Assembly (NCBI RefSeq): GCF_030814215.1
Contig: NZ_JAUSUT010000001.1
Coordinates: 3,038,001-3,102,000, forward strand
Source: Amycolatopsis thermophila
GTDB taxonomy: Bacteria; Actinomycetota; Actinomycetes; Mycobacteriales; Pseudonocardiaceae
Direction of reading: 5' to 3'
DNA: 64,000 nt
Part shown: positions 1 to 64,000 of the stretch, one piece after another
How positions within the stretch are numbered: position 1 is the first letter of the stretch
Layout of the letters: each line of letters starts with the position of its first letter
Position numbers and translations under genes: made by a program
Notes under the pieces: generated by a model
Database searches by the model: none
Seen by the model: the letters and a program-made list of their open reading frames with translations, nothing else
Told to the model about the DNA's origin: nothing

Positions 1-546
1 GTCGATGCCGCGCGCGGTCATCGCGTCGTGCAGGGCCTGGAACCACGGCCGGGACAGCGTGGCGAGGTAGTACAACTTCGCGATGCGCCAAGGGGTCGCG
101 GCGACGGCGTCGAACGCGGCGACGGCGACCTCGTGGGTGCGGACGTGGTCGGGGTGCGGGTAGCCGCCGGTCTCGTCGTAGGTGACGAGCACGTCCGGGC
201 GGAAGTCGCGGATCGCGTCGACGAGCCGCTCGACGGCGTCGTGGAGTGGTTGCCGCGCGAAGCTGTCGGCGGGTGGGGCGTCGGTGAGGCCGGAGTCGCG
301 GAAGCCGAGGAAGCGGTGCCGCACACCGAGGATCTCCCGGGCGCGGGCCATCTCGCGCCGCCGGATGGCGGGCAGGTCGGCCCGGACCTCCGGGGTGTTC
401 AGGCGCGGGTTGAGGACGTCGCCGCGCTCGCCGCCGGTGCAGGTGACGACCAGGACGTCGACGCCTTCCGCGGCGTAGCGGGCCAGCGTCGCGGCGCCCT
501 TGCTGGACTCGTCGTCGGGGTGCGCGTGGACGGCCATCAGGCGCAT
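1..546 (-). CDS. mca: Mycothiol S-conjugate amidase, 3' end beyond window
   Basis: Zinc hydrolase of the LmbE/PIG-L family that cleaves mycothiol S-conjugates during detoxification in the cytosol. The 182 visible residues start at the ATG with a good ribosome site (AAAGGAGAT). The zinc motif HPDD is at residues 9-12, followed by the ESSKGAAT stretch that is typical of Mca rather than of the deacetylase MshB, TGGERG at about 38-42 and the second metal motif HPDH at 131-134. The C-terminal part of about 110 residues runs off the left edge. It is divergent from a TetR gene, with three tandem operator-like palindromes between them, so TetR control of this gene is likely. Mycothiol use restricts the host to actinobacteria. 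Confidence 0.9.
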
Positions 547-559
547 CGGATCTCCTTTG

Positions 560-607
560 TTGGGTTCGACCTAATTTAGATCGGACCTAATCTTGGGTCA
601 AGCCTAA
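560..607. promoter_or_regulatory. Three tandem 15-bp operator-like palindromes
   Basis: The mca/TetR intergenic region holds TTGGGTTCGACCTAA (560-574), TTAGATCGGACCTAA (576-590) and TTGGGTCAAGCCTAA (593-607). All fit TTrGrT-N3-rCCTAA and are 16 and 17 bp apart, so they lie on nearly the same face at 1.5 turns. They sit between two divergent starts, which is the usual place for a TetR-family operator. That the adjacent TetR protein binds them is inference. Confidence 0.7.
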
Positions 608-627
608 TTTTTCGATAGGCTGCGCGG

Positions 628-1206
628 GTGAAGCGTGGGCTGAAGAAGCAGCGGACCCGGCAGGCGATCTCGGACGTGGCGACGCGGTTGTTCATCGAGC
701 ACGGGTTCGAGGCGGTCACGATCGCGCGGATCGCGGACGTGGCGCAGGTCGCGAAGATGACCGTGACCAACCACTTCGCCCGCAAGGAGGACCTGGTCTT
801 CGACGTGCACGAGGAGTTCGTGGCGAGCCTGGCCGCCATCCGGGGCCGTCCGCTGGTCCTGGCGCACCGCCACGCGTGGTTCGACGGCCTCGCGCGCGGA
901 GACGCGCTCCTCGGGTTCGCCGGCCCGGAGTTCGCGCGGATGGTCGTCGCCAGCCCGACGCTGCTCGCCCGGCTGCGGGAGCTGCACGAGGAGCGGGAGA
1001 AGGCGCTGGCGGAGTCACTGGACCTGCCCCCGGACACGGCCCGAGCGGCGGCGGTCCAGATCGCGGGGGTGCACCGTGCCCTGTTCGACGAGGTGCTGCA
1101 CCGCATCGCGGCGGGCGCGGCGGACGAGCAGGTGCGACAGGAGGTCGGCCCGCTCGGGGTGCGGATGTTCGAGCTGCTGGAGGCAGGACTGGGCGTGCTC
1201 GGCTGA
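628..1206 (+). CDS. TetR/AcrR family transcriptional regulator
   Basis: A 192-residue one-component repressor. The N-terminal TetR helix-turn-helix spans about residues 10-56 (RTRQAISDVATRLFIEHGFE, then the recognition part MTVTNHFARKEDL). The C-terminal all-helical ligand domain is not close to any characterised regulator that I recognise. The GTG start at 628 follows TAGGCT by about one turn, so the message could be leaderless. It is divergent from mca and shares three palindromic sites with it, so autoregulation plus control of mca is the simplest reading. The inducer is unknown. Confidence 0.85.
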   Translation: MKRGLKKQRTRQAISDVATRLFIEHGFEAVTIARIADVAQVAKMTVTNHFARKEDLVFDVHEEFVASLAAIRGRPLVLAHRHAWFDGLARGDALLGFAGPEFARMVVASPTLLARLRELHEEREKALAESLDLPPDTARAAAVQIAGVHRALFDEVLHRIAAGAADEQVRQEVGPLGVRMFELLEAGLGVLG

Positions 1207-1288
1207 CACGCCTCCCGCCGCCCGGGCCGCCGTGGGTGGGCGCGGGCGGCCTCGGCGCGGCCAGGGCTCGCGGTCCGGCGCGGTGGGC

Positions 1289-1775
1289 AGCGTGTTGGCT
1301 CATCACGTGCCGCCCGATGCGTTGGCCCCTGACTCGGCGGGCCGGTCTCGCTGAGTCAGGCCCGTGGCGGGCGCTCAACGGGCGTGGGCGAACGGCCCGG
1401 CCCGGCCCGCCGTGGCTTGCGTAGCGGGCCATTCACGGAGTGCGCGGGGCGTCGTGTCGGCGCATTCGGGCACCAGGGCATCGGGGCCCGTGGCCGTGCT
1501 GACCCAACAGGCGCGGTCCCGCGAATCAGGCCCGCGGCCGAGGCCCATCGCGCGGGCGAACAGCCCGCAGCCGCGGCCCGAGCGCAGCCAAACCGACGGC
1601 GTGCGCGGGGCGCGGTCGTGTCGGCGCATCCGGGTGCCCAGCGCTTCGGGCCCGTGGCCGTGCTGAGTCAACACGCGCGGCCACGCGAATCGGGCCCGTT
1701 GGCCGGCGCCCATCGGGCGGGCGAACAGCCCGCAGCCGCGGCCCGAGCGCAGCCAAACCGACGGCGTGCACGGGG
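1289..1775. repeat. Noncoding GC-rich tandem duplication (about 161-165 bp units)
   Basis: The 635-bp gap between the TetR gene and the sigma-factor gene has no convincing gene. It contains two well-conserved units beginning GTGCGCGGGG at 1440 and 1601 (161 bp apart), with a third boundary copy at 1766 (165 bp further). A degenerate earlier copy is recognisable from about 1289 (GTGTTGGCTCATCACGTGCC). Shared blocks include GGGCGAACAGCCCGCAGCCG and AGCCAAACCGACGGCGTG. Open frames crossing it are Arg/Pro/Ala-rich in all frames and look like shadows. Confidence 0.8.
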
Positions 1776-1841
1776 CCGGCCGTGGTGGTGCAACGGGGCA
1801 CCACCCGCCGCATCAAGCCTGCGGCAGGACTGGTCAGCGCG

Positions 1842-3104
1842 TCAGGCGTTGCCCGCGGAGGCCTGCTTCGCGCGGGCGAGGAGCAGGTCCCGTTCCCGGG
1901 CGTTCCGCGTCAGCGACGCCGCCCGGCTGAACTCGGCTTCGGCTTCCTCGAAGCGGCCCACCTTGGCCAGCAGGTCGCCGCGGACGGTGGGCAGCAGGTG
2001 GTAGCGGGCCAAAGCCGGCTCGGCGGTCAGCGCGTCCACCAGCGGCAGCGCCGCCTCCGGCCCAGCGGCCATCGACACCGCAACCGCCCGGTTCAGCTCC
2101 ACCACCGGCGACGGGGTCACCTGTGCCAGCTCGCCGTAGAGCGCCGCGATCCGCGCCCAATCGGTGTCCTCGGGCGTCCCCGCCCGGGCGTGGCACGCGG
2201 CGATCGCGGCCTGCAGCGTGTACGGGCCGCGCCGCGCGGACAGGCTCTCCGCCCGCGCCAGCGCCGCCAGTCCGTGCCCGATCAGCAACCGGTCCCACTT
2301 GGCGCGGTTCTGGTCCATCAGCAGGATCGGCTCGCCGTCGGCGGTCACCCGCGCCCGCGACCGCGACGCCTGCAGTTCCATCAGCGCCACCAGCCCGAGC
2401 ACCTCCGGCTCCTGCGGCGCCAGCCCGGCCAGGATCCGCCCCAGCCGCATCGCGTCGGCGCACAACGCGGGGCGCATCCAGTCGTCGCCGGCCGTGGCGG
2501 AGTAGCCCTCGTTGAAGATCAGGTACACGACCTCGAGAACCGACCCCAGCCGCTCCGCCAGCTCGGCGCCGACCGGCACCTCGTACGGCACCTTCTTCTG
2601 CGCGAGCGTGCGCTTCGCCCGCACGATCCGTTGCGCCACAGTGGATTCCGGCACCAGGAACGCGCGGGCGATCTCGTCGGTGGTCAGTCCGCCGAGCAGC
2701 CGCAGCGTGAGTGCCACCCGCGCCTCGGTCTTGAGCACCGGGTGGCACGCCGTGAAGATCAGCCGCAGCAGGTCGTCGGGCACCTCGTCCGGCTCGACCG
2801 CGATCGCGTCCTGCGTGGTCTCCAGGTCGAGGCCCAGCTCCTCGTGCTTGCGCTCGGCCATCTTCAGGTGCCGGAAGTGGTCGATCGCGCGGCGCTTGGC
2901 GATCGTCATCAGCCACGCGCCCGGGTTCGACGGCACCCCCGCGGACGGCCACTGCTCGAGCGCGGCCACCAGCGCGTCCTGCGCCAGCTCCTCGGCCAGC
3001 CCGACGTCCCGCACCATGCGCACCAGCGCGGCGATCAGTTTGGCCGACTCGATGCGCCAGACGGCGTCGATCGTGCGATGTGCCTCGGTGACCGTCACGG
3101 TCAC
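1842..3104 (-). CDS. ECF42-type RNA polymerase sigma factor
   Basis: Extracytoplasmic-function sigma factor with a long C-terminal extension. Region 2 covers about residues 15-85 (EELAQDALVAALEQWP, GAWLMTIAKRRAIDHFR) and region 4 about 125-185 (GGLTTDEIARAFLVPESTVAQRIVRAKR). The YLIFNEGY signature at about 205 and a helical, TPR-like tail to residue 420 mark the ECF42 group. ECF42 genes have no anti-sigma factor and are regularly next to DGPF/YCII proteins, exactly as here (the DGPF gene is just upstream on the same strand). I chose GTG 3104 because it lies 9 bp from GAGGTGG; GTG 3116 is also open but too close to that site. Confidence 0.9.
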   Translation of the reverse strand: MTVTVTEAHRTIDAVWRIESAKLIAALVRMVRDVGLAEELAQDALVAALEQWPSAGVPSNPGAWLMTIAKRRAIDHFRHLKMAERKHEELGLDLETTQDAIAVEPDEVPDDLLRLIFTACHPVLKTEARVALTLRLLGGLTTDEIARAFLVPESTVAQRIVRAKRTLAQKKVPYEVPVGAELAERLGSVLEVVYLIFNEGYSATAGDDWMRPALCADAMRLGRILAGLAPQEPEVLGLVALMELQASRSRARVTADGEPILLMDQNRAKWDRLLIGHGLAALARAESLSARRGPYTLQAAIAACHARAGTPEDTDWARIAALYGELAQVTPSPVVELNRAVAVSMAAGPEAALPLVDALTAEPALARYHLLPTVRGDLLAKVGRFEEAEAEFSRAASLTRNARERDLLLARAKQASAGNA

Positions 3105-3139
3105 CGAGCACACCACCTCACCCCGCCGACGGCAAGGCC

Positions 3140-3562
3140 CTACCGGCCCTGCTGCTGCTCGACCTGCTGGCGCAGGCGCGCCTCGTGCTCCCGCAGCTCC
3201 GGAGTCATCGCGTCACCGAAGTCCTCCTCCGAGGCGACCTGCCGGATCTCGATCGTGGTGTTCTGGAACGGCGCGCGCTTCATCCATTCGATGACCTCTT
3301 CGCGGGAGGACACCTCGAGGATCCAGAATCCCGCGATCAGCTCCTTGGTCTCGGTGAACGGGCCGTCGAGCACGGTCGTGCCCTGGTCCGAGTAGCGCAG
3401 CCGCACGCCCTTCGAGCTGGGCAGCAGGCCCTCACCGGCGAGCATCACACCCGCCTTGACCAGCTCCTCGTTGAACTTGCCCATCTCCGCGAGATCCTGC
3501 TCGGTCGGCATCGCGCCGCCCTCGGTGTTCTCGTCCGCCTTGACCAGGACCATGAACTTCAT
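3140..3562 (-). CDS. DGPF-domain (YCII-related) protein, ECF42 partner
   Basis: A 140-residue single-domain protein of the YCII/DGPF family, a dimeric ferredoxin-like fold of unknown biochemical activity. The name-giving motif LDGPFTETKE is at about residues 64-73, followed by GFWILEVSS. Length and motif match the proteins encoded beside ECF42 sigma factors, and this gene directly precedes the sigma gene in the same direction, probably as a transcriptional unit. In that family the partner is thought to be a target and functional accessory of the sigma factor; how it signals is not known. ATG start with GGGAGA upstream. Confidence 0.88.
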   Translation of the reverse strand: MKFMVLVKADENTEGGAMPTEQDLAEMGKFNEELVKAGVMLAGEGLLPSSKGVRLRYSDQGTTVLDGPFTETKELIAGFWILEVSSREEVIEWMKRAPFQNTTIEIRQVASEEDFGDAMTPELREHEARLRQQVEQQQGR

Positions 3563-3686
3563 GTCGTCTCCCTGCTTTCCGTGGTCGTCCCCGCGGGACT
3601 GTCACCATGGCATCGATCGGGCACCGGGCGTTTCGACAAGACGGGACAATTTTCTTTCGGGAATTCGCGGGCCGTAGGGTCGGCAC

Positions 3687-4622
3687 GTGTCCGTGCGTGA
3701 GCTCGTCGTGCTGGGGACCGGGAGCCAGGTGCCGACCCGGACCCGCAACCACAACGGTTACCTGCTGCGGTGGGACGGCGAAGGACTGCTGTTCGACCCC
3801 GGCGAGGGCACGCAGCGGCAGATGCTGTTCGCCGGGGTCGCCGCCAGTGCGATCACGCGGATCTGCCTGAGCCACTTCCACGGCGACCACTGCCTCGGCG
3901 TGCCGGGCGTGGTGCAGCGGCTGTCCCTCGATGGTGTCCGGCACCCGGTGGTCGCGCACTTCCCGGCCTCGGGCGCGGAATTCTTCGCGCGGCTGCGGCA
4001 CGCCAGCGTGTTCCACGAGACCGCGGAGCTGGTCGAAGCGCCGGTCGCGGAGCCGGGTGTGATCGCGACGGGTGTGTTCGGGCGGCTGGTGGCGCGGCGG
4101 CTGGAGCATCCGGTGGAGTCGTTCGGGTACCAGCTGGTCGAGCCGGACACCCGGCGGATGCTGCCGGAGCGGTTGGCCGCTCTCGGCGTTCAGGGACCGG
4201 TGGTGGGCCGGCTGCAGCGGGACGGCGCGGTCGACGTCGACGGGCGGCGCGTGGAGCTCGACGAGGTGAGCGCGCCGCGCCGGGGCCAACGGTTCGCGTT
4301 CGTGATGGACACCCGGCTGTGCGACGGGGTGTTCGAGCTGGCCGACCGTGCCGACATGCTGGTGGTCGAGTCGACCTTCCTGTCCGCGGACGCCGCGTTG
4401 GCCACCCGGTACGGGCACCTGACGGCCGCCCAGGCCGGGCGCGTGGCGGCCGAGTGCGGGGTGCGGAAGCTGGTGCTGACGCACTTCTCGCAGCGGTACG
4501 GCGACGCCGGCCTGTTCCGCGCCGAGGCGGCGGAGGCGTTCGGCGGGGAGATCGTGGTGGCGGAGGACATCAGCCGGATCGCGGTGCCGACGCGACGCGC
4601 GGCGCGGCTGGTGGCGGAGTAG
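3687..4622 (+). CDS. rnz: Ribonuclease Z (tRNA 3'-processing endonuclease)
   Basis: Metallo-beta-lactamase-fold nuclease that cuts tRNA precursors after the discriminator base. The 311-residue length fits bacterial RNase Z. The N-terminal [10 protein letters not shown], the zinc motif HFHGDH at residues 63-68 and the distal GHLT (about 241-244) and LTHFSQR (about 267-273) motifs are all present and intact. It starts at GTG 3687 and is a monocistronic-looking gene, divergent from the DGPF/ECF42 pair. Confidence 0.93.
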
Positions 4623-4988
4623 CCGGCGCTGGGCTCGCCCCGGGAACCGTTCTTCGCCGGGTGTGCTGGTCGGCACGTCGTGATCCGGGCGGCGCGTGCA
4701 CCGGCCGGCCCGGCAATCACCGGGTCCGCGTACCCGGCGGGCCCCCTGACCTGCGGAAGCAGCGGCGGTGGCCGTGTTCCCGGCTGTCGGCGCGGCCTTC
4801 TCGACGAGCGTGGAACCGCCGGTCGGCGACGGTCCGGGACGCCGGCCGGTGTGGGACCTGCATCACACATGTGGGGGATGTTCGCAGCTCACCAAGGTGT
4901 GGCTGCCGGAGGCGTGGGTAGCCACTTGGTCGAAAGCGCTTCAGAAACGGGGCGCATGGTGCTCCTGCAACGGAAGGGAGAAAGGCCA
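4623..4988. other. Gap without a supported gene
   Basis: This 366-bp region lies between rnz and the channel-like gene. The reading frame of the downstream gene stays open back to 4680, but its residues there are Ala/Gly/Arg-rich with no membrane or family signal, so I regard it as leader sequence. I see no RNA gene, no repeat and no clear promoter. Confidence 0.5.
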
Positions 4989-5837
4989 GTGGCAACATCC
5001 AACCTGGCGGCCGTCGACTTCGGCCAGGGTGTGTCCAACGCCTGGAGCGCGGTGGCGACATTCGTGCCGAAGTTCGTCGCGTTCCTGGTCATCCTGGTGA
5101 TCGGCTGGTTGATCGCCAAAGCTCTGAGCAAGATCGTGGACAAGGTGCTCGAGAAGGTCGGGTTCGACCGGGTGGTCGAACGCGGCGGCATCAAACAGGC
5201 GCTCGCCAAGAGCAAGTACGACGCCTCCGACATCATCGCCAAGCTCGTGTACTACGCGGTGCTGCTGATCGCCCTGCAGTTCGCCTTCGGGGTGTGGGGT
5301 CCGAACCCGGTGAGCGGCCTGCTCACGGGCATCGTCGCGTGGCTGCCGCGGGCTGCGGTCGCGATCATCATCGTGGTGGTCGCCGGTGCCATCGCCCGCG
5401 CGGTGAAGGACCTGATCAGCGGGGCCCTCAGCGGGCTGTCCTACGGCAAGACGCTGGGCACGATCGCCGCGGTCTTCATCTGGGCGCTGGGCATCATCGC
5501 CGCCCTGAACCAGATCGGTGTCGCCACGACCGTCACCACGCCGGTGCTGGTCACCGTGCTCGCGATGGTCGCCGGTGTCGTCATCGTCGGTATGGGCGGC
5601 GGCCTGGTGAAGCCGATGCAGCAGCGCTGGGAGCGCTGGCTGGGCCGCGCCGAGGAGCAGATCCCGTCGGCCCGGGCGCACGCCGAGGCCTACCAGCGGG
5701 GTCGCGAGGACGCCACGCGCGCGAGCACGCCGAGCTCGCCGAGCTCGGAGGCGGCCACGCAGGAGATGCGCCGGCCGACCGGCAGCATGGGGTCGGAGAC
5801 CGGCGCGACCATGCGTCCGCCGGAAAGCTTCCGGTGA
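4989..5837 (+). CDS. Membrane protein with conserved TM-helix repeats (small-conductance mechanosensitive channel-like, CmpX type)
   Basis: A 282-residue integral membrane protein. Four hydrophobic helices are visible at about residues 25-48 (FVAFLVILVIGWLIAKAL), 80-100, 118-145 and 160-210, separated by amphipathic segments such as KIVDKVLEKVGFDRVVERGG. This pattern is that of the conserved TM helix repeat proteins related to MscS-like channels, but the canonical MscS beta domain is missing. The hydrophilic Ser/Thr-rich C-terminus (about 225-282) is cytosolic and disordered. Start at GTG 4989 follows GGGAGAAAGG; an upstream ATG (4956) is in frame. A strong hairpin terminator follows at once. 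A role in osmotic balance is inferred only. Confidence 0.75.
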   Translation: MATSNLAAVDFGQGVSNAWSAVATFVPKFVAFLVILVIGWLIAKALSKIVDKVLEKVGFDRVVERGGIKQALAKSKYDASDIIAKLVYYAVLLIALQFAFGVWGPNPVSGLLTGIVAWLPRAAVAIIIVVVAGAIARAVKDLISGALSGLSYGKTLGTIAAVFIWALGIIAALNQIGVATTVTTPVLVTVLAMVAGVVIVGMGGGLVKPMQQRWERWLGRAEEQIPSARAHAEAYQRGREDATRASTPSSPSSEAATQEMRRPTGSMGSETGATMRPPESFR

Positions 5838-5854
5838 CGGGAGCACAGGGAGAC

Positions 5855-5882
5855 ACGGCCGGTCCGGAGACGGACCGGCCGT
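5855..5882 (+). terminator. Strong hairpin terminator
   Basis: A perfect 12-bp stem, ACGGCCGGTCCG paired with CGGACCGGCCGT, encloses a GAGA tetraloop 17 bp after the channel-like gene and is followed by TCTCTGCG. It resembles an intrinsic terminator with a weak U tail. Confidence 0.85.
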
Positions 5883-5915
5883 TCTCTGCGTCCTCCACGC
5901 CGGCGGCGAGGACGC

Positions 5916-6836
5916 CTAGGGCGTGTCTGACAATGTCTTGGTCCAGGTGATGACGTCGTGGATGAGGATGGCGGCGCGGTAGAGGGTGGCGAGTTTGTCG
6001 TAGCGGGTGGCGATGCCGCGCCAGTGCTTGAGCTGGTTGAAGCTGCGTTCGATGACGTTGCGGCCACGGTAGTCGTGGGTGTCGAAGGCGGGCGGTCGTC
6101 CACCACGGGAACCGCGGCGTTTGCGGTGCCCAGCCTGGTCGGCCGGTTCGGGAATGACCGCGCGGATTCCCCGCCGGCGGAGGTGTGTGCGGATGGCGCG
6201 GGAGGAGTAGGCCTTGTCGCCGCGCACCCGGTCGGGGCGGGTCCGTGCTCGCCCGCCGCCCAGGCGGGGCACCCGCAGGTGGGCCATCAACGGCTCGAAC
6301 ATCGGCGAGTCCCCGGCCTGGCCCGGTGTCAGCAGCGTGACCAGCCCATGCCCGTTCCCGTCGACCACACGGTGGATCTTGGTAGTCCAGCCGCCGCGCG
6401 AGCGGCCGATCGCGTGATCAGGCGGCTCGATCCCGGGTTTCGTGTAGTTCGATCCAGCCCCCTGTGTGGCGGGTGATGTTCGTGGCGTGCTGATGGGCCC
6501 GCGCGATGCTGGAATCCACCGAGACCGCCCAGTCGATCAGCCCCGCCGCGTCCGCGAAGGCCTGCAGGCGCTGCAGCACCACCTCCAAGTGCCCTCTCGC
6601 GCCAGCCGGCGGTGCCAGGTCCAGATGGTTTGCCAGGGCCCGAACACCGCCGGCACGTCCCGCCACGCGATCCCGCACCGATACCGGTAGATGATCCCCT
6701 CCACCATCGCCCGCGCATCCGAAAACGGCCGCCCCGGCCTGCCCGTACGCGCCGGCAACAAGTCCTCGATCAACGCCCACTGCTCATCCGAGAGCAACTC
6801 AAACCGCGACACAACCAGCAGCATCCCAGCCAACAA
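5916..6836 (-). pseudogene. IS5-family DDE transposase, two opposite frameshifts
   Basis: Reads as one transposase only if the frame changes twice. Residues from the start to REGTW (about 6603) are in frame A with the IS5 N-terminal signature LSDEQWALIEDLLP. EVVLQRLQAFADAAGLIDW and VSVDSS (first catalytic Asp) are in frame B. From the five-C run at 6458-6462 on, frame A returns (KPGIEPPDHAIGRSRGG, then VRGDKAYS with the second Asp, and NVIERSFNQLKHWRGIATRYDK with the catalytic Glu). Known IS427 elements have at most one programmed -1 shift, so at least one change is a mutation or an error in a G/C run. The stop TAG is supplied by the left CTAG target. Confidence 0.8.
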
Positions 6837-6859
6837 ACGAGATCTTTGTCAGCCATGCC
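5920..6859. mobile_element. IS5-family (IS427-like) insertion sequence, 940 bp
   Basis: Terminal inverted repeats GGCGTGTCTGACAA (5920-5933) and, as the reverse complement at the right end, GGCATGGCTGACAA (6846-6859) match at 12 of 14 positions. Both ends are flanked by CTAG (5916-5919 and 6860-6863), the usual IS427-group target. The single transposase gene on the minus strand fills the element. The insertion lies between the terminator of the channel-like gene and the stop codon of the next gene and damages neither. Confidence 0.9.
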
Positions 6860-7252
6860 CTAGTTCAGTTCGAGCTGGAAGCCCTCGCGGTAGTGCGGGT
6901 CGTCCATCGAGCTGGCGAGCGAGCAGACGGCGAGCAGGCGGAAGGTGAGCCAGTCCACCGGGCCCGATTCCGGGCCGTGCGGCACGGTCAGCCGCCACCC
7001 TTCCTCGCGCGCGTGGTCGAGCAGGCCGCGCGCGTAGCCGGCGAGCAGCACGACACCCGCCACGGCGGCCGAGCCCTCCACCCCGGCGGCCAGGATGTCG
7101 CGCACCGCCGCCGAATGCTGGTCGACGACCGCGGCCAGCCCGGGCGCGGTCGCCACGGCGGCGACGAGCCCCGCGGCACCGAGCTGGCTGTGCAGGTGAT
7201 TCAACGTCCGGCGGGACGCCCGTTCCGCCCAGACCGCGGCCAAACCCAACAT
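6860..7252 (-). CDS. Small hypothetical actinobacterial protein (possibly DUF6401)
   Basis: A 130-residue, mostly helical, soluble protein beginning MLGLAAVWAERASRRTL. It contains two Ala-rich helices and a Pro-Trp segment near the C-terminus (SGPVDWLTFRLLAV). From memory it resembles the DUF6401 proteins of Pseudonocardiaceae, but I cannot verify this. A longer frame opens at 7333 but its first 27 residues have no conserved look, so I start at ATG 7252. Its TAG stop codon lies exactly in the right CTAG flank of the insertion sequence, so the element inserted at the gene's end without changing the protein. Confidence 0.6.
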   Translation of the reverse strand: MLGLAAVWAERASRRTLNHLHSQLGAAGLVAAVATAPGLAAVVDQHSAAVRDILAAGVEGSAAVAGVVLLAGYARGLLDHAREEGWRLTVPHGPESGPVDWLTFRLLAVCSLASSMDDPHYREGFQLELN

Positions 7253-7409
7253 GGCTCTACGGTAACTCCCGGCCGCCACGCCGTTCCCCCGATCGGTGCC
7301 GAAAGTCACTCTGTCTTTTGGTTTAGCCCACAAGATCGTATTTCCGGACGAGACCGGTTTTCGTCGGATCCCGGCGCTATCGTCGCATCAGATCACGAGG
7401 GGGACTGGG

Positions 7410-7709
7410 ATGTTCGACGCAGTACGCGGTGCGCCCGTGGGGCGCTTTCCACGACACGCCAACGGTTTCGCGCGAACCTGCGCGCGGCCCGGCCGGGCCG
7501 GGCAGGCCGCCGGGCGCGCGGCGTCGCACGTCGGCCGGGCGCGCGGCGCGGGCGCCCACATCCGCTGGACGTCAGCACGCGGAACGGTTTCGGGGCGGTT
7601 CGGCGACGTCCGCACGCAGCAGGTCGGCGGTGGCACGGGCAAGCCCGTCCTCCTGCCGGTGCGGGCGGCCCTGATCGTGATCGCGACGTTCGTGACGGCC
7701 GGCCGATGA
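7410..7709 (+). CDS. Arg-rich small protein of unknown function, coupled to the hydrolase
   Basis: A 99-residue frame preceded by GAGGGGGAC at good spacing. The protein is strongly basic (Arg/Gly/Ala-rich) with a hydrophobic C-terminal stretch (KPVLLPVRAALIVIATFV) that could be a single membrane helix. Its stop overlaps the hydrolase start as ATGA, the usual sign of translational coupling, and this is the main reason to accept it. I recognise no family. It could also be only a leader frame. Confidence 0.5.
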   Translation: MFDAVRGAPVGRFPRHANGFARTCARPGRAGQAAGRAASHVGRARGAGAHIRWTSARGTVSGRFGDVRTQQVGGGTGKPVLLPVRAALIVIATFVTAGR

Positions 7710-8581
7710 GGGCCCGCGTCGGTGGGTTCCGGTCGGCGGCCGGGCGGGCGCGGTACGACGCCGTGTACGACGAGGGGTTGCGCGCGATGCCCGAACCCGC
7801 CGCGGTGCACGACGTGCCGACCGCGTTCGGCCGGGTGCGCGTGTACCGGTTCGGCGCACGCGGAGATCCGCTCGTGCTGCTGCCCGGCCGCGGCGGCACC
7901 AGCGTCATGTTCCGTACCGGCATCCCGGCGCTGGCCGGGCACCACCGCGTCCACACCGTCGACCTGCTGGGCGAGCCCGGCCGCAGTGTCCAGAGCGCGC
8001 CGATCCGGGACGCCGCTGATCACGCGCGCTGGCTCGACGAGACCCTCGCCGGGCTCGGGCTCGACCGGGTGCACCTGTACGGCGTCTCGTTCGGCGGCTG
8101 GCTCGCGTGCAACCAGGCGGTCCGGCGGCCGGGCCGGGTCGCGTCGGTGACGCTCATCGATCCGGTGGCCACGTTCGCCCCGATGCCTCTCGGGCTGGTG
8201 CTGCGGGCGGTCCCCGTGCAACTGCCCTACGTCTCCAGCTGGGCCCGCCCGCGGTTCCTCGCCTGGATCGACGGTCAGCGCGACGCCGACCCGGCCGACC
8301 ACGTCGAGGGCAGGCTGATCAGTGCCGGGCTGCAGCACTTCCGGATCGCGCTGCCCGTGCCCAGGCCGTTCCGGGACGACGAGCTGCGCGGGATCGCCGC
8401 CCCGGTGCTGGCGATCATCGCGGGCCGGAGCGTCGTGCACGATCCGTGGCGCGCGCTGGCCCGTGCTCGCTCGCTGCTGCCGAGGGGCGAGGCCGAGCTG
8501 TGGCCCGAGGCGACGCACGCCGTGCCCGGTCAGGCCGTCGGCGAGCGGGCGCTGCGCTTCCTCGCCGAGAACAGGGGGTGA
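7706..8581 (+). CDS. Alpha/beta-fold hydrolase
   Basis: A 291-residue serine hydrolase of the alpha/beta superfamily. The oxyanion region LLPGRGGTS is at about residues 55-63, the nucleophile elbow GVSFGGW at about 128-134 (Ser), the acid is probably in IAGRSVVHDP and the His is in ATHAVPGQ near residue 272. The cap is short. Family members include esterases, lactonases and thioesterases, and the substrate cannot be read from the sequence. It is translationally coupled to the small basic protein upstream. A two-component pair follows in the same direction after 117 bp. Confidence 0.85.
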   Translation: MRARVGGFRSAAGRARYDAVYDEGLRAMPEPAAVHDVPTAFGRVRVYRFGARGDPLVLLPGRGGTSVMFRTGIPALAGHHRVHTVDLLGEPGRSVQSAPIRDAADHARWLDETLAGLGLDRVHLYGVSFGGWLACNQAVRRPGRVASVTLIDPVATFAPMPLGLVLRAVPVQLPYVSSWARPRFLAWIDGQRDADPADHVEGRLISAGLQHFRIALPVPRPFRDDELRGIAAPVLAIIAGRSVVHDPWRALARARSLLPRGEAELWPEATHAVPGQAVGERALRFLAENRG

Positions 8582-8698
8582 GGATGGACGTCGTCATAGG
8601 TGGGTCCAGACCCACTCCGCGGCCGACCCGGGCGACTTCCCCCGTTCCGCGGTGCACAGTGGAATCCGGTCGAGCGGGTCGTGGAGAAGGGGAGGGCC

Positions 8699-9940
8699 GT
8701 GCGGCGGACGCGATCGTGGTTGGCGAGTGCCGGCGTGGGTTTCGGGCGGGCATGCGTCGTGGCGGTCGTCGCCATGCTGGTCCCGGCGGTGGGGGCGGCG
8801 GCCGTGCTGGTGTGGCTCTGGTGGGGTGGAACGGCGTGGTCGTGGATCGCGCCGGTCCTGTGGGCGGGCATCGGCACGCTCGCGCTGGCCCGCCCGGTCT
8901 GCCGGATGGTCCGCGCGCTCGTGGCACGGTGGACGGGCACCGTCATCCCGGGCGGGTACCGGCAGGCGGAGCCGGTGGTGCGGATGTCCACCGGGTACTG
9001 GTGGAACGGCCGCTCGTACGAGAAGAGCCGCCGCGACGCCCAGCAGGACCAGCGGCTGTGGCTGTGGTTCACCGACCCCGCCACCTGGCGGGACCTGCGG
9101 TTCACCGCGATCGCGCCGGTGACCGTGGGCGTGGTCGCGTGCGTCCCGCCCACCGGGTTCGCGGCTGCGGTGCTCGGGTTCGCCCGGTCGATGCCGCTCG
9201 TCGGGGTGCTCGGGCTGGTCGTGGCCGTGGCGACAGCTCCCTACGCCTGGCGGCCCGTCGAACCGGTCGCGACGCGGTTCCTGCGGGCGTCGCCGGCGAT
9301 GGCGCTGGCCGAGCGGGTGGACGAGCTGACCGCGCAGCGGGCGGACGCCACGGTCGCGCAGGCGGCCGAGATCCGCCGGATCGAACGCGACCTGCACGAC
9401 GGCGCGCAGGCACGACTGGTCGCGCTCGGGATGTCGCTGGCGACCGCGGAGAAGCTCATGGACGCCGATCCCGAGCGGGCGAAGGCCCTGCTGCGGGACG
9501 CGCGGGCGGGGGCGGCGACGTCGCTGACCGAGCTCCGGGAACTCGTCCGGGGCATCAACCCGCCGGTGCTGACCGAGCGCGGACTGGTCGACGCCGTGCG
9601 CGCGTTCGCCCTCGACTGCCCGTTGGAGGTGGCGGTCCGCGCCGGCGGGGTGCCCCGCCTGGACCCGCCGATTGAGTCCGCGGTGTACTTCGCGATCGCC
9701 GAACTGGTGACGAACGCGATCAAGCACGCGCACGCGAGCCGGGTGGACGTCACCATGGCCAAGGAGGACGGCGGCCTGGTGGCCGAGGTGACCGACGACG
9801 GCCGGGGCGGCGCCGCCGAGCGCGACGGTGGCGGGCTCGCGGGGGTGCGCCATCGGCTGGCGGTCTTCGACGGCACCTGCGAGATCACCAGCCCGTCGGG
9901 CGGTCCGACGCGGGTGAGGATGATGGTGCCGTGCGCGTAG
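8699..9940 (+). CDS. DesK/NarX-type sensor histidine kinase
   Basis: A 413-residue membrane kinase. Two N-terminal helices (about 16-40 and 48-66) and two more (about 135-160 and 165-182) frame a Trp/Arg-rich loop. The HisKA_3 dimerisation domain has the phospho-acceptor in RDLHDGAQARL (His 233), followed by the HATPase domain with NAIKHAHA (N box) and DDGRGG (G1 box). I chose GTG 8699 because of GGGGAGG just upstream; an in-frame start at 8600 adds 33 residues without family features. It overlaps the response-regulator gene by 10 bp. The signal is unknown. Confidence 0.9.
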   Translation: MRRTRSWLASAGVGFGRACVVAVVAMLVPAVGAAAVLVWLWWGGTAWSWIAPVLWAGIGTLALARPVCRMVRALVARWTGTVIPGGYRQAEPVVRMSTGYWWNGRSYEKSRRDAQQDQRLWLWFTDPATWRDLRFTAIAPVTVGVVACVPPTGFAAAVLGFARSMPLVGVLGLVVAVATAPYAWRPVEPVATRFLRASPAMALAERVDELTAQRADATVAQAAEIRRIERDLHDGAQARLVALGMSLATAEKLMDADPERAKALLRDARAGAATSLTELRELVRGINPPVLTERGLVDAVRAFALDCPLEVAVRAGGVPRLDPPIESAVYFAIAELVTNAIKHAHASRVDVTMAKEDGGLVAEVTDDGRGGAAERDGGGLAGVRHRLAVFDGTCEITSPSGGPTRVRMMVPCA

Positions 9941-10590
9941 TGGTCGCCGAGGACCTGTACCTGCTGCGGGACGGGATGGTCCGTCTCATCGAGGCCTACG
10001 GCCACGAGGTGGTGGCCACCGCGACCACCGGACCCGAAACCCTGGACGCGCTCCGGCGGCACCGGCCGGACGTGTCCGTGGTCGACGTCCGCATGCCGCC
10101 GGCCCAGTCGGACGAGGGCCTGCGGGCGGCGCTGGCCGCGCGCCGCGAAGTGCCGGGCCTGCCCGTGCTGATCCTGTCCCAGCACGTCGAGCAGCTCTAC
10201 GCCCGCGAACTGCTGGCCGACGGTACCGGCGGCATCGGCTACCTGCTCAAGGAGAGCGTCTTCGACGCCGACCAGTTCATCGACGCACTGCACCGCGTCG
10301 CGGGCGGCGGCACGGCGATGGACCCGGCGGTCATCGCCAAGCTGCTCGCCGGCGGCCCCACGGACCGGCGGCTCGACCGGCTCACCGAGCGCGAGCACGA
10401 CGTGCTCCGCCTCATGGCCGAGGGACTGTCCAATCAGGCCATTGCCGGCCGGCTCTTCCTCAGCGACAGCGCGATCAGCAAGTACACGACGTCGCTGTTC
10501 GGCAAGCTCGGCATCACCGACGACGGCAACACCAACCGCCGCGTGCTCGCCGTGCTCGCCTACCTCAACGGCCCGGCCCGCTCGGCCTGA
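9931..10590 (+). CDS. NarL/LuxR-type response regulator
   Basis: A 219-residue DNA-binding response regulator paired with the overlapping kinase gene. The receiver domain spans about 1-120 with acidic pocket AED, phospho-Asp 52 in VVDVRMPP and the Lys in LLKESV. The GerE helix-turn-helix spans about 150-205 (LTEREHDVLRLMAEGLSNQA, then SDSAISKYTTSLFGKLGI). The GTG start overlaps the last 10 bp of the kinase gene, so the two are translated together. Targets are not evident. The hydrolase upstream is one candidate. Confidence 0.92.
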   Translation: MRVVVAEDLYLLRDGMVRLIEAYGHEVVATATTGPETLDALRRHRPDVSVVDVRMPPAQSDEGLRAALAARREVPGLPVLILSQHVEQLYARELLADGTGGIGYLLKESVFDADQFIDALHRVAGGGTAMDPAVIAKLLAGGPTDRRLDRLTEREHDVLRLMAEGLSNQAIAGRLFLSDSAISKYTTSLFGKLGITDDGNTNRRVLAVLAYLNGPARSA

Positions 10591-10593
10591 CCG

Positions 10594-10947
10594 TCACCGC
10601 CGCCGTCCCGGCGGGCGGGGTTCCTCCAGCAGCATGGCCCGCAGGAGTTCCCGCGCCTGGCGGCGGATCTGCACCGAGTCGCCGTGGCCGCCGATGGTCC
10701 ACAGCAGCTCCGCCAGCGCGCAGCCGGCCGTCTTCTGCAGCGAGCCCAGGTACTGGGCCAGGTGCTGCGCCCACCGGCCGTGCAGGGTCACCAGCAGCTC
10801 GTCGCCGAACTGGTTGCGGAGCGTGATCGTGTCGCCCTCGCGCGCCTCCGTCCAGAACGGCAGTGCGCCCGCGAGCGAGCGCCACTGGTCCGCCAGCTCG
10901 GCGATCCGTTTCCGCTCCAGGCGGTCTTCCTCGTCCTGCCGGTTCAT
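10594..10947 (-). CDS. Hypothetical cytosolic protein
   Basis: A 117-residue charged protein with GGGAG seven bases before ATG 10947. It begins MNRQDEEDRLERKRIAELAD (amphipathic helix), has a central ITLRNQFGDELLVTLHGRW strand region and a helical C-terminus (RRQARELLRAMLLEE). No signal peptide or membrane helix. I do not recognise the family. It is convergent with the response regulator (3-bp gap). Confidence 0.65.
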   Translation of the reverse strand: MNRQDEEDRLERKRIAELADQWRSLAGALPFWTEAREGDTITLRNQFGDELLVTLHGRWAQHLAQYLGSLQKTAGCALAELLWTIGGHGDSVQIRRQARELLRAMLLEEPRPPGRRR

Positions 10948-10996
10948 CGTGCACTCCCTACCCTCCGTGCACGACGCTAGAACAGGTGTTCGATGA

Positions 10997-11440
10997 TCAC
11001 AAGCTCGGGGTGGGGGCGGTCTCAGCGGCGGTTTCCGCCTCCGCGGGCCGCACCCGGACCTCGAAACCGTAGCCCGGCGACGGCGGGAAACCGGCCTCAC
11101 CGATCGCTTGGATCGATACGCTGTCACCGGGGAAGAGGTATCCCGATCCCTTGACCGGACCGGGATTCGTGCCGCACGGGAACATCGCCGTGTGCCAGTC
11201 CTCGCGCGGCGAACGGTAGCGCACGCCCATTTTCGGCGTGCTCAGCATGTGCGCGGCCGGGCACGAGCCGGACAGGGTCAGTTCGATCGAGTACGCCTGG
11301 TCGCCGTCCTTGGTCACGCTGCCTTCGACCTGCAAACCCCAGCCGTTCCCGTAGTACGACGTCAGGAAGGCCGGCTCGGCGGCGGCGGGCGCGGAGGTCA
11401 GCAGGGACGCGGCTGCGGTCAGTGCGGCGATCTTTCGCAT
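10997..11440 (-). CDS. Secreted hypothetical protein
   Basis: A 147-residue exported protein. A Sec signal peptide (MRKIAALTAAASLLTSAPAAA, cleavage after about residue 21) precedes a beta-rich domain with two cysteines (in SGSCPAAH and MFPCGTN) that could form a disulfide. The composition (GYLFPGDSVSIQAIGEAG) suggests a small extracellular sandwich domain. I recognise no named family. It is probably monocistronic. Confidence 0.7.
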   Translation of the reverse strand: MRKIAALTAAASLLTSAPAAAEPAFLTSYYGNGWGLQVEGSVTKDGDQAYSIELTLSGSCPAAHMLSTPKMGVRYRSPREDWHTAMFPCGTNPGPVKGSGYLFPGDSVSIQAIGEAGFPPSPGYGFEVRVRPAEAETAAETAPTPSL

Positions 11441-11500
11441 GAATCGACGGTGACAAGCACCCCCGGGGCGCGCAAACCGCAGGCGTCCCTCGAATGAGGG

Positions 11501-12175
11501 TCACCGCCAGTGCGCCGCACCCAGGGCGATCAGTTTGAGTCGTTTCTCCGCGGTGGCCAGAACGCGCTCGTCCGATTCCGGGTTGTGCGGCACCGTTTCG
11601 ATGAGTTCGAGCGCGGTGGCCAAGAGCATCGTGACGATGAGGTCGGCCAGCATGCGCAGGTCCTCGTTGCGCCACGCGCGCAGGCAGTCGAACCGGGCGA
11701 GGTCGATCGCCAGTTCCCCGGCGAACAGCCGCAGCTCGGTGCGCGCGGCCTGCGGGACCGCGCCGGTGCCGCCGTGCCGCTCCCGGCTGAGGAAGCGGAA
11801 GTGGGCTTCGTGCCGGCGGGTGAACTCGTGCAGCGTCGTGACGACTGTGTGGGCGACGTCGTCGAGGTTGGTGCCCGACTCCCGCGCCGCGTCCAGCATC
11901 CGGCGCAGGACGTCCATCGCTTCGGCGAGCAGGACCAGGCCGAGCTCGTCCATCGAGGTGAAGTGCCGGTAGAACGCGGTCGGCACGATGTCGGCCTGCT
12001 TGGTCACCTCGCGCAGGCTCAGCACCGCGAACGGGCGGTCGGCGAGCTGGGCGAGCGCCGCGTCCAGCAGCGCCTGGCGGGTGCGCTGCTTGCGCTCCTG
12101 CCGGCTCACCGGCTTCACGGACTCTGCCGACACGTCCTCGATCTTAGATCCGGATCCGGATGCGACCTCCGTCAC
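11501..12175 (-). CDS. TetR-family regulator of the FabR/DesT type
   Basis: A 224-residue repressor, divergent from the desaturase operon. The helix-turn-helix (RTRQALLDAALAQLADRPFA, then LREVTKQADIVPTAFYRHF) and the following MDELGLVLLAEAMDVLRRML match the E. coli FabR pattern closely (LREVAREAGIAPTSFYRHF, DELGLTMV, from memory). FabR and DesT sense the ratio of unsaturated to saturated acyl-CoA/ACP and repress unsaturated fatty acid synthesis. GTG 12175 is preferred because GAGGAGG lies seven bases upstream; GTG 12133 has no usable site. A FabR-like box lies in the shared intergenic region. Confidence 0.85.
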   Translation of the reverse strand: MTEVASGSGSKIEDVSAESVKPVSRQERKQRTRQALLDAALAQLADRPFAVLSLREVTKQADIVPTAFYRHFTSMDELGLVLLAEAMDVLRRMLDAARESGTNLDDVAHTVVTTLHEFTRRHEAHFRFLSRERHGGTGAVPQAARTELRLFAGELAIDLARFDCLRAWRNEDLRMLADLIVTMLLATALELIETVPHNPESDERVLATAEKRLKLIALGAAHWR

Positions 12176-12224
12176 GCCCGCGCCTCCTCGGTTGACAGCG
12201 ACCCCGCCTGCTACGCCACCATTG

Positions 12225-12242
12225 AGTGTACAAGTGTTCTCC
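12225..12242. promoter_or_regulatory. FabR/DesT-like operator
   Basis: AGTGTACAAGTGTTCTCC, 24 bp before the reductase start and 50 bp before the regulator start, agrees at 14 of 18 positions with the E. coli FabR palindrome as I remember it (AGCGTACACGTGTTCGCT). A TTGACA hexamer is at 12192-12197. The assignment rests on that memory and on the FabR-like protein next door. Confidence 0.6.
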
Positions 12243-12265
12243 GAAACGATTCCCGGGGAGGAACC

Positions 12266-13318
12266 ATGCGGCTCGCCGCGTTCGCCGAGGCGCTGCTCAC
12301 CCCGCACGGCATCGACCGCTACCTCGAACTCGTCCACCCGATGCTCGTGCGCCGCGAGGTCCGGGGCGAGATCACCGCGGTGGCGCACCAAACCCCCGAC
12401 ACGGTCACCCTGACCCTGCGCCCCAGCTCCGCGTGGCGCGGTTTCCGGGCGGGCCAGTACGTGCGGGTGTCGGTGGACATCGACGGCGTCCGGCGCACCC
12501 GCTGCTACTCGCCCGCCGGTTCGCAGCACCGGGACGGGCAGCTCGAGCTGACGGTCAAGGCCGATCCGCGCGGTCTGGTGTCCCGGCACCTGCAGCGCGC
12601 CCGGCCCGGTCAGGTGCTCGGGCTGTCCCAGGCCGACGGCGCGTTCACCCTGCCCGAGCCGCGGCCGAAGCGGTTGCTGCTGATCAGCGGCGGCAGTGGG
12701 ATCACGCCGCTGATGTCGATGCTGCGCACGCTCGCCGACGAGGGGCACGACGGCGAGGTCGTGTTCCTGCACTACGCCAACACCCCCGATGACGTGCTCT
12801 ACGCGGGGGAGCTGGCCCGGCAGGCGCCGAACGTGCGGGTCGTGCTCGCCTGCACCCACGCGGACGGCGGCGAGCTGAGCGGGTTCTTCTCGCGGGAGCA
12901 CCTCGTTGCGGCCGCGCCCTGGTACGCGGACGCGCCCGCGTACGTGTGCGGTCCCGCGCCGTTGATGGACGCGGTGCGGGCCGTGTACGACGCGGAACAG
13001 TTGAGTGAACAGCTGGTCACCGAAGAGTTCACGCCGCCGGCGTTGGTGATCGACGAGTCCGCCGCCGAGGGCACCGTGCGGTTCCGGCACAGCGGCGTCG
13101 AGTTCCCCAACTCCGGCCGCCCGCTGCTGGACCAGGCCGAGGAGGCGGGGCTGCGGCCGGAACACGGCTGCCGCATGGGCATCTGCTACTCGTGCACGAA
13201 GGTCAAGGCACGCGGGCGGGTGCGCAACGCGAAGTCGGGCGAGGTGTCCGGCGAAGAGAACGAAGAGATCCAGCTCTGCATCTCCGTCCCCGCCGGGGAC
13301 GTGGAGATCGACGCGTAG
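12266..13318 (+). CDS. Ferredoxin-NADP reductase-like electron donor with C-terminal 2Fe-2S domain
   Basis: A 350-residue electron-transfer protein that passes NAD(P)H electrons to the desaturase. The FAD-binding barrel (RGFRAGQYVRVSV, RTRCYSPAGS) occupies about 35-130, the nucleotide-binding domain (LLLISGGSGITPLMSM, CGPAPLMDAV) about 135-250 and a plant-type ferredoxin domain the C-terminus, with cluster cysteines 302, 307, 310 and 338. This is the layout of M. tuberculosis Rv3230c, the partner of DesA3. GGGGAGG precedes the ATG. The desaturase gene follows after 11 bp, so the two form an operon. Confidence 0.9.
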   Translation: MRLAAFAEALLTPHGIDRYLELVHPMLVRREVRGEITAVAHQTPDTVTLTLRPSSAWRGFRAGQYVRVSVDIDGVRRTRCYSPAGSQHRDGQLELTVKADPRGLVSRHLQRARPGQVLGLSQADGAFTLPEPRPKRLLLISGGSGITPLMSMLRTLADEGHDGEVVFLHYANTPDDVLYAGELARQAPNVRVVLACTHADGGELSGFFSREHLVAAAPWYADAPAYVCGPAPLMDAVRAVYDAEQLSEQLVTEEFTPPALVIDESAAEGTVRFRHSGVEFPNSGRPLLDQAEEAGLRPEHGCRMGICYSCTKVKARGRVRNAKSGEVSGEENEEIQLCISVPAGDVEIDA

Positions 13319-13329
13319 AGGAGACCCCC

Positions 13330-14457
13330 ATGACCGGCCTGCAGGACCGGCTCACGCCGGAGCAGATCGAGGAGTTCGGCCGCGAGATGGACGCGATCCG
13401 CCGGCGGATCGTCGCCGACCTCGGCCAGGACGACGTCGACTACATCATGAACATCATCAGGACCCAGCGCGGTCTCGAGGTCGCTGGGCGCGCGCTGTTG
13501 TTCGCCGGCTTCTTCCCGCCGGCGTGGCTCGCCGGGGTGGGCGCGCTGTCGCTGGCCAAGATCCTGGACAACATGGAGATCGGCCACAACGTCATGCACG
13601 GCCAGTACGACTGGACGCGCATCCCGGAGCTGAGCTCGCAGAAGTTCGAATGGGACACGATGGCGCCCGCCGAAAACTGGCGGCACTCGCACAACTACAT
13701 CCACCACACGTTCACCAACGTGCTGGACAAGGACCGCGACATCGGGTACGGCATCCTGCGCATCGACCCGGCGCAGAAGTGGCACCCGTACTACCTGGGC
13801 AACCCGGTGTACGCGACGGTGCTGGCGTTCGTCTTCCAGTGGGGCGTGATGCTGCACGACCTGGAGTTCGACCGGGTCGTGCGCGGCGAGCGGAAGTGGT
13901 CGGACCCGGAGCTCAAGGAGATGCGGGCCCGGATGGTGCCGAAGGCGGTGAAGCAGGTCGGCAAGGACTACGTCCTGTTCCCGCTGCTCACCGGCCCGTT
14001 CGCGCCGCTGACGTTCCTGGGCAACGCGACCGCGAACCTGACCCGCAACCTGTGGGCGTTCGCGATCATCTTCTGCGGCCACTTCCCGTCGGACGTGGAG
14101 AGTTTCACCGAGGAGGAGACCGAGAACGAGTCGCGGGGCCAGTGGTACCTGCGGCAGATCCTGGGTTCGGCGAACATCACCGGCGGGCCGCTGTTCCACA
14201 TCCTGAGCGGGAACCTGTCGCACCAGATCGAGCACCACCTCTTCCCGGACCTCCCCGCGCGCCGCTACCCGCAGATCGCCGGCGAGGTGCGCGCGATCTG
14301 CGAAAAGTACGGGCTGCCGTACAACACCGGGCCGCTGCACAAGCAGCTGTGGTCGGTGGCGAAGAAGATCGTCAAGTTCGCGTTGCCGCCGCGGCCCCGG
14401 CGGGAGACCCCGGCGCCCGATACGCTGGCGGGTGACAGGTCTCGAGTGGCGGCGTGA
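13330..14457 (+). CDS. Acyl-CoA/lipid fatty acid desaturase (DesA3-like)
   Basis: A 375-residue membrane di-iron enzyme that introduces a cis double bond into saturated acyl chains using O2 and electrons from the adjacent reductase. Three His boxes are complete: GHNVMHG (86-90), HSHNYIHH (119-126) and SHQIEHHLFP near residue 300. Hydrophobic segments near 52-78 and in the middle fit the family. Operon with the reductase, opposite a FabR-like repressor: a regulated unsaturated fatty acid module parallel to Rv3229c-Rv3230c, with stearoyl-CoA as the likely substrate (inference). Confidence 0.92.
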   Translation: MTGLQDRLTPEQIEEFGREMDAIRRRIVADLGQDDVDYIMNIIRTQRGLEVAGRALLFAGFFPPAWLAGVGALSLAKILDNMEIGHNVMHGQYDWTRIPELSSQKFEWDTMAPAENWRHSHNYIHHTFTNVLDKDRDIGYGILRIDPAQKWHPYYLGNPVYATVLAFVFQWGVMLHDLEFDRVVRGERKWSDPELKEMRARMVPKAVKQVGKDYVLFPLLTGPFAPLTFLGNATANLTRNLWAFAIIFCGHFPSDVESFTEEETENESRGQWYLRQILGSANITGGPLFHILSGNLSHQIEHHLFPDLPARRYPQIAGEVRAICEKYGLPYNTGPLHKQLWSVAKKIVKFALPPRPRRETPAPDTLAGDRSRVAA

Positions 14458-14468
14458 AGGGCTGAGTG

Positions 14469-14663
14469 ATGGTCGACCCCATCGAAAGCGGGAAGGACAC
14501 CGTGCAGGTGCTGACCGAATCGGCAGCCACCCACATGGGCAACATCGCGACGATCATCACCGGCGCGGTGCGCGACATAGCCCGCGAGACCGGCGACTGG
14601 CTCACCGACCTGTTCGAAATGCGGGAAGCAGCCCGCCGGGCGCACGCCGACGAGCGGGAGTAG
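14469..14663 (+). CDS. Small hypothetical protein
   Basis: A 64-residue helical protein just downstream of the desaturase gene. Starts at ATG 14469 (GTG 14466 directly before it) with AAGGG at reasonable spacing. The sequence (DTVQVLTESAATHMGNIATI, then charged REAARRAHADE) suggests one amphipathic or peripheral helix. No family recognised. It may be cotranscribed with the desaturase operon. Confidence 0.5.
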   Translation: MVDPIESGKDTVQVLTESAATHMGNIATIITGAVRDIARETGDWLTDLFEMREAARRAHADERE

Positions 14664-14690
14664 CGGTTCGGGCGACCGCGGTGCCAGGCC

Positions 14691-16322
14691 TCACGAACTC
14701 CGCAAGGCGCGGCGCAGCAACTTGCCCGACACCGTTTTCGGCAGCTCGTCCAAGAACTCCACCTGCCGCGGGTACTTGTACGCGGCCATCCGCGAGCGGC
14801 AGAAGGCGATCAGTTCCTCCGCCGTCACGGTGCGGCCGGGGCGCAGGCTCACGAACGCCTTGACCGTCTCGCCACGGTAGGGATCCGGCACGCCGACCAC
14901 TGCCGCCTCGCGGACGGCTTCGTGTTCGTACAGCACGTCTTCGACCTCGCGCGGCCAGACCTTGTAGCCGCCCGCGTTGATCTGGTCCTTCTTGCGGTCC
15001 ACGACGTAGAACCAGCCGTGGGCGTCCATGTACCCGACGTCCCCGGTGTGCAACCGGCCGCCGGGAAGCGCTTTCTCCGTCTCCGCCGGCTTCTCCCAGT
15101 ACCCGGCGACCACCTGCGGGCCCGAGGTGACCAGTTCGCCCACCTCACCGACCGGCACCTCGGCCCCGTCCTCGTCCACGACCCGCACCACCGTGTCGTA
15201 CACCGGCACCCCGACCGACAGCGCACCCGACGCCGGGTCGACGGGCGCCTCGGTGCCGAACGGCACCGCGTGCGACGGCGACGTCGTCTCCGTCAGGCCG
15301 TAGCAGTTGTGGATGTAGGTGCCGAACATCGCCTGGAACGCCTTGACCGTGCTCGGCGGGATCGGCGCTCCGCCCGAGTAGATCTTGGTCAGCGACGCCA
15401 GCGCATCCCGGTCGGCGCCCGGCACGTTCATCAACGCGATGAACACCGTGATCGACCCGACGGTGAACGTCGCCCGCTCGGCGCGCACCGTCTCGATCGT
15501 CGTCTCGGCGTCGAAGCGGTGCATCAGCACCAGCGGCGCGCCCGTCAACAGCGCCACCGCGATGTGCCCGATCAGCCCGGTGATGTGGAACAGCGGTGCG
15601 ACACCGAGGATCACGTCGTCACCGCCCAGCCCCACCCAGTCCCGGTAGGTCTGGGCGTTGAAGACGACATTGCGATGTGTCGTCATGGCGCCTTTCGGCG
15701 GCCCGGTCGTGCCGGACGTGTAGGTCAGGAACGCGATGTCGTCCGGCCCGAGCGTCACCTCCGGCGCAGCCACGCCACGGAAGCGCGCGAGCATCCCGGC
15801 GAGATCGGTCGTTCCCGGACAGGAACCGGGTGGCGCGGGTGCGGCGCGGTACTCCAGCTCCGACGTCGTCAGCACGGTGCGCACCGTCGTGCCGGGCACG
15901 ACTTCCGCGGCTACCTCGTCCCACAGCGACCGCAAGGTGACCAGCACCGTCGCGCCCGAGTCGGCGAGCAGCTGGCCCAGTTCGCGTTTCCGGTTCATCG
16001 GGTTGACCGGCACCGCGATCCCGCCGGCCTTCCAGGTGCCGACCTGTGCGATCACGAACTGGGGCACGTTCTGGGCGTAGATCGCGACCCGCTCACCCGG
16101 ACCGAACCCGGCGTCGGTGATCCCGGCGGCGAAGGCGTCGGTCAGCTCGTCCAGCTCACGCAGCGAGATGCGGCCGCCGAAGTACCGGAGAGCGTCGCCG
16201 TCCGGGTTCCGCGCCACGGTGGCGCGGAACATCGCCAGCGCGCTGTCGTGCTCGACGGTGATCCCCGCCGGCTGTCCCGGCGCGTAGCGCGCCAGCCAGA
16301 GCTTGTCGTCGTAGACGCCCAT
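14691..16322 (-). CDS. Acyl-CoA synthetase (AMP-dependent ligase)
   Basis: A 543-residue ANL-superfamily ligase that activates a carboxylic acid, probably a fatty acid, with ATP and CoA. The P-loop YTSGTTGPPKG (about residue 204), the YGLTETTSP adenine-binding motif (about 346), the HTGDVGYMD hinge-side motif and the C-terminal catalytic Lys in PKTVSGKLLRRAL are all present. It is convergent with the desaturase operon, which fits lipid metabolism, although substrate length cannot be read. Confidence 0.9.
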   Translation of the reverse strand: MGVYDDKLWLARYAPGQPAGITVEHDSALAMFRATVARNPDGDALRYFGGRISLRELDELTDAFAAGITDAGFGPGERVAIYAQNVPQFVIAQVGTWKAGGIAVPVNPMNRKRELGQLLADSGATVLVTLRSLWDEVAAEVVPGTTVRTVLTTSELEYRAAPAPPGSCPGTTDLAGMLARFRGVAAPEVTLGPDDIAFLTYTSGTTGPPKGAMTTHRNVVFNAQTYRDWVGLGGDDVILGVAPLFHITGLIGHIAVALLTGAPLVLMHRFDAETTIETVRAERATFTVGSITVFIALMNVPGADRDALASLTKIYSGGAPIPPSTVKAFQAMFGTYIHNCYGLTETTSPSHAVPFGTEAPVDPASGALSVGVPVYDTVVRVVDEDGAEVPVGEVGELVTSGPQVVAGYWEKPAETEKALPGGRLHTGDVGYMDAHGWFYVVDRKKDQINAGGYKVWPREVEDVLYEHEAVREAAVVGVPDPYRGETVKAFVSLRPGRTVTAEELIAFCRSRMAAYKYPRQVEFLDELPKTVSGKLLRRALRSS

Positions 16323-16380
16323 CGACGCCGATGATCCGCCCCGCGCCGGGCGAGGTCAAGACGCGGTCCGGTGTGGACGG

Positions 16381-17349
16381 TCAGTGGCGGTGGCGGCCGT
16401 CGCGGTGGCCGCGATCGCGGTCCCGGTCCCACCGCGGCGGCTGGTAGTCCGGCAGATCGAACTCGGGCACCTGCGGCATCTGCACGCGCGGGACCTTCGG
16501 CTGCGGCGGCGTCTGCTTCGGCGCCGCCCGCTGCGTCGTCTTCTCGGTGGTCGAGGCCGCGGGCTTGGTCGTCGGCGGCGCGGCCTGCTTCGTCTCGGCG
16601 ATCGGCAGGATCCCGCTGAACTGCCCCTCGGTGGCCAGCACCTCCGCCTGCTCGCCGGGCTCGCTCACCTCCGGCTCCTGCGGCGCGGCGTGGCCGCCCG
16701 CGAGGCTGACCGGCTCGGGTGCGCTGCCGGGTCCCGTGATCCACCCGCCGACGAGCATCGCGCCGGCCAGGGTGATGCCGGCGCCCGCGGTGGCCAGCAC
16801 CAGCGGCCGGTGCCGTCGCGGCTTGACCGGGTTCGCGTCGGCGTCGACGGACACGATCAGCGGCGTCTCGTCGGGGGCCTCCTCGACCGTCTCGCCGGCC
16901 GGGCAGGCCTGGAAGACGATCGTGTCGGCGGGCGAGACGTCGGCGACGGGACCCTCGGCGGGCGGCGGCGGGACTGGGGTGTTCGCCAGCGCGGCCGGCG
17001 TGGCCTCGCCGCTCATCCGGCCGGGTGCGGTGGTCCGCCCGGCGCGCCCGCCCTGGTCGGTGCCGCGCAGCGTCGCGCCGACGGTCCCGGCCGAACCGAA
17101 CGAGCCGGTCCCGAGCGCGCGCACACCGGCCGCGCTGGTCAGCGGCGGCCGTTCCAGGCGGCGCGGGGACTTCGAGTCGAGCACCGAGATCGCGGCGACC
17201 ATGGTCGGCATCGTCGTCTCGGCGGGTGACGGCTCCGGAACGCGCGCCCGTGAGTGACGCGGCCGGACCGGGCGATCACTGCGAGCGAGCAGATCGGCGA
17301 CGGTGGTCGTCCCGGTTCCGGTTCGCAAGCTGTGCGCACCCGTCGTCAC
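16381..17349 (-). CDS. Single-pass membrane protein with Pro/Thr-rich exterior
   Basis: A 322-residue protein with a long disordered N-terminal part (about 1-175, rich in Pro, Thr, Gly), one membrane helix (PLVLATAGAGITLAGAMLVGG, about 183-204) and a Pro/Lys/Gln-rich outer segment ending in an Asp/Arg/His-rich tail. I start it at GTG 17349. The frame is open further upstream to 17517, but that stretch lacks a start with a ribosome site. No enzyme or binding motif is seen. It looks like one of the many actinobacterial wall-spanning anchors, and its function is unknown. Confidence 0.6.
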   Translation of the reverse strand: MTTGAHSLRTGTGTTTVADLLARSDRPVRPRHSRARVPEPSPAETTMPTMVAAISVLDSKSPRRLERPPLTSAAGVRALGTGSFGSAGTVGATLRGTDQGGRAGRTTAPGRMSGEATPAALANTPVPPPPAEGPVADVSPADTIVFQACPAGETVEEAPDETPLIVSVDADANPVKPRRHRPLVLATAGAGITLAGAMLVGGWITGPGSAPEPVSLAGGHAAPQEPEVSEPGEQAEVLATEGQFSGILPIAETKQAAPPTTKPAASTTEKTTQRAAPKQTPPQPKVPRVQMPQVPEFDLPDYQPPRWDRDRDRGHRDGRHRH

Positions 17350-17555
17350 AGGGCGTACCTTTCTCGTCACTCGTCCGGAGTCGATCTCGCGTGGCGCCTC
17401 GCGCTTTCTATCGACAGCGACACCAAGATCGGTACCTCGGTGTGACGCAGGTCGCTCTATCGCGTGATCAGGACTCCCCTGGGGGGACAGGGCACCACAT
17501 CCCGCCGCCGCGCGCAAGCCCGGTTCGGGCCGGGCCGCTGTGGCGGGGTGAGGCC

Positions 17556-18585
17556 GTGGCTGCCCGCATTCGATCCTGGCTGACCGACTGGACCGTCCTG
17601 GGCCCGCTGCTGGCCATCGTCGCGCTTCTGCTCAGCTGGGGCCGGAGGCTGCCGTTGCCGCTCGTCATCGTCGTCGCGCTGGACCTGGCCGCGGCCGTGC
17701 TCGCCGCGGTGCACCACGCCGAGGTGGTGGCGCACCGCATCGGCGCACCGCTCGGGTCGCTCGTGCTGGCGGTCGCCGTCACGGTGATCGAGGTCGCGTT
17801 GATCGTCACCCTGATGGCCGATGGTGGTCCGAAGGGCGCCACCCTCTGTCCCTGCTGATCGGCACGCTGCGCGACCGGATCGCGGTGTTCAACGCCGAGG
17901 GCGCCGGCGCCGCGCTGGCGACGGTCGCGACGCTGGCCACGCTGAGCCTGGTCCTGCCGGCGTTCACGACCAGCCGTCCGGGGCCCGGAGTTCTCGCCGG
18001 CGCAGCTGGCGTTCGCGGGCGCGGCCTCGCTGGTGCTGTACGGGTTGTTCGTCGCCATGCAGACCTACCGGCACCGCGACTACTTCCTGCCGGTGAAGCA
18101 GGACGCCGAGGAGTACGCGGAACCGCCCAGCACGGGGACGGCGTGGTTCAGTCTGGCGTTCCTGCTGGTCGCCCTGGTGGCGGTGGTCGGTGACGCGGAG
18201 GCGGTCTCCCCGGCGATCGAGAGCGCGGTCGACCAGGCCGGGTTGCCGCACGCGGTGGTCGGTGTGGTGATCGCGCTGCTCGTGCTGCTGCCGGAAACGC
18301 TGGCCGCGGTGCGGGCCGCCCTGCGCGACCGGATCCAGATCAGCCTGAACCTCGCGCTCGGATCCGCGATGGCGAGCATCGGCCTGACATCCCGCGATCG
18401 CGATCGCGTCGATCTGGCTCCCCGGGACGCTCGTGCTCGGGCTCGGCCGCACCCACCTGGTACTGCTGGCGCTGACCGTGGTGACCGGCGTGCTGACCGT
18501 CGTGCCCGGCCGGGCGACCCCGTTGCAGGGTGGCGTGCACCTCGCGCTGCTGGCGGCGTTCATCTTCCTGGCGATCAACCCCTGA
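17556..18585 (+). pseudogene. Decayed Ca2+/H+ (cation/proton) antiporter, ChaA type
   Basis: A CaCA-superfamily antiporter readable only across several frames. Frame 1 covers the N-terminus with the first acidic motif (AVAVTVIEVALIVTLMADGG) to 17858. About 20-25 codons around the conserved ARDT region are then missing before LSLLIGTLRDRIAVFNAEG. An extra G near 17990 shifts the frame to FAGAASLVLYGLF, and at about 18390 single-base losses separate SAMASIGLT from IPAIAIASIWLPG; the last frame runs to LAAFIFLAINP and a stop. The internal deletion makes sequencing error an inadequate explanation. The second acidic motif (LPETLAAVRAAL) survives. Confidence 0.85.
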
Positions 18586-18650
18586 GCGGCGTCGCTGCCA
18601 TGGACGTGCCCGGGCGCCGTTCGGGTGCTGTCACGTTAGGCCGTTTGCCG

Positions 18651-18687
18651 CCATGTGGTTCAACGGGAGGAGGTATGAACCACATGG
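18651..18687 (+). promoter_or_regulatory. Hairpin displaying a ribosome-binding site in its loop
   Basis: CCATGTGGTTCA (18651-18662) and TGAACCACATGG (18676-18687) form a perfect 12-bp stem. The 13-base loop contains GGGAGGAGG, and the first possible start codon (ATG 18675) straddles the loop/stem edge. The second possible start, GTG 18699, has its own GGAGGAG immediately after the stem. This arrangement could control translation. As a terminator it lacks a U tail. Confidence 0.6.
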
Positions 18688-18698
18688 GAGGAGTACTG

Positions 18699-18929
18699 GT
18701 GAAGAGGGTGTTCACGACAGGCGCGGTCGTCCTGGCCTCGCTCGGGGTCCTGCTGGGTAGTGCCGGCACGGCGTCCGCACAGGACCCGTACGGCAAGTAC
18801 CCGACGAAAGCCAAGTGCGAGGCGGTCGGCAAGCCGCAGGTCTACGTCGGCGGCGCGCGGGGTTACGAGTGCGTGCACCACCCGTCCAGCCCGGCGAGCC
18901 AGCGGTGGTGGCTGTACGTGATCGACTGA
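18699..18929 (+). CDS. Small secreted protein
   Basis: A 76-residue exported protein. The signal peptide VKRVFTTGAVVLASLGVL ends at ASA-QD (about residue 27). The mature part of about 48 residues has two cysteines (AKCEAV, YECVHH) that can form one disulfide and a Trp-rich end (QRWWLYVID). GTG 18699 has an ideal GGAGGAG, while ATG 18675 adds MNHMGGVL and lies in a hairpin. Similar tiny secreted proteins are frequent in Amycolatopsis and Streptomyces, and none that I know has a proven role. Confidence 0.7.
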   Translation: MKRVFTTGAVVLASLGVLLGSAGTASAQDPYGKYPTKAKCEAVGKPQVYVGGARGYECVHHPSSPASQRWWLYVID

Positions 18930-18982
18930 GCGACCTGCGCCCGGCGGCGCGGTCGGATGACCAGCGCCGCGCAGGGGCGGGG

Positions 18983-19022
18983 TGTCCGCGGCAGGATTCG
19001 AACCTGCGACACCCGGTTTATG
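18983..19022 (-). pseudogene. 3' half of a tRNA with anticodon CAT (attachment-site remnant)
   Basis: Read on the minus strand the segment gives CAT-AA, stem ACCGG, variable loop GTGTC, T arm GCAGG-TTCGAAT-CCTGC, acceptor strand CGCGGAC and discriminator A. It is therefore positions 34-73 of a tRNA-Met/Ile2-like gene with no 5' half. 27 bases (18988-19014) are identical to the tRNA-Arg gene at 35.7 kb, but the flanks differ. A 3' tRNA half bordering accessory DNA is the typical footprint of site-specific integration. Confidence 0.75.
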
Positions 19023-19309
19023 GCGGAGGATTTGCCGTTGATACTGGTCGACTGGCAAAGCTTCGCATGACCTGCCCAAATTAGTGTATGCAAATGCCGG
19101 TTGATGTACGTCTTGGGCGATCGCCGTTCATCGATTGTCCAGGGTAAACCGTGGGACTCCAGGAGCACGGTGTGCTGCAAGCGTCCGAAGCGGGGGCAGC
19201 AGGGTCATCGAGCTGCCGGCCTGATCGCCATCGCCGAGGATCGACCGACAGGTGAGCAAGGGACATCGGGCATGATCGCTCTAGCCATACTCACCGCGGA
19301 GGTTGATAG
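19023..19309. other. Gap in accessory region, no gene seen
   Basis: This 287-bp segment directly inside the tRNA fragment has lower GC than the chromosome to its left. It contains no open frame with a plausible start and family, no hairpin with U tail and no repeat that I can detect. It probably is a degraded left end of an older element. Confidence 0.4.
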
Positions 19310-19873
19310 ATGAGCGCGGCGGCAGCAAGTCACCCCGGTCTTCGCGAAGTCAAGCAGGACCTCTTGTCCACTCCCGTGCTCCTCGGACCGGCGGTCACAT
19401 GCCTCCCTAACAAGCCAGGGCTGTACGCCTGGTGGGCCAAGCCCGAGGTACTGCCTGAGTTCCCCGGGATGCCCAACCCGATGGATCCTCACGTGCGGCT
19501 GCTGTATCTGGGCATCACGACCCGCACGCTGCGCGTCCGCATCGCACGAGAGCACCTGCGCCTATCCCGGCGATCGACCCTTCGTCGCACGTTGGCCGCA
19601 CTTCTCATGGCCCATGAGTCGTACCGGACAGAGCTGGTCAAGGGGCACGTCGTACTAACGTCGGCGGATGAGGAGCGGCTTACGGCCTGGATGCAGGCAC
19701 ATCTTAGGCTGACCTGGGCTGCCGATGACGACCCCGCGCCTACCGAGAAGGCGCTTATCGCCGAACTTGGCCCTCCTCTCAACCTCACTGACGCATCGCC
19801 GGCCGCCCACCGGGAGCTTCTCAAGAGCGCTCGAAGCGCGTACCGCGCGAGTGCCGACAGTGTCGGCAAATGA
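19310..19873 (+). CDS. GIY-YIG domain protein
   Basis: A 187-residue protein with the GIY-YIG nuclease core. The first motif is PGLYAWW (about residue 38), the second LLYLGIT (about 65), followed by a helix with Arg (RVRIAREHL), and a Glu in [15 protein letters not shown] in the position of the metal-binding Glu. GGAGG precedes the ATG at good spacing. GIY-YIG proteins of this size are found as phage or plasmid nucleases and as accessory genes of unknown role. It stands alone among mobile-element relics, and its target is unknown. Confidence 0.75.
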
Positions 19874-19946
19874 CTCGCGAGAACCAATTTCCAGGCAACA
19901 TCTGCTGTCGCTGTACGTCGAAATGGGGCCGAGCAACCACGCCAAC

Positions 19947-20396
19947 CTAGGCCGAATCGTGGCGGGGCTGTTCGGCTCCCCTCGCCGAACTGGGGGCGGC
20001 GTGCTTCCAGGCCCTGCGCGCCCGGTGCCGCGTTCGCTGCGCACGTCGTGCTTGACGGCTGAGCTGATCGAGCGCGTCGAGCAGCCCCTGAGCAGGATGA
20101 CCCTCCTCGATCCAGTTCAGCGCGAGGTCAGCCCAGTCGTCCGATGGCCCTTCCAGCGCGAACCGCAGCACCAACTCCCAAGCAGGTGCAGCGTGAGCCC
20201 TGGGATGCTCACTCGTCACGCGGTTGATCTCCCGGTACGACTGCTCGAGTACGGGGAGCATCGGCATGAGCGCATCCTCCAGGGGGTGCGGGGTAGCTCC
20301 AATGCGGCCGACGACCCACCGCCCGTCGTGGGCCAGTCCGAGGTGAAGCCCATGCTGGCCGATCGACGCCACGGGTTCCCAGTCGTGGTCATCCAC
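19947..20396 (-). CDS. Hypothetical protein in accessory island
   Basis: A 149-residue acidic-then-basic protein starting at GTG 20396 (DDHDWEPVASIGQHGLHLG). It has a beta-rich N-terminus (GLAHDGRWVVGRIG), a helical middle (WELVLRFALEGPSDDWADLA) and an Arg-rich tail. Codon use looks like a normal high-GC gene. No family or active site recognised. It is convergent with the GIY-YIG gene. Confidence 0.55.
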   Translation of the reverse strand: MDDHDWEPVASIGQHGLHLGLAHDGRWVVGRIGATPHPLEDALMPMLPVLEQSYREINRVTSEHPRAHAAPAWELVLRFALEGPSDDWADLALNWIEEGHPAQGLLDALDQLSRQARRAQRTRHRARRAWKHAAPSSARGAEQPRHDSA

Positions 20397-20623
20397 GAGC
20401 TGACTCTAGTCGAGCTGCTCCCCGACGGTCCGGGAATCAGACATTGAAGCGGAACAAATCGCGACCTGCGGGAACGTCCTGATCAGGGGCCTAACCTGGG
20501 GGTTCCTCACTCGTCAGCGATGGTCGTTTGCCGTCCTCAATGACTGTCCTGACGAACGGTCGACGAACACGGCGACGGGTTGACGTCGGGTGGGCGCACC
20601 CCTTCGCGCCGCCCTCAACGAGG

Positions 20624-20923
20624 TCAACCAGTCACTGTGTAGCCCACGGCACGCAGCAGGTCGCTGAGCCAGACCAAGTGGTAGGCAACAGGCGGTTGCT
20701 GGCCCTCCACGAGTTGCCGAATGTGCTGATCGGACTCCGACAACTGACCAATGGTGAGCTCCTTTGGTTCTGCATAGACGTTGTAGAGCACATCGGGCGG
20801 GATCGACCAGAAGTAGTCTGCGTCCACCTCCACGGTGTCCCCATGCACCTCCCTGACGTGCTCGAGGAGCGTCTCGGCTGCCGCAGCCAACTGGTCAAGC
20901 CGAATCACATTTGCAGTGCTCAA
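20624..20923 (-). CDS. Hypothetical protein (about 99 aa)
   Basis: A short acidic protein with a well-structured look: VIRLDQLAAAAETLLEHVRE helix, then VEVDADYFWSIPPDVLYNVY and a helical end (HLVWLSDLLRAVG). I have seen similar orphans beside mobile genes in actinomycetes but know no function. The start is uncertain: TTG 20923 or GTG 20908. The frame stays open to 21190, but the upstream residues are not convincing. Confidence 0.55.
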   Translation of the reverse strand: MSTANVIRLDQLAAAAETLLEHVREVHGDTVEVDADYFWSIPPDVLYNVYAEPKELTIGQLSESDQHIRQLVEGQQPPVAYHLVWLSDLLRAVGYTVTG

Positions 20924-21082
20924 CCGAAATCTCGTTCTCTCGAACCAACGTCCCCTTGACCTTATTCGGGTCGCTCGCGACCAGCGGCGGAGCGACGAAA
21001 CGGCTTCTGGCCTGCTATGGGAGCAGTCGTTGATCATCGTCGTCTGCTGTGCTTCGCGGCTGTCGTGTTGCACGAATGTGGC

Positions 21083-21719
21083 ATGAGAGTCGGGGCTGGA
21101 CTGCACGGGGTGTGGACAGCTGTCATCTCTGCCGCCGCCGCGTTGCGTGGGTTTCGCTCGGTCAAATCTGGCAAGGCCATCGCGAGACAAGGCGATGGTT
21201 GAGGGAGCGTGAACGGGACGCCGAGTTGTGGCGACGAGAAGACCAGCATCGTTTCGCTAGCAAAGAGGGAACTTTATTCGGGAATTCCTCACCTCGGCCG
21301 ATTGGTGGCGCACCATTGTGGATAATATGAATGCTCAGCTGGCCGAGTTCGCCGACGATGAAGTTCGAAACAATGACTATTTGACCTGGGTGAAAGATCG
21401 CGGGTTTTCTGACATCTACGACGTCCAGCAGTCCGTTTTTCCGGCAGGCATGAATGTTCGCCTAATATGTCCACCCTCGATAGCGGAAGCGGTCGTGAAG
21501 CTCGTGGGACAGATCCATTCCGCCCAGGAAACTGCGCTAAGCGGCCATGCGCAGACAGCGAACGACTTCGCATCCAACGCGGAGTTGCTCTGGAGTGAGG
21601 CGTTCGCTCTGATGGCGGCAGATCTTGATCAATCTTCGTCCCGCGTGGATCCGCGACCTGCGTGGGCTAACGACCTGTTCCGCCCGAAACGAGCGCTTGG
21701 TGGTCAGCCCGGCGCCTGA
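21083..21719 (+). pseudogene. Frameshifted membrane-anchored coiled-coil protein
   Basis: Three frames read as one protein. A short start frame holds VWTAVISAAAALRGF (membrane helix). A second frame holds RETRRWLRERERDAELWRRE and HRFASKEGTLF (basic coiled coil), up to about 21279. A third frame begins REFLTSADWWRTIVDNMNAQ and ends at 21719. The joins each need one base changed. Short TM-plus-coiled-coil proteins with this order are common, unnamed actinobacterial genes. I treat it as broken; sequencing error cannot be excluded. Confidence 0.55.
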
Positions 21720-21847
21720 TGGCGTCTCGATCACGCCGTGTTGGGGCCGCAACCTCTGGGTCCATCCGCCGGCCGAGCTTGCCAACCTTGCGGCCCCAGT
21801 GCGGCGTGATAGCCATCAGATCAGGCGACGGGATGACCACCAAGCGC
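21693..21847. repeat. Imperfect inverted repeat with 60-bp arms
   Basis: The arm 21693-21752 and the reverse complement of 21788-21847 align over 60 bp with roughly four fifths identity, separated by 35 bp. Both ends share GCGCTTGGTGGTCA / TGACCACCAAGCGC and both centres share TTGGGGCCGCAA-like sequence. Reading outward, both arms encode related peptides (RLVVSPAPDGVSITPCWGR on plus, RLVVIPSPDLMAITPHWGR on minus). This points to an inverted duplication of part of a gene. The 21,720-22,132 interval holds no intact gene. Confidence 0.75.
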
Positions 21848-22132
21848 CCACCCTGCCAACGCAACGTGGCCTGCGGTCCCTGGTCATCCCGGAGCCTGCC
21901 TGCCCGGCGAGGACATCTCTGTTCTTTCTCTTGCGGCGGCTGTGGGGCCGCCCGGCCTTCGTCGAACCGCCACGCGGGACCGGCTTCAGCCGCACGCCCG
22001 CGTCTGGCGGTTCGACAGGATGAGGGCCGGATCAGCGGCCCCGCAGGGCCGCCTTGAACAAGTAAGGAAACCTTGAACACGCCCGCTCCGGGTATGGGCC
22101 TCGGCGGATCCGGGACTGCTGCCTAACCCGGG

Positions 22133-22554
22133 CTACGCGCGGAGCCGTACCGCCGCGCTCGCCTTGTCGTCATGCCGTTTGGCTCGGGGAACTGGCGCGC
22201 GTCGGGGTCCCGGTCGCGTTCCCACTGCTGGCAGCGGTCGAGGATGGCGGAAAGCTCGCTGGGACCGGCTTGGGCGATTGCCGGCCAGTCGGTGAGTCCA
22301 ACGTGGGTCATCGTGTTGTACGCGCCATCAGTAGCGAGGACTGCCCAGGACACCTCGGACACCCGCCGACGTTCGACGAGCGCATGGTGAGCGGCTTCCG
22401 CTGATGCTTCCGCGATCCAGAACCCCCGGGGTCGGTTCCGGCGCTCCCCCTGCTGAGTCTGCAACTGGCGCAGCAAAGCATGGTGAGTCTCGTCGTATCC
22501 CCCCGCCAACCGCTGCCGATACTGGCGCCGCGGGGCGAGGTCCAGTTCATCCAT
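22133..22554 (-). pseudogene. C-terminal remnant of a PP2C-like phosphatase
   Basis: The readable part MDELDLAPRRQYRQ to the end carries the C-terminal signature of actinobacterial PP2C-like proteins: GFWIAEASAEAAHHAL, WAVLATDGAYNTM, and HDDK after a one-base shift. In the long frame the end reads QFPEPNGMTTRRARR. Removing the shift gives PRAKRHDDKASAAV and the stop at 22133. The N-terminal two thirds with the metal-binding GDG region are absent. It abuts an integrase fragment in head-to-head orientation. Confidence 0.7.
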
Positions 22555-22575
22555 CCGCTCGTCCGTGAGGACCCC

Positions 22576-22734
22576 ATCGGCGGCCTCACGGCGCGCGAGA
22601 TCGCTGACTACCTTGGCCACGAGCGGATCAGCACGACCCAGGAGGACTACATGGAGCGCGGAGTCGTGGGGGAGAGCGCCGGCCCCGCGCTGGCGGCTCG
22701 TCCTGCCGTCGAGAAGCCCAAAAACGAGGGTTAA
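22576..22734 (+). pseudogene. C-terminal fragment of a tyrosine recombinase
   Basis: Fifty-two residues with the end of a phage-type integrase: LTAREIADYLGHERISTTQE (the His/Arg-side helix and LGH) and DYMERG, where Tyr is in the position of the nucleophile. Everything N-terminal is missing. It lies 52 bp from a tRNA-Arg attachment repeat, where an integrase gene belongs, so it is a relic of an earlier element at the same site. Confidence 0.7.
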
Positions 22735-22750
22735 GCATGGGGCCGAACAG

Positions 22751-22790
22751 CACAAAGCCCCTGGTCAATGGATCTACCAGGGGCTTTGTG
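22751..22790. terminator. Strong hairpin, the displaced terminator of tRNA-Arg
   Basis: CACAAAGCCCCTGGT (22751-22765) pairs perfectly with ACCAGGGGCTTTGTG (22776-22790), a 15-bp stem with a 10-base loop. It touches the 46-bp attachment repeat that copies the 3' end of tRNA-Arg. On the minus strand the order is tRNA 3' end then hairpin, as for a tRNA terminator. The intact tRNA is now 12.9 kb away. Confidence 0.8.
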
Positions 22791-22832
22791 CCCCCGGCAG
22801 GATTCGAACCTGCGACACCCGCTTTAGGAGAG
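22787..22832. repeat. attL, 46-bp direct repeat
   Basis: Identical over 46 bp to 35682-35727. It contains the tRNA-Arg 3' portion from the anticodon loop through the discriminator (TGCCCCCGGCAGG ... CTTTAGGAGAG on plus). Identity stops abruptly on both sides. Confidence 0.92.
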
Positions 22833-23291
22833 GGCTGTTCTGCTGGCTTCAGCCGCTCTACCTGGACTTCTGTTGTCGCAATCTCCGCACCACGTCCCGT
22901 CATCGTCGCTCGCGTCCGTGGTTCGCACCATGATGCGCACCACGGGGCGGATGCAGCGCGTGGACGGGTCCTTGGAGTTCTGGGATAGCACGCGGCGAGG
23001 TTGTGGCACCCGCATCGCTCCAGGGGGTGGGGCCTGGACGCGGCCTCGTGTGCTTTCGCGACGAAGCAACGAGGGCTTGTCGACCTTATTTGCCGGCTGC
23101 GGATGTCCTGACTCTGATCCTGAGAAGACGCTGGGTTGCGGGCCAGCTTGACAGTCTTCTTCCCGCGGTTCCCGCAGCCCTATCGGTCGTTGCCAGTTGT
23201 AACACGACCTCCTGTCAAACGTATATCTTGTACGTTCGTGCGAGTGATCACCGACCACTCGTTAGCAACTTGTGATCTTGGGGAGGAAACT
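22833..23291. other. Left end of the AICE without a gene
   Basis: This 459-bp segment contains the arm-type site at 22917-22930 and a promoter-like region before the DUF5343 gene with the interrupted palindrome ACGTA-N7-TACGT at 23219-23235. No coding frame is credible. It is likely to be integrase and excisionase binding DNA plus the cargo promoter. Confidence 0.5.
22917..22930 (+). promoter_or_regulatory. Putative integrase arm-binding site, left
   Basis: CGTGGTTCGCACCA occurs 85 bp inside attL and again, in the same orientation, 53 bp inside attR (35616-35629). A variant, GATGCGCACCACG, follows directly. Matching short sites inside both ends of an element are what tyrosine integrases of the lambda type bind with their N-terminal domain. 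Confidence 0.55.
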
Positions 23292-23921
23292 GTGGCAGAA
23301 ACGTTGCCTTATATGAACTCAACTGGACTAGTATCCAAGATCCTGGACAAGATCAAGGAGGCGAAGACTCCTGATCGGTTCTCGCAAGATTTCCTTGGAA
23401 CGGTTCTCGGCTTCTCTAGTGGAAGTGCGAAGCCGTTCATTCCGCTCGCAAAACGATTGACGCTTATCAGGTCGGACGGAACGCCGAGTGAGCTCTATCG
23501 CAAGTTTCGTGGGAGCGAAGACGAGTCCAAGGCGGCAATTGCGCAGGCTATTCGCATCGGCTACGCCCCCTTGTATAAGCGTAATGAATTTGCCCATGAG
23601 CTGGACAAGAAGAAGCTGGACGGGCTCATTCGCGAGATCACTGGCATAGAAGATGGAAACAGCGTCCTGCGTGCTATCACTGGAACTTTTGAAGCCCTTA
23701 AGCAGTATGCCGACTTTGATGCGGTGACGGCCGATAAGGTGTCGACCCATTCAGTGGAGGACGCGGAGGATTCAAGCCGGGTGTCGGAGAATTTAGGAAA
23801 GAGCGAAAGTACCCCTACGCCGCTCCGCTTCGGATACACGATAAATATTAATCTTCCCGACACCAATGATATCGCGGTCTTCAACGCCATCTTTAAGAGC
23901 ATGAAGGAGCATCTGCTGTGA
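23292..23921 (+). CDS. DUF5343 protein, first gene of a two-gene cargo module
   Basis: A 209-residue protein whose first 150 residues match the DUF5343 pattern: LPYMNSTGLVSKILDKIKEA, then TPDRFSQDFLGTVLGF, DGTPSELYRKFR and RNEFAHEL. The domain looks like a winged-helix/helical unit used as an adaptor. A polar linker precedes a short C-terminal segment (YTININLPDTNDIAVFNAIF). GTG start with GGGAGG. It overlaps the following HEPN gene by four bases (GTGA). Codon use is clearly less GC-biased than neighbours, indicating recent acquisition. Function unknown; a sensor or regulator for the HEPN partner is a guess. Confidence 0.8.
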   Translation: MAETLPYMNSTGLVSKILDKIKEAKTPDRFSQDFLGTVLGFSSGSAKPFIPLAKRLTLIRSDGTPSELYRKFRGSEDESKAAIAQAIRIGYAPLYKRNEFAHELDKKKLDGLIREITGIEDGNSVLRAITGTFEALKQYADFDAVTADKVSTHSVEDAEDSSRVSENLGKSESTPTPLRFGYTININLPDTNDIAVFNAIFKSMKEHLL

Positions 23922-24505
23922 GTGCTCACGAGAGACTTCAGTTGATGCACATTAGTCGGCAGATATTCCAGGTGGAGCTGGAAGATATTGCCACAAGGTA
24001 TGGTCTCGACCCGATTTCTTCGCCCGAATCAAAATCTGCCGAGGAAGAGGAGGAAAGTTACTATCTTCAGTATCCGGCTGAGTTGCGTCGTCAAGCCGTG
24101 GTGATGTCGCAATACTACCGGATCTTTTACTGTCTTGAGAATTCCATCCGTGATCTTGTCGAGTCGCAACTGGAGGAAGCATACGGCGAGAACTGGTGGG
24201 AGGATCATGTGCCGAATAATATCAAGTCATCAGTTGAGGGGAACAAGAACCGCGAGCAGGACAACGGTGTGACCCTGCGCTCTTCACATCCCATTGACTA
24301 TACGACTTTCGGCGAGCTGGGCGAGATCATAAAAAGCAATTTTGACATCTTTGGTGCAACGTTTAATAGCAAGAGAGGACTAGAGAAAGTGATGGCAAGC
24401 TTGAATCTGCTGCGAGGTCCAATCGCGCATTGCACTCAACTGGCCGAAGATGAGGTATTGCGTCTTCATTTGACTGTTAGGAGCTTCAATCGTCTGATGG
24501 AATAG
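23918..24505 (+). CDS. Swt1-like HEPN-domain protein
   Basis: A 195-residue helical protein. The HEPN signature R-x4-H is present as RGPIAH (Arg 166, His 171) after a hydrophobic helix (EKVMASLNLL), the layout of HEPN ribonucleases and of the Swt1-type HEPN domain. Earlier, YYRIFYCLENSIRDLVESQL and WWEDHVP match the helical core. The start overlaps the DUF5343 stop by four bases, so the two are coupled and probably form a complex or a toxin-antitoxin-like or defence pair. The 3' end overlaps the convergent regulator gene by 20 bp. Low GC like its partner. Confidence 0.75.
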   Translation: MSAHERLQLMHISRQIFQVELEDIATRYGLDPISSPESKSAEEEEESYYLQYPAELRRQAVVMSQYYRIFYCLENSIRDLVESQLEEAYGENWWEDHVPNNIKSSVEGNKNREQDNGVTLRSSHPIDYTTFGELGEIIKSNFDIFGATFNSKRGLEKVMASLNLLRGPIAHCTQLAEDEVLRLHLTVRSFNRLME

Positions 24506-25946
24506 ATTTGCTGCTGCGTAGGCGATCTAGGCCAGAAGTGAATGCGAAGAAACCTTCGTTGTTCCAGGACTGCATGCTTTCTGGGCATGTCATAAAGTCG
24601 GTGTTGCTACTTGTGTAGATTTTTAGTCGTCTGGCTTCCCAGTTCGCCTCAATGTGTCCACCAAACTGCGACCAGAAGTCCATGTTGCTGATCGTGAGCA
24701 GAAATCCAAACTCGTAGTTTCCGCTTACCAGGTTAATTCCGAAGCCGGTGCACTCGACCCGCAATCCATCGGTCGTTAAGAGTGACCGCATGGGTTTTGA
24801 CAGGCGAGCTAGATGCATAGGGAGAGCAGCCCGCGGTGCGCTGACGGTGTTGTCGAGTTCTGTGCGGCCGAACAGTTCCTCTTCAAGTTCGCGCAGCAGT
24901 GAGTTGCGAAGTGACGTGTCGGCGTGCACGTCAGTCATGGGCTGATGAAAGCCTTTGGGAATCACCGTCAACTGTCTCGCAGCATTTACGACGAGATGTG
25001 AACGCTCCTGAACGAGCAGAGCGAAATCGGCTGTACCGTACGTATCGGCTGATCGGGCAATGGCAGACAGCGCTAGGACGCCTCCGGCGCAAAGTCTGGA
25101 CGATAGGTCCACCGCTGACGCGAGTGACGGTAGGTATTTGTCTCGTAATGGAAGTGAACCCGTCTTGACGGGCTGACCGTCCGCCAGGGCGTCGAGTAGT
25201 TCATTTTCAAGGAGATCCAGTGTCAGCGCGTATTCGAGGAAGGGTGCAACTCCAACGGTGCCACGTATTGCGCTGGCGCGGATGTCCACGTCGAGCAGGC
25301 GATAGGTCTGCTCATTGGTGAGGCGGACACCAGCGGCTTCTACCTCCGCGAGTCGTTCCAGGGCAGCTGCGGGCACAGGATCAGCGGTCGGTTCAGAGGT
25401 GGTCGGAGCGAGGGCTAGCGCGTCGGTGGTCTCGTTGAGTGGGATGTGGAGGTCGAGCCAGTCCGGTCGCGTGAGGATGCTGGTTTCGAGAGCCTGACCG
25501 CCGAAGCGGGCTGTGTAGAGGCTGTAGTCCGGATCGCTGCCGTAGTAGGCGCGGAGCGCGGCGACCACGTCGGTCCGGCTCACGCGGTCGCGTCGGGCCT
25601 GGCGGGTGGGTAGCTCGCGACGCGTCTTGGGCAGGCGTGCCGTCACGCGCCGGGCGCTCGTTCCGGGCTTCCAGTTGAGTCGTTCGTCGAGCCAGGTGCA
25701 GGCTGCCTCGACGTCTGGGCTGAGGGTGTCACGGTCCGACACGGGGTCACCGTCGATCAGTGCGCGCAGTTGCTCTGGTGTATGCCGGAGGAGTCGCGCT
25801 AGCTTCGGTCGCAGGTACGGGAGTGGGGCGTAGTCGCCGGCCTCCCAGCGGATGACCGTCGAGCGGTCGACGTTGAGAGCGGCAGCCAGGCTTTCCTGCG
25901 TGTACCCGGCTGCCTTGCGCGCCGTTGCCAGCTCCGCCCGTCTCAT
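24486..25946 (-). CDS. HTH regulator with Nudix-like C-terminal domain (Pif-like, paralog 1)
   Basis: A 486-residue protein. An XRE-type helix-turn-helix is at the N-terminus (MRRAELATARKAAGYTQESL, DRSTVIRWEAGDY). After a linker comes a large domain with the conserved blocks RLCAGGVLAL, VIPKGFHQP, RELEEELFG and ECTGFGINLVSGNYEF. RELEEELFG resembles the core of a Nudix box, but the Gly/Glu spacing is not canonical. The pSAM2 immunity protein Pif has a Nudix motif and lies near korSA, and this gene sits back to back with a KorSA-like gene, so an immunity or signalling role is plausible. Paralog of the gene at 31.2 kb. GGAGGGG precedes ATG 25946. Confidence 0.7.
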   Translation of the reverse strand: MRRAELATARKAAGYTQESLAAALNVDRSTVIRWEAGDYAPLPYLRPKLARLLRHTPEQLRALIDGDPVSDRDTLSPDVEAACTWLDERLNWKPGTSARRVTARLPKTRRELPTRQARRDRVSRTDVVAALRAYYGSDPDYSLYTARFGGQALETSILTRPDWLDLHIPLNETTDALALAPTTSEPTADPVPAAALERLAEVEAAGVRLTNEQTYRLLDVDIRASAIRGTVGVAPFLEYALTLDLLENELLDALADGQPVKTGSLPLRDKYLPSLASAVDLSSRLCAGGVLALSAIARSADTYGTADFALLVQERSHLVVNAARQLTVIPKGFHQPMTDVHADTSLRNSLLRELEEELFGRTELDNTVSAPRAALPMHLARLSKPMRSLLTTDGLRVECTGFGINLVSGNYEFGFLLTISNMDFWSQFGGHIEANWEARRLKIYTSSNTDFMTCPESMQSWNNEGFFAFTSGLDRLRSSKSIPSDD

Positions 25947-26134
25947 CACGACCCCTCCCCATGCCAGTCCGGCCACGATAGCAACGATCGGAGCGTTTCC
26001 GCAGGTAAAGCGCAGGAGTGCAACATTCGTGCACCGAGACTCCGACGTTTCTGCTCTGTCCCGTGCCTTCTTCTCCGGCTTGAGTCGGACGTGTGATGAC
26101 GCGGTGGGAGTCGGCGGGACGAGGTGATGAGCAG

Positions 26135-26665
26135 GTGGCAGATCCGATTCTGCTCGTGCGGCCGGTCGCGGGTTCGGTTGGTGAGCGCGAGCGCCTGGTG
26201 CACGTGGTGGGGCGCTCCGGGAAAAGCGACCGGCCGGGGGTGCTGAGAGCTTTGTGCGGCGCAGAGTTCCACGCGGATGAGCTGGACTTGCTTGACCGCG
26301 TGACCGGGATGCCCTGCGAGGACTGCTTGCGACTCGTCCCGTTGCCCCAGCCTGTTGAGCGCAACGAGGTCGCCGGTGAGCCGGCCTTTCGGCCCGAGCC
26401 AACGGGCTACGTCTACGAGCAGTTGGCCGACCACCTCGCTCAGCTCATCGAGACAGGCAGGCTCAGGCCGGGTACGCCACTACCCGCAGAACGCAGGCTT
26501 GCACAGCAGTACGACGTGTCGCTCGGCACTGCCCGGCACGCTACCCAGCTTCTCCGGGCCAGGGGACTCGTCGTGACGGTGCCCGCGAAGGGCACGTTCG
26601 TCGCCGACGCCGTGCCTGAGGGAGGGAATCGGCGAGACCTCGGCGATCAGTCCGAAACGCCGTGA
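26135..26665 (+). CDS. GntR-family regulator (KorSA-like)
   Basis: A 176-residue protein. The C-terminal half is a GntR winged helix (YVYEQLADHLAQLIETGRL, then LPAERRLAQQYDVSLGTARH and GLVVTVPAKGTFVA). The N-terminal half holds CGAEF and CEDCLR, a possible zinc knuckle. KorSA-type GntR proteins repress transfer genes of AICEs, and this gene is convergent with the transfer operon and divergent from the Pif-like gene. The start is uncertain: GTG 26135 or an upstream codon at 26093. Confidence 0.8.
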   Translation: MADPILLVRPVAGSVGERERLVHVVGRSGKSDRPGVLRALCGAEFHADELDLLDRVTGMPCEDCLRLVPLPQPVERNEVAGEPAFRPEPTGYVYEQLADHLAQLIETGRLRPGTPLPAERRLAQQYDVSLGTARHATQLLRARGLVVTVPAKGTFVADAVPEGGNRRDLGDQSETP

Positions 26666-26743
26666 TCGGGCAGCCCACGAGCAACCGCCGATCAGCTTCC
26701 CTGCGGGGCATCCGCCCTGGTCAGGTCGGGGAAGAGCGGAAGG

Positions 26744-26775
26744 GAGCGGGGTGGGGAGAACTCCCCACCCCGCTC
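26744..26775. terminator. Bidirectional hairpin terminator
   Basis: GAGCGGGGTGGGGAG and CTCCCCACCCCGCTC form a perfect 15-bp stem around AA, between the convergent GntR and FtsK/TraB genes. There is no U tail on either strand, but its position and strength make it the best terminator candidate in the element. Confidence 0.8.
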
Positions 26776-26789
26776 TCATGTCCCCGCGC

Positions 26790-28859
26790 CTACTCGGAAC
26801 CGCCCCGGCGGCTTAGCGCCTCCCCAACGTCTTCCGCACGAATCACCTGCACGCCGCCTGACTTGCGCGGCCCGAAGCCGTGTTGGGCGAGCGTCGCCTT
26901 GAGGTCCGAGAAGGTCCAGCCTTCGTACTCGGCCGGGTTGTGCTCGGCGAGGCGGGCGAGCACAACCCTGGTCGGCACTCGTCGCTCGCTGCGCATCACC
27001 GTCGCCACATCCGCCAGGTGATCGACTGGCACGGCCTCGATCGCTGGGCGAGCTGTGATCTCGCGGCCGTGCTCGCGCACGATCGCCAAGGCACGGTGAA
27101 TCACCGGTGTCACCATGTCGACCTCGTCCTCAAAGGGCACGTAGAACGTGCGGATCAGCTCGAAGGCTGCATCGGTCACGCCAACCGCGACGCAGGTTCC
27201 GCGGTCGGTCTTCATGCGGAGGTCGGTCGCGCGGATGCCTGCCCGGTACTTGCCCGCACCGAGCAGACCGTCATTGGCGATCTGGTCGGCTACTGAGAAC
27301 GCCACGCCGCACGAGACGTTCCGGGTGACTTCTCTAGGAATCGAGTCCTTGGTAGGCGATTGCGTCGCCAACAGGAGCACGATCCCGTACTTCCGGCCTC
27401 GCTTGATCACCCTGACCGCCAGCTCGGCCGCGCGCTTGCCGAACTTGGGGTGCTGGAACAGTTCGTGGCACTCGTCGATCGCGCACACCAGCGGGTGCAA
27501 GCCCAAGCCAGCCTTGTCCGCAAGCTTCCGTGACACCTTGGGTGGTCGGCCGGGTTGCTCGCCGAGCACCTTGCCGCGCCGCTCCATCTCCGTCGACAGA
27601 TCTTCGAGCGCGGCCACAGCGGCTTCGGCCACTGCGTCGTCCATGCCCATCCGATAGCGGGTCGCGCGCGGGTCGAACGGGTCGAAGTCCGGCGACTCGC
27701 CCATGACGAAGATCCACAGCTCGGCTGTCGGATCGAGCGCCGCACCCAGCAGCAGCGTCCGGAGCGCCGCGGACTTGCCCTGTCCCGGCCGTCCGCCGAT
27801 CAGCCAGTTCGCCTCGATCAGCGGTGCGTTGACGACCACGCCGCGCTGGGTGAGGCCGAACGGGACGCCGTCGAACACGTCGAGCTGCCCGCCATGTTGG
27901 AGCGGCCATTCCCCGGCTCCGCCAGCGAGTGCACCCTTGTCGGCCACCCACAGGTCAAGCACGCCGGCCTCGTCGCCTTCGGTCGGCCAGGTCTCCAGCT
28001 TCGCCCGTCCGAGGTTCGCGGCGAGCTTGTCGCGCCGGTCGGCCACCATGTCAGCCGTCGTCCCCAGCGGAAGCCGCACCTGCACGAACGTGCCGTTGCC
28101 GTCCCGCCGGGCAGGGATGCTGTAGAGCAGCTCACCTCCGTTCTTGAAGAAGGAGTTCAGCGGTGCGATGCCCAGATGCCCGAGTGCCTTCGACACCATG
28201 CGTTCGTCGATCCACGAATCCGCGTCGTCGCGGTCGGGCCTGCTGAGCCAGCTCGCGCCAGGCTCCTTATCGCGGCCCTCCCAAGCGGCCGCGACGATCC
28301 AGACAACCGGACCGACGAGGAGCAGCGCAGACGCAGCGGTCTTCGCCACCTCCCAGCCAGTACCTATCAGGTTCAGCAGTTGCGCGAGCCAGGGCCACAT
28401 GTCCTCGCGCGCCATCCACGAGTCGACGCACCACAACAAGAGGCCAACCGGCGCGACGATGGCCGCCAACACGGCGCAGCGGTGCAGGACGATCGCGAGG
28501 CGGCCCCAACGAGCCTTCGAGTCTGCGCGGATCAGTTCCTGAGCTTGCCGCCGCGCTTCCGAGTCGCCGGCAACCCGTGCGGCGCGGGCATCAGCTCGCA
28601 GGTCGCCGTACGTTGCCCACGTCCATGCCTTCGCCATCCAGCGCCCATGGCCCCGCAGTACGAACCAGGCCAGGCGCAGAAGGTCCCGCGGCAGCTTCCG
28701 GAAGCGGTATGCGGCTACCGCTCGCACGTGAGCAGTCCCCGGCGCACCCCACCACTTGGCGAGCGCCGATCGTGGCCCAGAGCCGGGCTCTTCGTCGGTG
28801 ACAATCTCCGCCTCGAACACCTTCGGTTCGAGTGCACCGCGTTCATGGCGATCGTTCAT
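26790..28859 (-). CDS. FtsK/SpoIIIE-type DNA translocase (TraB-like conjugation protein)
   Basis: A 689-residue motor that in AICEs moves double-stranded DNA between mycelial cells. The basic N-terminal region is followed by two membrane helices (about 126-146 and 165-190), the ATPase core with Walker A GGRPGQGKS (Lys 362) and Walker B VCAIDECHELF, and arginine-rich IKRGRKYGIVLLLATQSPT. A winged-helix-like C-terminus (SDLKATLAQHGFGPRKSGG) may read the clt/8-bp repeats. ATG 28859 follows AGGAGG and overlaps the upstream gene stop as ATGA. The frame is open to 29555, but that extension is the shadow of the upstream gene. Confidence 0.88.
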   Translation of the reverse strand: MNDRHERGALEPKVFEAEIVTDEEPGSGPRSALAKWWGAPGTAHVRAVAAYRFRKLPRDLLRLAWFVLRGHGRWMAKAWTWATYGDLRADARAARVAGDSEARRQAQELIRADSKARWGRLAIVLHRCAVLAAIVAPVGLLLWCVDSWMAREDMWPWLAQLLNLIGTGWEVAKTAASALLLVGPVVWIVAAAWEGRDKEPGASWLSRPDRDDADSWIDERMVSKALGHLGIAPLNSFFKNGGELLYSIPARRDGNGTFVQVRLPLGTTADMVADRRDKLAANLGRAKLETWPTEGDEAGVLDLWVADKGALAGGAGEWPLQHGGQLDVFDGVPFGLTQRGVVVNAPLIEANWLIGGRPGQGKSAALRTLLLGAALDPTAELWIFVMGESPDFDPFDPRATRYRMGMDDAVAEAAVAALEDLSTEMERRGKVLGEQPGRPPKVSRKLADKAGLGLHPLVCAIDECHELFQHPKFGKRAAELAVRVIKRGRKYGIVLLLATQSPTKDSIPREVTRNVSCGVAFSVADQIANDGLLGAGKYRAGIRATDLRMKTDRGTCVAVGVTDAAFELIRTFYVPFEDEVDMVTPVIHRALAIVREHGREITARPAIEAVPVDHLADVATVMRSERRVPTRVVLARLAEHNPAEYEGWTFSDLKATLAQHGFGPRKSGGVQVIRAEDVGEALSRRGGSE

Positions 28860-29545
28860 GACAGGGCCTCCTGTCCTTCGACCTCGGCCCTGAGCGCGTC
28901 CGCCACACGAGGCGACAACCCGCGTGAACATCCCGTGGCTTGCCGCACCCACGCGGGCGTCACCTCGACCCCGGGTGACCACGCCTCGCGTGCATCGGAC
29001 AGGTAGTCCGCGAAGAGCTTCCGACCCGCGCGCCGCTGAGGCGGTCGCCTCTCGTCGACAGCGCGCGGCTTGTACTCGGCAGACACCGTGGCGGCTTCGA
29101 TCAGCTTCTCGCGCAGGTCGGTCACGGCCTCGGCTGCCGTGAACACCAGCAGCGGCGGCACGGAGTGCAGCACGATTCCGGACCACGAACCTGCCGCGAA
29201 CGAGGACCAGGTGTTCATGACATACGTGGCGGCGAGCGTGAACCACTTCGCACGCCGCACCCACGAGCCCATGCGGACGCCGTGCCGGGCCGTGACCTGC
29301 TCGGCACGCAGGATCGCGATCAGCACCAGCGAGACGGTGGGATCGAGCAGCCAGGCGGCCAGCCATGTCAGCGACCAGGCAGGCGCGCCCGCGGCGGCGA
29401 AGTGCTGGACGTTGGTCATCGTGAAGGCCAGTCCGAGGGTGATCCCGGTCCAGCACAACCGGTCCACCTGGACACGGACGCGCTCGATGTCGTGGCCGGC
29501 GGGTGGCCGCCCGTAGGCGGCCACCCTGTTCAGCTCGCGATTCAT
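28856..29545 (-). CDS. Four-helix membrane protein of the transfer operon (DUF2637-like/Spd-like)
   Basis: A 229-residue integral membrane protein with four hydrophobic segments (about 30-55, 62-85, 108-126 and 130-150) and a basic cytosolic C-terminal tail of about 70 residues (RRPPQRRAGRKLF). Position directly upstream of and overlapping the translocase gene fits the Spd or DUF2637 proteins that help plasmid spread through the hypha. The assignment rests on topology and context. It overlaps its neighbours on both sides by four bases. Confidence 0.65.
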   Translation of the reverse strand: MNRELNRVAAYGRPPAGHDIERVRVQVDRLCWTGITLGLAFTMTNVQHFAAAGAPAWSLTWLAAWLLDPTVSLVLIAILRAEQVTARHGVRMGSWVRRAKWFTLAATYVMNTWSSFAAGSWSGIVLHSVPPLLVFTAAEAVTDLREKLIEAATVSAEYKPRAVDERRPPQRRAGRKLFADYLSDAREAWSPGVEVTPAWVRQATGCSRGLSPRVADALRAEVEGQEALS

Positions 29546-29859
29546 CGACGACCACCCCGGACGTCCACGGTGACGACGGTCAACGCCTTCGTCAGTCCGT
29601 GGCCCGCGAACAGCGCCGGAATTCCGAGCACGGCCAACAAGAGCCCGTGGTTGCCCGGTGCGGCCACGACGACGACCCACTGCACGCCCACGATCAGCGC
29701 GGCCGTGAACAACACCCGGCCGAAGAGCGACAGCAAGCGGCTGCTCGCTCGGGACGCTTCGAGCGTGCGCCGCCTCTTCCACGAACGGATCCGCCACAGG
29801 AGGAACCAGCCGGCCAGAATGCCCAAAGCCACGAGGACTTGCGTTGGCGTGAGGTTCAT
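29542..29859 (-). CDS. Small two-helix membrane protein of the transfer operon
   Basis: A 105-residue protein. The first helix is TPTQVLVALGILAGWFLLW, then a basic loop (RIRSWKRRRTLEASR) and one or two further helices (LFTAALIVGVQWVVVVAA; LLLAVLGIPALFAG). Its stop overlaps the next start by four bases and its own start overlaps the WhiB-like gene, so the operon is translated as a chain. A role in intramycelial spread is inferred from position. Confidence 0.65.
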   Translation of the reverse strand: MNLTPTQVLVALGILAGWFLLWRIRSWKRRRTLEASRASSRLLSLFGRVLFTAALIVGVQWVVVVAAPGNHGLLLAVLGIPALFAGHGLTKALTVVTVDVRGGRR

Positions 29860-30224
29860 CGCTGCTCACCTCCGTTCCGGGCAGTGCGACGTGCGCTCCA
29901 GATCGCATACAGAGCCCGGCGGTCGTCTTCCGACAACGCTCCCCAGACTCCGAGCGTGAACGGGCCGGCGGTGCGCAACTCCAACTCCAGACAGGCCAGC
30001 TTGGCTGCACAGCCCGCGCAGATCACCGCGGCCAGCTCGCGGTCGGACAGGTCATCGCCGGTCCACTCCGGGGCGCTGCCGGACGAGTAGAGCCACATGC
30101 ACGAGCCGTCGCGGCGCACGATGTCCTCGAGCACGTCGTCCGGGACGTCGGCGTAGCGGTCAAGCTCGACTGCGAGTGCCGTGAGGTAGTCCGCGAAATC
30201 CTCGAAGGCGTCCGGGTTCACCAC
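29856..30224 (-). CDS. WhiB-like iron-sulfur regulator
   Basis: A 122-residue Wbl protein. The four cluster cysteines are in GSCMW (about 42), ICAGC (69 and 72) and ACLELE (78), followed by the turn motif GVWGALSED and a basic tail (SARRTARNGG) for DNA contact. Wbl proteins bind 4Fe-4S clusters and sigma factor region 4. Being inside the transfer operon it may couple element transfer to redox state or development (inference). Confidence 0.8.
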   Translation of the reverse strand: MVNPDAFEDFADYLTALAVELDRYADVPDDVLEDIVRRDGSCMWLYSSGSAPEWTGDDLSDRELAAVICAGCAAKLACLELELRTAGPFTLGVWGALSEDDRRALYAIWSARRTARNGGEQR

Positions 30225-30538
30225 GACTCACCTCCGGTGAGCCGGGCAACCTCGCGGGCCGTGCGGCGTTCAGCGGCGATGCGGCTGGGATCGACGACGC
30301 CACCCGTCGCGTCCACCTCCGCGATCAGTCGATCAAGCGCGACTGCCGGGATGATGTACCGAGAGCGAAGCCGGACCGCGGGGAAATCGCCGTCCCGGAT
30401 GATCCGGTAGAGCGTCGACGGCCCGACGCGGAGGAGCCTGGCTGCCTCCCGGACCGTGTAGAAGGCCGGTCGCGAATCGCGGTTATGAGTGGTTTCTGGA
30501 ACTGCATTCTGAGAGCGTTCCGTGTTGGTGTTTTCCAT
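30218..30538 (-). CDS. Excisionase-family helix-turn-helix protein
   Basis: A 106-residue DNA-binding protein. The central MerR/excisionase-like motif is FYTVREAARLLRVGPSTLYR, followed by DFPAVRLRSRYIIPAVALD, the wing used by Xis and AlpA proteins. It is the first gene of the transfer operon rather than the neighbour of the integrase gene, which is unusual: it could be Xis or an activator of the operon. It overlaps the WhiB-like gene by seven bases. Confidence 0.75.
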   Translation of the reverse strand: MENTNTERSQNAVPETTHNRDSRPAFYTVREAARLLRVGPSTLYRIIRDGDFPAVRLRSRYIIPAVALDRLIAEVDATGGVVDPSRIAAERRTAREVARLTGGESW

Positions 30539-30595
30539 GACTTCGATTCAAGGAAAAACCACGGTCGCCAACCATGCATGACCAGTGCACTGCAA

Positions 30596-30623
30596 ATGCA
30601 GAACCAATGCAGGAGTAATGCAG
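30596..30623 (+). repeat. Three 11-bp iterons in the divergent promoter region
   Basis: ATGCAG occurs at 30596, 30607 and 30618, exactly one helical turn apart, each followed by two to five variable bases. ATGCATG and GTGCACTGCA lie just upstream. The 295-bp interval 30539-30833 between the excisionase-like and XRE genes holds no other feature. Likely binding site for one of the two flanking regulators; a replication or transfer origin is possible. Confidence 0.65.
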
Positions 30624-30833
30624 GTTCCTGTTTTCCGTCGGATTTGAGGCGGGTTGGAGCTCGTTCGACGACTCGGTCGGAACGAACTCCTAACACTGAT
30701 GGCGATGATTTCATCGAAATATCAATGAAGTCAGCGATGGTGCGAGCAAGGCTTGCCTAGCTGCGGCGTGATGCCGCTGAAACCCTTGGAGATCCGCTAA
30801 CGTCGGCGCTGCAGCAGGAGCGCGGAGGAGCAC

Positions 30834-31202
30834 GTGTCGGAGGATTGGGCCGCAGTAGCGAAGGCCATCAACGAGCGAATGAAAGAACTCGGGTGGCAAC
30901 AGCAGGAATTGGCGGCTCGGTCACACGTATCTTCGGCCATCGTCCGCGAGATCCAGCGGAACACCGTGAACCGGAAGCGGAGTCCGCGCACACTGGAATC
31001 TCTTTCGGTGGCCCTCGGCTGGCATCCGCGGCATTTGGAAGCTGTATTGCGTGGCGAGCGTCCACCGGCGCGAAAAGAATTGACGGAGCAAGATCTCTCC
31101 GGCCGGCTCGATGCCTTGGAACACCGACTGGACGGCATCACCGAGCAGCTAGCCACGGTCATCCGGCTGCTGAAGGCATCGCGACCGTCGGAGGACCGGT
31201 AA
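30834..31202 (+). CDS. XRE-family transcriptional regulator
   Basis: A 122-residue protein. The N-terminal Cro/CI helix-turn-helix is INERMKELGWQQQELAARSH, with SSAIVREIQRN as recognition helix, followed by LESLSVALGWHPRHLEAVL. The C-terminal third is a charged coiled coil (LSGRLDALEHRLDGITEQL) that suggests dimerisation. GGAGGAG precedes GTG 30834. It is three bases upstream of the HTH/Nudix-like gene and must be cotranscribed. Confidence 0.85.
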   Translation: MSEDWAAVAKAINERMKELGWQQQELAARSHVSSAIVREIQRNTVNRKRSPRTLESLSVALGWHPRHLEAVLRGERPPARKELTEQDLSGRLDALEHRLDGITEQLATVIRLLKASRPSEDR

Positions 31203-31205
31203 GGC

Positions 31206-32789
31206 ATGCGGACGGACCCGTGGACCGGCCGGACGGCGTGCGCGCTCCAGAAGGCGTTGCGGCTCAGCAACGAGCTGTTCGCCGAACACCTCGGGATCGG
31301 GGTCCGCACTGTCGCGTCATGGCACCAAAAGCCCGACCTGAAGCCAAAGTCGGAGATGCAACAGCTCCTCGACACGGCTTACGAACGAGCATCGGCAACC
31401 GTCCGCGCGCGCTTCGCTGAACTTCTCGGTCAGGGCCTGGCCGTGCCGGCGGCAGATGCGGTGGCGGATGACGACGCCAGGGAGGCCGCCGAGCTGCGGC
31501 TTACTGGTGATCCACACATTGCAGTGGCGCTGGAGTGGCTGGACGGTCACGCAGGCTGGGAGGCGGGCACCAGTCGGCGCAAGGTGGCTGCCGCGCTTGC
31601 CAACGTCGACGTGCGAGGTCTGCGCGATCGGGGAGCGCGCCGCGGAGGTATAAGCCAGACGGATGTCACGCGCGCGCTGCACGACTACTACGGGACCGCC
31701 GAGAACGGGTACGGCAGGTACAGCGCGAAGTTCGGGAACGAACAGACCGCCGCGACAACGATCCTGACCCGCGAAGATTGGCTTGACCTCGGCGCTCCTC
31801 TGCTGACCCGTGCCGATGGCCTAAAGCTCGATCAAGCGCCGTCCGAAGCAGCCGCGAGCCTGAACGAACAGGCACTCAACGCCGCCATCCAGAGGCTTGC
31901 CGAGACCCTGGAACTCGGGACCAAGCTTGTGAACATGCCGCTCTACCGACTGAGGACTGCGAGTGCCGGGGAGGACGGTATCGCCGGGACAGTCGGGATC
32001 GCGCCGTTCGTGCACTACGCGCTGACGATGGACCTACTCGAAGGCGAGCTACTGGACGCGCTCGCGACCGGTGCTGGTCCTGGCCGTCTCCCACTGCGGG
32101 AGCACTACCTACCCGACCTGGACGCGGTAACCCGGCTTGAGAACCGGCTATGCGCGGGCGGAGTGCTAGCCCTGTGCGCCATCGCCCGCCCGGCCAGCCT
32201 GCACGGTGACGCGGACTACCTGATCCTGATCCAGCAGCGATCCGGCAACGTGGTCAACGCCAACCGCCAGCTCGCCGTGATCCCCAAGGGCTTCCATCAG
32301 CCGGCCGCCGACCTCCGCGCAGACACGCGCCTTGGTGGAACTCTGCTGCGCGAGATGGAAGAGGAACTGTTCGGCCGCGATGACGTCGACAACACCCTCG
32401 GCGACCAGCGGGCGGCCGATCCCATGCACCCTAGCCGCCAGTCCGAGCCAATGCGGTGGCTACTGGAACGCCCGCTCGGCGAGCGCCTGCGCATGGAGTG
32501 CACCGGCTTCGGCCTGAACCTGGTGAGCGGGAACTACGAGTTCCCCAGCCTGATCGTCATCGAAGACGAGGACTTCTGGCTCCGCTTCGGCGGCCAGATC
32601 GAGGCCAACTGGGAAACGTCCAACCTGCGTCGCTACTCGACGCTCGATACCGATCTCTTGGCCGAGTTGCTGGCCGATGTAGCTTGGAGCAACGAAGGGC
32701 TGTTCGCCGTGCTGCAGGGGTTCCGACGCCTCGCCGAGCTCGGTGGACACCGCGTGAAGCTACCGCCCGTGGAATGGGAGTTGACGTGA
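31206..32789 (+). CDS. HTH protein with Nudix-like C-terminal domain (paralog 2)
   Basis: A 527-residue paralog of the gene at 24.5-25.9 kb. The N-terminus has a different HTH-like unit (LRLSNELFAEHLGIGVRTVA). The shared domain shows RLCAGGVLALCAIAR, VVNANRQLAVIPKGFHQP, REMEEELFG (382-390) and ECTGFGLNLVSGNYEF. REMEEELFG resembles the Nudix-box core REuxEExGu, but the upstream Gly-x5-Glu is not recognisable. It overlaps the cupin gene by four bases (GTGA). Together with the XRE gene upstream this is a three-gene unit. Nucleotide or signal-molecule binding is inferred only. Confidence 0.7.
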   Translation: MRTDPWTGRTACALQKALRLSNELFAEHLGIGVRTVASWHQKPDLKPKSEMQQLLDTAYERASATVRARFAELLGQGLAVPAADAVADDDAREAAELRLTGDPHIAVALEWLDGHAGWEAGTSRRKVAAALANVDVRGLRDRGARRGGISQTDVTRALHDYYGTAENGYGRYSAKFGNEQTAATTILTREDWLDLGAPLLTRADGLKLDQAPSEAAASLNEQALNAAIQRLAETLELGTKLVNMPLYRLRTASAGEDGIAGTVGIAPFVHYALTMDLLEGELLDALATGAGPGRLPLREHYLPDLDAVTRLENRLCAGGVLALCAIARPASLHGDADYLILIQQRSGNVVNANRQLAVIPKGFHQPAADLRADTRLGGTLLREMEEELFGRDDVDNTLGDQRAADPMHPSRQSEPMRWLLERPLGERLRMECTGFGLNLVSGNYEFPSLIVIEDEDFWLRFGGQIEANWETSNLRRYSTLDTDLLAELLADVAWSNEGLFAVLQGFRRLAELGGHRVKLPPVEWELT

Positions 32790-33133
32790 CCGAAGGCTGG
32801 CACACCGGCAACGCCGTCGAAGACGGCGCGGACACGCGGGGCTGGATCGTCGGTCACTTCATCGACCCGTCGAAGGGCGTGCGATCGACCAAGGATGTCG
32901 AGGTCAAGTGGGCGACACACCCCAAGGGTGACAAGCGGCCGGAGTGGACTTCTGATGACCAGCGAACGACGCTCGTCATACTTGTCAGCGGGCATTTCCG
33001 GGTACAATCTAGCGAAGGTTCAGCTGTTTTCTCGAGGCAGGGTGACTATGCGATGTGGGGGCCGGGGGTCGACCACACTTGGGAAGCGTTGGATAACTCT
33101 GTCGTTCTGACTGTACGCTGGCCTTCTTCTTAA
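32786..33133 (+). CDS. Cupin-domain protein coupled to the HTH/Nudix-like gene
   Basis: A 115-residue protein with a single small beta-barrel: HPKGDKRPEWTSDDQRTTL, LVILVSGHFRVQ, and GDYAMWGPGVDHTWEAL, which has the cupin GDY...PGVDH pattern with one His. The absence of the full His-His-Glu triad makes a metal enzyme doubtful, so ligand binding is more likely. Translational coupling (GTGA) links it to the preceding paralog 2. Paralog 1 has no cupin neighbour. Confidence 0.7.
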   Translation: MTEGWHTGNAVEDGADTRGWIVGHFIDPSKGVRSTKDVEVKWATHPKGDKRPEWTSDDQRTTLVILVSGHFRVQSSEGSAVFSRQGDYAMWGPGVDHTWEALDNSVVLTVRWPSS

Positions 33134-33157
33134 ATACCGGATGCTTGGACTTCTGGG

Positions 33158-34021
33158 GTGCGTCAACAATTGAGTTATCCAACTGGCCGTTCGGCTAGCA
33201 ATGTCGGCTCGGAGAAGAAATCCATTCCAATGGGGCGCAAATTGCGCTGGTCGTTCGCGATTGTAATTACATTTGCCGCGGTTATCGTTGCCGTCACCAG
33301 TTACTGGTACACTCCTTTACGGATCTGTCGGGATGTGATTAATCCCGCGGCGGGGCAAGCACCGAGAAGTTGTAGTCCTTGGACGAGTCTGGACCTTCTG
33401 CCTGCGCTGATTCCATCTCTCTTTCTTGTGTTTCCTGAACTTGGGGAACTCACCGTCATGAATGTCTTCTCGTTGAAGCGGAAAGCTGAAGAACAGCAGG
33501 CCGAGATCAATGATACTGTGCAGAGGCAGAATGATCTGGAGTTCCGTTTCTTGGCGCAGGTGGCCAACATGAACGCAACTCAAACGGTGACCCAGCATTT
33601 CTATCCAGCCTCCGACGCGGCGAACTTGTCGGAGCAAGTTGACGACGAAGAGTCTGCCGAGCCGTTAGAGTTTGCGGAGGAACCATTTGGCGGATATCTA
33701 TTCGGATGGGCGGCTGACGACTCTGTTGATAGTGATCTGCCTAGTACGCGATCGGCCGTTCAGTTGCTCCATGAATGGGATAAGATCGACATTCGCTCGA
33801 ACCCTGGCCGCGAGATATACAGCAGATTTTTATCATCGGCCGAGCGAAAAAAGATCGACGACTTCCGTTTGCGCCATCGAAACACCATCGACACCATACG
33901 TTTGATTCGTAACAGCATCGCTCACGGCCGTTCAGTTCCGAAGGATGATCTGAATGGCGCGCTGGAAGCTGCTGTGAAATTGAACAGAATACTGGATGAT
34001 TTCGGCATTCCGCCTTTCTGA
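33158..34021 (+). CDS. Membrane-anchored HEPN-like protein
   Basis: A 287-residue protein. Two N-terminal membrane helices (FAIVITFAAVIVAVTSYWY, about 30-50, and DLLPALIPSLFLVF, about 78-93) precede a coiled coil (KRKAEEQQAEINDTVQRQND) and an acidic linker. The C-terminal helical domain contains RNSIAH (Arg 251, His 256), the canonical HEPN R-N-x3-H motif. The start is either GTG 33158 or ATG 33230. GC and codon use are low, like the DUF5343-HEPN pair, so it is cargo. Activity and partner are unknown. Confidence 0.6.
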   Translation: MRQQLSYPTGRSASNVGSEKKSIPMGRKLRWSFAIVITFAAVIVAVTSYWYTPLRICRDVINPAAGQAPRSCSPWTSLDLLPALIPSLFLVFPELGELTVMNVFSLKRKAEEQQAEINDTVQRQNDLEFRFLAQVANMNATQTVTQHFYPASDAANLSEQVDDEESAEPLEFAEEPFGGYLFGWAADDSVDSDLPSTRSAVQLLHEWDKIDIRSNPGREIYSRFLSSAERKKIDDFRLRHRNTIDTIRLIRNSIAHGRSVPKDDLNGALEAAVKLNRILDDFGIPPF

Positions 34022-34037
34022 TTTGCCTCACGCTCTT

Positions 34038-35603
34038 TCAATGCGTCTTCCTTGATTCTATTTCGGTGACGGTCGCAAAACCGTTTGCGCTGTTCGCGTT
34101 TGCTACAACGGCAGGTCGACCGCGGCTGGCTATGACCAAGCCTGCATCCTTCAGCGCCGCGATCGCTCTGTGCGCTGTGCCTACGCTGACGTGGTAGCGG
34201 CCGGCGATTTCGGTCACGGGTGGCAATCGGTCACCGGTCCGGAGTACCCCGGCTGTAATCGCTCCGCGGAGGTCAGTCGCGATTTTCTGGTAGGGGTTCG
34301 CAGTCTCGGGCTCAAGCGTCGATCGGGGGTTGCCCTCGATGTCGAGCACGATTGGCGCTTGGGGCATCCGAGCGGTGAAGTTGCCCGCCGCCTTCTGGTC
34401 TGCCTCGGCCACCCAGGCCGAGTACACGCGGAGCGTGGTAGCGCCCCCGCCGCCGTGGCCAAGTCGGCCGGCGACCGTGCGGACGTCGACACCGGATGCG
34501 ATCAGCTCGGTAGCCGAGTAGTGGCGGAGCTGGTGCAGGTGCATGTCCCAGCCGAGCTTTTCGCACATGCGCCGGTAACGCTGGGAGACAGACGACGGCT
34601 TCAACCAGGTCGAATGATCGACCGAAGGGGAGAAGACCCGGCCGGTCTTCTCGATGGTTGTACCGACGATCTGGGCTTCTGCCTCGCAATGCTGACGATA
34701 GGCGCGGAGCAGGCCGACTGTCTCCGCGTTCAGGGCGATACGGCGTTGCTGGTGGGTCTTGGTGTCCTTCTCCCACGTCTTCGCGCCGTCCTGGGCGATG
34801 CTGCTGCGGATCCAGATCACTGCGTTGTCGAGGTCGAGGCGGTCCCAGCGTAGTGCGCACAGCTCACCGCGGCGTGCGCCGGTGGTCATCGCGAGCCAGA
34901 CGAACATGCCCCATCGGAGGTCCTTGAACGCCTCGTTGACGATCGCGGCTGCCTCGTCTGGCGTCGGTGGCTGCGGGTCCGGGGTGGCGTTCGATGGTGC
35001 GTCGGCCTGGTCGAGCGGGTTGACGGTGATCCACTTCCAGCGCATCGCGTCCTTGAGCGCGCCGCTCAGGCACCAGTGGATCTTCCGGATCGTGCCATCG
35101 GAGAGCGGCTTGCACTTGTGCACTCGGCACTTGTCCGTGCACTCGTGCTCACCTGCTACCCCGTGCTCGATGAACCTCCGGCCGCCGCAGTGGGTTCGGC
35201 ACGTTCGGAGGATCTTGTAGAAGGAATCGAAGGTCTCGCCGTCGAGGCGCGATAGGGGCTGCTTGCCCAGCAGCGGCCGGATGTGCGTCCGGATGACGCT
35301 CTCGTACCGCTGCCTCGTCGTGGTGTCGACGTGCAGCAGCTCCAGGTACCGGTCCATGAGCTGGTTCACCGTCGCGCTCGTGCGCGGGTTACGGCGCTCG
35401 TTGACCTCGTTGACCAGCCGGATGCGGACCTTCTCGGCTTCCTTCTCAGCCTGCGGTCCGGCCGGCACGGTCTCGCGGAGGTAGTGGCGCTTACCGCTCA
35501 GCGGGTCGACACCGGCGTAGACCTTCACGCGCAACGCGCCGCTCGGCAGCTTCTCCACCTGGCCTCGCGAGCGCTTCTGAGCACGGCCCCCAGCAGTGGT
35601 CAT
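34038..35603 (-). CDS. int: Tyrosine integrase with fused GntR-type winged helix
   Basis: A 521-residue site-specific recombinase for the tRNA-Arg site. The N-terminal arm-binding part is followed by a core-binding domain with a Cys/His-rich insertion (CRTHC, HECTDKCRVHKCK). The catalytic domain has TGARRGELCAL (Arg), HQLRHYSAT (His-x2-Arg), LGHGG and the nucleophile Tyr 394 in LRVYSAW. From about residue 435 a complete GntR winged helix follows (NPYQKIATDLRGAITAG, LPPVTEIAGRYHVSVGTAHR), which ordinary AICE integrases lack. Fusion to a DNA-binding domain may give self-regulation. The gene lies next to tRNA-Arg and reads into the element. Confidence 0.92.
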   Translation of the reverse strand: MTTAGGRAQKRSRGQVEKLPSGALRVKVYAGVDPLSGKRHYLRETVPAGPQAEKEAEKVRIRLVNEVNERRNPRTSATVNQLMDRYLELLHVDTTTRQRYESVIRTHIRPLLGKQPLSRLDGETFDSFYKILRTCRTHCGGRRFIEHGVAGEHECTDKCRVHKCKPLSDGTIRKIHWCLSGALKDAMRWKWITVNPLDQADAPSNATPDPQPPTPDEAAAIVNEAFKDLRWGMFVWLAMTTGARRGELCALRWDRLDLDNAVIWIRSSIAQDGAKTWEKDTKTHQQRRIALNAETVGLLRAYRQHCEAEAQIVGTTIEKTGRVFSPSVDHSTWLKPSSVSQRYRRMCEKLGWDMHLHQLRHYSATELIASGVDVRTVAGRLGHGGGGATTLRVYSAWVAEADQKAAGNFTARMPQAPIVLDIEGNPRSTLEPETANPYQKIATDLRGAITAGVLRTGDRLPPVTEIAGRYHVSVGTAHRAIAALKDAGLVIASRGRPAVVANANSANGFATVTEIESRKTH

Positions 35604-35615
35604 GGTGCGAGGATA

Positions 35616-35629
35616 CGTGGTTCGCACCA
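35616..35629 (+). promoter_or_regulatory. Putative integrase arm-binding site, right
   Basis: Second copy of CGTGGTTCGCACCA, just upstream of the integrase start. TGGTGCGA at 35603-35610 forms an inverted partner, so the integrase could also repress its own promoter here. Confidence 0.55.
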
Positions 35630-35681
35630 CAAGCGGCACCACGTGCAAGCGGTTTGATCAGCAAAAACCGCCTCTGAGCTG

Positions 35682-35727
35682 TGTGCCCCCGGCAGGATTC
35701 GAACCTGCGACACCCGCTTTAGGAGAG
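35682..35727. repeat. attR, 46-bp direct repeat within tRNA-Arg
   Basis: Second copy of the 46-bp repeat. Here it is part of the complete tRNA-Arg gene, so the element restores the tRNA 3' end on integration. Confidence 0.92.
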
Positions 35728-35756
35728 CGGTGCTCTATCCCCTGAGCTACGAGGGC
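35684..35756 (-). tRNA. tRNA-Arg(CCT)
   Basis: Complete 73-base cloverleaf on the minus strand: acceptor GCCCTCG/CGGGGGC (one G-T pair), D arm with GCTCAGGGGATAGAGC, anticodon stem CCGCT/AGCGG with loop CTCCTAA (anticodon CCT, reads AGG), variable GTGTC, T arm GCAGG-TTCGAAT-CCTGC, discriminator A; CCA is not encoded. It is the integration target of the AICE. Confidence 0.95.
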
Positions 35757-35942
35757 TGGCTGCCCCAGACTAGCGGGTCCGGCGATCCCGCAGGACCGTG
35801 ACCTAGGCCTCGGCCGTGATCGGCCCCGTCGATAGGTGCGACCACCGGGGTGAGCAGCGTATCGACTCCTGAGCTACCACTGGGTAACCTTCCGTGATCG
35901 GGACGCGGACACCCCGCTCCACCGACCGTTCGGAGGGCTTAG

Positions 35943-36596
35943 TTGATCAAGCTCATGTTCGCCGACGACGAGGATCTCGTGCGCGCCAGCCTCAGGGGCA
36001 TGATGGCCGGCGCACCCGACATCGAGGTGGTCGGTGAGGCGAACGACGGCCGCTCGGCGGTGGAGACCGCGCGGCGGCTGCACCCGGACGTCGTCCTGCT
36101 CGACATCAAGATGCGCGCCCCCGACGACGGCATCCGCGCCCTCCGCGCGATCCTCGAACTCCCCAGCCCGCCGGCCGCCGCGATGCTGACCACCTTCGAC
36201 GTGGACGAGTACGTCAGCCTGGCCCTGCGCCTCGGCGCGAACGGCTTCCTCCTCAAGGACATCGAGCCCGCCGCGCTGCTCCGGGCCATCCGCGACCTCG
36301 CCCGGGGCGGCGCCGTCCTCGATCCGGGCGTCGCGGCGCGCATGGTGCGCGCCCACCGCGAGGGACAGCGGGCCGCGCAGCCCGCGCGCAAGTTGCTCGC
36401 CTCACTGTCCGAGCGGGAGCGCGAGGTCGTGGGCCTGATCGGGCAGGGCCTGTCCAACGCCGAGATCGGCGGCAGACTCCACCTGTCCGAGGCGACCGTC
36501 AAGGGCTACGTCTCCGCGGTCCTGTCCAAGATCGGCGCCGCCAACCGGGTCCAGGCCGCCCTGCTCGCCTACCGCGGCGGGCTCCTCGACCAATGA
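35943..36596 (+). CDS. NarL/LuxR-type response regulator (orphan)
   Basis: A 217-residue regulator. The receiver domain has ADDED near the N-terminus, phospho-Asp in VLLDIKMRAP (about 55) and FLLKDIE. The GerE domain (LSEREREVVGLIGQGLSNAE, SEATVKGYVSAVLSKIGA) is at the C-terminus. TTG start 35943 with GGAGGG. No histidine kinase gene adjoins it; the next genes are an OmpR-type pair. Its kinase must be elsewhere. Confidence 0.88.
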   Translation: MIKLMFADDEDLVRASLRGMMAGAPDIEVVGEANDGRSAVETARRLHPDVVLLDIKMRAPDDGIRALRAILELPSPPAAAMLTTFDVDEYVSLALRLGANGFLLKDIEPAALLRAIRDLARGGAVLDPGVAARMVRAHREGQRAAQPARKLLASLSEREREVVGLIGQGLSNAEIGGRLHLSEATVKGYVSAVLSKIGAANRVQAALLAYRGGLLDQ

Positions 36597-36637
36597 CTTC
36601 TTAGGCGGGTCTCAGCACTGTCGGCAACACTGTCTAC

Positions 36638-37330
36638 ATGCGCATTCTCGTTGTCGACGACGATCGGGCGGTCCGGGAGTCCCTCCGGCGGTCGCTGGAG
36701 TTCAACGGCTACCAGGTGGAACTCGCCGGCGACGGCGCGCAGGCCCTCGAACGCGTCATCGCCGACCGGCCGGACGCCATGATCCTCGACGTCATGATGC
36801 CCCGCCTCGACGGGCTCGAGGTGGCCCGGCGCCTGCGCAGCACCGGCGACGACCTGCCGATCCTCGTGCTCACCGCGCGCGACACCGTGTCCGACCGCGT
36901 CTCCGGTCTCGACGCCGGCGCCGACGACTACCTCCCGAAGCCCTTCGCGCTCGAGGAGCTCCTCGCCCGCCTCCGCGCGCTCCTGCGCCGCGCCTCGCGC
37001 GAGGCCCAGACGCCGCCGGACGCCGAGAAGCTCACCTTCGCCGACCTGACGCTCGACCCGGGCACCCGCGAGGTCAAGCGCGGCGACCGCGACATCAGCC
37101 TGACCCGCACCGAGTTCGCGCTGCTCGAGCTGTTCATGTCCTACCCCAAGCACGTCCTCACCCGCGGCCGCATCCTCGAGGAGGTGTGGGGCTACGACTT
37201 CCCGACCTCGGGCAACGCGCTGGAGGTTTACGTCGGTTACCTGCGCCGCAAGACCGAGGCCGGCGGTGAACCCCGCCTGATCCACACCGTCCGCGGCGTC
37301 GGGTACGTCCTCCGGGAAACCCCGCCGTGA
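36638..37330 (+). CDS. mprA: OmpR-type response regulator MprA
   Basis: A 230-residue regulator. The receiver domain has DDD at 8-10, phospho-Asp in [12 protein letters not shown] (about 48-50) and LPKPF (Lys about 98). The winged helix spans about 130-228 ([41 protein letters not shown]). It overlaps the kinase by four bases (GTGA). Together with pepD and moaB2 downstream this is the mycobacterial MprAB arrangement, an envelope-stress system. Confidence 0.88.
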
Positions 37331-38757
37331 GCCAAGCCGTGACCGAACCGGTGCCCGTGATCCACGTCGACGAGGAGGCCAAGCCCGCCCCACGGAGGAT
37401 GTCGCTGCGCGCGCGGGTCACCCTGCTGGCCGCGGCGTGCGTCGCGGGTGTGCTCGCACTGGTCTCACTGGGCGCCTACATCACCGTCTACAACAACCTG
37501 TACCAGCAGGTCGACGACGAGCTGGTCCAGCAGGCGAACAGCGTGATCAACGATCCGCAGGTCGTGCAGACCGGCGGGCTGCGCATCCCCACCTACATCA
37601 CGCGGCTGGTCGATGTGCGCTTCGACCTGATCGTCGCCGACGGCTCGTCGGCGTTCGAGTCGCCGCCGTCGATGCGGCCGCCGATCGGGCGGGACGAGCG
37701 CGATGTCGCCGGCGGTGAGAAGCCGTCGTCGATCCGGACCGACCAGAGCACCGACTCGCGTGTGCTCGCCGTGCCCTACCGCTACCAGCCCGGCGTCGCG
37801 CTCGTGCTGTCGCAGCCGCTGGACGCGACCAAACAGACCCTGCGCGAGCTGGCGGTCGTCCTCGCGCTGATCGGCGGCGGTGGGATCGTGGTCGCCGCGC
37901 TCGCCGGGACGGCCGTGGCCCGCACCGGGTTGCGGCCGGTGGAACGCCTGACGTCGGCGACGGAGCACATCGCCCGGACCGGTGACCTGCGGCCGATCCC
38001 GATCAGCGGCGACGACGAGCTGGCCCGGCTCACGCACAGCTTCAACACCATGCTCGGCGCGGTCGCCGACTCACAGGAGCGCCAGCGGCAACTGGTCGCC
38101 GACGCGGGGCACGAGCTGCGCACCCCGCTGACGTCGTTGCGCACCAACCTCGAGTTGTTGCTGTCGGCCAGCCGTGACGGCGCACCAACGCTGTCGGAGA
38201 AGGACCGGGCCGAGATCGAGACCGACATCAAGGCGCAGCTGGACGAGCTGACCCAGCTCATCGGCGATCTGGTGGAGCTGGCCCGCCAGGACGAGCCACG
38301 CACCGAGTTCGAGCGCGTCGAGCTGGTCGAGGTCGTCGAACGCGCGCTGGACCGGGCGCGCCGCCGGGCGGGGGAGATCGAGTTCGACGTCGCGTTGCAG
38401 CCGTGGGTCGTCGTCGGCGACGCCGGCGCCCTCGAGCGCGCGGTGCTGAACCTGCTCGACAACGCGGTCAAGTTCTCGCCGGCCGAGTCACGCGTCCGGG
38501 TGCGGATGTACCCGCTGGGCGACGGGACGGCCGTCATCGAGGTCGCGGACTCCGGTCCGGGTATCGCGGACGAGGACCTGCCGCGCGTGTTCGACCGGTT
38601 CTACCGTTCCTCGGAAGCCCGCACGCTGCCCGGTTCCGGCCTGGGGCTGGCGATCGTGAAGCAGGCCGCCGAACGGCACGGCGGTACCGCGTACGCCGGC
38701 CGTTCCCCGGAGGGTGGTGCGCTCATGAGCCTGCGCCTGCCCGGCACGCCCGGCTGA
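37327..38757 (+). CDS. mprB: Envelope-stress sensor histidine kinase MprB
   Basis: A 476-residue kinase. Membrane helices are at about 30-55 and 175-197 and enclose a periplasmic sensor loop of about 120 residues. HAMP (about 198-250), HisKA with phospho-His in [13 protein letters not shown] (about 262) and a HATPase domain with [17 protein letters not shown] and GSGLGLAIV follow. In mycobacteria MprB is held by DnaK and activated by misfolded surface proteins, and its regulon includes pepD. The order mprA-mprB then pepD supports the same job here, although deoR-galT separates them. Confidence 0.88.
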
Positions 38758-38782
38758 AAACCGAACACCACCCGCTCCACAC

Positions 38783-38816
38783 GTGTTGATTCGTGTAGGA
38801 TTTTGTGTAGTTGTTG
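38783..38816 (+). promoter_or_regulatory. GTGTWG direct repeats before the DeoR gene
   Basis: GTGTTG at 38783, GTGTAG at 38793 and 38805 and TTGTTG at 38811 stand in one row, roughly 10-12 bp apart, between mprB and the DeoR-type gene. The AT-rich patch is unusual for the region and could be the operator of the DeoR protein (inference). Confidence 0.45.
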
Positions 38817-38833
38817 GGGTGATGGGAGCGGTG

Positions 38834-39628
38834 GTGCTGGCGCGTCAGCGGCAGGCGTTGATCCTCGAAGAGGCCCGCCGGGCGGGTGCGGTCCGGGTGA
38901 GTGACCTGGTCAGCAGGCTCGGCGTGTCCGACATGACCATCCGCCGGGACCTCGATGTGCTCGCGGGCCGGGGTCTGGTGGAAAAGGTTTACGGCGGTGC
39001 GACCGCCGTGGTGGGCCCGAGCACCGAGGAACCCGGGTTCGAGGCCAAGTCCGTGCGGCAGCGGGCCCAGAAGGAGGCCATCGCGCGCGCCGCGGCCGAG
39101 CTGGTCCAGCCCGGCACCGCGATCGGCCTGTCCGCGGGCACCACCACCTGGACCCTGGCCCGCGCGCTCGAGGGTGTGCCGGGGCTGACGATCGTCACGA
39201 ACTCGATCCAGGTCGCCGACGTGCTCCGCGCGTCGACCGCGCCGGATCGCACCGTCGTGCTCACCGGTGGCGTCCGCACGCCGTCCGACGCGCTGGTCGG
39301 ACCCGTTGCCGTGCACAGCCTGCGGCGGCTGCACCTGGACCAGGTCTTCCTCGGCGTGCACGGGATGGCCGACGGGGCCGGGTTCACGACCCCGAACCTG
39401 ACCGAGAGCGAGACCGACCGGGCCCTCGTGGAGGCCGGGCGCCGGCTCGTCGTGCTCGCCGACTCGTCCAAATGGGGTGTTGTGGGCATCTCCACCATCG
39501 CCGAACTGGACGAGGCCCACGTCGTGGTGACCGACGACGGCCTCGGCGAGGCGGCGCGCGACGTCCTGACCGAGCATGTGGGTGACCTGAAGGTCGCACC
39601 CGTCAACGAGGACACGGAGGAAGAGTGA
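38834..39628 (+). CDS. DeoR-family sugar-phosphate regulator
   Basis: A 264-residue repressor. The HTH is at the N-terminus (RQALILEEARRAGAVRVSDL, DMTIRRDLDVLAGRGL), followed by the conserved YGGA and the sugar-phosphate-binding DeoRC domain (GLSAGTTTWTLARAL, NSIQVADVL, DSSKWG). GTG 38834 with GGGAG is chosen because the protein then starts VLARQRQ as is usual; ATG 38822 is in frame. It overlaps galT by four bases, so it most likely regulates galactose use. Confidence 0.88.
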   Translation: MLARQRQALILEEARRAGAVRVSDLVSRLGVSDMTIRRDLDVLAGRGLVEKVYGGATAVVGPSTEEPGFEAKSVRQRAQKEAIARAAAELVQPGTAIGLSAGTTTWTLARALEGVPGLTIVTNSIQVADVLRASTAPDRTVVLTGGVRTPSDALVGPVAVHSLRRLHLDQVFLGVHGMADGAGFTTPNLTESETDRALVEAGRRLVVLADSSKWGVVGISTIAELDEAHVVVTDDGLGEAARDVLTEHVGDLKVAPVNEDTEEE

Positions 39629-40710
39629 GGCGGACGCTTCGCCACCTTGCCGACGGCAGGGAGATCATCTACTTCGACGAGGGCGAGGACACCCCGCCGC
39701 GCACCGCGGAGGACACGCGGGACCTGCCCGCCGTGGCCGCGAGCTCGGAGATCCGCCTCGACCCGCTGACCGGGGAGTGGGTCGCGATGGCCGCGCACCG
39801 GCAGACCCGCACCTACAAGCCGCCCGCCGACCTCTGCCCGCTGTGCCCGAGCAAGCCGGGCAAGCCGAGCGAGATCCCCGAGTCCGACTACGACGTGGTC
39901 GTGTTCGAGAACCGGTTCCCCTCCTTCGAGGAGGGCGCGAGCGGAGAGCGGTCCACTCTGGACGGTCTCGGGCTGGTGGCCACCGCGCCGGGCAAGGGGC
40001 GGTGCGAGGTCGTCTGCTTCACCAGTGACCACAATGGATCGTTCGCGAAGCTGAGCCCCTCGCGGGTCCGCACCGTCGTCGACGCGTGGGCGGATCGCAC
40101 CGCCGCGTTGTCCGAGATCGACGGGCTGGAGCAGGTCTTCCCGTTCGAGAACCGGGGCGAGGAGATCGGGGTGACGCTGCACCACCCGCACGGGCAGATC
40201 TACGGCTACCCGTTCGTCACCCCGAAGACCCGCCGGATGCTCGACGTCGCCCGCGCCTACTCCGACGAGCACGGCCGGCACGTCCTCGGCGACGTCCTCG
40301 CGGCCGAGCGCAAGGCCGGCACGCGCGTCATCGCCGAGGGCCGGCACTGGACCGCGTTCGTGCCGCCCGCCGCCCGCTGGCCGGTGCACGTGCAGATCGT
40401 GCCGCACCGCCAGGTTCCGGACATCCCGGCGCTGACCGGCGCCGAGCGCGACGACTTCGCTGAGGTCTACCTCGACGTCCTGCGCCGCTGCGACGGGCTC
40501 TACGACCGCCCGCTGCCCTACATCGCCGGGTGGCACCAGGCGCCGGTGCGGATCGACCGCGAACTCGGTTGGCTGCACCTGGAGCTGTTCTCGATCCTGC
40601 GGTCCGCCGACAAGCTGAAGTACCTCGCCGGGTCGGAGTCGGGCGAGGCGGTGTGGATCAACGACGCCACGCCGGAGCAGATCGCGGAACGCCTCCGCGC
40701 GGTGGGCTGA
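39625..40710 (+). CDS. galT: Galactose-1-phosphate uridylyltransferase
   Basis: A 361-residue enzyme of the Leloir pathway that exchanges UMP between UDP-glucose and galactose-1-phosphate. The zinc ligands CPLCPSKPG are at about 72-75 and the active-site HHPHGQIYG holds nucleophile His 189 (HPH 187-189). FENRFPSF and GWHQAPV are family motifs. GTG start overlaps the DeoR stop (GTGA). No galK or galE gene follows; pepD is next. The pair interrupts the mprAB-pepD order. Confidence 0.92.
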   Translation: MRRTLRHLADGREIIYFDEGEDTPPRTAEDTRDLPAVAASSEIRLDPLTGEWVAMAAHRQTRTYKPPADLCPLCPSKPGKPSEIPESDYDVVVFENRFPSFEEGASGERSTLDGLGLVATAPGKGRCEVVCFTSDHNGSFAKLSPSRVRTVVDAWADRTAALSEIDGLEQVFPFENRGEEIGVTLHHPHGQIYGYPFVTPKTRRMLDVARAYSDEHGRHVLGDVLAAERKAGTRVIAEGRHWTAFVPPAARWPVHVQIVPHRQVPDIPALTGAERDDFAEVYLDVLRRCDGLYDRPLPYIAGWHQAPVRIDRELGWLHLELFSILRSADKLKYLAGSESGEAVWINDATPEQIAERLRAVG

Positions 40711-40785
40711 GTCCGGCGGCATACTCATGCGTGACCCTCAGCTTGGGCTCAGCCGGCTCTCAGGACCGACACGCATGGTAGGGAC

Positions 40786-42174
40786 ATGACCGAGAACGAC
40801 CCCAGCGCACCGCACGACGACGCGCAGCAGTCGCCGGAGGACGCGAAGACGCCCCCGCGCGGAACGCCGCTCGGCTCGGGGCCGCAGCAACAGCCGAGTC
40901 CGTGGTCGGCGCAGGGCGCCGCGCAGCAGGCCGCTCCGCAAACCGGGCAGCAGCAGGCCGCGCCGCACAGCGCGCCCCAGTCGGGGCAGCAGCAGACGGG
41001 CGGGTATCCGTGGACCCCGCCCGGAGCGCAGCAGCAGTCGCCGTACGCGACCGCGACGATGCAGACGCCGGCCGTTCCGCAGCAGCGACGCGGCTCGGGC
41101 AAGCTCGTGGCCGGGGTCGCCGTGCTGGCCTTGCTGGTCGGTGGTGGGGCGGGTGCCGCCGGGGGGTACCTGACCGCGCAGAACAGCGGGGGCGGCTCGT
41201 CGTACAGCGCGCTCGACCAGCCGGTGCCGGCGCAGCAGACGGCGACCGCGCCGGCCGGGTCGGTCGAGGCGGTGGCGCAGAAGCTGTCGCCGAGCGTGGT
41301 GGAGTTGCAGGTGTCGGGGCGCAGCGCGCAGGGCGAGGGGTCCGGGTTCGTGCTGTCCACCGACGGCTACATCCTGACGAACAACCACGTCGTCGAGGTC
41401 GCCGCGGACGGCGGGCAGATCCAGGCGGTGTTCCAGGACGGCACGAAGGCGGCGGCGTCGATCGTCGGCCGCGACCCGACGACGGACGTCGCCGTGGTGA
41501 AGGTCAACGGGGTGAAGAACCTGACGCCGGTGACCCTGGGCAACTCCGACAACATGAACGTCGGCCAGTCGGTGGTGGCGATCGGGTCGCCGTTCGAGCT
41601 GGCCGGGACCGTGACGTCGGGCATCGTCAGCGCGCTGCACCGCCCGGTGCGGGCCGGTGGCAGCGAGGGCGACCAGACGACGGTGATGAGCGCGATCCAG
41701 ACCGACGCGGCGATCAACCCGGGCAACTCGGGTGGCCCGCTGGCGAACCTGCAGGGCCAGGTGATCGGCATCAACTCGGCGATCTACAGCCCGCAGTCGT
41801 CGTCGGGAATGGGCCAGTCCGAGGCGACGAACGCCGGCATCGGGTTCGCGATCCCGATCAACCAGGCGCGGCGCACGGCGCAGGAGATCATCGACACCGG
41901 CAAGGCGACGCAGACCTACATCGGCGCGAACGTGAGCGACGCGCCGCAGGGTGGCGCACTGATCGCCGGTGTGCAGGCCGGCAGCCCGGCCGAGCAGGCC
42001 GGACTGAAGCAGAACGACGTCGTGACCAAGGTCGACAACCTGGTCATCAACGACGCCGACGGCCTGATCGCGGCCGTGCGAACCCGCGCCCCGGGCGACA
42101 AGGTGCCCTTCACCCTGAGCGACGGCCGGACGGTGCAGGTCACCCTGGGTGGCCAGCCGGTGCCGACGAACTGA
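40786..42174 (+). CDS. pepD: HtrA/DegP-type serine protease PepD
   Basis: A 462-residue membrane-anchored protease. The N-terminal 100 residues are Gln/Pro/Ala-rich and cytosolic. One membrane helix (LVAGVAVLALLVGGGAGAAG, about 107-128) precedes the trypsin-like domain with His 201 (NNHVVEV), Asp 234 (TTDVAVV) and Ser 315 (GNSGGPL). One PDZ domain (about 370-455; GSPAEQAGLKQNDVVTKVD) closes the protein. It degrades or refolds damaged proteins outside the membrane and is an MprAB target in mycobacteria. Confidence 0.92.
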   Translation: MTENDPSAPHDDAQQSPEDAKTPPRGTPLGSGPQQQPSPWSAQGAAQQAAPQTGQQQAAPHSAPQSGQQQTGGYPWTPPGAQQQSPYATATMQTPAVPQQRRGSGKLVAGVAVLALLVGGGAGAAGGYLTAQNSGGGSSYSALDQPVPAQQTATAPAGSVEAVAQKLSPSVVELQVSGRSAQGEGSGFVLSTDGYILTNNHVVEVAADGGQIQAVFQDGTKAAASIVGRDPTTDVAVVKVNGVKNLTPVTLGNSDNMNVGQSVVAIGSPFELAGTVTSGIVSALHRPVRAGGSEGDQTTVMSAIQTDAAINPGNSGGPLANLQGQVIGINSAIYSPQSSSGMGQSEATNAGIGFAIPINQARRTAQEIIDTGKATQTYIGANVSDAPQGGALIAGVQAGSPAEQAGLKQNDVVTKVDNLVINDADGLIAAVRTRAPGDKVPFTLSDGRTVQVTLGGQPVPTN

Positions 42175-42632
42175 CGTTCCCGGGCCGGCCGCGCGGGGTG
42201 GTCAGCTCCAGTTCAGCCGGGATGGTCCGGCCGGCCAGAGGTGCCGATCGCCTCGGGTGGCGCTTCGGCGGGGGAGGTCCGGTCACCCGAGTGGTGAGGC
42301 CGGCCTCGGAGAGTTTTCCGGCGACTCGGGGTGGCCGGAGGGGCGAGATCCCGGGCGCGGGGCGGCAGGGAGCGATGCGTTTTCCAGCCGCGTGTGGTGA
42401 TCGGGAGGGAAGACGGTTTCCCGGTCACTCCCGGTGGCCGGTGGGGGTGAGAGATCCGGCCGCTCGGGGTGGCCGGAGGACATGAGAGACGCTCGGCCGC
42501 TCGGGGCGGCCGAGACCACTTGACCGGCTCCACGGGGTTCGAGCCGGTGTCCAAGCCGCGTGCGACCGGATCTGTACCGGTCGCGCGCGGTTTCTCTGTC
42601 CGGTGCTCTCGGGCCGGTGATCGTCGAGGCGC
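42175..42632. other. Gap with GC-rich short repeats
   Basis: The 458 bp between the convergent pepD and reductase-like genes hold CTCGGGGTGGCCGGAGG-type repeats (about 42327 and 42464) and a hairpin CTCGGCCGC...GCGGCCGAG near 42491. Frames through it are low-complexity shadows. The segment ends with the terminator listed separately. Confidence 0.5.
42559..42587. terminator. Hairpin terminator between convergent genes
   Basis: CGTGCGACCGG pairs with CCGGTCGCGCG (one G-T pair) around ATCTGTA and is followed on plus by TTTCTCTG. It lies 45 bp from the stop of the minus-strand gene. Confidence 0.65.
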
Positions 42633-43214
42633 TCAGCGCACGTCCCGGCGGACTCGGTAGCGCAGGTGGGTCACCCCGTTGCCGTCGAGGCGGCGCATGA
42701 GCTCCAGTTCGGTGCGGGTTCCGGTGCCGAACAACCGGCGGCCGTCGCCCAGCAGGACCGGCACCAGGTGGATCTCCAGCTCGTCCAGCTGACCGGCCGC
42801 GAGCAACGCCTGCGCTGCGCCCGCGCCGTGCACCATGACGGCGCGCTCGCCCGCGGCGGCACGGGCCTCGGTGGCGCACGCGGTCACGTCTGTGAAGAAC
42901 CGCGCGCTGCCCGGTGGCTCGTCACCCGGATCGATGTGGTGGGTGAGGACGTGGATCGGTACGCCGTCGTGGTGGTCGCCCTGCCAGCGGCCCGCCAGCT
43001 CGAAGGTGCGCCGCCCCGAGATGACGGCCCCGGTGGCCAGCGCCTCGCGGAACACCTGTCCGTCCGGCCCCGGTCCCATCCGGCCGTCGAGCCAGTCGAA
43101 CAACCGGCCGCCGCCGCGACCGAGCTCCTGACCAGGGCGATCGTCGGGGCCGGCGATGAAGCCGTCCAGCGACATCGACATGTAGAGGCGGATCGGCGGG
43201 ATGACGTGTGTCAT
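42633..43214 (-). CDS. RibD C-terminal-domain (dihydrofolate-reductase-fold) protein
   Basis: A 193-residue protein of the DHFR-like/RibD_C family. IRLYMSMSLDGFIAGPDD is the N-terminal signature, ISGRRTFE and VHGAGAAQALL are the NADP-binding parts and ELEIHLVPVLLGDGRRLF the C-terminal one. Family members are NADPH-dependent reductases mostly of unknown substrate. It is convergent with pepD and divergent from moaB2. Not part of the conserved mycobacterial order. Confidence 0.85.
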   Translation of the reverse strand: MTHVIPPIRLYMSMSLDGFIAGPDDRPGQELGRGGGRLFDWLDGRMGPGPDGQVFREALATGAVISGRRTFELAGRWQGDHHDGVPIHVLTHHIDPGDEPPGSARFFTDVTACATEARAAAGERAVMVHGAGAAQALLAAGQLDELEIHLVPVLLGDGRRLFGTGTRTELELMRRLDGNGVTHLRYRVRRDVR

Positions 43215-43386
43215 GAGTTGTCCCTTCTGGCGGTCGTCTCAGAATCACGTCGAACGCCCACAGCCTCCTTCGACACCTCGGCCGGGTGAATTCGGAACGT
43301 CCCACCCGTCCACATCGGACAGCGGCGCCCGCGGTAGTGGCGACGTGCCCGTCGGACACCGGTCACAACCGGATACCGTGTGCCTC

Positions 43387-43887
43387 ATGGAACGCAGTGC
43401 ACAGCGGCTGGGCCGCGCGCTCGTGGTGATCGTGGACGACCGCGCGGCGCACGGCGAGCATGAGGACACCTCGGGCCCCCTGGTTCAGGAGCTGCTGGAG
43501 GAAGCCGGCTTCATCGTGGACGGCGTGGTGCTGGTGCACGCCGATACCGTGGCTATCCGCAACGCGCTCAACACCGCCGTCATCGGTGGTGTCGACCTCG
43601 TCATCACCGTGGGCGGCACGGGTGTGTCACCGCGCGACGTCACCCCCGACGCCACCATCGGCGTCCTGGACCGCCCCATCCCCGGCATCGGCGAGGCCCT
43701 GCGCTCCTCCGGGCTGGCCGCCGGCGCGGTGGACGCGGGCATCTCGCGCGGCCTGGTCGGCGTCTCGGGCAGCACGCTCGTGGTCAACCTCGCCGGCTCG
43801 CGCGCCGCGGTGCGCGACGGCATGGCGACGCTGTCCTCGCTCGTGCCCTACGTGATCGACCAGCTCTCCGGCCTCGACGAGTCCTGA
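43387..43887 (+). CDS. moaB2: Molybdenum cofactor protein MoaB2/MogA family
   Basis: A 166-residue MogA/MoaB-fold protein. VITVGGTGVSPRDVTPDA (about 76-93) is the molybdopterin-binding motif, preceded by VIVDDRAAHGEHEDTSG. It adenylates molybdopterin or is a family relative. In mycobacteria the homologue lies directly after pepD. Here the reductase-like gene is in between on the other strand. It overlaps the next small gene by one base (TGATG). Confidence 0.88.
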   Translation: MERSAQRLGRALVVIVDDRAAHGEHEDTSGPLVQELLEEAGFIVDGVVLVHADTVAIRNALNTAVIGGVDLVITVGGTGVSPRDVTPDATIGVLDRPIPGIGEALRSSGLAAGAVDAGISRGLVGVSGSTLVVNLAGSRAAVRDGMATLSSLVPYVIDQLSGLDES

Positions 43888-44063
43888 TGCCCGAGGACGA
43901 CCGGGAGCACCGCCCGCCCCGAGACCGCGACCGGCGCAAGCTGGACGCGATCTTCGGGGAAGTGCTCCCGGACACGACGTCCGACGAGCGGGAGCCGGAA
44001 GGCCCCGCCCGCGACGAGGACGCCTGGTACCGGGAGAACCGGCCGCCCCACCACGGCGGTTGA
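43887..44063 (+). CDS. Small conserved protein after moaB2
   Basis: A 58-residue charged, disordered protein (RKLDAIFGEVLPDTTSDERE) coupled to moaB2 by a TGATG overlap. Similar small acidic frames following moaB2 are familiar in actinobacteria, and the pattern D-I-F-G-x-V-L-P looks conserved. Function unknown. It was too short for usual cut-offs. Confidence 0.65.
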   Translation: MPEDDREHRPPRDRDRRKLDAIFGEVLPDTTSDEREPEGPARDEDAWYRENRPPHHGG

Positions 44064-44171
44064 GCGCATCTCACCAAGCGCGAGGGCTGTTCTCGGCGGG
44101 TGCCGAGGGCAGCCCCCGCGCTCTGGCCTGCTGTCGGGCGAGACTTTTCGGCGACGAGCTGCACTGCTGAT

Positions 44172-44960
44172 GGCGGGCAGCGTGGGACACACCTGAGGGG
44201 GACGCGCCCACCCGGGCAGAGCCCTGGGGTGTCGCGCAGGGCGCGGCGGCCGGAGGGGGCAGTGCGGGGTAGCGCTGCTGGGGCGGGCAGCGTGGGCCGT
44301 TCCTGAGGGGGACGCGCCTACCCGGGGCAGAGCCTTGGTGGGTATCGCGCAGGGCGGGGCGGGGCGGCTCGAGCGAGCAGCGCGGAGCAGCGCCGCTGAT
44401 GGCGGGCAGCGTGGGCCGTTCCTGAGGGGGACGCGCCCGCCCGGGCAGAGCCCTGGGGTGTCGCGCAGGGCACGGCGGCCCGAGGGGGCAGCGTGGGGTA
44501 GCGCGGCTGGGGCGGGCAGCGTGGGCCGTTCCTGACGGCGACGCGCCTACCCGGGATGGAGCCTTGGTGGGTGTCGCGCAGGGCGTGGCGGCTCGAGCGG
44601 GCAGTGCGGGGTAGCGCCGCTGGGGCGGGCAGCGTGGGCCGTTCCTGACGGCGACGCGCCCATCCGGGAGAGAGCCTTGGTGGGTGTCGCGCAGGGCGTG
44701 GCGGCTCGAGCGGGCAGTGCGGGGTAGCGCCGCTGGGGCGGGCAGCGTGGGCCACTCCTGAGGGCGACGCGCCTACCCGGGCCCGAGCCTTGGTGGGTGT
44801 TTTGCAGGGTGCGGCGGCTCGAGCGGGCAGCGGGGGGCAGCACGCTGGGCGGGCAGCGTGGGCCACTCCTGACGGCGACGCGCCCGCCCGGGACAGAGCC
44901 TTGGTGGGTGTCGCCCAGGGCGCGGCGGCTCGAGCGGGCAGAGCTGAGCAAACTCTGCCG
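44172..44960. repeat. Tandem array of about seven 110-119-bp units
   Basis: Units start with GGCGGGCAGCGTGGG at 44172, 44282, 44401, 44511, 44624, 44737 and 44848 (spacings 110, 119, 110, 113, 113, 111). Each continues CC(G/A)(T/C)TCCTGA-CGGCGACGCGCC..., then GGGTGTCGCGCAGGG-CGGCGGC. The 990-bp interval between the small moaB2-linked gene and mscL has no gene; the long frames are repeat translations. Confidence 0.9.
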
Positions 44961-45055
44961 GCGAGGCGGGGGCCAGAGCGGCGCGTGCACCTGAGCCACA
45001 GCCTCACGTACCCCCGAGCCCGCAAAAAGCCGTGCGCGGGCCCGGAGCACCACCG

Positions 45056-45490
45056 TCAGTTCTGGCTGTCGACGCGGCTGCCGACCTGCCCGTCGGAGCT
45101 GCCCTGCTGCCGCAGCAGGTCGCGGATCTCCTTCAGCAGCTCGACGTCCGTCGGCTCGGCGGGACCGGCCTCCTGGCCGCGCTTGCGCCGGTCCTGGATC
45201 TTCTTCATCGGCAGCACCAGCAGGAAGTACACCACCGCCGCCACGATGACGAAGTTGATCGCCGCGTTGATGACGCCGCCGAAGTCGAGGAACGTCGAGT
45301 CGTTCTCGCGCAGGACGTTGAACCCCAGCCCCTTGGCGGCCTCGGAACCACCGATGGCGTTGATCAGCGGCTTGATCAGCCCGTTGGTGAACGCCGTGAC
45401 GATGGCCGTGAACGCCGTTCCGATGACCACCGCGACCGCCAACTCGATGACGTTGCCGCGCATCAAAAAGTCTTTGAAGCCCTTCAGCAT
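45056..45490 (-). CDS. mscL: Large-conductance mechanosensitive channel
   Basis: A 144-residue MscL subunit. The N-terminal GFKDFLMRGNVIELAVAVV and first helix (about 15-42), the second helix (AAINFVIVAAVVYFLLVLPM, about 69-92) and the C-terminal bundle (ELLKEIRDLL) are all present. It opens as a pentamer on hypo-osmotic shock. ATG 45490 with AGGAG at five bases; GTG 45496 adds two residues. Position after moaB2 matches M. tuberculosis Rv0985c. Confidence 0.95.
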   Translation of the reverse strand: MLKGFKDFLMRGNVIELAVAVVIGTAFTAIVTAFTNGLIKPLINAIGGSEAAKGLGFNVLRENDSTFLDFGGVINAAINFVIVAAVVYFLLVLPMKKIQDRRKRGQEAGPAEPTDVELLKEIRDLLRQQGSSDGQVGSRVDSQN

Positions 45491-45514
45491 GTGCACTCCT
45501 CTCGTCGGAAACGG

Positions 45515-45991
45515 CTAACGGAGGGTAACCGCAACCGGATTCCGGAGTGACAGCGCCGCCACCTCCCTGGCCGTCTCCTCGGGCAACGACAGGACGACGA
45601 GTGGACCGTTCCCAGCACCGGGAAGACGCCCCGCGGAGGCCGGCGGCGGGCGCACGGTGAGCACGATTGCCATACTGGCCAGCACTTTCCGCAATTGCTC
45701 CGTTTGGTCGAGCGTCACCACGTCGACGCGCATGCCGGGGCTGAGCAGCTCGGCAACGCCGGTGTCGGCCAGACGGACGGGCACCGCGGCCGAGGAAAGA
45801 TCACCCGTGAAGGGGAGCGGCGCGGACGGGGGCGGCGGCTCGGCGCGGGGCTCGGCCGCGTCCGGGCGCGCGGCCATCACCGCCGCCGTGATCAGCAGGC
45901 TCGCGGCCACCAGCTTGCGCAGCCGGTGCCAACGGCGCCCGCCCCAGCGGGTTCGCAGCCGGTTCCAGCGGCCGCGCGGATCGAAGCGCAT
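45515..45991 (-). CDS. CpaB/RcpC-like SAF-domain protein
   Basis: A 158-residue protein with a basic N-terminus, one membrane helix or signal (RKLVAASLLITAAVMAA, about 25-41) and a SAF-like domain (AVPVRLADTGVAELLSPGMR, DVVTL) as in the Flp pilus protein CpaB. No pilus genes are near, and the protein is shorter than true CpaB. It sits 25 bp upstream of mscL on the same strand. Probably an envelope protein of unknown role. Confidence 0.7.
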   Translation of the reverse strand: MRFDPRGRWNRLRTRWGGRRWHRLRKLVAASLLITAAVMAARPDAAEPRAEPPPPSAPLPFTGDLSSAAVPVRLADTGVAELLSPGMRVDVVTLDQTEQLRKVLASMAIVLTVRPPPASAGRLPGAGNGPLVVLSLPEETAREVAALSLRNPVAVTLR

Positions 45992-46092
45992 GGCGGAGCA
46001 CCCCCAGTGGTCGAGTGCGACGGCGGTGTGCCGTCGACGAGATCGACGCTAGGGGTGCTGACACCCGGCGGAACAGATGCGGATCTGGCAGC

Positions 46093-46120
46093 TGTGGATA
46101 ACTGGGTACTTGTGGATAAC
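46093..46120. promoter_or_regulatory. Two perfect DnaA boxes
   Basis: TGTGGATAA occurs at 46093-46101 and 46111-46119 (the reverse complement of TTATCCACA), 18 bp apart in the same orientation, in the 136-bp interval between the CpaB-like and FmdB/Ruc-like genes. Two exact 9-mers this close in high-GC DNA are unlikely to be chance. Confidence 0.7.
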
Positions 46121-46127
46121 CCGGCCG

Positions 46128-46442
46128 TCAGGAAGCCGCGGCGGCCGTTGTCGTCGTACCGCTCGACGAGGATGAGGACGACGAGGCGGAGCTGCCGCTC
46201 TTGCTCTCGCTGGAGGTGCTCGACGAGCTGGACGAAGAGGAGGACGACGTCGATGACGAAGACGACGAGCGCGAGTCGGTCCGGTAGAAGCCGGAGCCCT
46301 TGAAGATCACGCCGACCGCTCCGTAGAGCTTGCGCAGCGGGCCGGTGCACTCCGGGCACTGGGTCAGGCTGGCATCGGAGAACGACTGCACGGCCTCGAA
46401 ACGGTGGCCGCACTCCTTGCAGGCGTACTGGTACGTGGGCAC
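46128..46442 (-). CDS. FmdB-type zinc-ribbon protein with poly-Ser tail (Ruc-like)
   Basis: A 104-residue protein. The zinc ribbon uses Cys 8, 11, 29 and 32 (YACKECGHRF, TQCPECTG), followed by KLYGAVGVIFKGSGFYRTD. From about residue 60 the tail is almost only Ser with Thr, Ala and Lys. This is the layout of M. tuberculosis Rv0991c (Ruc), a zinc-dependent chaperone that oxidation activates. GTG 46442 with AAGGAG. The locus position (upstream of the cyclo-ligase gene, Rv0992c) agrees. Confidence 0.85.
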   Translation of the reverse strand: MPTYQYACKECGHRFEAVQSFSDASLTQCPECTGPLRKLYGAVGVIFKGSGFYRTDSRSSSSSSTSSSSSSSSSSTSSESKSGSSASSSSSSSSGTTTTAAAAS

Positions 46443-46531
46443 AGGTGCTCCTTCGCGCATTGGCACTCGATCCGCAAGAGTGCTAACGCAATTGTGCTGG
46501 AGACCATTCCCTCAGCGCAAACAAGGGTTGG

Positions 46532-47125
46532 TCACAGTGGCAGCCGCACGTGCCCGCGACCAGGGGTGAGAGCGCCGGTCATGAGCACGTCGTGGTCCTC
46601 GGACGGCAGGTGTTCGACCAGCTCATCGTCCCGGACGACGGCCACCAGCTCGGCGTCCGGCGCCGCGTGCACCAGGGACCGGTCGTAGTGCCCCGCGCCC
46701 CGGCCCAGCCGCACGCCGCGGTGGTCGACGGCCAAGGCCGGCAGCAGGACGAGGCCGGCTCGGGAAAGCGCGTCCGGGCCCAGCAGGGGCCCGGTGGGTT
46801 CCAGGATGTAGCGGAACCGGCCCGGTGACAGGCTCGCGGTGCCTGTGTACTCGGCCCAGTCCAGCGGTCCCGGCTCGGTGGGGATCGCGGGGAGCAGCAC
46901 TCGTGCGCCGCGCCGGCGCAGCAGGTCGAGCAGGCTGGTCGAGCCGGGCTCGGTGCCGAACGGGACGTAGCAGCAGACGGTGTCCGGCAGTGACATCACG
47001 GACACCGCCTGGGCCAGCGCGCCCGCCTCGGCGACCCGTTGTTGCACGGAGACGGCGGCGCGGGCGGCGGACAGTTTTGCGCGCCACTCGGCCTTCGTCA
47101 CCTCGTCATTGCGCTGCGCACCCAT
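46532..47125 (-). CDS. 5-Formyltetrahydrofolate cyclo-ligase
   Basis: A 197-residue enzyme that converts 5-formyl-THF to 5,10-methenyl-THF with ATP. N-terminal KAEWRAKLSAARAAVS, CCYVPFGTEPGS and the ATP loop RLGRGAGHYDRSL (about 143-155) are family marks. It is divergent from galU with a 24-bp gap between starts, so both promoters overlap. This matches Rv0992c-galU in M. tuberculosis. Confidence 0.9.
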   Translation of the reverse strand: MGAQRNDEVTKAEWRAKLSAARAAVSVQQRVAEAGALAQAVSVMSLPDTVCCYVPFGTEPGSTSLLDLLRRRGARVLLPAIPTEPGPLDWAEYTGTASLSPGRFRYILEPTGPLLGPDALSRAGLVLLPALAVDHRGVRLGRGAGHYDRSLVHAAPDAELVAVVRDDELVEHLPSEDHDVLMTGALTPGRGHVRLPL

Positions 47126-47149
47126 GTACGCAGGTTAGGCTTGGCGCCT

Positions 47150-48052
47150 ATGACGGGCGCCTTCGACAACCACTCGTTCCGAACCGCCATCGTCCCGGCC
47201 GCCGGCCTGGGCACGCGGTTTCTGCCGACGACGAAAGCCGTTCCCAAGGAACTGCTGCCCGTGGTGGACACCCCGGGCATCGAGATCGTCGCGAGCGAAG
47301 CCGCGCAGGCCGGCGCGAAACGGTTGGTGATCGTCACCTCGCCGGGCAAGGAGTCGGTGGTGAGCTACTTCCGCCCCTCGCCCGAGCTGGAGGCGAACCT
47401 CGAGCGCAAGGGCAAGACCGCCCTGCTGGAGAAGGTCCGGCGCGGCCCGGAGCTGATCGACGTCGAGGTCGCGATCCAGGAGGAGGCGCTGGGCCTCGGG
47501 CACGCGGTGGCGCAGGCCGAGCCGAACCTGACCGACGAGGACGAGGCCGTCGCCGTGCTGCTGCCCGACGACCTGGTGCTGCCCGCCGGGGTGCTCTCGA
47601 AGATGGCCGAGGTGCGGGCCCGGTACGGCGGCAGCGTGCTGTGCGCGTTCGACATCCCTAAGGAGCGGATCTCGCCCTACGGCGTGTTCGACGTGACCGA
47701 CACCACGGACCCGGACGTCAAGCAGGTCCACGGGATGGTCGAGAAGCCCTCCCCGGAGGAGGCGCCCTCGACCTACGCCGCCGCCGGCCGCTACCTCCTC
47801 GACCGGGCGATCTTCGACGCCCTGCGTCGCATCAAGCCCGGCTCGGGTGGTGAACTGCAGCTCACCGATGCCGTCGCACTGCTGATCGAGGAGGGCCACC
47901 CGGTGCACATCGTCGTCCACCGCGGCGGCCGGCACGACCTGGGCAACCCCGGCGGCTTCCTCAAGGCGGCCGTGGACTTCGCCCTCGACGACCCGGACTA
48001 CGGGCCCGAGCTGCGGACGTGGCTGACCGAACGACTCGGGACCGATAGCTGA
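47150..48052 (+). CDS. galU: UTP-glucose-1-phosphate uridylyltransferase
   Basis: A 300-residue nucleotidyltransferase that makes UDP-glucose for cell-wall and trehalose synthesis. IVPAAGLGTRFLPTTKAVPKE is the nucleotide-binding signature (shortened here), with VLLPDDLVL holding the metal Asp and VEKPSPEEAPS the sugar-binding part. ATG 47150 lies within a few bases of a TTAGGCT -10-like hexamer, so the transcript may be nearly leaderless. It overlaps glp by one base (TGATG). Confidence 0.93.
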   Translation: MTGAFDNHSFRTAIVPAAGLGTRFLPTTKAVPKELLPVVDTPGIEIVASEAAQAGAKRLVIVTSPGKESVVSYFRPSPELEANLERKGKTALLEKVRRGPELIDVEVAIQEEALGLGHAVAQAEPNLTDEDEAVAVLLPDDLVLPAGVLSKMAEVRARYGGSVLCAFDIPKERISPYGVFDVTDTTDPDVKQVHGMVEKPSPEEAPSTYAAAGRYLLDRAIFDALRRIKPGSGGELQLTDAVALLIEEGHPVHIVVHRGGRHDLGNPGGFLKAAVDFALDDPDYGPELRTWLTERLGTDS

Positions 48053-49317
48053 TGACCGAACCCACCCCGGAGCTCGACCAGGCCGAGCAGGACCTCCGCT
48101 CGGTCGACGAGCAGATCGCCCGTGTCCTGCAGGCCGCGGTGCGCCCGCGCCCCGTCCGCGTCGCGATCTCGGAAGCGCAGGGTCTGCTCTGCGCCGAGGA
48201 GGTCGTGGCCGAGCACGCGCTGCCCGGTTTCGACCAGGCCGCCGTCGACGGGTATGCGGTGCGCAGCGTCGACGTCCGCGCCGACGGCGACGAGCCCGTG
48301 CAGCTCCCGGTGGTGGGGGAGATACCGGCCGGTTCCCGGCAGCCCCGGCGGTTGCAGCCCGGGCAGGCCGTCCGGGTCGCCACCGGGGCGCCGCTCCCGA
48401 CGCTGGCGGACGCGGTGGTGCCCACCGCCTTCACCGACGGCCACCCGGCCAAGGTGACGATCCACCGCTCGGTGCCTTCGGCCGGTTACGTGCGCCGGAC
48501 CGGCGAGGATGTGCAGATCGGTGACGTGGCGGTCCGGCAGGGCGACACCATCGGCGCGGCCCAGGTGGGCCTGCTCGCGGCGGTCGGCCGGTCGAAGGTG
48601 CTGGTCTACCCGCGTCCGCGGGTGTCGATCGTGTCCGTGGGCGACGAGCTGGTCGACATCGACCGCACCCCGTCGACCGGCCAGGTCTACGACGTGAACT
48701 CCTACGCCCTCGCCGCCGCGGCGCGCGATGCCGGTGCCGAGGTCAGCCGGGTCGGGATCGTGCCGAGCGACCCGAAGCGGCTGCGCGAGGTCGTCGAGGG
48801 GCGCCTGCTGATGTCCGAGGTCGTGGTGGTGGCCGGCGGAGCCGGTGGCACCGCGGGTGACGAGGTCCAGGCGGCCCTCTCCGACCTGGGGCAGATCGAC
48901 ATGACCCGGGTCGCGATGCACCCGGGGTCCGCGCAGGGCTTCGGGCGGCTGGGCCCGGACTCGGTGCCGACCTTCCTGATCCCGGCCAACCCGATGAGCG
49001 CGCTCGTCGTGTTCGAGGTGCTGATCCGGCCGCTGATCCGGGCCGCGCGCGGCACCCGCAACCCGCATCGCCGCACCGTCAGCGCGCGGCTGCTGTCCCC
49101 GGTGTCCTCGACGAAGGGGCGACGCGGCTTCCTGCGCGGGCAGTTGCTGCGGGACGAGAGCACCGGCGAGTACCTGGTGCAGCCGCTCGGCACGTCCGGC
49201 GCGCACCTGCTCGCGTCCCTCGCCGAGGCGAACTGCCTGGTCAACGTCGACGAGGACCTGACCGAGGTGCCGGCCGGTGAGCAGGTCAAGGTGACCTTCC
49301 TGGCCCAGCGGGGTTAA
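48052..49317 (+). CDS. glp: Gephyrin-like molybdotransferase Glp (MoeA family)
   Basis: A 421-residue MoeA/gephyrin-E-domain protein with the sequence of MoeA domains: PLPGFDQAAVDGYAVRS region, TGAPLPTLADAVVPT, the MoaB-like GGAGGTAGDEV binding loop and a C-terminal beta domain. In corynebacteria and Streptomyces the protein encoded here pairs with the membrane receptor GlpR (SepX) and links to FtsZ in cell division. That receptor is encoded two genes further on, so I favour Glp over a pure molybdenum-cofactor enzyme. Operon with galU. Confidence 0.88.
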   Translation: MTEPTPELDQAEQDLRSVDEQIARVLQAAVRPRPVRVAISEAQGLLCAEEVVAEHALPGFDQAAVDGYAVRSVDVRADGDEPVQLPVVGEIPAGSRQPRRLQPGQAVRVATGAPLPTLADAVVPTAFTDGHPAKVTIHRSVPSAGYVRRTGEDVQIGDVAVRQGDTIGAAQVGLLAAVGRSKVLVYPRPRVSIVSVGDELVDIDRTPSTGQVYDVNSYALAAAARDAGAEVSRVGIVPSDPKRLREVVEGRLLMSEVVVVAGGAGGTAGDEVQAALSDLGQIDMTRVAMHPGSAQGFGRLGPDSVPTFLIPANPMSALVVFEVLIRPLIRAARGTRNPHRRTVSARLLSPVSSTKGRRGFLRGQLLRDESTGEYLVQPLGTSGAHLLASLAEANCLVNVDEDLTEVPAGEQVKVTFLAQRG

Positions 49318-49326
49318 AACTGACCG

Positions 49327-49986
49327 GTGCAGCCAGCAGCGTACGACCTGGAGTCCCGCCACCCCGGCTGGCCGGCGCGGCTGGGCCCGCTCCGCGTTCC
49401 GGCCGGTGAGATCGCGGTGCGGCCGATCCGGCTGCGCGACGCGGGCGACTGGAGCCGGATCAGGCTGCGCGACCAGGAGCACCTCGAACGGTGGGAGCCG
49501 ACCGGACCCGGGCCGTGGCACGACCGGAACAGCTTCTGGTCGTGGCCGCCGCAGTGGACGGCGCTGCGATCGCTGGCGCGGCGCGGGCAGTGCCTGCCGT
49601 TCACCATCACGGTGGACGGCGAGTTCGCCGGTCAGATCACGATCGGTAACGTGATCCGCGCCTCACTCCGCTCGGCGTGGGTGGGCTACTGGGTGTCCTC
49701 GTCGGTCGTCAAGGGCGGCGTGGCCACGGCCGCCGTCGCGCTGGTCGTGGACCACGCTTTCGCGGTAGCCGGGTTGCACCGGATCGAGGCGACCGTGCGG
49801 CCGGAGAACGCGCCGAGCATCAAGGTGCTGACCAAGGCCGGGTTCCGCCAGGAAGGCCTGTTCAAGCGGTACCTGGACGTGGCGGGCGACTGGCGCGACC
49901 ACTACTGCTACGCGATGACGGCCGAGGAGGCGGGGCCCGGCCTGGTGGCCCGTCTGGTCGCCGCCGGACGCGCCGACTACCTGTGA
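49327..49986 (+). CDS. rimJ: RimJ/RimL-type GNAT acetyltransferase
   Basis: A 219-residue N-acetyltransferase of the GNAT fold. IAVRPIRLRDAGDW is the N-terminal beta strand, FAGQITIGNVIR and the acetyl-CoA loop SSSVVKGGVATAAVAL are in the middle, and HRIEATVRPENAPSIKVLTKAGF is characteristic of RimJ/RimL (quoted here across two strands and shortened by motif: HRIEATV, PSIKVL). It would acetylate protein N-termini; the target is unknown. It lies between glp and glpR, as in mycobacteria (Rv0995). Confidence 0.88.
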   Translation: MQPAAYDLESRHPGWPARLGPLRVPAGEIAVRPIRLRDAGDWSRIRLRDQEHLERWEPTGPGPWHDRNSFWSWPPQWTALRSLARRGQCLPFTITVDGEFAGQITIGNVIRASLRSAWVGYWVSSSVVKGGVATAAVALVVDHAFAVAGLHRIEATVRPENAPSIKVLTKAGFRQEGLFKRYLDVAGDWRDHYCYAMTAEEAGPGLVARLVAAGRADYL

Positions 49987-50128
49987 CCGCCTTTGTTACC
50001 TAACCGCGAGTTTTTCACTAGATCCGGTGACCGTTTTTCTTCGCTCGGACGGCGTGGCTCCGTCCGATCTGTTACTCCTGTGACTAGCGTGACGACATGT
50101 AGCAGTGAACGGGGGAGGTGAGAGGGGA

Positions 50129-50914
50129 TTGCCCAGCTCGCTGATCATCGTCGCCTTGGCCGCGGCCTGGCTCGTCGTGCTCGTGCCCATGGTCGCCCGC
50201 AAACGTCAGGCGGTCACGCGGACGGCGGACGCCGAACTGGCCGCCCGAGTGGTCCGCAGCGGGGGCGGCGCAGACGACGCGGAGGAGGAGTTCGCGATGC
50301 CCGAGTCCACCCAGCAGAGCGCCGAGGCCGACGACCACGTCGACTACGACCACGTCGACGACGACGTCGAAGAGTTCGACGAGGAGCCGGCCCGCCCGTC
50401 GCGCGGGTACGAACCGCCCTCCGAACGCCGCTACCGGCCGGGTCGCGGCGGGTTCGACCCGGAGGCCGCCGAGATCGCCGCGCGCGCCAAGTACGCGTTC
50501 CGTCAGCGGGTCGTCCTCTGCCTGTTCCTCCTCGCGATCGTCACGGCCGCGGGGGCGGGTTTCCTGACCCCGACGCTGTGGGGACTGCACGCCGTCGTCG
50601 ACCTCCTGCTCGTCGGCTACCTCGTCTACCTGCGCCGGCAGGTGCGCATCGAGGCCGAGATCCGCCAGCGGCGGATGGCCCGGCTCGGTTCCCGCCCCGC
50701 GACGCGCCCCGTGCGGCGCGAGCGCCCGGAGGAGGAGGACTTCGAGGTCGTCTCACCCCCGCCGCGCGAGGTGCCCGGCGTCGAGCGCAGGCCGTCCCCG
50801 GCGTCCCGTCTGCGCGGGCAGGCAGTGGTCGTCGACCTCGAGGACGAGGACCCCGCGTTCCACGACCTGGACGACCCGGACCAGCTCCCGTTCCGGCGGG
50901 CGGTCGGTGAGTAG
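50129..50914 (+). CDS. Divisome membrane protein GlpR/SepX
   Basis: A 261-residue membrane protein. A first helix (SLIIVALAAAWLVVLVPMVA) is followed directly by KRQAVTRTADAEL, then a long acidic, disordered segment (DDHVDYDHVDDDVEEFDEEP) and two helices (about 135-155 and 162-178) and a basic/acidic tail. This order is that of GlpR/SepX, the receptor that binds Glp and is needed for normal septation and sporulation. Start TTG 50129 is chosen for the usual LPSSL N-terminus; GTG 50105 is in frame. Confidence 0.85.
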   Translation: MPSSLIIVALAAAWLVVLVPMVARKRQAVTRTADAELAARVVRSGGGADDAEEEFAMPESTQQSAEADDHVDYDHVDDDVEEFDEEPARPSRGYEPPSERRYRPGRGGFDPEAAEIAARAKYAFRQRVVLCLFLLAIVTAAGAGFLTPTLWGLHAVVDLLLVGYLVYLRRQVRIEAEIRQRRMARLGSRPATRPVRRERPEEEDFEVVSPPPREVPGVERRPSPASRLRGQAVVVDLEDEDPAFHDLDDPDQLPFRRAVGE

Positions 50915-50980
50915 ACCCCCTCGTTGATCGCCTCCGGGCGGTTGCTATGCTTCTGGAGCTTCCTTCGGGAAGTCCAGCAA

Positions 50981-51056
50981 GGGGCTGTAGCGCAGTTGGT
51001 AGCGCGTCTCGTTCGCATCGAGAAGGTCAGGGGTTCGATTCCCCTCAGCTCCACCA
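50981..51056 (+). tRNA. tRNA-Ala(CGC)
   Basis: Acceptor GGGGCTG/CAGCTCC, D arm GCGC-AGTTGGTA-GCGC, anticodon stem TCTCG/CGAGA with loop TTCGCAT (anticodon CGC), T arm AGGGG-TTCGATT-CCCCT, discriminator A and an encoded CCA (51054-51056). It ends the conserved Glp-GlpR block. Confidence 0.95.
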
Positions 51057-51084
51057 CATTAGTCGTCGTACGACCGCTCCTTTC

Positions 51085-51124
51085 GAGGCCGTTTCCGCTG
51101 TTGAGGCGGGAGCGGCCTCTTTGT
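51085..51124 (+). terminator. Terminator after tRNA-Ala
   Basis: GAGGCCG (51085-51091) pairs with CGGCCTC (51113-51119), with inner CCGC/GGCGG pairing, followed by TTTGTCGTTTC. Typical tRNA terminator position. Confidence 0.7.
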
Positions 51125-51253
51125 CGTTTCTGGGCTGGGGAATGCGGAAGATCGGGATGAGCCGGTCTGCTCCGGCGAGCTTGACCCGGCGAACCGGCCG
51201 CGTCTGCTGAGCGGGTGAGGCCGTCGGATGCGGTACGTCACGCACTACCCGGA

Positions 51254-51269
51254 ATACCCCAGGGGGTTT
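51254..51269. promoter_or_regulatory. CsoR/CstR-type operator 1
   Basis: ATACCCCAGGGGGTTT, a near-perfect palindrome with C and G runs, lies 41 bp before the broken CsoR-family gene. The form T-A-C-C-C-C ... G-G-G-G-T is that of CsoR/CstR operators. Confidence 0.7.
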
Positions 51270-51294
51270 GCTACGTTGGGGTCAGCGAAGGGTG

Positions 51295-51519
51295 ATGGTG
51301 GCTGACGCGGCTGCGCCGGTCCACCGGCAGTTGCGCGCGTGATCGAGCAAGGGCGCGACTGCTCTGAGGTCCTCACCCGCTCGCCGCCGTTTCCCGTGCT
51401 CTGACCCGGGCCGGGTTCAAGATCGTGGCCAGCGGTACTGCCAGCAGGCCCGCGACGACGGCGACGAGCCGCCGATAACCGAGCAGGAGCTGGAGCGGTT
51501 GTTCCTGGCGCTGTCCTGA
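51295..51519 (+). pseudogene. Broken CsoR/CstR-family repressor
   Basis: Fragments of a CsoR-family repressor in three frames: APVHRQLRA, then VIEQGRDCSEVLT with the first conserved Cys, then AVSRALTRAGFKIVASG, and finally CQQARDDGDEPPITEQELER and LFLALS with the second Cys and the stop. The joins need single bases at about 51339, 51384 and 51444, and the N-terminal helix is short. CstR senses per/polysulfides and represses sulfide oxidation genes, which follow here. The 51,120-51,590 interval holds this remnant and two operators, but no intact gene. Confidence 0.75.
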
Positions 51520-51564
51520 GCGACCTGTTCCCGGAATGTCCCCGCGGGGACGTCTGTCCCCTGG

Positions 51565-51580
51565 ATACCCCCGGGGGTTT
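51565..51580. promoter_or_regulatory. CsoR/CstR-type operator 2
   Basis: ATACCCCCGGGGGTTT, a perfect 5-bp C/G palindrome plus flanks, lies one base before AGGAGG and the first rhodanese gene. A bound repressor would block transcription of the whole sulfur operon. Confidence 0.75.
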
Positions 51581-51591
51581 AGGAGGATTGC

Positions 51592-51912
51592 ATGTTGGAG
51601 CGGACGCCCGAGATCGGGGTGGACGAGTTCGCCGCCGCGTGGCGGCAGGAGACCCCGTTGATCGATGTGCGATCGCCGGACGAATACGCCGAGGCCCACG
51701 TGCCGGGCGCGGTCAACGTGCCGCTTGCGGACGTGCTGGCCGCGCCGCAGCGGTTCGCCGACCAGGACCTGTACGTGATCTGCAGGTCCGGCGGACGCAG
51801 CGCGACCGCGGCCGACGCGGTGAACGCGGCCGGCGCGCGAGCGGTCTCGGTCGCCGGCGGGACCGCGGGATGGATCGACGCCGGACACGAGGTGAAAGGG
51901 AGTTCGCAGTGA
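51592..51912 (+). CDS. Single-domain rhodanese
   Basis: A 106-residue sulfurtransferase. LIDVRSPDEYAEAHVPGAVN is the CH2A region and Cys 64 in VICRSGGRS the catalytic persulfide-carrying residue. AGGAGG precedes the ATG. It moves sulfane sulfur between thiols. First gene of the sulfur operon; stop overlaps the next start (GTGA). Confidence 0.92.
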   Translation: MLERTPEIGVDEFAAAWRQETPLIDVRSPDEYAEAHVPGAVNVPLADVLAAPQRFADQDLYVICRSGGRSATAADAVNAAGARAVSVAGGTAGWIDAGHEVKGSSQ

Positions 51913-53336
51913 CGACAGCGACGAACGCGGAGCAGCAGGACCGGCTGGCTGGAGACCTGCAGGTCGAGGTCATCGAGACCTCCTCGTTGGGTGATCGCAG
52001 CTACCTCGCCAGCGATGGCGAGGTCGCGGTCGTGATCGACCCGCAGCGCGACGTGGACCGCGTGATCGCGGCCGCCGGCCGGCTCGGCGTGCGCATCGCC
52101 GTGGTCCTGGACACGCACGTGCACAACGACTACGTCTCGGGCGGTCTGGAGCTGGCCAGGCTCACCGGCGCCGAATACGGGCTGTCGGCGGCCGACCAGG
52201 TGCCGTTCGACCACCGCCCACTGTCCGACGGCGACGTGGTGGAGCTGTCGCCGCGGATGCAGGTGCGGGCGATAGCCACCCCGGGCCACACCTTCCACCA
52301 CCTGTCCTTCGTGCTCGAAGGCGAGCAGGGCCCGGTCGGCGTGTTCACCGGCGGATCGCTGCTGTACGGCACGACGGGGCGCACCGATCTGCTGGGCCGG
52401 GACCACAGCGAGGCGCTCGCCCGCCACCAGCACGCCTCCGCGCAGAAGCTCGCGGCTCTGCTGCCGGATGGGGTGCAGATCTGGCCGACCCACGGATTCG
52501 GCAGCTTCTGCTCGGCTACCCAGGCCACGGGCAGTTCGGCGACGCTGGGGCAGCAGAAGGAGTCCAACCCCGCGCTGACGCTGGCCGAGACCGATTTCGT
52601 CGAGCAGACCCTGAAGGGCCTCGACGCCTACCCGGCGTACTACGCGCACATGGGCGTGCGCAACGCCGAAGGGCCCGAGCCGATCGACCTGCGCGAACCT
52701 GCGCGGGCCACGCCGGAGGAGCTGCGGAAGCGGCTGGAGGCGGGCGAGTGGGTCGTCGACCTGCGCTCCCGCAAGGCCTACGTGGCCTCGCACCTGGCCG
52801 GCACGGTCGGCCTCGGCCTGGACGGGCCGATGGTGACCTGGCTCGGCTGGATGATCGACTGGGGTGCCCCGATCACACTGCTCGGGCAGTCCCGTGGGCA
52901 GGTCGCCGAGGCCCAGCGCGAGCTGGCCCGCATCGGCATCGACAAGTTCGCGGCGTCGGCCGTGGGAACCCCCGAGGGCCTGGCGGCTGATCCCGCCCAG
53001 TTGCGCAGCACGCCGACCGCGACCTTCGCGGACCTGGCCGCGGCGCTGAGCGGCAGCACCGGCGGTTTTCCGGCACCGGACGTGGTGCTCGACGTGCGCA
53101 CCAACAACGAGTACGCCTCCGCCCACGTCTCCGGCGCTGTGCACATCCCGCTGTACGAGCTGGTCCAGCGGCGCGGCGAGATCCCGGACGGCACGGTGTG
53201 GGTGCACTGCGGCAGCGGATACCGCGCCACCGCGGCGGCGTCGGTGCTGGAGTCCGCTGGGCGCACGGCCGTGCTCATCGACGACCACTTCGGCGTCGCC
53301 GCCGAGGCCGGCGTGCCCGTGACCGGAGGATCCTGA
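51909..53336 (+). CDS. Persulfide dioxygenase-rhodanese fusion (CstB/ETHE1-like)
   Basis: A 475-residue protein. The metallo-beta-lactamase domain (about 15-255) has the metal motif THVHNDYVSGG, ATPGHTFHHLSF with further His ligands and WPTHGFGSFC. Two rhodanese domains follow: the first (about 265-365) lacks an active Cys and the second holds Cys 434 in VHCGSGYRA. Such fusions oxidise persulfide to sulfite or thiosulfate using O2 and non-haem iron. Operon with rhodaneses and an exporter. Confidence 0.9.
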   Translation: MTTATNAEQQDRLAGDLQVEVIETSSLGDRSYLASDGEVAVVIDPQRDVDRVIAAAGRLGVRIAVVLDTHVHNDYVSGGLELARLTGAEYGLSAADQVPFDHRPLSDGDVVELSPRMQVRAIATPGHTFHHLSFVLEGEQGPVGVFTGGSLLYGTTGRTDLLGRDHSEALARHQHASAQKLAALLPDGVQIWPTHGFGSFCSATQATGSSATLGQQKESNPALTLAETDFVEQTLKGLDAYPAYYAHMGVRNAEGPEPIDLREPARATPEELRKRLEAGEWVVDLRSRKAYVASHLAGTVGLGLDGPMVTWLGWMIDWGAPITLLGQSRGQVAEAQRELARIGIDKFAASAVGTPEGLAADPAQLRSTPTATFADLAAALSGSTGGFPAPDVVLDVRTNNEYASAHVSGAVHIPLYELVQRRGEIPDGTVWVHCGSGYRATAAASVLESAGRTAVLIDDHFGVAAEAGVPVTGGS

Positions 53337-53944
53337 TGACTCGAGACAACGAGATGACCGAAACCCTCCCCAAGACCCTCGGTGTCGGCCAGGTGCGCGA
53401 GAGCCGCGCCACGGACCCGCAGGTCCGGCTGATCGACGTGCGCACCCCCGGGGAGTTCGCCGCAGCCCACATCCCCGGGTCGTACAACGTCCCCCTGGAC
53501 CTGTTGCGCGAGCACCGCGCCGAGCTCACCGCCGACCACGGCGACCCGGTGGTGCTCGTGTGCGCTTCGGGCGCCCGCGCGGAGCAGGCGCGCTCCGTGC
53601 TGGAAACAGCGGGTCTGGAGCGGCTCAGCGTGCTCCGCGGCGGCGTCACGTCCTGGGAGCAGGAAGGCGGGGAGCTCAACCGCGGCCGCGGAACCTGGGC
53701 GATGGAGCGGCAGGTGCGCCTGGCGGCCGGACTGCTCGTGCTCACCGGCGTGGTCGCCAGCACCGCCTTCGACCCGCTCAAGTGGGTCGCCGGGTTCGTC
53801 GGTGCCGGCCTGACCTTCGCGGCGATCACCGGCACCTGCGCCATGTCCCGCGTTCTGGGGCTGCTTCCGCACAACCGCACGTGCTCCGGGGACGGCCGAG
53901 CACTGCTCGCGGCCCTCACCGGTGACGGTGCCGCGGCGAAGTAG
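53336..53944 (+). CDS. Rhodanese with C-terminal membrane domain (YgaP-like, DUF2892)
   Basis: A 202-residue protein. The rhodanese domain (about 15-115) has Cys 76 in VLVCASGARAEQ. Two membrane helices follow (about 130-150 and 153-175) with TGTCAM between them, as in YgaP. It probably brings sulfurtransfer to the membrane next to the exporter. Its start overlaps the preceding stop by one base (TGATG). Confidence 0.88.
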   Translation: MTRDNEMTETLPKTLGVGQVRESRATDPQVRLIDVRTPGEFAAAHIPGSYNVPLDLLREHRAELTADHGDPVVLVCASGARAEQARSVLETAGLERLSVLRGGVTSWEQEGGELNRGRGTWAMERQVRLAAGLLVLTGVVASTAFDPLKWVAGFVGAGLTFAAITGTCAMSRVLGLLPHNRTCSGDGRALLAALTGDGAAAK

Positions 53945-53984
53945 CCGGGCTCGACGGGAGCGCGCTCCGGGATAGGTGGTTTTC

Positions 53985-54767
53985 GTGTACTTGGCCGTGG
54001 TCTTCGGCGCCGTGATCGGCCTCGTGCTGGGGCTGCTCGGCGCGGGCGGGTCGATCCTGGCCGTTCCGGCCCTCGTGTACGGCGTGGGGCAGCCGCTGCA
54101 GGCGGCGATCCCCACCTCGCTGGTCGTGGTCGCGCTCTCGTCGCTCGGCGGGCTCGTTCCGCGCGAGCGGCGCCGAGCGGTGCGGTGGCCCGTGTCGCTG
54201 GTCTTCGGCGCCGCGGGCGTTCCCGCCGCCTTCGGTGGGACGGCGCTCGGGCGGCTGTTCCCGCAGAACTGGCTGCTGCTGGCCTTCGCGGTGCTCATGG
54301 TCGTCGTGGCGGTGCGGATGTTGCGCGGTGGCGACAACCCGACCGGGGCGTGCCGCACGCGCGACGGCGGGATCCGTTGGCGCAGCTGTCTGCCCAAGGC
54401 CGTGCTCGCCGGGGCGTTCGTCGGTGTGCTCACCGGGCTGTTCGGGGTCGGCGGCGGTTTCGTTGTCGTTCCGGTCCTGGCCCTGCTCCTCGGGCTGGGA
54501 GCGCAGGAGGCGGTGGCGACCTCCCTGGTCGTGGTGCTTATCAACGCGGTGGCCGGATTCGCCGCCCACTGGGGCGCGGCGGCCGAGATCGACTACCGGG
54601 TGCTGCTGCTGTTCGCCGGCGGGGCGCTGCTGGTGTCCACAGTGGCCGCCGCGGTCTCGACGCGGCTGAATCCTGCGACGGTGCGCCGGTGGTTCTCCTA
54701 CGTGGTACTGGCCGTGGCGGTCTTCGTCGCCGCGGCCGCGCTCGTCAACCCCTCGGCCCTGGGCTGA
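53985..54767 (+). CDS. TauE/SafE-family sulfite exporter
   Basis: A 260-residue membrane permease with two related halves. GLVLGLLGAGGSILAVPAL and VLTGLFGVGGGFVVVPVLAL are the family-specific Gly-rich repeats, each followed by TSLVVV. About eight hydrophobic helices. It exports sulfite or related anions made by persulfide oxidation. GTG 53985 lies five bases after AGGTGG. Confidence 0.88.
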   Translation: MYLAVVFGAVIGLVLGLLGAGGSILAVPALVYGVGQPLQAAIPTSLVVVALSSLGGLVPRERRRAVRWPVSLVFGAAGVPAAFGGTALGRLFPQNWLLLAFAVLMVVVAVRMLRGGDNPTGACRTRDGGIRWRSCLPKAVLAGAFVGVLTGLFGVGGGFVVVPVLALLLGLGAQEAVATSLVVVLINAVAGFAAHWGAAAEIDYRVLLLFAGGALLVSTVAAAVSTRLNPATVRRWFSYVVLAVAVFVAAAALVNPSALG

Positions 54768-54863
54768 TCCCGGTGGACGGAAGGAAACGGCACGTTCGGC
54801 CGCTGACAGCCCTGCAAAGCAACGCCCGCCCCGACCGCGGCGGTCCGATGTGGAAGGTTCGTC

Positions 54864-55517
54864 ATGTCCACTGATCTCGGCCGTGCCCAGCAGGAGCACT
54901 GGCAGTCGGTCTACCGGTCCGCGCCGTACATGTACGGCGACCAGCCCTCCGAGCCGTGCCGCAGCGCGGCGGAGCTGTTCCGCGCCGAGCAGGCGCGCAC
55001 GGTGCTCGAACTCGGAGCCGGCCATGGCAGGGATGCGCTGTTCTTCGCAGAACGGGGCTTCCACGTGCACGCCGCCGATTTCAGCTCGACCGGGATCGAG
55101 CAGTTGCGAAGGCGCGCGGAGCGCGAGGGAGTGGCGGAGAACGTGACCACGCTGGTGCACGACGTCCGCGACCCGATCCCGATGCCCGAGCGCAGTGTGG
55201 ACGCCGTGTTCGCGCACATGCTGCTGTGCATGGCGCTGTCCACCGACGAGATCCACACGGTGGTCCGCGAGGTCGGACGCGTGCTGCGGCCGGGCGGTGC
55301 GTTCGTCTACACCGCGCGCCACACCGGCGACGACCACTTCGGCACGGGAACGGCCCACGGCGACGGCATCTACGAGCAGGGCGGGTTCGCCGTGCACTTC
55401 TTCGACGACGAGCTCGTCAGCTCGCTTGCGCGAGGGTGGGAGCTGCGCGAGGTGCACGCCTTCGAAGAAGGCGAACTGCCGCGACGCCTCTGGCGCGTCA
55501 CCCAGATCAAGCGCTGA
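54864..55517 (+). CDS. Class I SAM-dependent methyltransferase
   Basis: A 217-residue methyltransferase. SAM motif I is VLELGAGHGRDALFF (about 46-60), with the acidic post-I residue in HAADFSS, and motif IV in RSVDAVFAHML. The first 40 residues carry a Tyr/Trp-rich stretch (HWQSVYRSAPYMYGDQPS). The substrate is unknown. Same direction as the sulfur operon after a 96-bp gap, so a role in thiol or tellurite/thiopurine-like methylation is possible but unproven. Confidence 0.8.
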   Translation: MSTDLGRAQQEHWQSVYRSAPYMYGDQPSEPCRSAAELFRAEQARTVLELGAGHGRDALFFAERGFHVHAADFSSTGIEQLRRRAEREGVAENVTTLVHDVRDPIPMPERSVDAVFAHMLLCMALSTDEIHTVVREVGRVLRPGGAFVYTARHTGDDHFGTGTAHGDGIYEQGGFAVHFFDDELVSSLARGWELREVHAFEEGELPRRLWRVTQIKR

Positions 55518-55801
55518 GCCGGTTTCCCGCGCAATGGCGCGGAATCCGCGGAGCCGACGCGTGCCGGTATCGGGCTGGACGCAACTGCCTATCCCTCGGA
55601 CCGCGTCGACGCCTGTCGTGGTACAGGAGGATCTCGGTCTCCGGCGGTGTGCTCTGCACTTTCGAGTCTGGGACGTTCCTTGTCGTGATCGGTCTGGTTC
55701 ACGTCGTGGTGCGGGTCAGGATCCTGCACATCTTTCGGAAGTCGCACCGCGGCGCGGTGGGACGCGCACGACGGCCGCAACCACGTGGTCACGGTGGGGG
55801 G
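55518..55801. other. Gap without a supported gene
   Basis: The 284 bp between the convergent methyltransferase and DUF4097 genes contain only short frames without starts, family signals or membrane pattern. No clear terminator is seen. Confidence 0.4.
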
Positions 55802-56632
55802 TCAGGCGGGGTGGATCGTGATGTCGCCGCCGTGGCTGCGGGCTCGCACCTTGATCGTTCGCGCGGGGTGCGAAGGCGCCGTCACCGTGTTGCGGACTCG
55901 CCCGGCTGAGGTGTGCGCGTCCAGCTCGATCGCGGAGCCCCCGGGGGCCCCGACCGCGACCCCGCCGGTAGCGGTGTACAGGTCGGCCGGGCCGCTGCCG
56001 AGCTCGCCGACCCGGATGGCGCCGTTCGCCGTCCTGGCGTCGACACCGGCACGCGCCACGCCGACCGTGATGTCCCCGTTGATCGCGTCCACCTGGAGAT
56101 CACCGGCGACCTCGCCGATCCAGCTGTCCCGGCCGATGTTCTTCACCACCGCCCCGCCGCCGACCCGGCCGATCCGGATGTCCCCGTTGCCGCTGACGTC
56201 GGCCTGACCGGTCACGTCGTCCACGACCACCGTGCCGCCGGTGGTCTTCAACCGCACATCGGCCGCCCGCTCCACCCGGATGTCCCCGGTCGGCGTCTTC
56301 AGCCGGCACGAGCCGACCACGCCCTCGACCACACAGTCACCGTTCGCCGTGTCGCCCCGCACGTCCGAACCGGCCGGCAGCTCCACCAGCACCTCGACCG
56401 AGCCGTACTTGCTGCTGAACACCGTGCGCAGCTTGGGGTGCCGCACCAGCAGCTTCCCGTCGGCGAACGACACGACGGCCTGCTCGGCGGCCTTGACGTC
56501 CAGCTCCCAGGACGGATCGGCCGGGCGGACCTCGACCACGGTGTCGGTGCGGTCGCCGGCCCGGAACCGGACGTCGCCGAAGATGATGTCGACGGTCGCC
56601 GAGATCGGCCGAGGCGTGTCGAAGGTGGGCAT
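55802..56632 (-). CDS. DUF4097 beta-strand repeat protein
   Basis: A 276-residue protein made of many short beta strands with G-D-I-R/T-V repeats (TGDIRVERAADVRL, NGDIRIGRVGG, NGDITVGVARAG), the pattern of DUF4097 beta-helix-like adhesin-type proteins. No signal peptide. GGGAGG lies seven bases before ATG 56632. It is divergent from an ABC exporter operon (149 bp). Function unknown; such genes often adjoin stress or transporter genes. Confidence 0.82.
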   Translation of the reverse strand: MPTFDTPRPISATVDIIFGDVRFRAGDRTDTVVEVRPADPSWELDVKAAEQAVVSFADGKLLVRHPKLRTVFSSKYGSVEVLVELPAGSDVRGDTANGDCVVEGVVGSCRLKTPTGDIRVERAADVRLKTTGGTVVVDDVTGQADVSGNGDIRIGRVGGGAVVKNIGRDSWIGEVAGDLQVDAINGDITVGVARAGVDARTANGAIRVGELGSGPADLYTATGGVAVGAPGGSAIELDAHTSAGRVRNTVTAPSHPARTIKVRARSHGGDITIHPA

Positions 56633-56781
56633 CGCGGTACCTCCCGAGGAGTCGAACTGCTGATGCCGACGACGATCGCCCACGTGCCTGACACCCGGCA
56701 GCCACTGTGCCCAACACCGCCACGGCAGCCGTGTCAGCCCGGTGACTGCCCCGTGTCAGAGCTGCCGAAGACAGTGTCGGC

Positions 56782-57723
56782 ATGACGGATTTCGCGATCA
56801 CGGCTTCCGGACTCCGGAAGTCCTACCAAGACAAGGTCGTGCTCGACGGCATCGATCTGAACGTCCGCGCGGGAACGGTCTTCTCCCTGCTCGGGCCGAA
56901 CGGCGCCGGCAAGACCACGACGGTGAACGTGCTGACCACGTTGTCGAAGGCCGACGGTGGGACGGTCCGCGTCGCGGGGCACGACATCGCCACCGAGGCC
57001 AAGGCGGTGCGCGCGGCGATCGGTGTCACCGGCCAGTTCGCGGCGGTGGACGAGCTGCTGACGGGGCAGGAGAACCTGCAGCTGATGGTGGACCTCAACC
57101 GGGTTCCCGCCAAGGACGGCCAGCGGGTCGTCACCGAGCTGCTGGACCGCTTCGACCTCGTCGAGGCGGCGCGGAAGCCCGCGTCGACCTACTCCGGCGG
57201 CATGCGCCGGAAGCTCGACCTGGCCATGACGCTCGTCGGCAACCCGCGGATCATCTTCCTGGACGAGCCGACGACCGGTCTGGACCCGCGCAGCCGCCGC
57301 ACGATGTGGTCGATCATCCGCGACCTCGTGGCCGACGGCGTGACCATCTTCCTCACCACCCAGTACCTCGAAGAAGCCGACCAGCTGGCCGACCGCGTCG
57401 CGGTGCTCGACCAGGGCCGCCTCGTCGCCGAGGGCACGCCCGACGAGCTCAAGCGGCGTCTCCCCGGCACCCACGTCCGGCTCCGGTTCGCCACCGGCGC
57501 GGAGCTCGACGTCGCCGCCCGGATCTTCGCCGGGTCCACACGGGACGATGACGCGCTGAGCCTCCGGGTGCCCGGCGACGGCGGAACGGATTCGTTGCGA
57601 GCGCTGCTGGACACGCTCGACGAGCACTCGCTCAAGGCAGAGGGGTTCACGGTGCACACACCGGACCTCGACGACGTTTTCCTCGCCCTCACGGGCCGCA
57701 CCACGGAGGTTGCCGCGAAATGA
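56782..57723 (+). CDS. DrrA-type ABC exporter ATP-binding protein
   Basis: A 313-residue ATPase. Walker A GPNGAGKTTTV (about 38-48), signature SGGMRRKLDLAM, Walker B IIFLDEPTTGLDPRS and His in TTQYLEEAD are all intact. The C-terminal 90 residues carry the DrrA-type extension (HVRLRFATG). It energises the permease encoded next, which overlaps as ATGA. Substrates of this family are lipophilic drugs or lipids. Confidence 0.9.
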   Translation: MTDFAITASGLRKSYQDKVVLDGIDLNVRAGTVFSLLGPNGAGKTTTVNVLTTLSKADGGTVRVAGHDIATEAKAVRAAIGVTGQFAAVDELLTGQENLQLMVDLNRVPAKDGQRVVTELLDRFDLVEAARKPASTYSGGMRRKLDLAMTLVGNPRIIFLDEPTTGLDPRSRRTMWSIIRDLVADGVTIFLTTQYLEEADQLADRVAVLDQGRLVAEGTPDELKRRLPGTHVRLRFATGAELDVAARIFAGSTRDDDALSLRVPGDGGTDSLRALLDTLDEHSLKAEGFTVHTPDLDDVFLALTGRTTEVAAK

Positions 57724-58463
57724 AGTCCCAGTCGCTCGTGATGTTGCGCCGCAACTTCAAGCACATCGCCCGCAACCCGGTCACCGTGTTCAACGCCGTG
57801 CTCATGCCGATCGTGGTCATGGTGATGTTCGTGTACATGCTCGGCGGCGCGTTCAGCGTCGGGGTCGACTACGTCGACTACGCCACGCCCGGCCTGATGC
57901 TGCTGGCCATCTGCTACGGACTGGGCGGCGTGGCGACGTCGGTGAACTCCGACATGACCAAGGGCATCATCAACCGCTTCAAGGTCATGGACGTTTCCCG
58001 CAGCGCGGTGCTCAACGGGCACGTCATCGCCAGCGTGCTGACCAACCTGCTCGCCATCGCGGCGCTCGTCGGGGTGGCCTTCCTGCTGGGATTCAGCCCG
58101 CAGGCGGATTTCCTCGACTGGCTCGGGGTCCTCGGCGTGGTCGTGCTGCTCGGTGTCGCTGCCGGCTGGTTGACCGTCGCGCTGGGACTGGCGGCGAAGT
58201 CGGTGGAAACGGCGGGGATGGCGGCGGTGCCGCTGGTCATGCTCCCGTTCTTCAGCAGCGCGATCGTGCCGGCGGACAAGATGGGGCCGGGCCTGCGCGA
58301 GTTCGCGGAGTACCAGCCCTTCACGCCGATCATCGAAACCCTGCGCGGGCTGCTCAACGGTGGTCCGGCCACCGGCGACGTGGTCGCCGCGCTCGCCTGG
58401 TGCGCCGGGATCGCGCTAGTCGGCTACCTGTGGGCGTCGTCCACGTTCAAGAAGCGAGCGTGA
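57720..58463 (+). CDS. DrrB-type ABC exporter permease
   Basis: A 247-residue ABC-2 permease with six hydrophobic segments: VFNAVLMPIVVMVMFVYML near the N-terminus, then GLMLLAICYGLGG, ASVLTNLLAIAALVGVAFLL, LGVLGVVVLLGVAAGWL, GMAAVPLVMLPFFSSAIV and a last one near the end. EYQPFTPIIETLRGLL is a typical family block. Couples with the DrrA-type ATPase. Its 3' end overlaps the convergent regulator gene by 17 bp. Confidence 0.9.
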   Translation: MKSQSLVMLRRNFKHIARNPVTVFNAVLMPIVVMVMFVYMLGGAFSVGVDYVDYATPGLMLLAICYGLGGVATSVNSDMTKGIINRFKVMDVSRSAVLNGHVIASVLTNLLAIAALVGVAFLLGFSPQADFLDWLGVLGVVVLLGVAAGWLTVALGLAAKSVETAGMAAVPLVMLPFFSSAIVPADKMGPGLREFAEYQPFTPIIETLRGLLNGGPATGDVVAALAWCAGIALVGYLWASSTFKKRA

Positions 58464-61400
58464 CCGCGACCAGCTCGCGCCAGCTCGCCGCCGCCCCCTC
58501 GCCAGTCGCCTCGGTGAACCCCGCGTCACCGAGGCGACTTCGCGTCGTCCGCTCGATCCTGGCCGCGTCGGGATGGGACCGGTCCGGCAGCCCGCGCACA
58601 CCCGTGCCGGCCGCGAGCAGCCGCGCCGCCTGGTCGTACTGGTCGCGGCGTAGCGCCAGGTCCGCGACTCCGACGAGCACCTGGGCGATCACCAGCGGAT
58701 GCCCCGACTCGGCAGCCGCCTCGACGGCCTCCGCGCGGTGTGCCCGGGCCTCGTCGAAATCCTCGCTCAGGTAGGCGAGCAGGTCGTGTCGTACCGCGCG
58801 GATGTGCGGCCGGTCGGCGTCCTCGCCCATCATCGCCGTCGCGACCTCGAGGTGGTGGTGCGCCTGTTCGGCGTCGCCGCTCCAGCGCGCGAGCTCCGCT
58901 CTCGCCAGCGCCAGTTCGGCGAGCGACTCCGGCCACGCCACCCGTTCCGCGTACCGCTGAGCCTCGGACATGGCGGCGGTCGCCGACTCCGGAGCGCCCG
59001 ACAGCCAGTACAGCTGGGCCTGCCGTGACCGCATCCGCACGACGTCCTCGATGGCACCCACCTCGGTGACGACCGCTATCGCCTGCTCGTAGTGCTCGCA
59101 GGCGCCGGCGAACTCGCCGCGCACGGCGATCCGCTCGGCCAGTTCGGTCAGGGCGAACGAAATCCCCCACCGTTCCCCGAGGGCGCGGAACTCGGTGAGC
59201 GCCGTCTCGAGGTAGGCGTCGGCATCCCGGCCGCCGTGGCCGAGCTGGATACGCGTCTTGCCGAGATGCAGCCGGGCCAGGGCGCGCACCCAGGGGTCCT
59301 CGTCGGCGATCATCGGTTCGAAGGCGGTCAGGGACGCGTCGGGCCCCTGCAACAGGTTCTCCAGCGCCGGGGCGAACTTCAGCGCCGGGTGCGGGCTCTC
59401 GACCCGCCGGCTGATCTCGTACGCCTTGTGGATCCACTCCTGCGCCTGGTACTGGTCGCTGCCGCGCCCGGAGGTCAGGAACCCCGTGACGAACGCGTAC
59501 ACCAGCCCGCGGATCTCCTCGGCCACCTCGCCGGGCATGGTCGCGGCCGCCATGATCAGCTCGTTTCCCTCCGCCTTGTGCCCGGCGAGCCACCAGTACC
59601 AGCCGGAGGCGGCGGCCAGCCGCATCGCCGCGTCCGCCTCGCCGGCGGCGAGCGCACCGCGCATCGCGGCGGCGATGTTGTCGTGCTCGGCCTCGAGCGT
59701 GGCCAGCCACTCCAGCTGCTCGGCGCGGCGAAGGTACGGGTCCGCGGTTTCGGCGAGCTCGGTGAAGTACGCCAGATGCGCCCGGCGCGCCAGGTCCGAT
59801 TCCCCCGCCTCCGCGAGCCGCTGCTCGGCGTACTCCTTGATGGTGCCGAGCATCCGGTAGCGGGGCGCGCTCTCGCCCTCGACGACCACCAGCGACTTCT
59901 CGGTCAACGCCGTCAGCAGGTCGAGCACCTCCCACGCCTCGGCCGCCGCGTCCCCCGTGCCGGCGCACACCTGCTCGGCCGCTTCCAGGCTCGCCCCGCC
60001 GGAGAACACCGAGAGCCGGCGCAGGACCGTCCGTTCGGGCTCGCCGAGCAGTTCCCAGCTCCAGTCGATCACCGCGCGCAGGGTCTTGTGCCGCGGCAGC
60101 GCGGTGCGGCTGCCGCCGGTCAGCAGGCGGAACCGGTCGTCGAGCCGGTCGGCGAGCTGGTCGAGCGTCATGGTGCGCAACCTGGCCGCGGCGAGTTCGA
60201 TCGCCAGCGGCATGCCGTCCAGCGCCCGGCAGATGCGCGCCACCGTCGGCAACGCGCGGGCGTCGGTCACCAGGTCCTTGCGGACCGCACCCGCCCGGTC
60301 CCGCAGCAGCTGGACGGCCGGCGAGGACGCGATCTCGCCCGGCGCGGCGTCTTCCCCGGGCAGGGCCAGCGGGGCGACCGGCCACAGCGCCTCACCGGTG
60401 ATGCCGAGCGGTTCCCGGCTCGTCGCGAGGATCCGCAGCCGGCGGCACTCGCCGAGCACCCTGTGGGCGAAGGTGGCCGCGGACTCGATCACGTGCTCGC
60501 AGTTGTCCAGCACCAGCACCATCGTCTGCTCGCGGATCGCGGCGACGACCCGGTCCACCGGCTCCGCGTCCGGTGCGTCGCCGAGCAGCGCGTCCCGCAG
60601 CCTCAGCGCCGCGAGCGTCGCGTGCGCGATCTTGTTCGCGTCCGCCTTGTCACCGTCGGCGCCGACCGGCGCGAGTTCGACGAACCAGGCGCCGTCGGGC
60701 AGGTCGTCCAGCACCGCGCGCGCGGTTTCCGTGGCCAGCCTGGTCTTCCCCGCGCCGCCCGGCCCGATCAGGGTCGTGAGGCGGTGCTCGGTGACGAGTT
60801 CACGGACCGCCGCGACATCGGCGTCCTTGCCGACGTAGCTGGTCAGCTCGGCCCGCAGGTTGGTCTGCCGCTTCTCCTCGCGCCGTCCCAGCTCGCCCCG
60901 CAACAGCGCGACGTGCAGTTCGGACAGTTCCGGTGACGGGTCGACGCCCAGCGAATCGGCCAGGGTTTCCCGCGTGCGTTCGTACACGAGCAGGGCGTCG
61001 GTGTCGCGGCCCGTCGCGACGAGGGCGCGCATCAACGCGATGACGAGCCGTTCCCGCACCGGGTGAGCGGCGACCAGGTCGGTCAGTTCCGTCACCACGT
61101 CCGCGGCGTGGCCGAGGGCGACCTCCGCGTCGAACCGGTCCTCCAGCGCGGTCAGGCGGAGCCCCTCGAGCCGGGTGACCGCCGCGTCGAACGCCCCGCT
61201 CTCCGGCAGACCGACGTCCTGCATGGCCGCGCCGCGCCACAACGCGAGGGCTTCGCGCAGCCGTGGCAGCCGCCGTGGTTCGTCGTCGCTGCGGGCCTGC
61301 GTGAGGAGACGCTCGAACCGCACGGCGTCGACGGCGTCGGGCTCCACCTTGAGCCGGTAGCCGTCGGTCAGCCCCTCGACCGCACCTTCCGGCAGCACCT

Positions 61401-61614
61401 TGCGCAGCCGGGAAACCAAGCGCTGCAAGGCGTTCGCGGCGTCGGCCGGCGGCTGTTCGCCCCAGATCCAGTCGACGAGCGTCGTCTTGGGGACCACGCG
61501 GCCCGGTTCGAGCGCGAGGGCGATCAGCAGCCCGCGCAGCCGCGCGCCCGGCACGTCGGCGAAGGCGCCGCCGTCCACGCGAACTTCGAAGGGCCCCAGC
61601 ATCCCGATCTGCAC
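58447..61614 (-). CDS. Large SARP/NB-ARC/TPR regulator (AfsR-like)
   Basis: A 1055-residue regulator. The N-terminal OmpR-type winged helix (about 1-90; LRGLLIALALEPGRVVPKTT), bacterial transcriptional activation domain (about 95-240), an NB-ARC ATPase with P-loop GPGGAGKT (Lys 290) and LVLDNCEH, and a long TPR array (about 600-1050) give the AfsR/SARP layout. Start GTG 61614 gives MQIGMLGPFEV as in SARPs; the frame is open to 61665. Divergent from a MarR gene. It may control the adjacent exporter or a remote secondary-metabolite cluster. Confidence 0.9.
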   Translation of the reverse strand: MQIGMLGPFEVRVDGGAFADVPGARLRGLLIALALEPGRVVPKTTLVDWIWGEQPPADAANALQRLVSRLRKVLPEGAVEGLTDGYRLKVEPDAVDAVRFERLLTQARSDDEPRRLPRLREALALWRGAAMQDVGLPESGAFDAAVTRLEGLRLTALEDRFDAEVALGHAADVVTELTDLVAAHPVRERLVIALMRALVATGRDTDALLVYERTRETLADSLGVDPSPELSELHVALLRGELGRREEKRQTNLRAELTSYVGKDADVAAVRELVTEHRLTTLIGPGGAGKTRLATETARAVLDDLPDGAWFVELAPVGADGDKADANKIAHATLAALRLRDALLGDAPDAEPVDRVVAAIREQTMVLVLDNCEHVIESAATFAHRVLGECRRLRILATSREPLGITGEALWPVAPLALPGEDAAPGEIASSPAVQLLRDRAGAVRKDLVTDARALPTVARICRALDGMPLAIELAAARLRTMTLDQLADRLDDRFRLLTGGSRTALPRHKTLRAVIDWSWELLGEPERTVLRRLSVFSGGASLEAAEQVCAGTGDAAAEAWEVLDLLTALTEKSLVVVEGESAPRYRMLGTIKEYAEQRLAEAGESDLARRAHLAYFTELAETADPYLRRAEQLEWLATLEAEHDNIAAAMRGALAAGEADAAMRLAAASGWYWWLAGHKAEGNELIMAAATMPGEVAEEIRGLVYAFVTGFLTSGRGSDQYQAQEWIHKAYEISRRVESPHPALKFAPALENLLQGPDASLTAFEPMIADEDPWVRALARLHLGKTRIQLGHGGRDADAYLETALTEFRALGERWGISFALTELAERIAVRGEFAGACEHYEQAIAVVTEVGAIEDVVRMRSRQAQLYWLSGAPESATAAMSEAQRYAERVAWPESLAELALARAELARWSGDAEQAHHHLEVATAMMGEDADRPHIRAVRHDLLAYLSEDFDEARAHRAEAVEAAAESGHPLVIAQVLVGVADLALRRDQYDQAARLLAAGTGVRGLPDRSHPDAARIERTTRSRLGDAGFTEATGEGAAASWRELVAVTLAS

Positions 61615-61666
61615 GCGGCCGATTCTGCCACGGGACACCGACAGATCTCCGGTCGCGCAAAGCATT

Positions 61667-61686
61667 AGGAACTTATTTAAGTTTCT
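61667..61686. promoter_or_regulatory. 20-bp palindrome, MarR operator candidate
   Basis: AGGAACTTA-TT-TAAGTTTCT has eight of nine arm positions paired, in an AT-rich patch. It is followed by TATAAC (61689-61694), seven bases before the GTG start of the MarR gene. The layout predicts a leaderless message blocked by its own product. It could also control the divergent SARP gene. Confidence 0.75.
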
Positions 61687-61700
61687 GATATAACTGGGTC

Positions 61701-62135
61701 GTGCCCGAGCTGGACGTCGCGGAGCTGACCGCGGTCATGGAGCGCTTCACGCGGATGAACATCCGCCTGCCCGTGCAGCAGCGGTTGAGCTGCACGACTC
61801 TCTCGGTGCTGCACACCCTCACCACGAGAGGCCCGAAGCGGCTCGGCGAGCTGACCGCCGACGAGCAGGTCACGCAGTCCGCGGTCACGCAGATGGTCAC
61901 GAAGCTGGAACGCCAGGGCCTGGTCGAGCGGCGCCCGGACCCGTCGGACGGGCGGGCCGTCCTCGTGCACGTCACCCCGGCCGGCGCGGCCATTGTGGAC
62001 GGACGCCGCGCGGAACGCGTCGAGCACCTCGAACGATTCGCGGCCGCGCTGTCGCCCGCGGACCGGCGGGCCATCGCCGCGGCGCTGCCCGCCCTGGCGC
62101 GGCTCGTCGAACTCAGCGAAGGGAACCAGCCGTGA
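61701..62135 (+). CDS. MarR-family regulator
   Basis: A 144-residue dimeric repressor. The winged helix has LGELTADEQVTQSAVTQMVT and LERQGLVERRPDPSDGRAVL, the conserved wing with D-x-R-A. Starts at GTG 61701 exactly downstream of a -10-like TATAAC, which suggests leaderless translation. It overlaps the epoxide hydrolase reading frame by four bases (GTGA), so the hydrolase was its probable target. Confidence 0.88.
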   Translation: MPELDVAELTAVMERFTRMNIRLPVQQRLSCTTLSVLHTLTTRGPKRLGELTADEQVTQSAVTQMVTKLERQGLVERRPDPSDGRAVLVHVTPAGAAIVDGRRAERVEHLERFAAALSPADRRAIAAALPALARLVELSEGNQP

Positions 62136-63068
62136 TCCACGCGTCCGACGAGGTGCTGGACGATCTCCGCAGACGCCTGGAACTGACCCGGTGGCCCGAC
62201 GACGCGGGCAACGACTCCTACTACGGGGTCAACCGCGTGGTCGTGCAGGATCTCGTCGAGTACTGGCTGGACGGCTACGACTGGCGGCGTGCCGAAGCGG
62301 AGATCAGCGCCTACGAGCACCACCACGTCGAGGTGGGCGGGGTTCCGGTGCACTACATGCGCCGCGCGGGTGCCGGGCCGTCACCGGTGCGTCCACGGCT
62401 GGCCGTGGACCTTCTGGCACTGGTCGAAGGTCGTCGACCCGCTCGCCGGCCCCGGTCCCACGGGCGGTGATCCGGCCGAGGCGTTCGACGTGATCGTGCC
62501 GTCGCTGCCCGGGTTCGGGTTCTCGTCGCCGTTGCGGCGGGCGGACCTGAACTTCGGGAAGATCGCCGACCTGTGGCACACGCTGGTGACCGAGGTGCTG
62601 GGGTTCGAAAAGTACGCGGTCGGCGGGTGCGATGTCGGTGCGCTGGTCGCCGGCCAGCTCGCCTGGATCCTGCAGCGGTGGCTCAAGTGGAGCGCCGCGG
62701 AAACCGTGTACAGCAAGGACGAACTGCTGACCCATGCGATGATCTACTGGACGACCAACACCATCGGCAGCTCGATCCGGACCTACGCCAACAACGTCCG
62801 GTACTCGTGGCGCCCCTCGCACGACCGGTGGCCGGTGGTCGAAGCGCCGACGGGGCTCACGCTGGTGGGGCACGAGAACCCGCCGGGAGTGTTGACGCCC
62901 GAGGCACGGGTGCGGCACTTCCGGGAGAGCGATCGCGCGCGCTGGTACAACCGGGTGAACGTGCGGGCGCACGAGCGCGGCGGGCACTTCATCCCGTGGG
63001 AGATCCCCGGCGAGTGGGTCGAGGATCTGCGCCGCACTTTCCGGATCGCGCGGGCCTCACGCGACTGA
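62132..63068 (+). pseudogene. Decayed epoxide hydrolase
   Basis: Starts as an EPHN-type epoxide hydrolase (LRRRLELTRWPDDAGNDSYY, WRRAEAEISAYEHH) and then changes frame near 62388, from MRRAGAGPS to VHGWPWTFWHW (the HGWP oxyanion motif), reaching the stop at 63068. In addition about 80 residues are missing between GCDVGALVAGQLA (nucleophile Asp in GCDVG) and WILQRWLKWSAAETVYSKDE. The catalytic His in HERGGHF remains. Translationally linked to the MarR gene; overlaps the convergent DUF2306 gene by 12 bp. The missing segment argues against mere sequencing error. Confidence 0.8.
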
Positions 63069-63728
63069 CGCCATCTCCTTCGCGGACACGCGCTTCTCCT
63101 GGCGGCGGTACCGCGTGTGCTGCAGCCACCACTCCGCGATCAGGAGGTTCACCAGCCAGCTCATCCACGACCCGACTCCGATCGCCTGCTCCAGCGCGGC
63201 GGTGTCGTTCGTGTCGGGGACGAGGGCGGACACGCACACCGCGGTCCACAGGCGGTTCACCACGATCGAGAAGCACAGGGCGAAGCTGCGGACCATCCAC
63301 TCGCGGTGCTGGGGGAAACGCCGCCGTCGCGCCATGACGTAGCCCGTCGCCGTGGTGGCGAGCCACAACACGGCCAGCACCGTGTTCGCGGCGCGCTGGT
63401 TCATGCCGAAGGCGCCCATCGGAGCCACGACGAGCGCCGCGAGCCCGGCCGGGATCGCCGCGGCCACGTAGACCCGTCCGCTCCACCGGTGCACCGCGGG
63501 GTGTTTCCGTCGCAGCCACGGCCACAGCTGCAGCACCGCGGTCACCAGGACGACGCTGCCCAGCAGGATGTGCGTCACCAGCAGCGCGTAGTGCAGCCCG
63601 GACCGGGCCGGAACGCGCGACTGCGCCGGGTCCAGCCCGAGGTACGGCGGCAGTGCGTAGGCGAGGAAAGCAACGATGACGAGCCCGAGTCCGACGAGCG
63701 GCGGGCGGATCCGCGTCGAGGTAGCCAT
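63057..63728 (-). CDS. DUF2306-like membrane protein
   Basis: A 223-residue integral membrane protein with about six helices: VGLGLVIVAFLAYALPPYL near the start, YALLVTHILLGSVVLVTAVL, then HPAVHRWSGRVYVAAAIPAG and HREWMVRSFALCFSIVVNRL. Conserved His residues in the H-P-A-V-H-R-W-S-G-R motif are characteristic of DUF2306 proteins, which resemble cytochrome b561-like carriers. Function not known. Basic C-terminal tail. Confidence 0.8.
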   Translation of the reverse strand: MATSTRIRPPLVGLGLVIVAFLAYALPPYLGLDPAQSRVPARSGLHYALLVTHILLGSVVLVTAVLQLWPWLRRKHPAVHRWSGRVYVAAAIPAGLAALVVAPMGAFGMNQRAANTVLAVLWLATTATGYVMARRRRFPQHREWMVRSFALCFSIVVNRLWTAVCVSALVPDTNDTAALEQAIGVGSWMSWLVNLLIAEWWLQHTRYRRQEKRVSAKEMASVA

Positions 63729-63905
63729 ACCGGAAGTCTTCGCCGTTCGGGCATCCGGATCACTGCGGTCCACCGCCTCCTTCGAGGTCGGGTTGTCCCT
63801 ACCTGAACGCGTGGGCGTCCGGGGGTGACGTCGTCGTCCCGGATCGCGCGCGACGAACGGCAGCACCGGCTCGCTGCGGACGTACTCGATCGCCTCGGTG
63901 CCCGA

Positions 63906-64000
63906 TCAGCGCCGGATCAGGAACGGCTCCAGCAGCCCGGGTTCCGCGGCGTCGGTGAGCGCGATCGCTTCCGCCGCGGGGACGTCGATGCCCGTGTAGT
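63906..64000 (-). CDS. C-terminal end of an unidentified protein, 5' part beyond window
   Basis: Thirty-one codons on the minus strand, YTGIDVPAAEAIALTDAAEP ending in FLIRR and a TGA at 63906. The frame is open to the right edge and has normal codon use. Nothing more can be said of the product. The 63,729-63,905 interval to its left has no gene. Confidence 0.4.
   Translation of the reverse strand, partial: YTGIDVPAAEAIALTDAAEPGLLEPFLIRR

What the first reader, a model, noticed from the sequence alone, without database searches (positions are those of the whole stretch)
23292..24505. DUF5343-HEPN gene pair as a candidate defence or toxin-antitoxin system
Two coupled genes (GTGA overlap) of low GC sit at the end of an AICE, a typical cargo place. 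The HEPN protein has the RGPIAH ribonuclease motif and DUF5343 resembles an adaptor domain of unknown function. I know of no described system with this composition, though I cannot search. A HEPN toxin kept in check by DUF5343, or an abortive-infection unit, is the best hypothesis.
Basis: inference. Interest (0 to 1): 0.75.

Follow-up and report, generated by a model that had tools for sequence, protein, structure and literature searches.

The report
Mobile HEPN–DUF5343 two-gene defence candidate
Two overlapping genes at the end of an integrated mobile element encode a likely RNA-cutting HEPN protein and a DUF5343 partner; the same pair is found in distantly related bacteria and looks like a toxin-antitoxin-like phage-defence module that a catalogue already lists as a candidate.

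Summary
DUF5343 (23292-23921) and a Swt1-type HEPN gene (23918-24505) overlap by GTGA and are 50% GC in a 69% GC window. They lie about 450 bp inside one end of a 12.9-kb tRNA-Arg-integrated element that is missing from that site in five of eleven congener loci compared.

The pair is conserved: in 78 of 80 relatives (13 named phyla) the HEPN gene follows on the same strand; the other two contigs end there. R166 and H171 are invariant in 86 of 86 sequences. In 349 genomes this HEPN family was not found without DUF5343, whereas DUF5343 was found without it. The pair is poorer in GC than its flanks in 73 of 76 loci and lies within 300 bp of a tRNA/tmRNA 3' end in 8 of 80. Two related prophage contigs carry it beside a CI-like repressor.

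The composition is not new: PADLOC-DB lists it as candidate PDC-M34. I found no paper naming it.

Best reading: a TA-like or abortive-infection module. The HEPN RNase would be restrained by DUF5343's conserved C-terminal tail, with the folded domain sensing a trigger. Neutralisation, trigger and RNA target are inferred.

The parts
23292..23921 (+). DUF5343 gene (PDC-M34A), 209 aa, GTG start
23918..24505 (+). Swt1-type HEPN gene (PDC-M34B), 195 aa, GTG start
   Evidence: AF2 mean pLDDT 92.4
23918..23921 (+). GTGA stop/start overlap (translational coupling); 59 of 84 measured relatives overlap too, commonest spacings -8 (24), -4 (12), -11 (9)
23904..23909 (+). AAGGAG, SD-like site of the HEPN gene inside the DUF5343 gene
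   Evidence: read from sequence
24413..24430 (+). RGPIAH codons (R166 to H171), HEPN Rx4H motif
   Evidence: R and H invariant 86/86
23829..23918 (+). C-terminal tail of DUF5343 (residues 180-209), proposed HEPN-docking element behind a variable linker (148-179)
22783..22841 (.). att copy: tRNA-Arg(CCT) 3' end repeat at the left end of the element
35678..35736 (.). att copy inside the intact tRNA-Arg(CCT) gene (35683-35756, - strand) at the right end of the element
34038..35648 (-). tyrosine integrase of the element, with a C-terminal GntR-type domain
30218..30538 (-). HTH_17 protein, excisionase-like
26790..29555 (-). ORF with FtsK/SpoIIIE translocase domain (start codon uncertain)

Best explanation
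This is a mobile two-gene immunity module of the PDC-M34 kind. SHOWN: the two genes form one coupled unit kept together in 13 named phyla; in the window it lies on an integrated element that congeners lack at that site; related copies lie in prophage contigs; the HEPN Rx4H residues are kept without exception in the rows examined. LIKELY: it spreads by horizontal transfer. INFERRED: the HEPN protein is a ribonuclease effector acting as a dimer. DUF5343 is made first and holds it inactive by docking its C-terminal strand-helix tail on it. The N-terminal DUF5343 domain resembles multi-winged-helix DNA-binding domains (SspB, the type IIS enzyme PaqCI) and senses a phage- or mobile-element-derived trigger, probably nucleic acid or a DNA-associated state. 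On triggering, the HEPN RNase is released or activated, cuts RNA and stops growth before phage is released (abortive infection).
Confidence: 0.55

Rival explanations
1. DUF5343 is the activator or targeting subunit, not an antitoxin. HEPN is harmless alone; the DUF5343 N-terminal domain binds phage nucleic acid and brings or switches on HEPN there, as a sensor-effector complex.
For: The DUF5343 fold resembles DNA-binding SspB and PaqCI, and DUF4007/SspB and BrxA are described as multi-HTH DNA-binding parts of defence systems (PMC12839542, passages read). The same DUF5343 scaffold sits beside several HEPN-like proteins, as a sensor module would.
Against: This HEPN family was not found without DUF5343, which fits a needed antitoxin at least as well. 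Gene order (partner first, coupled) is the usual antitoxin-toxin order (general knowledge). The structural match is weak.
Confidence: 0.22
2. A plain addiction toxin-antitoxin pair that stabilises the integrated element and has no dedicated phage-defence role.
For: Position at element ends next to att or tRNA sites; a two-gene unit without a recurrent third gene among 618 called neighbours.
Against: PADLOC lists the pair among phage-defence candidates. Some immediate neighbours match defence models (DarG, ThsB/TIR, BrxH, DpdF, GajA/AriA; 139 of 234 neighbours scanned, no control set). Prophage copies beside a CI-like repressor are in a place typical of prophage immunity genes (general knowledge).
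Confidence: 0.18
3. The pair is a regulatory RNA- or DNA-binding complex; HEPN serves as a binding module without cleavage.
For: A DUF4145-like partner class lacks the Arg; eukaryotic Swt1 HEPN is considered possibly inactive (PMC3710099, passages read).
Against: R166 and H171 are invariant in 86 of 86 of the window's own class, hard to explain without catalysis.
Confidence: 0.05

Closest known systems
PDC-M34 (PADLOC-DB 2.0.0 phage-defence candidate, models PDC-M34A and PDC-M34B)
   Same: DUF5343 matches PDC-M34A over positions 1-207 of 208, HEPN matches PDC-M34B over 29-188 of 192; two adjacent genes.
   Different: Nothing contradicting found. PDC-M34 is a computational candidate; no paper naming it was found. 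The preprint cited as the source of the PDCs (doi 10.1101/2024.01.29.577857, cited in PMC12988326) was not read.
Tha, HEPN anti-phage system of Staphylococcus aureus prophages (PMC11087260, abstract and passages read)
   Same: Prophage-encoded HEPN effector with an Arg-X4-His motif; non-specific RNase with an Abi-like outcome.
   Different: Tha has its own N-terminal region and is triggered by minor tail proteins; its companion ith is labelled Xis in a legend, not DUF5343. No homology tested.
AbiF/AbiD HEPN with ncRNA (8vz6; PMC12165695 passage)
   Different: No AbiF-type Rfam match in window 18500-37000 or in 12 relatives; here the partner is a protein.
HEPN-MNT (HepT-MntA) toxin-antitoxin
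   Different: The partner is DUF5343, with no nucleotidyltransferase match.
Panacea (PanA) antitoxin network (PMC10440598, passages read)
   Same: Folded domain plus a linear C-terminal neutralising element, with partner exchange, is the design proposed here.
   Different: Different domain; the partners seen here are HEPN-like. No homology tested.
SspB / DUF4007 and BrxA-type multi-HTH DNA-binding proteins
   Different: Profile comparison not significant; no SSP or BREX gene was recognised among the element ORFs scanned (not every ORF).

Membership tests
PDC-M34 | Both component models match | tested here: met
   PDLC04589 1.4e-51 and PDLC04592 6.2e-34
PDC-M34 | Components adjacent | tested here: met
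   4-nt overlap in the window; 78 of 80 relatives
PDC-M34 | Anti-phage activity | not testable with these tools
   No assay; no paper found naming it
HEPN superfamily, Swt1-like | Profile match over curated cut-off | tested here: met
   PF18731 49.1 bits, cut-off 27.5
HEPN superfamily, Swt1-like | RxxxxH motif | tested here: met
   RGPIAH; R and H 86/86
HEPN superfamily, Swt1-like | HEPN helical-bundle fold | tested here: met
HEPN superfamily, Swt1-like | Ribonuclease activity | not testable with these tools
   -
Type II toxin-antitoxin | Two small coupled genes | tested here: met
Type II toxin-antitoxin | Toxin gene not found without antitoxin gene | tested here: met
   5 of 5 HEPN genomes in 349 have adjacent DUF5343 (one, G396, was the search centre); 7 of 7 assessable viral loci, 8 found
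Type II toxin-antitoxin | Protein neutralises toxin | not testable with these tools
   -
Type II toxin-antitoxin | Operator for autoregulation | tested here: inconclusive
   More upstream inverted repeats than shuffles (27 of 85 with arms >=7, 9 expected), but no shared sequence seen and some look like terminators
HEPN-MNT (HepT-MntA) | MNT nucleotidyltransferase partner | tested here: not met
   Only PF17278 matches the partner, at E up to 1
AbiF system | Associated ncRNA family of Rfam | tested here: not met
   No such match at E<=1 in window 18500-37000 or at gathering score in 12 loci; an undescribed RNA is not excluded
SspB/DUF4007 | Sequence-profile homology | tested here: inconclusive
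AICE | tRNA att sites, integrase, FtsK-type transfer protein | tested here: met
AICE | Replication initiator | tested here: inconclusive
   None recognised among the element ORFs scanned; not every ORF was scanned

The most novel reading that the evidence does not exclude
DUF5343 is a HEPN-controlling adaptor platform. A folded sensor domain of the SspB/BrxA/type IIS multi-winged-helix kind is joined by a disordered linker to a docking tail. That platform has taken on at least three unlike HEPN-type partners: Swt1-type RGPIAH/RNFVAH, an RNECAH type, and a DUF4145-like type without Arg. It would be a HEPN-specific counterpart of the Panacea antitoxin network that turns DNA sensing into RNA cleavage.
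Probability: 0.3. Interest if true: 0.72.

Novelty: new member of a known kind. Interest (0 to 1): 0.45.

Why it matters
It turns an anonymous catalogue entry (PDC-M34) into a testable design: a conserved two-residue HEPN active site, a conserved detachable tail that should bind it, and a candidate sensor domain. If right, one swap-in tail explains how unlike HEPN effectors come under one control protein, and the module is a compact abortive-infection unit of mobile elements and prophages found in 13 named phyla.

Tried and rejected
Single-sequence tblastn of DUF5343 (window, Citrobacter and prophage versions) against plasmids and GenBank phages: no match. The window HEPN found four distant plasmid hits that I did not examine. 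E. coli genomes: no DNA match to the Citrobacter pair. phmmer against PDB: none for either protein. HEPN alone as query in viral contigs: nothing. Foldseek for both models: nothing significant.

A third conserved gene was looked for among 618 neighbours called by a simple longest-ORF method. The largest recurrent family was an integrase in 4 loci, so it was rejected. PADLOC/Pfam tallies of neighbours cover 139 of 234 neighbours of 100 aa or more within two genes, without a control set; only the first 25 of 64 and of 84 families are shown, most of the Pfam ones being single housekeeping families, so I claim no enrichment.

hhalign between the HEPN partner classes: no similarity. The RNECAH and DUF4145-like proteins are called HEPN-like only on sub-threshold Pfam DUF4145 hits (L004 3e-4, L128 2e-3, L130 4e-4; L003 has none) and, for the first class, the motif and the 43% identity of L003 to L004. 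I tried to show that the tail goes with these classes in fresh samples. Viral contigs gave nothing. In 279 genomes one of three DUF4145-like hits (G422, L157) is fused to its own N-terminal domain, with a different neighbour and no DUF5343, so the tail is not obligatory for that class.

PADLOC model PDLC04592 matched 18 of 396 genomes. G000 and G165 have the pair, G345 has fragments of both, and the other 15 have no PF17278 match; these weaker hits were not studied.

Upstream palindromes: inconclusive. Co-evolution of the pair was not attempted (too few sequences; linked genes).

Full report
WHAT IS THERE. Window 23292-23921 (+) encodes a 209-aa DUF5343 protein and 23918-24505 (+) a 195-aa HEPN protein. 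The stop and start overlap in GTGA, and each gene has an SD-like site, the second one inside the first gene. Pfam: PF17278 E=1.6e-45 and PF18731 (HEPN_Swt1) E=7.9e-13. PADLOC-DB 2.0.0: PDC-M34A E=1.4e-51 and PDC-M34B E=6.2e-34. So the composition is catalogued as a candidate phage-defence system. No paper in the searched library contains DUF5343, or PF17278, PF18731 or PDC-M34. A 2026 study says that most PDCs lack experimental validation (PMC12988326, passages read); the preprint it cites as their source was not read.

THE ELEMENT. A 59-nt copy of the tRNA-Arg(CCT) 3' end lies at 22783-22841 and again inside the intact gene at 35678-35736 (93%). Eleven same-genus loci (L139-L149) were compared with the window. 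In five (L140-L144), 131-266 bp of the left flank ending at 22841 run directly into the sequence right of 35678, overlapping in the att repeat: an empty site. A sixth (L145) matches there only the att-sized stretch 22776-22841, and the remaining five show no left-flank join. The element therefore spans about 22.84-35.68 kb. It carries an integrase (34038-35648, -), an HTH_17 protein and an FtsK/SpoIIIE protein. The pair sits about 450 bp inside its left end. GC is 50.2% for the pair, 62.9% for the element, 69.3% for the window.

THE PAIR IS A UNIT. A scan of GTDB genome contigs with a four-sequence DUF5343 alignment confirmed 97 loci and kept the best 80 (L029-L108). In 78 of 80 a HEPN match lies on the same strand within 200 bp downstream (in L102 and L107 cut off by the contig end; L078 and L107 with gaps of 122 and 103 nt to the first start codon); the other two contigs end 32 and 51 nt after the DUF5343 stop. 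Of 84 loci measured, viral contigs included, 59 overlap: -8 in 24, -4 in 12, -11 in 9. NCBI ranks put the 80 loci in 13 named phyla (51 Pseudomonadota, 8 Actinomycetota, others with 1-4; 3 without rank), resting on submitters' titles, many of them MAGs. On a quick tree of 83 concatenated pairs, phyla are mixed (starred branches force at least 9 changes for Pseudomonadota) but still more clustered than shuffled labels (16 changes, mean 22.6), so transfer is likely, not proven. The window groups with Candidatus Planktophila (support 93), then with Citrobacter youngae and three viral contigs (95).

PARTNER EXCHANGE. PF17278 sampled by genome gave 6 of 396 genomes in the window's phylum and 10 of 349 in the phylum of the Citrobacter locus (9 above cut-off). 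The genes next to them: Swt1-type HEPN in G000, G165, G396, G415, G550, G607 and G707 (RGPIAH, RAPIAH, RASIAH or RNFVAH); an RNECAH protein in G146 and G225; a DUF4145-like protein lacking the Arg in G734, G434 and G603; no such partner seen in G237, G590 (a partial match) and G677 (below cut-off); G345 is a fragment with a stop. G000 and G396 were search centres. The tail pattern is present in the 8 DUF5343 proteins with a HEPN-like partner that were aligned, and not recognisable in L005 (G237). The HEPN status of the last two partner classes rests on sub-threshold DUF4145 hits and, for one, the motif; profile comparison with the Swt1 class was blank.

DEPENDENCE. Searching the same 349 genomes with the HEPN profile (E<=1e-8) found exactly the five that have the Swt1-type pair. 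In viral contigs, 7 of 8 HEPN hits have DUF5343 upstream and the eighth starts at the contig end. So this HEPN family was not seen without DUF5343, whereas DUF5343 was seen without this HEPN. Broader Swt1-type HEPNs do occur alone (15 of 18 genomes with a PDLC04592 match have no PF17278 match). The dependence is what a toxin that needs its partner would show, though a two-subunit sensor-effector would show it too.

MOBILE SETTING. Of 20 tRNA/tmRNA genes in the 80 loci, 8 lie within 300 bp of the pair (1.2 expected, P=1.1e-5), all with the 3' end facing the pair; at 500, 700 and 1000 bp the excess is weaker but remains (P 4e-4, 7e-4, 2e-3). The pair is poorer in GC than its flanks in 73 of 76 loci, by 11 points on average (4 loci with short flanks dropped). 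In prophage contig L114 it lies between integrase/excisionase and a CI-like repressor, with CII-like and primase genes beyond; the closely related L115 has the same arrangement around the pair. L028 carries it about 1 kb from terminase genes, and the Citrobacter copy is one gene from an integrase next to a tRNA-Arg(CCT).

CONCLUSION. The two-gene unit and the kept active site are shown (about 0.95). Spread by mobile elements is very likely. An RNase effector is likely (0.8). A defence role is likely (0.7). Neutralisation by DUF5343 through its tail is a fair bet (0.5), DNA sensing a guess (0.3).

Noticed in passing
window 33158-34021 (+): Second HEPN-like gene at the other end of the same element: 287 aa, 51.7% GC, N-terminal hydrophobic helix (about residues 28-52) and C-terminal RNSIAH; Pfam HEPN_RiboL-PSP E=0.005 and HEPN_Swt1 E=0.009, both below cut-off. 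A possible membrane-anchored HEPN defence gene.
   Followed up: partly
window 34038-35648 (-): The tyrosine integrase carries a C-terminal GntR-type DNA-binding domain (E=3.4e-13, residues 452-515).
   Followed up: no
window 24486-26402 (-) and 31206-32789 (+): Two ORFs in the element on opposite strands share a 55-nt stretch 85% complementary; the first has an XRE-type HTH with a weak NCBIfam telomere_Tap match. Unexplained duplication.
   Followed up: no
window 18977-19035 to 22783: A third, 73% copy of the tRNA-Arg 3' end left of the element suggests an older, decayed integration next to it.
   Followed up: no
L157 (G422) 1495-2223 (-): A relative of the DUF4145-like partner class fused to its own N-terminal domain, without DUF5343 beside it.
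   Followed up: no
L129/L133 (G434): The DUF5343 gene is split over two ORFs while its downstream partner ORF stays open.
   Followed up: no
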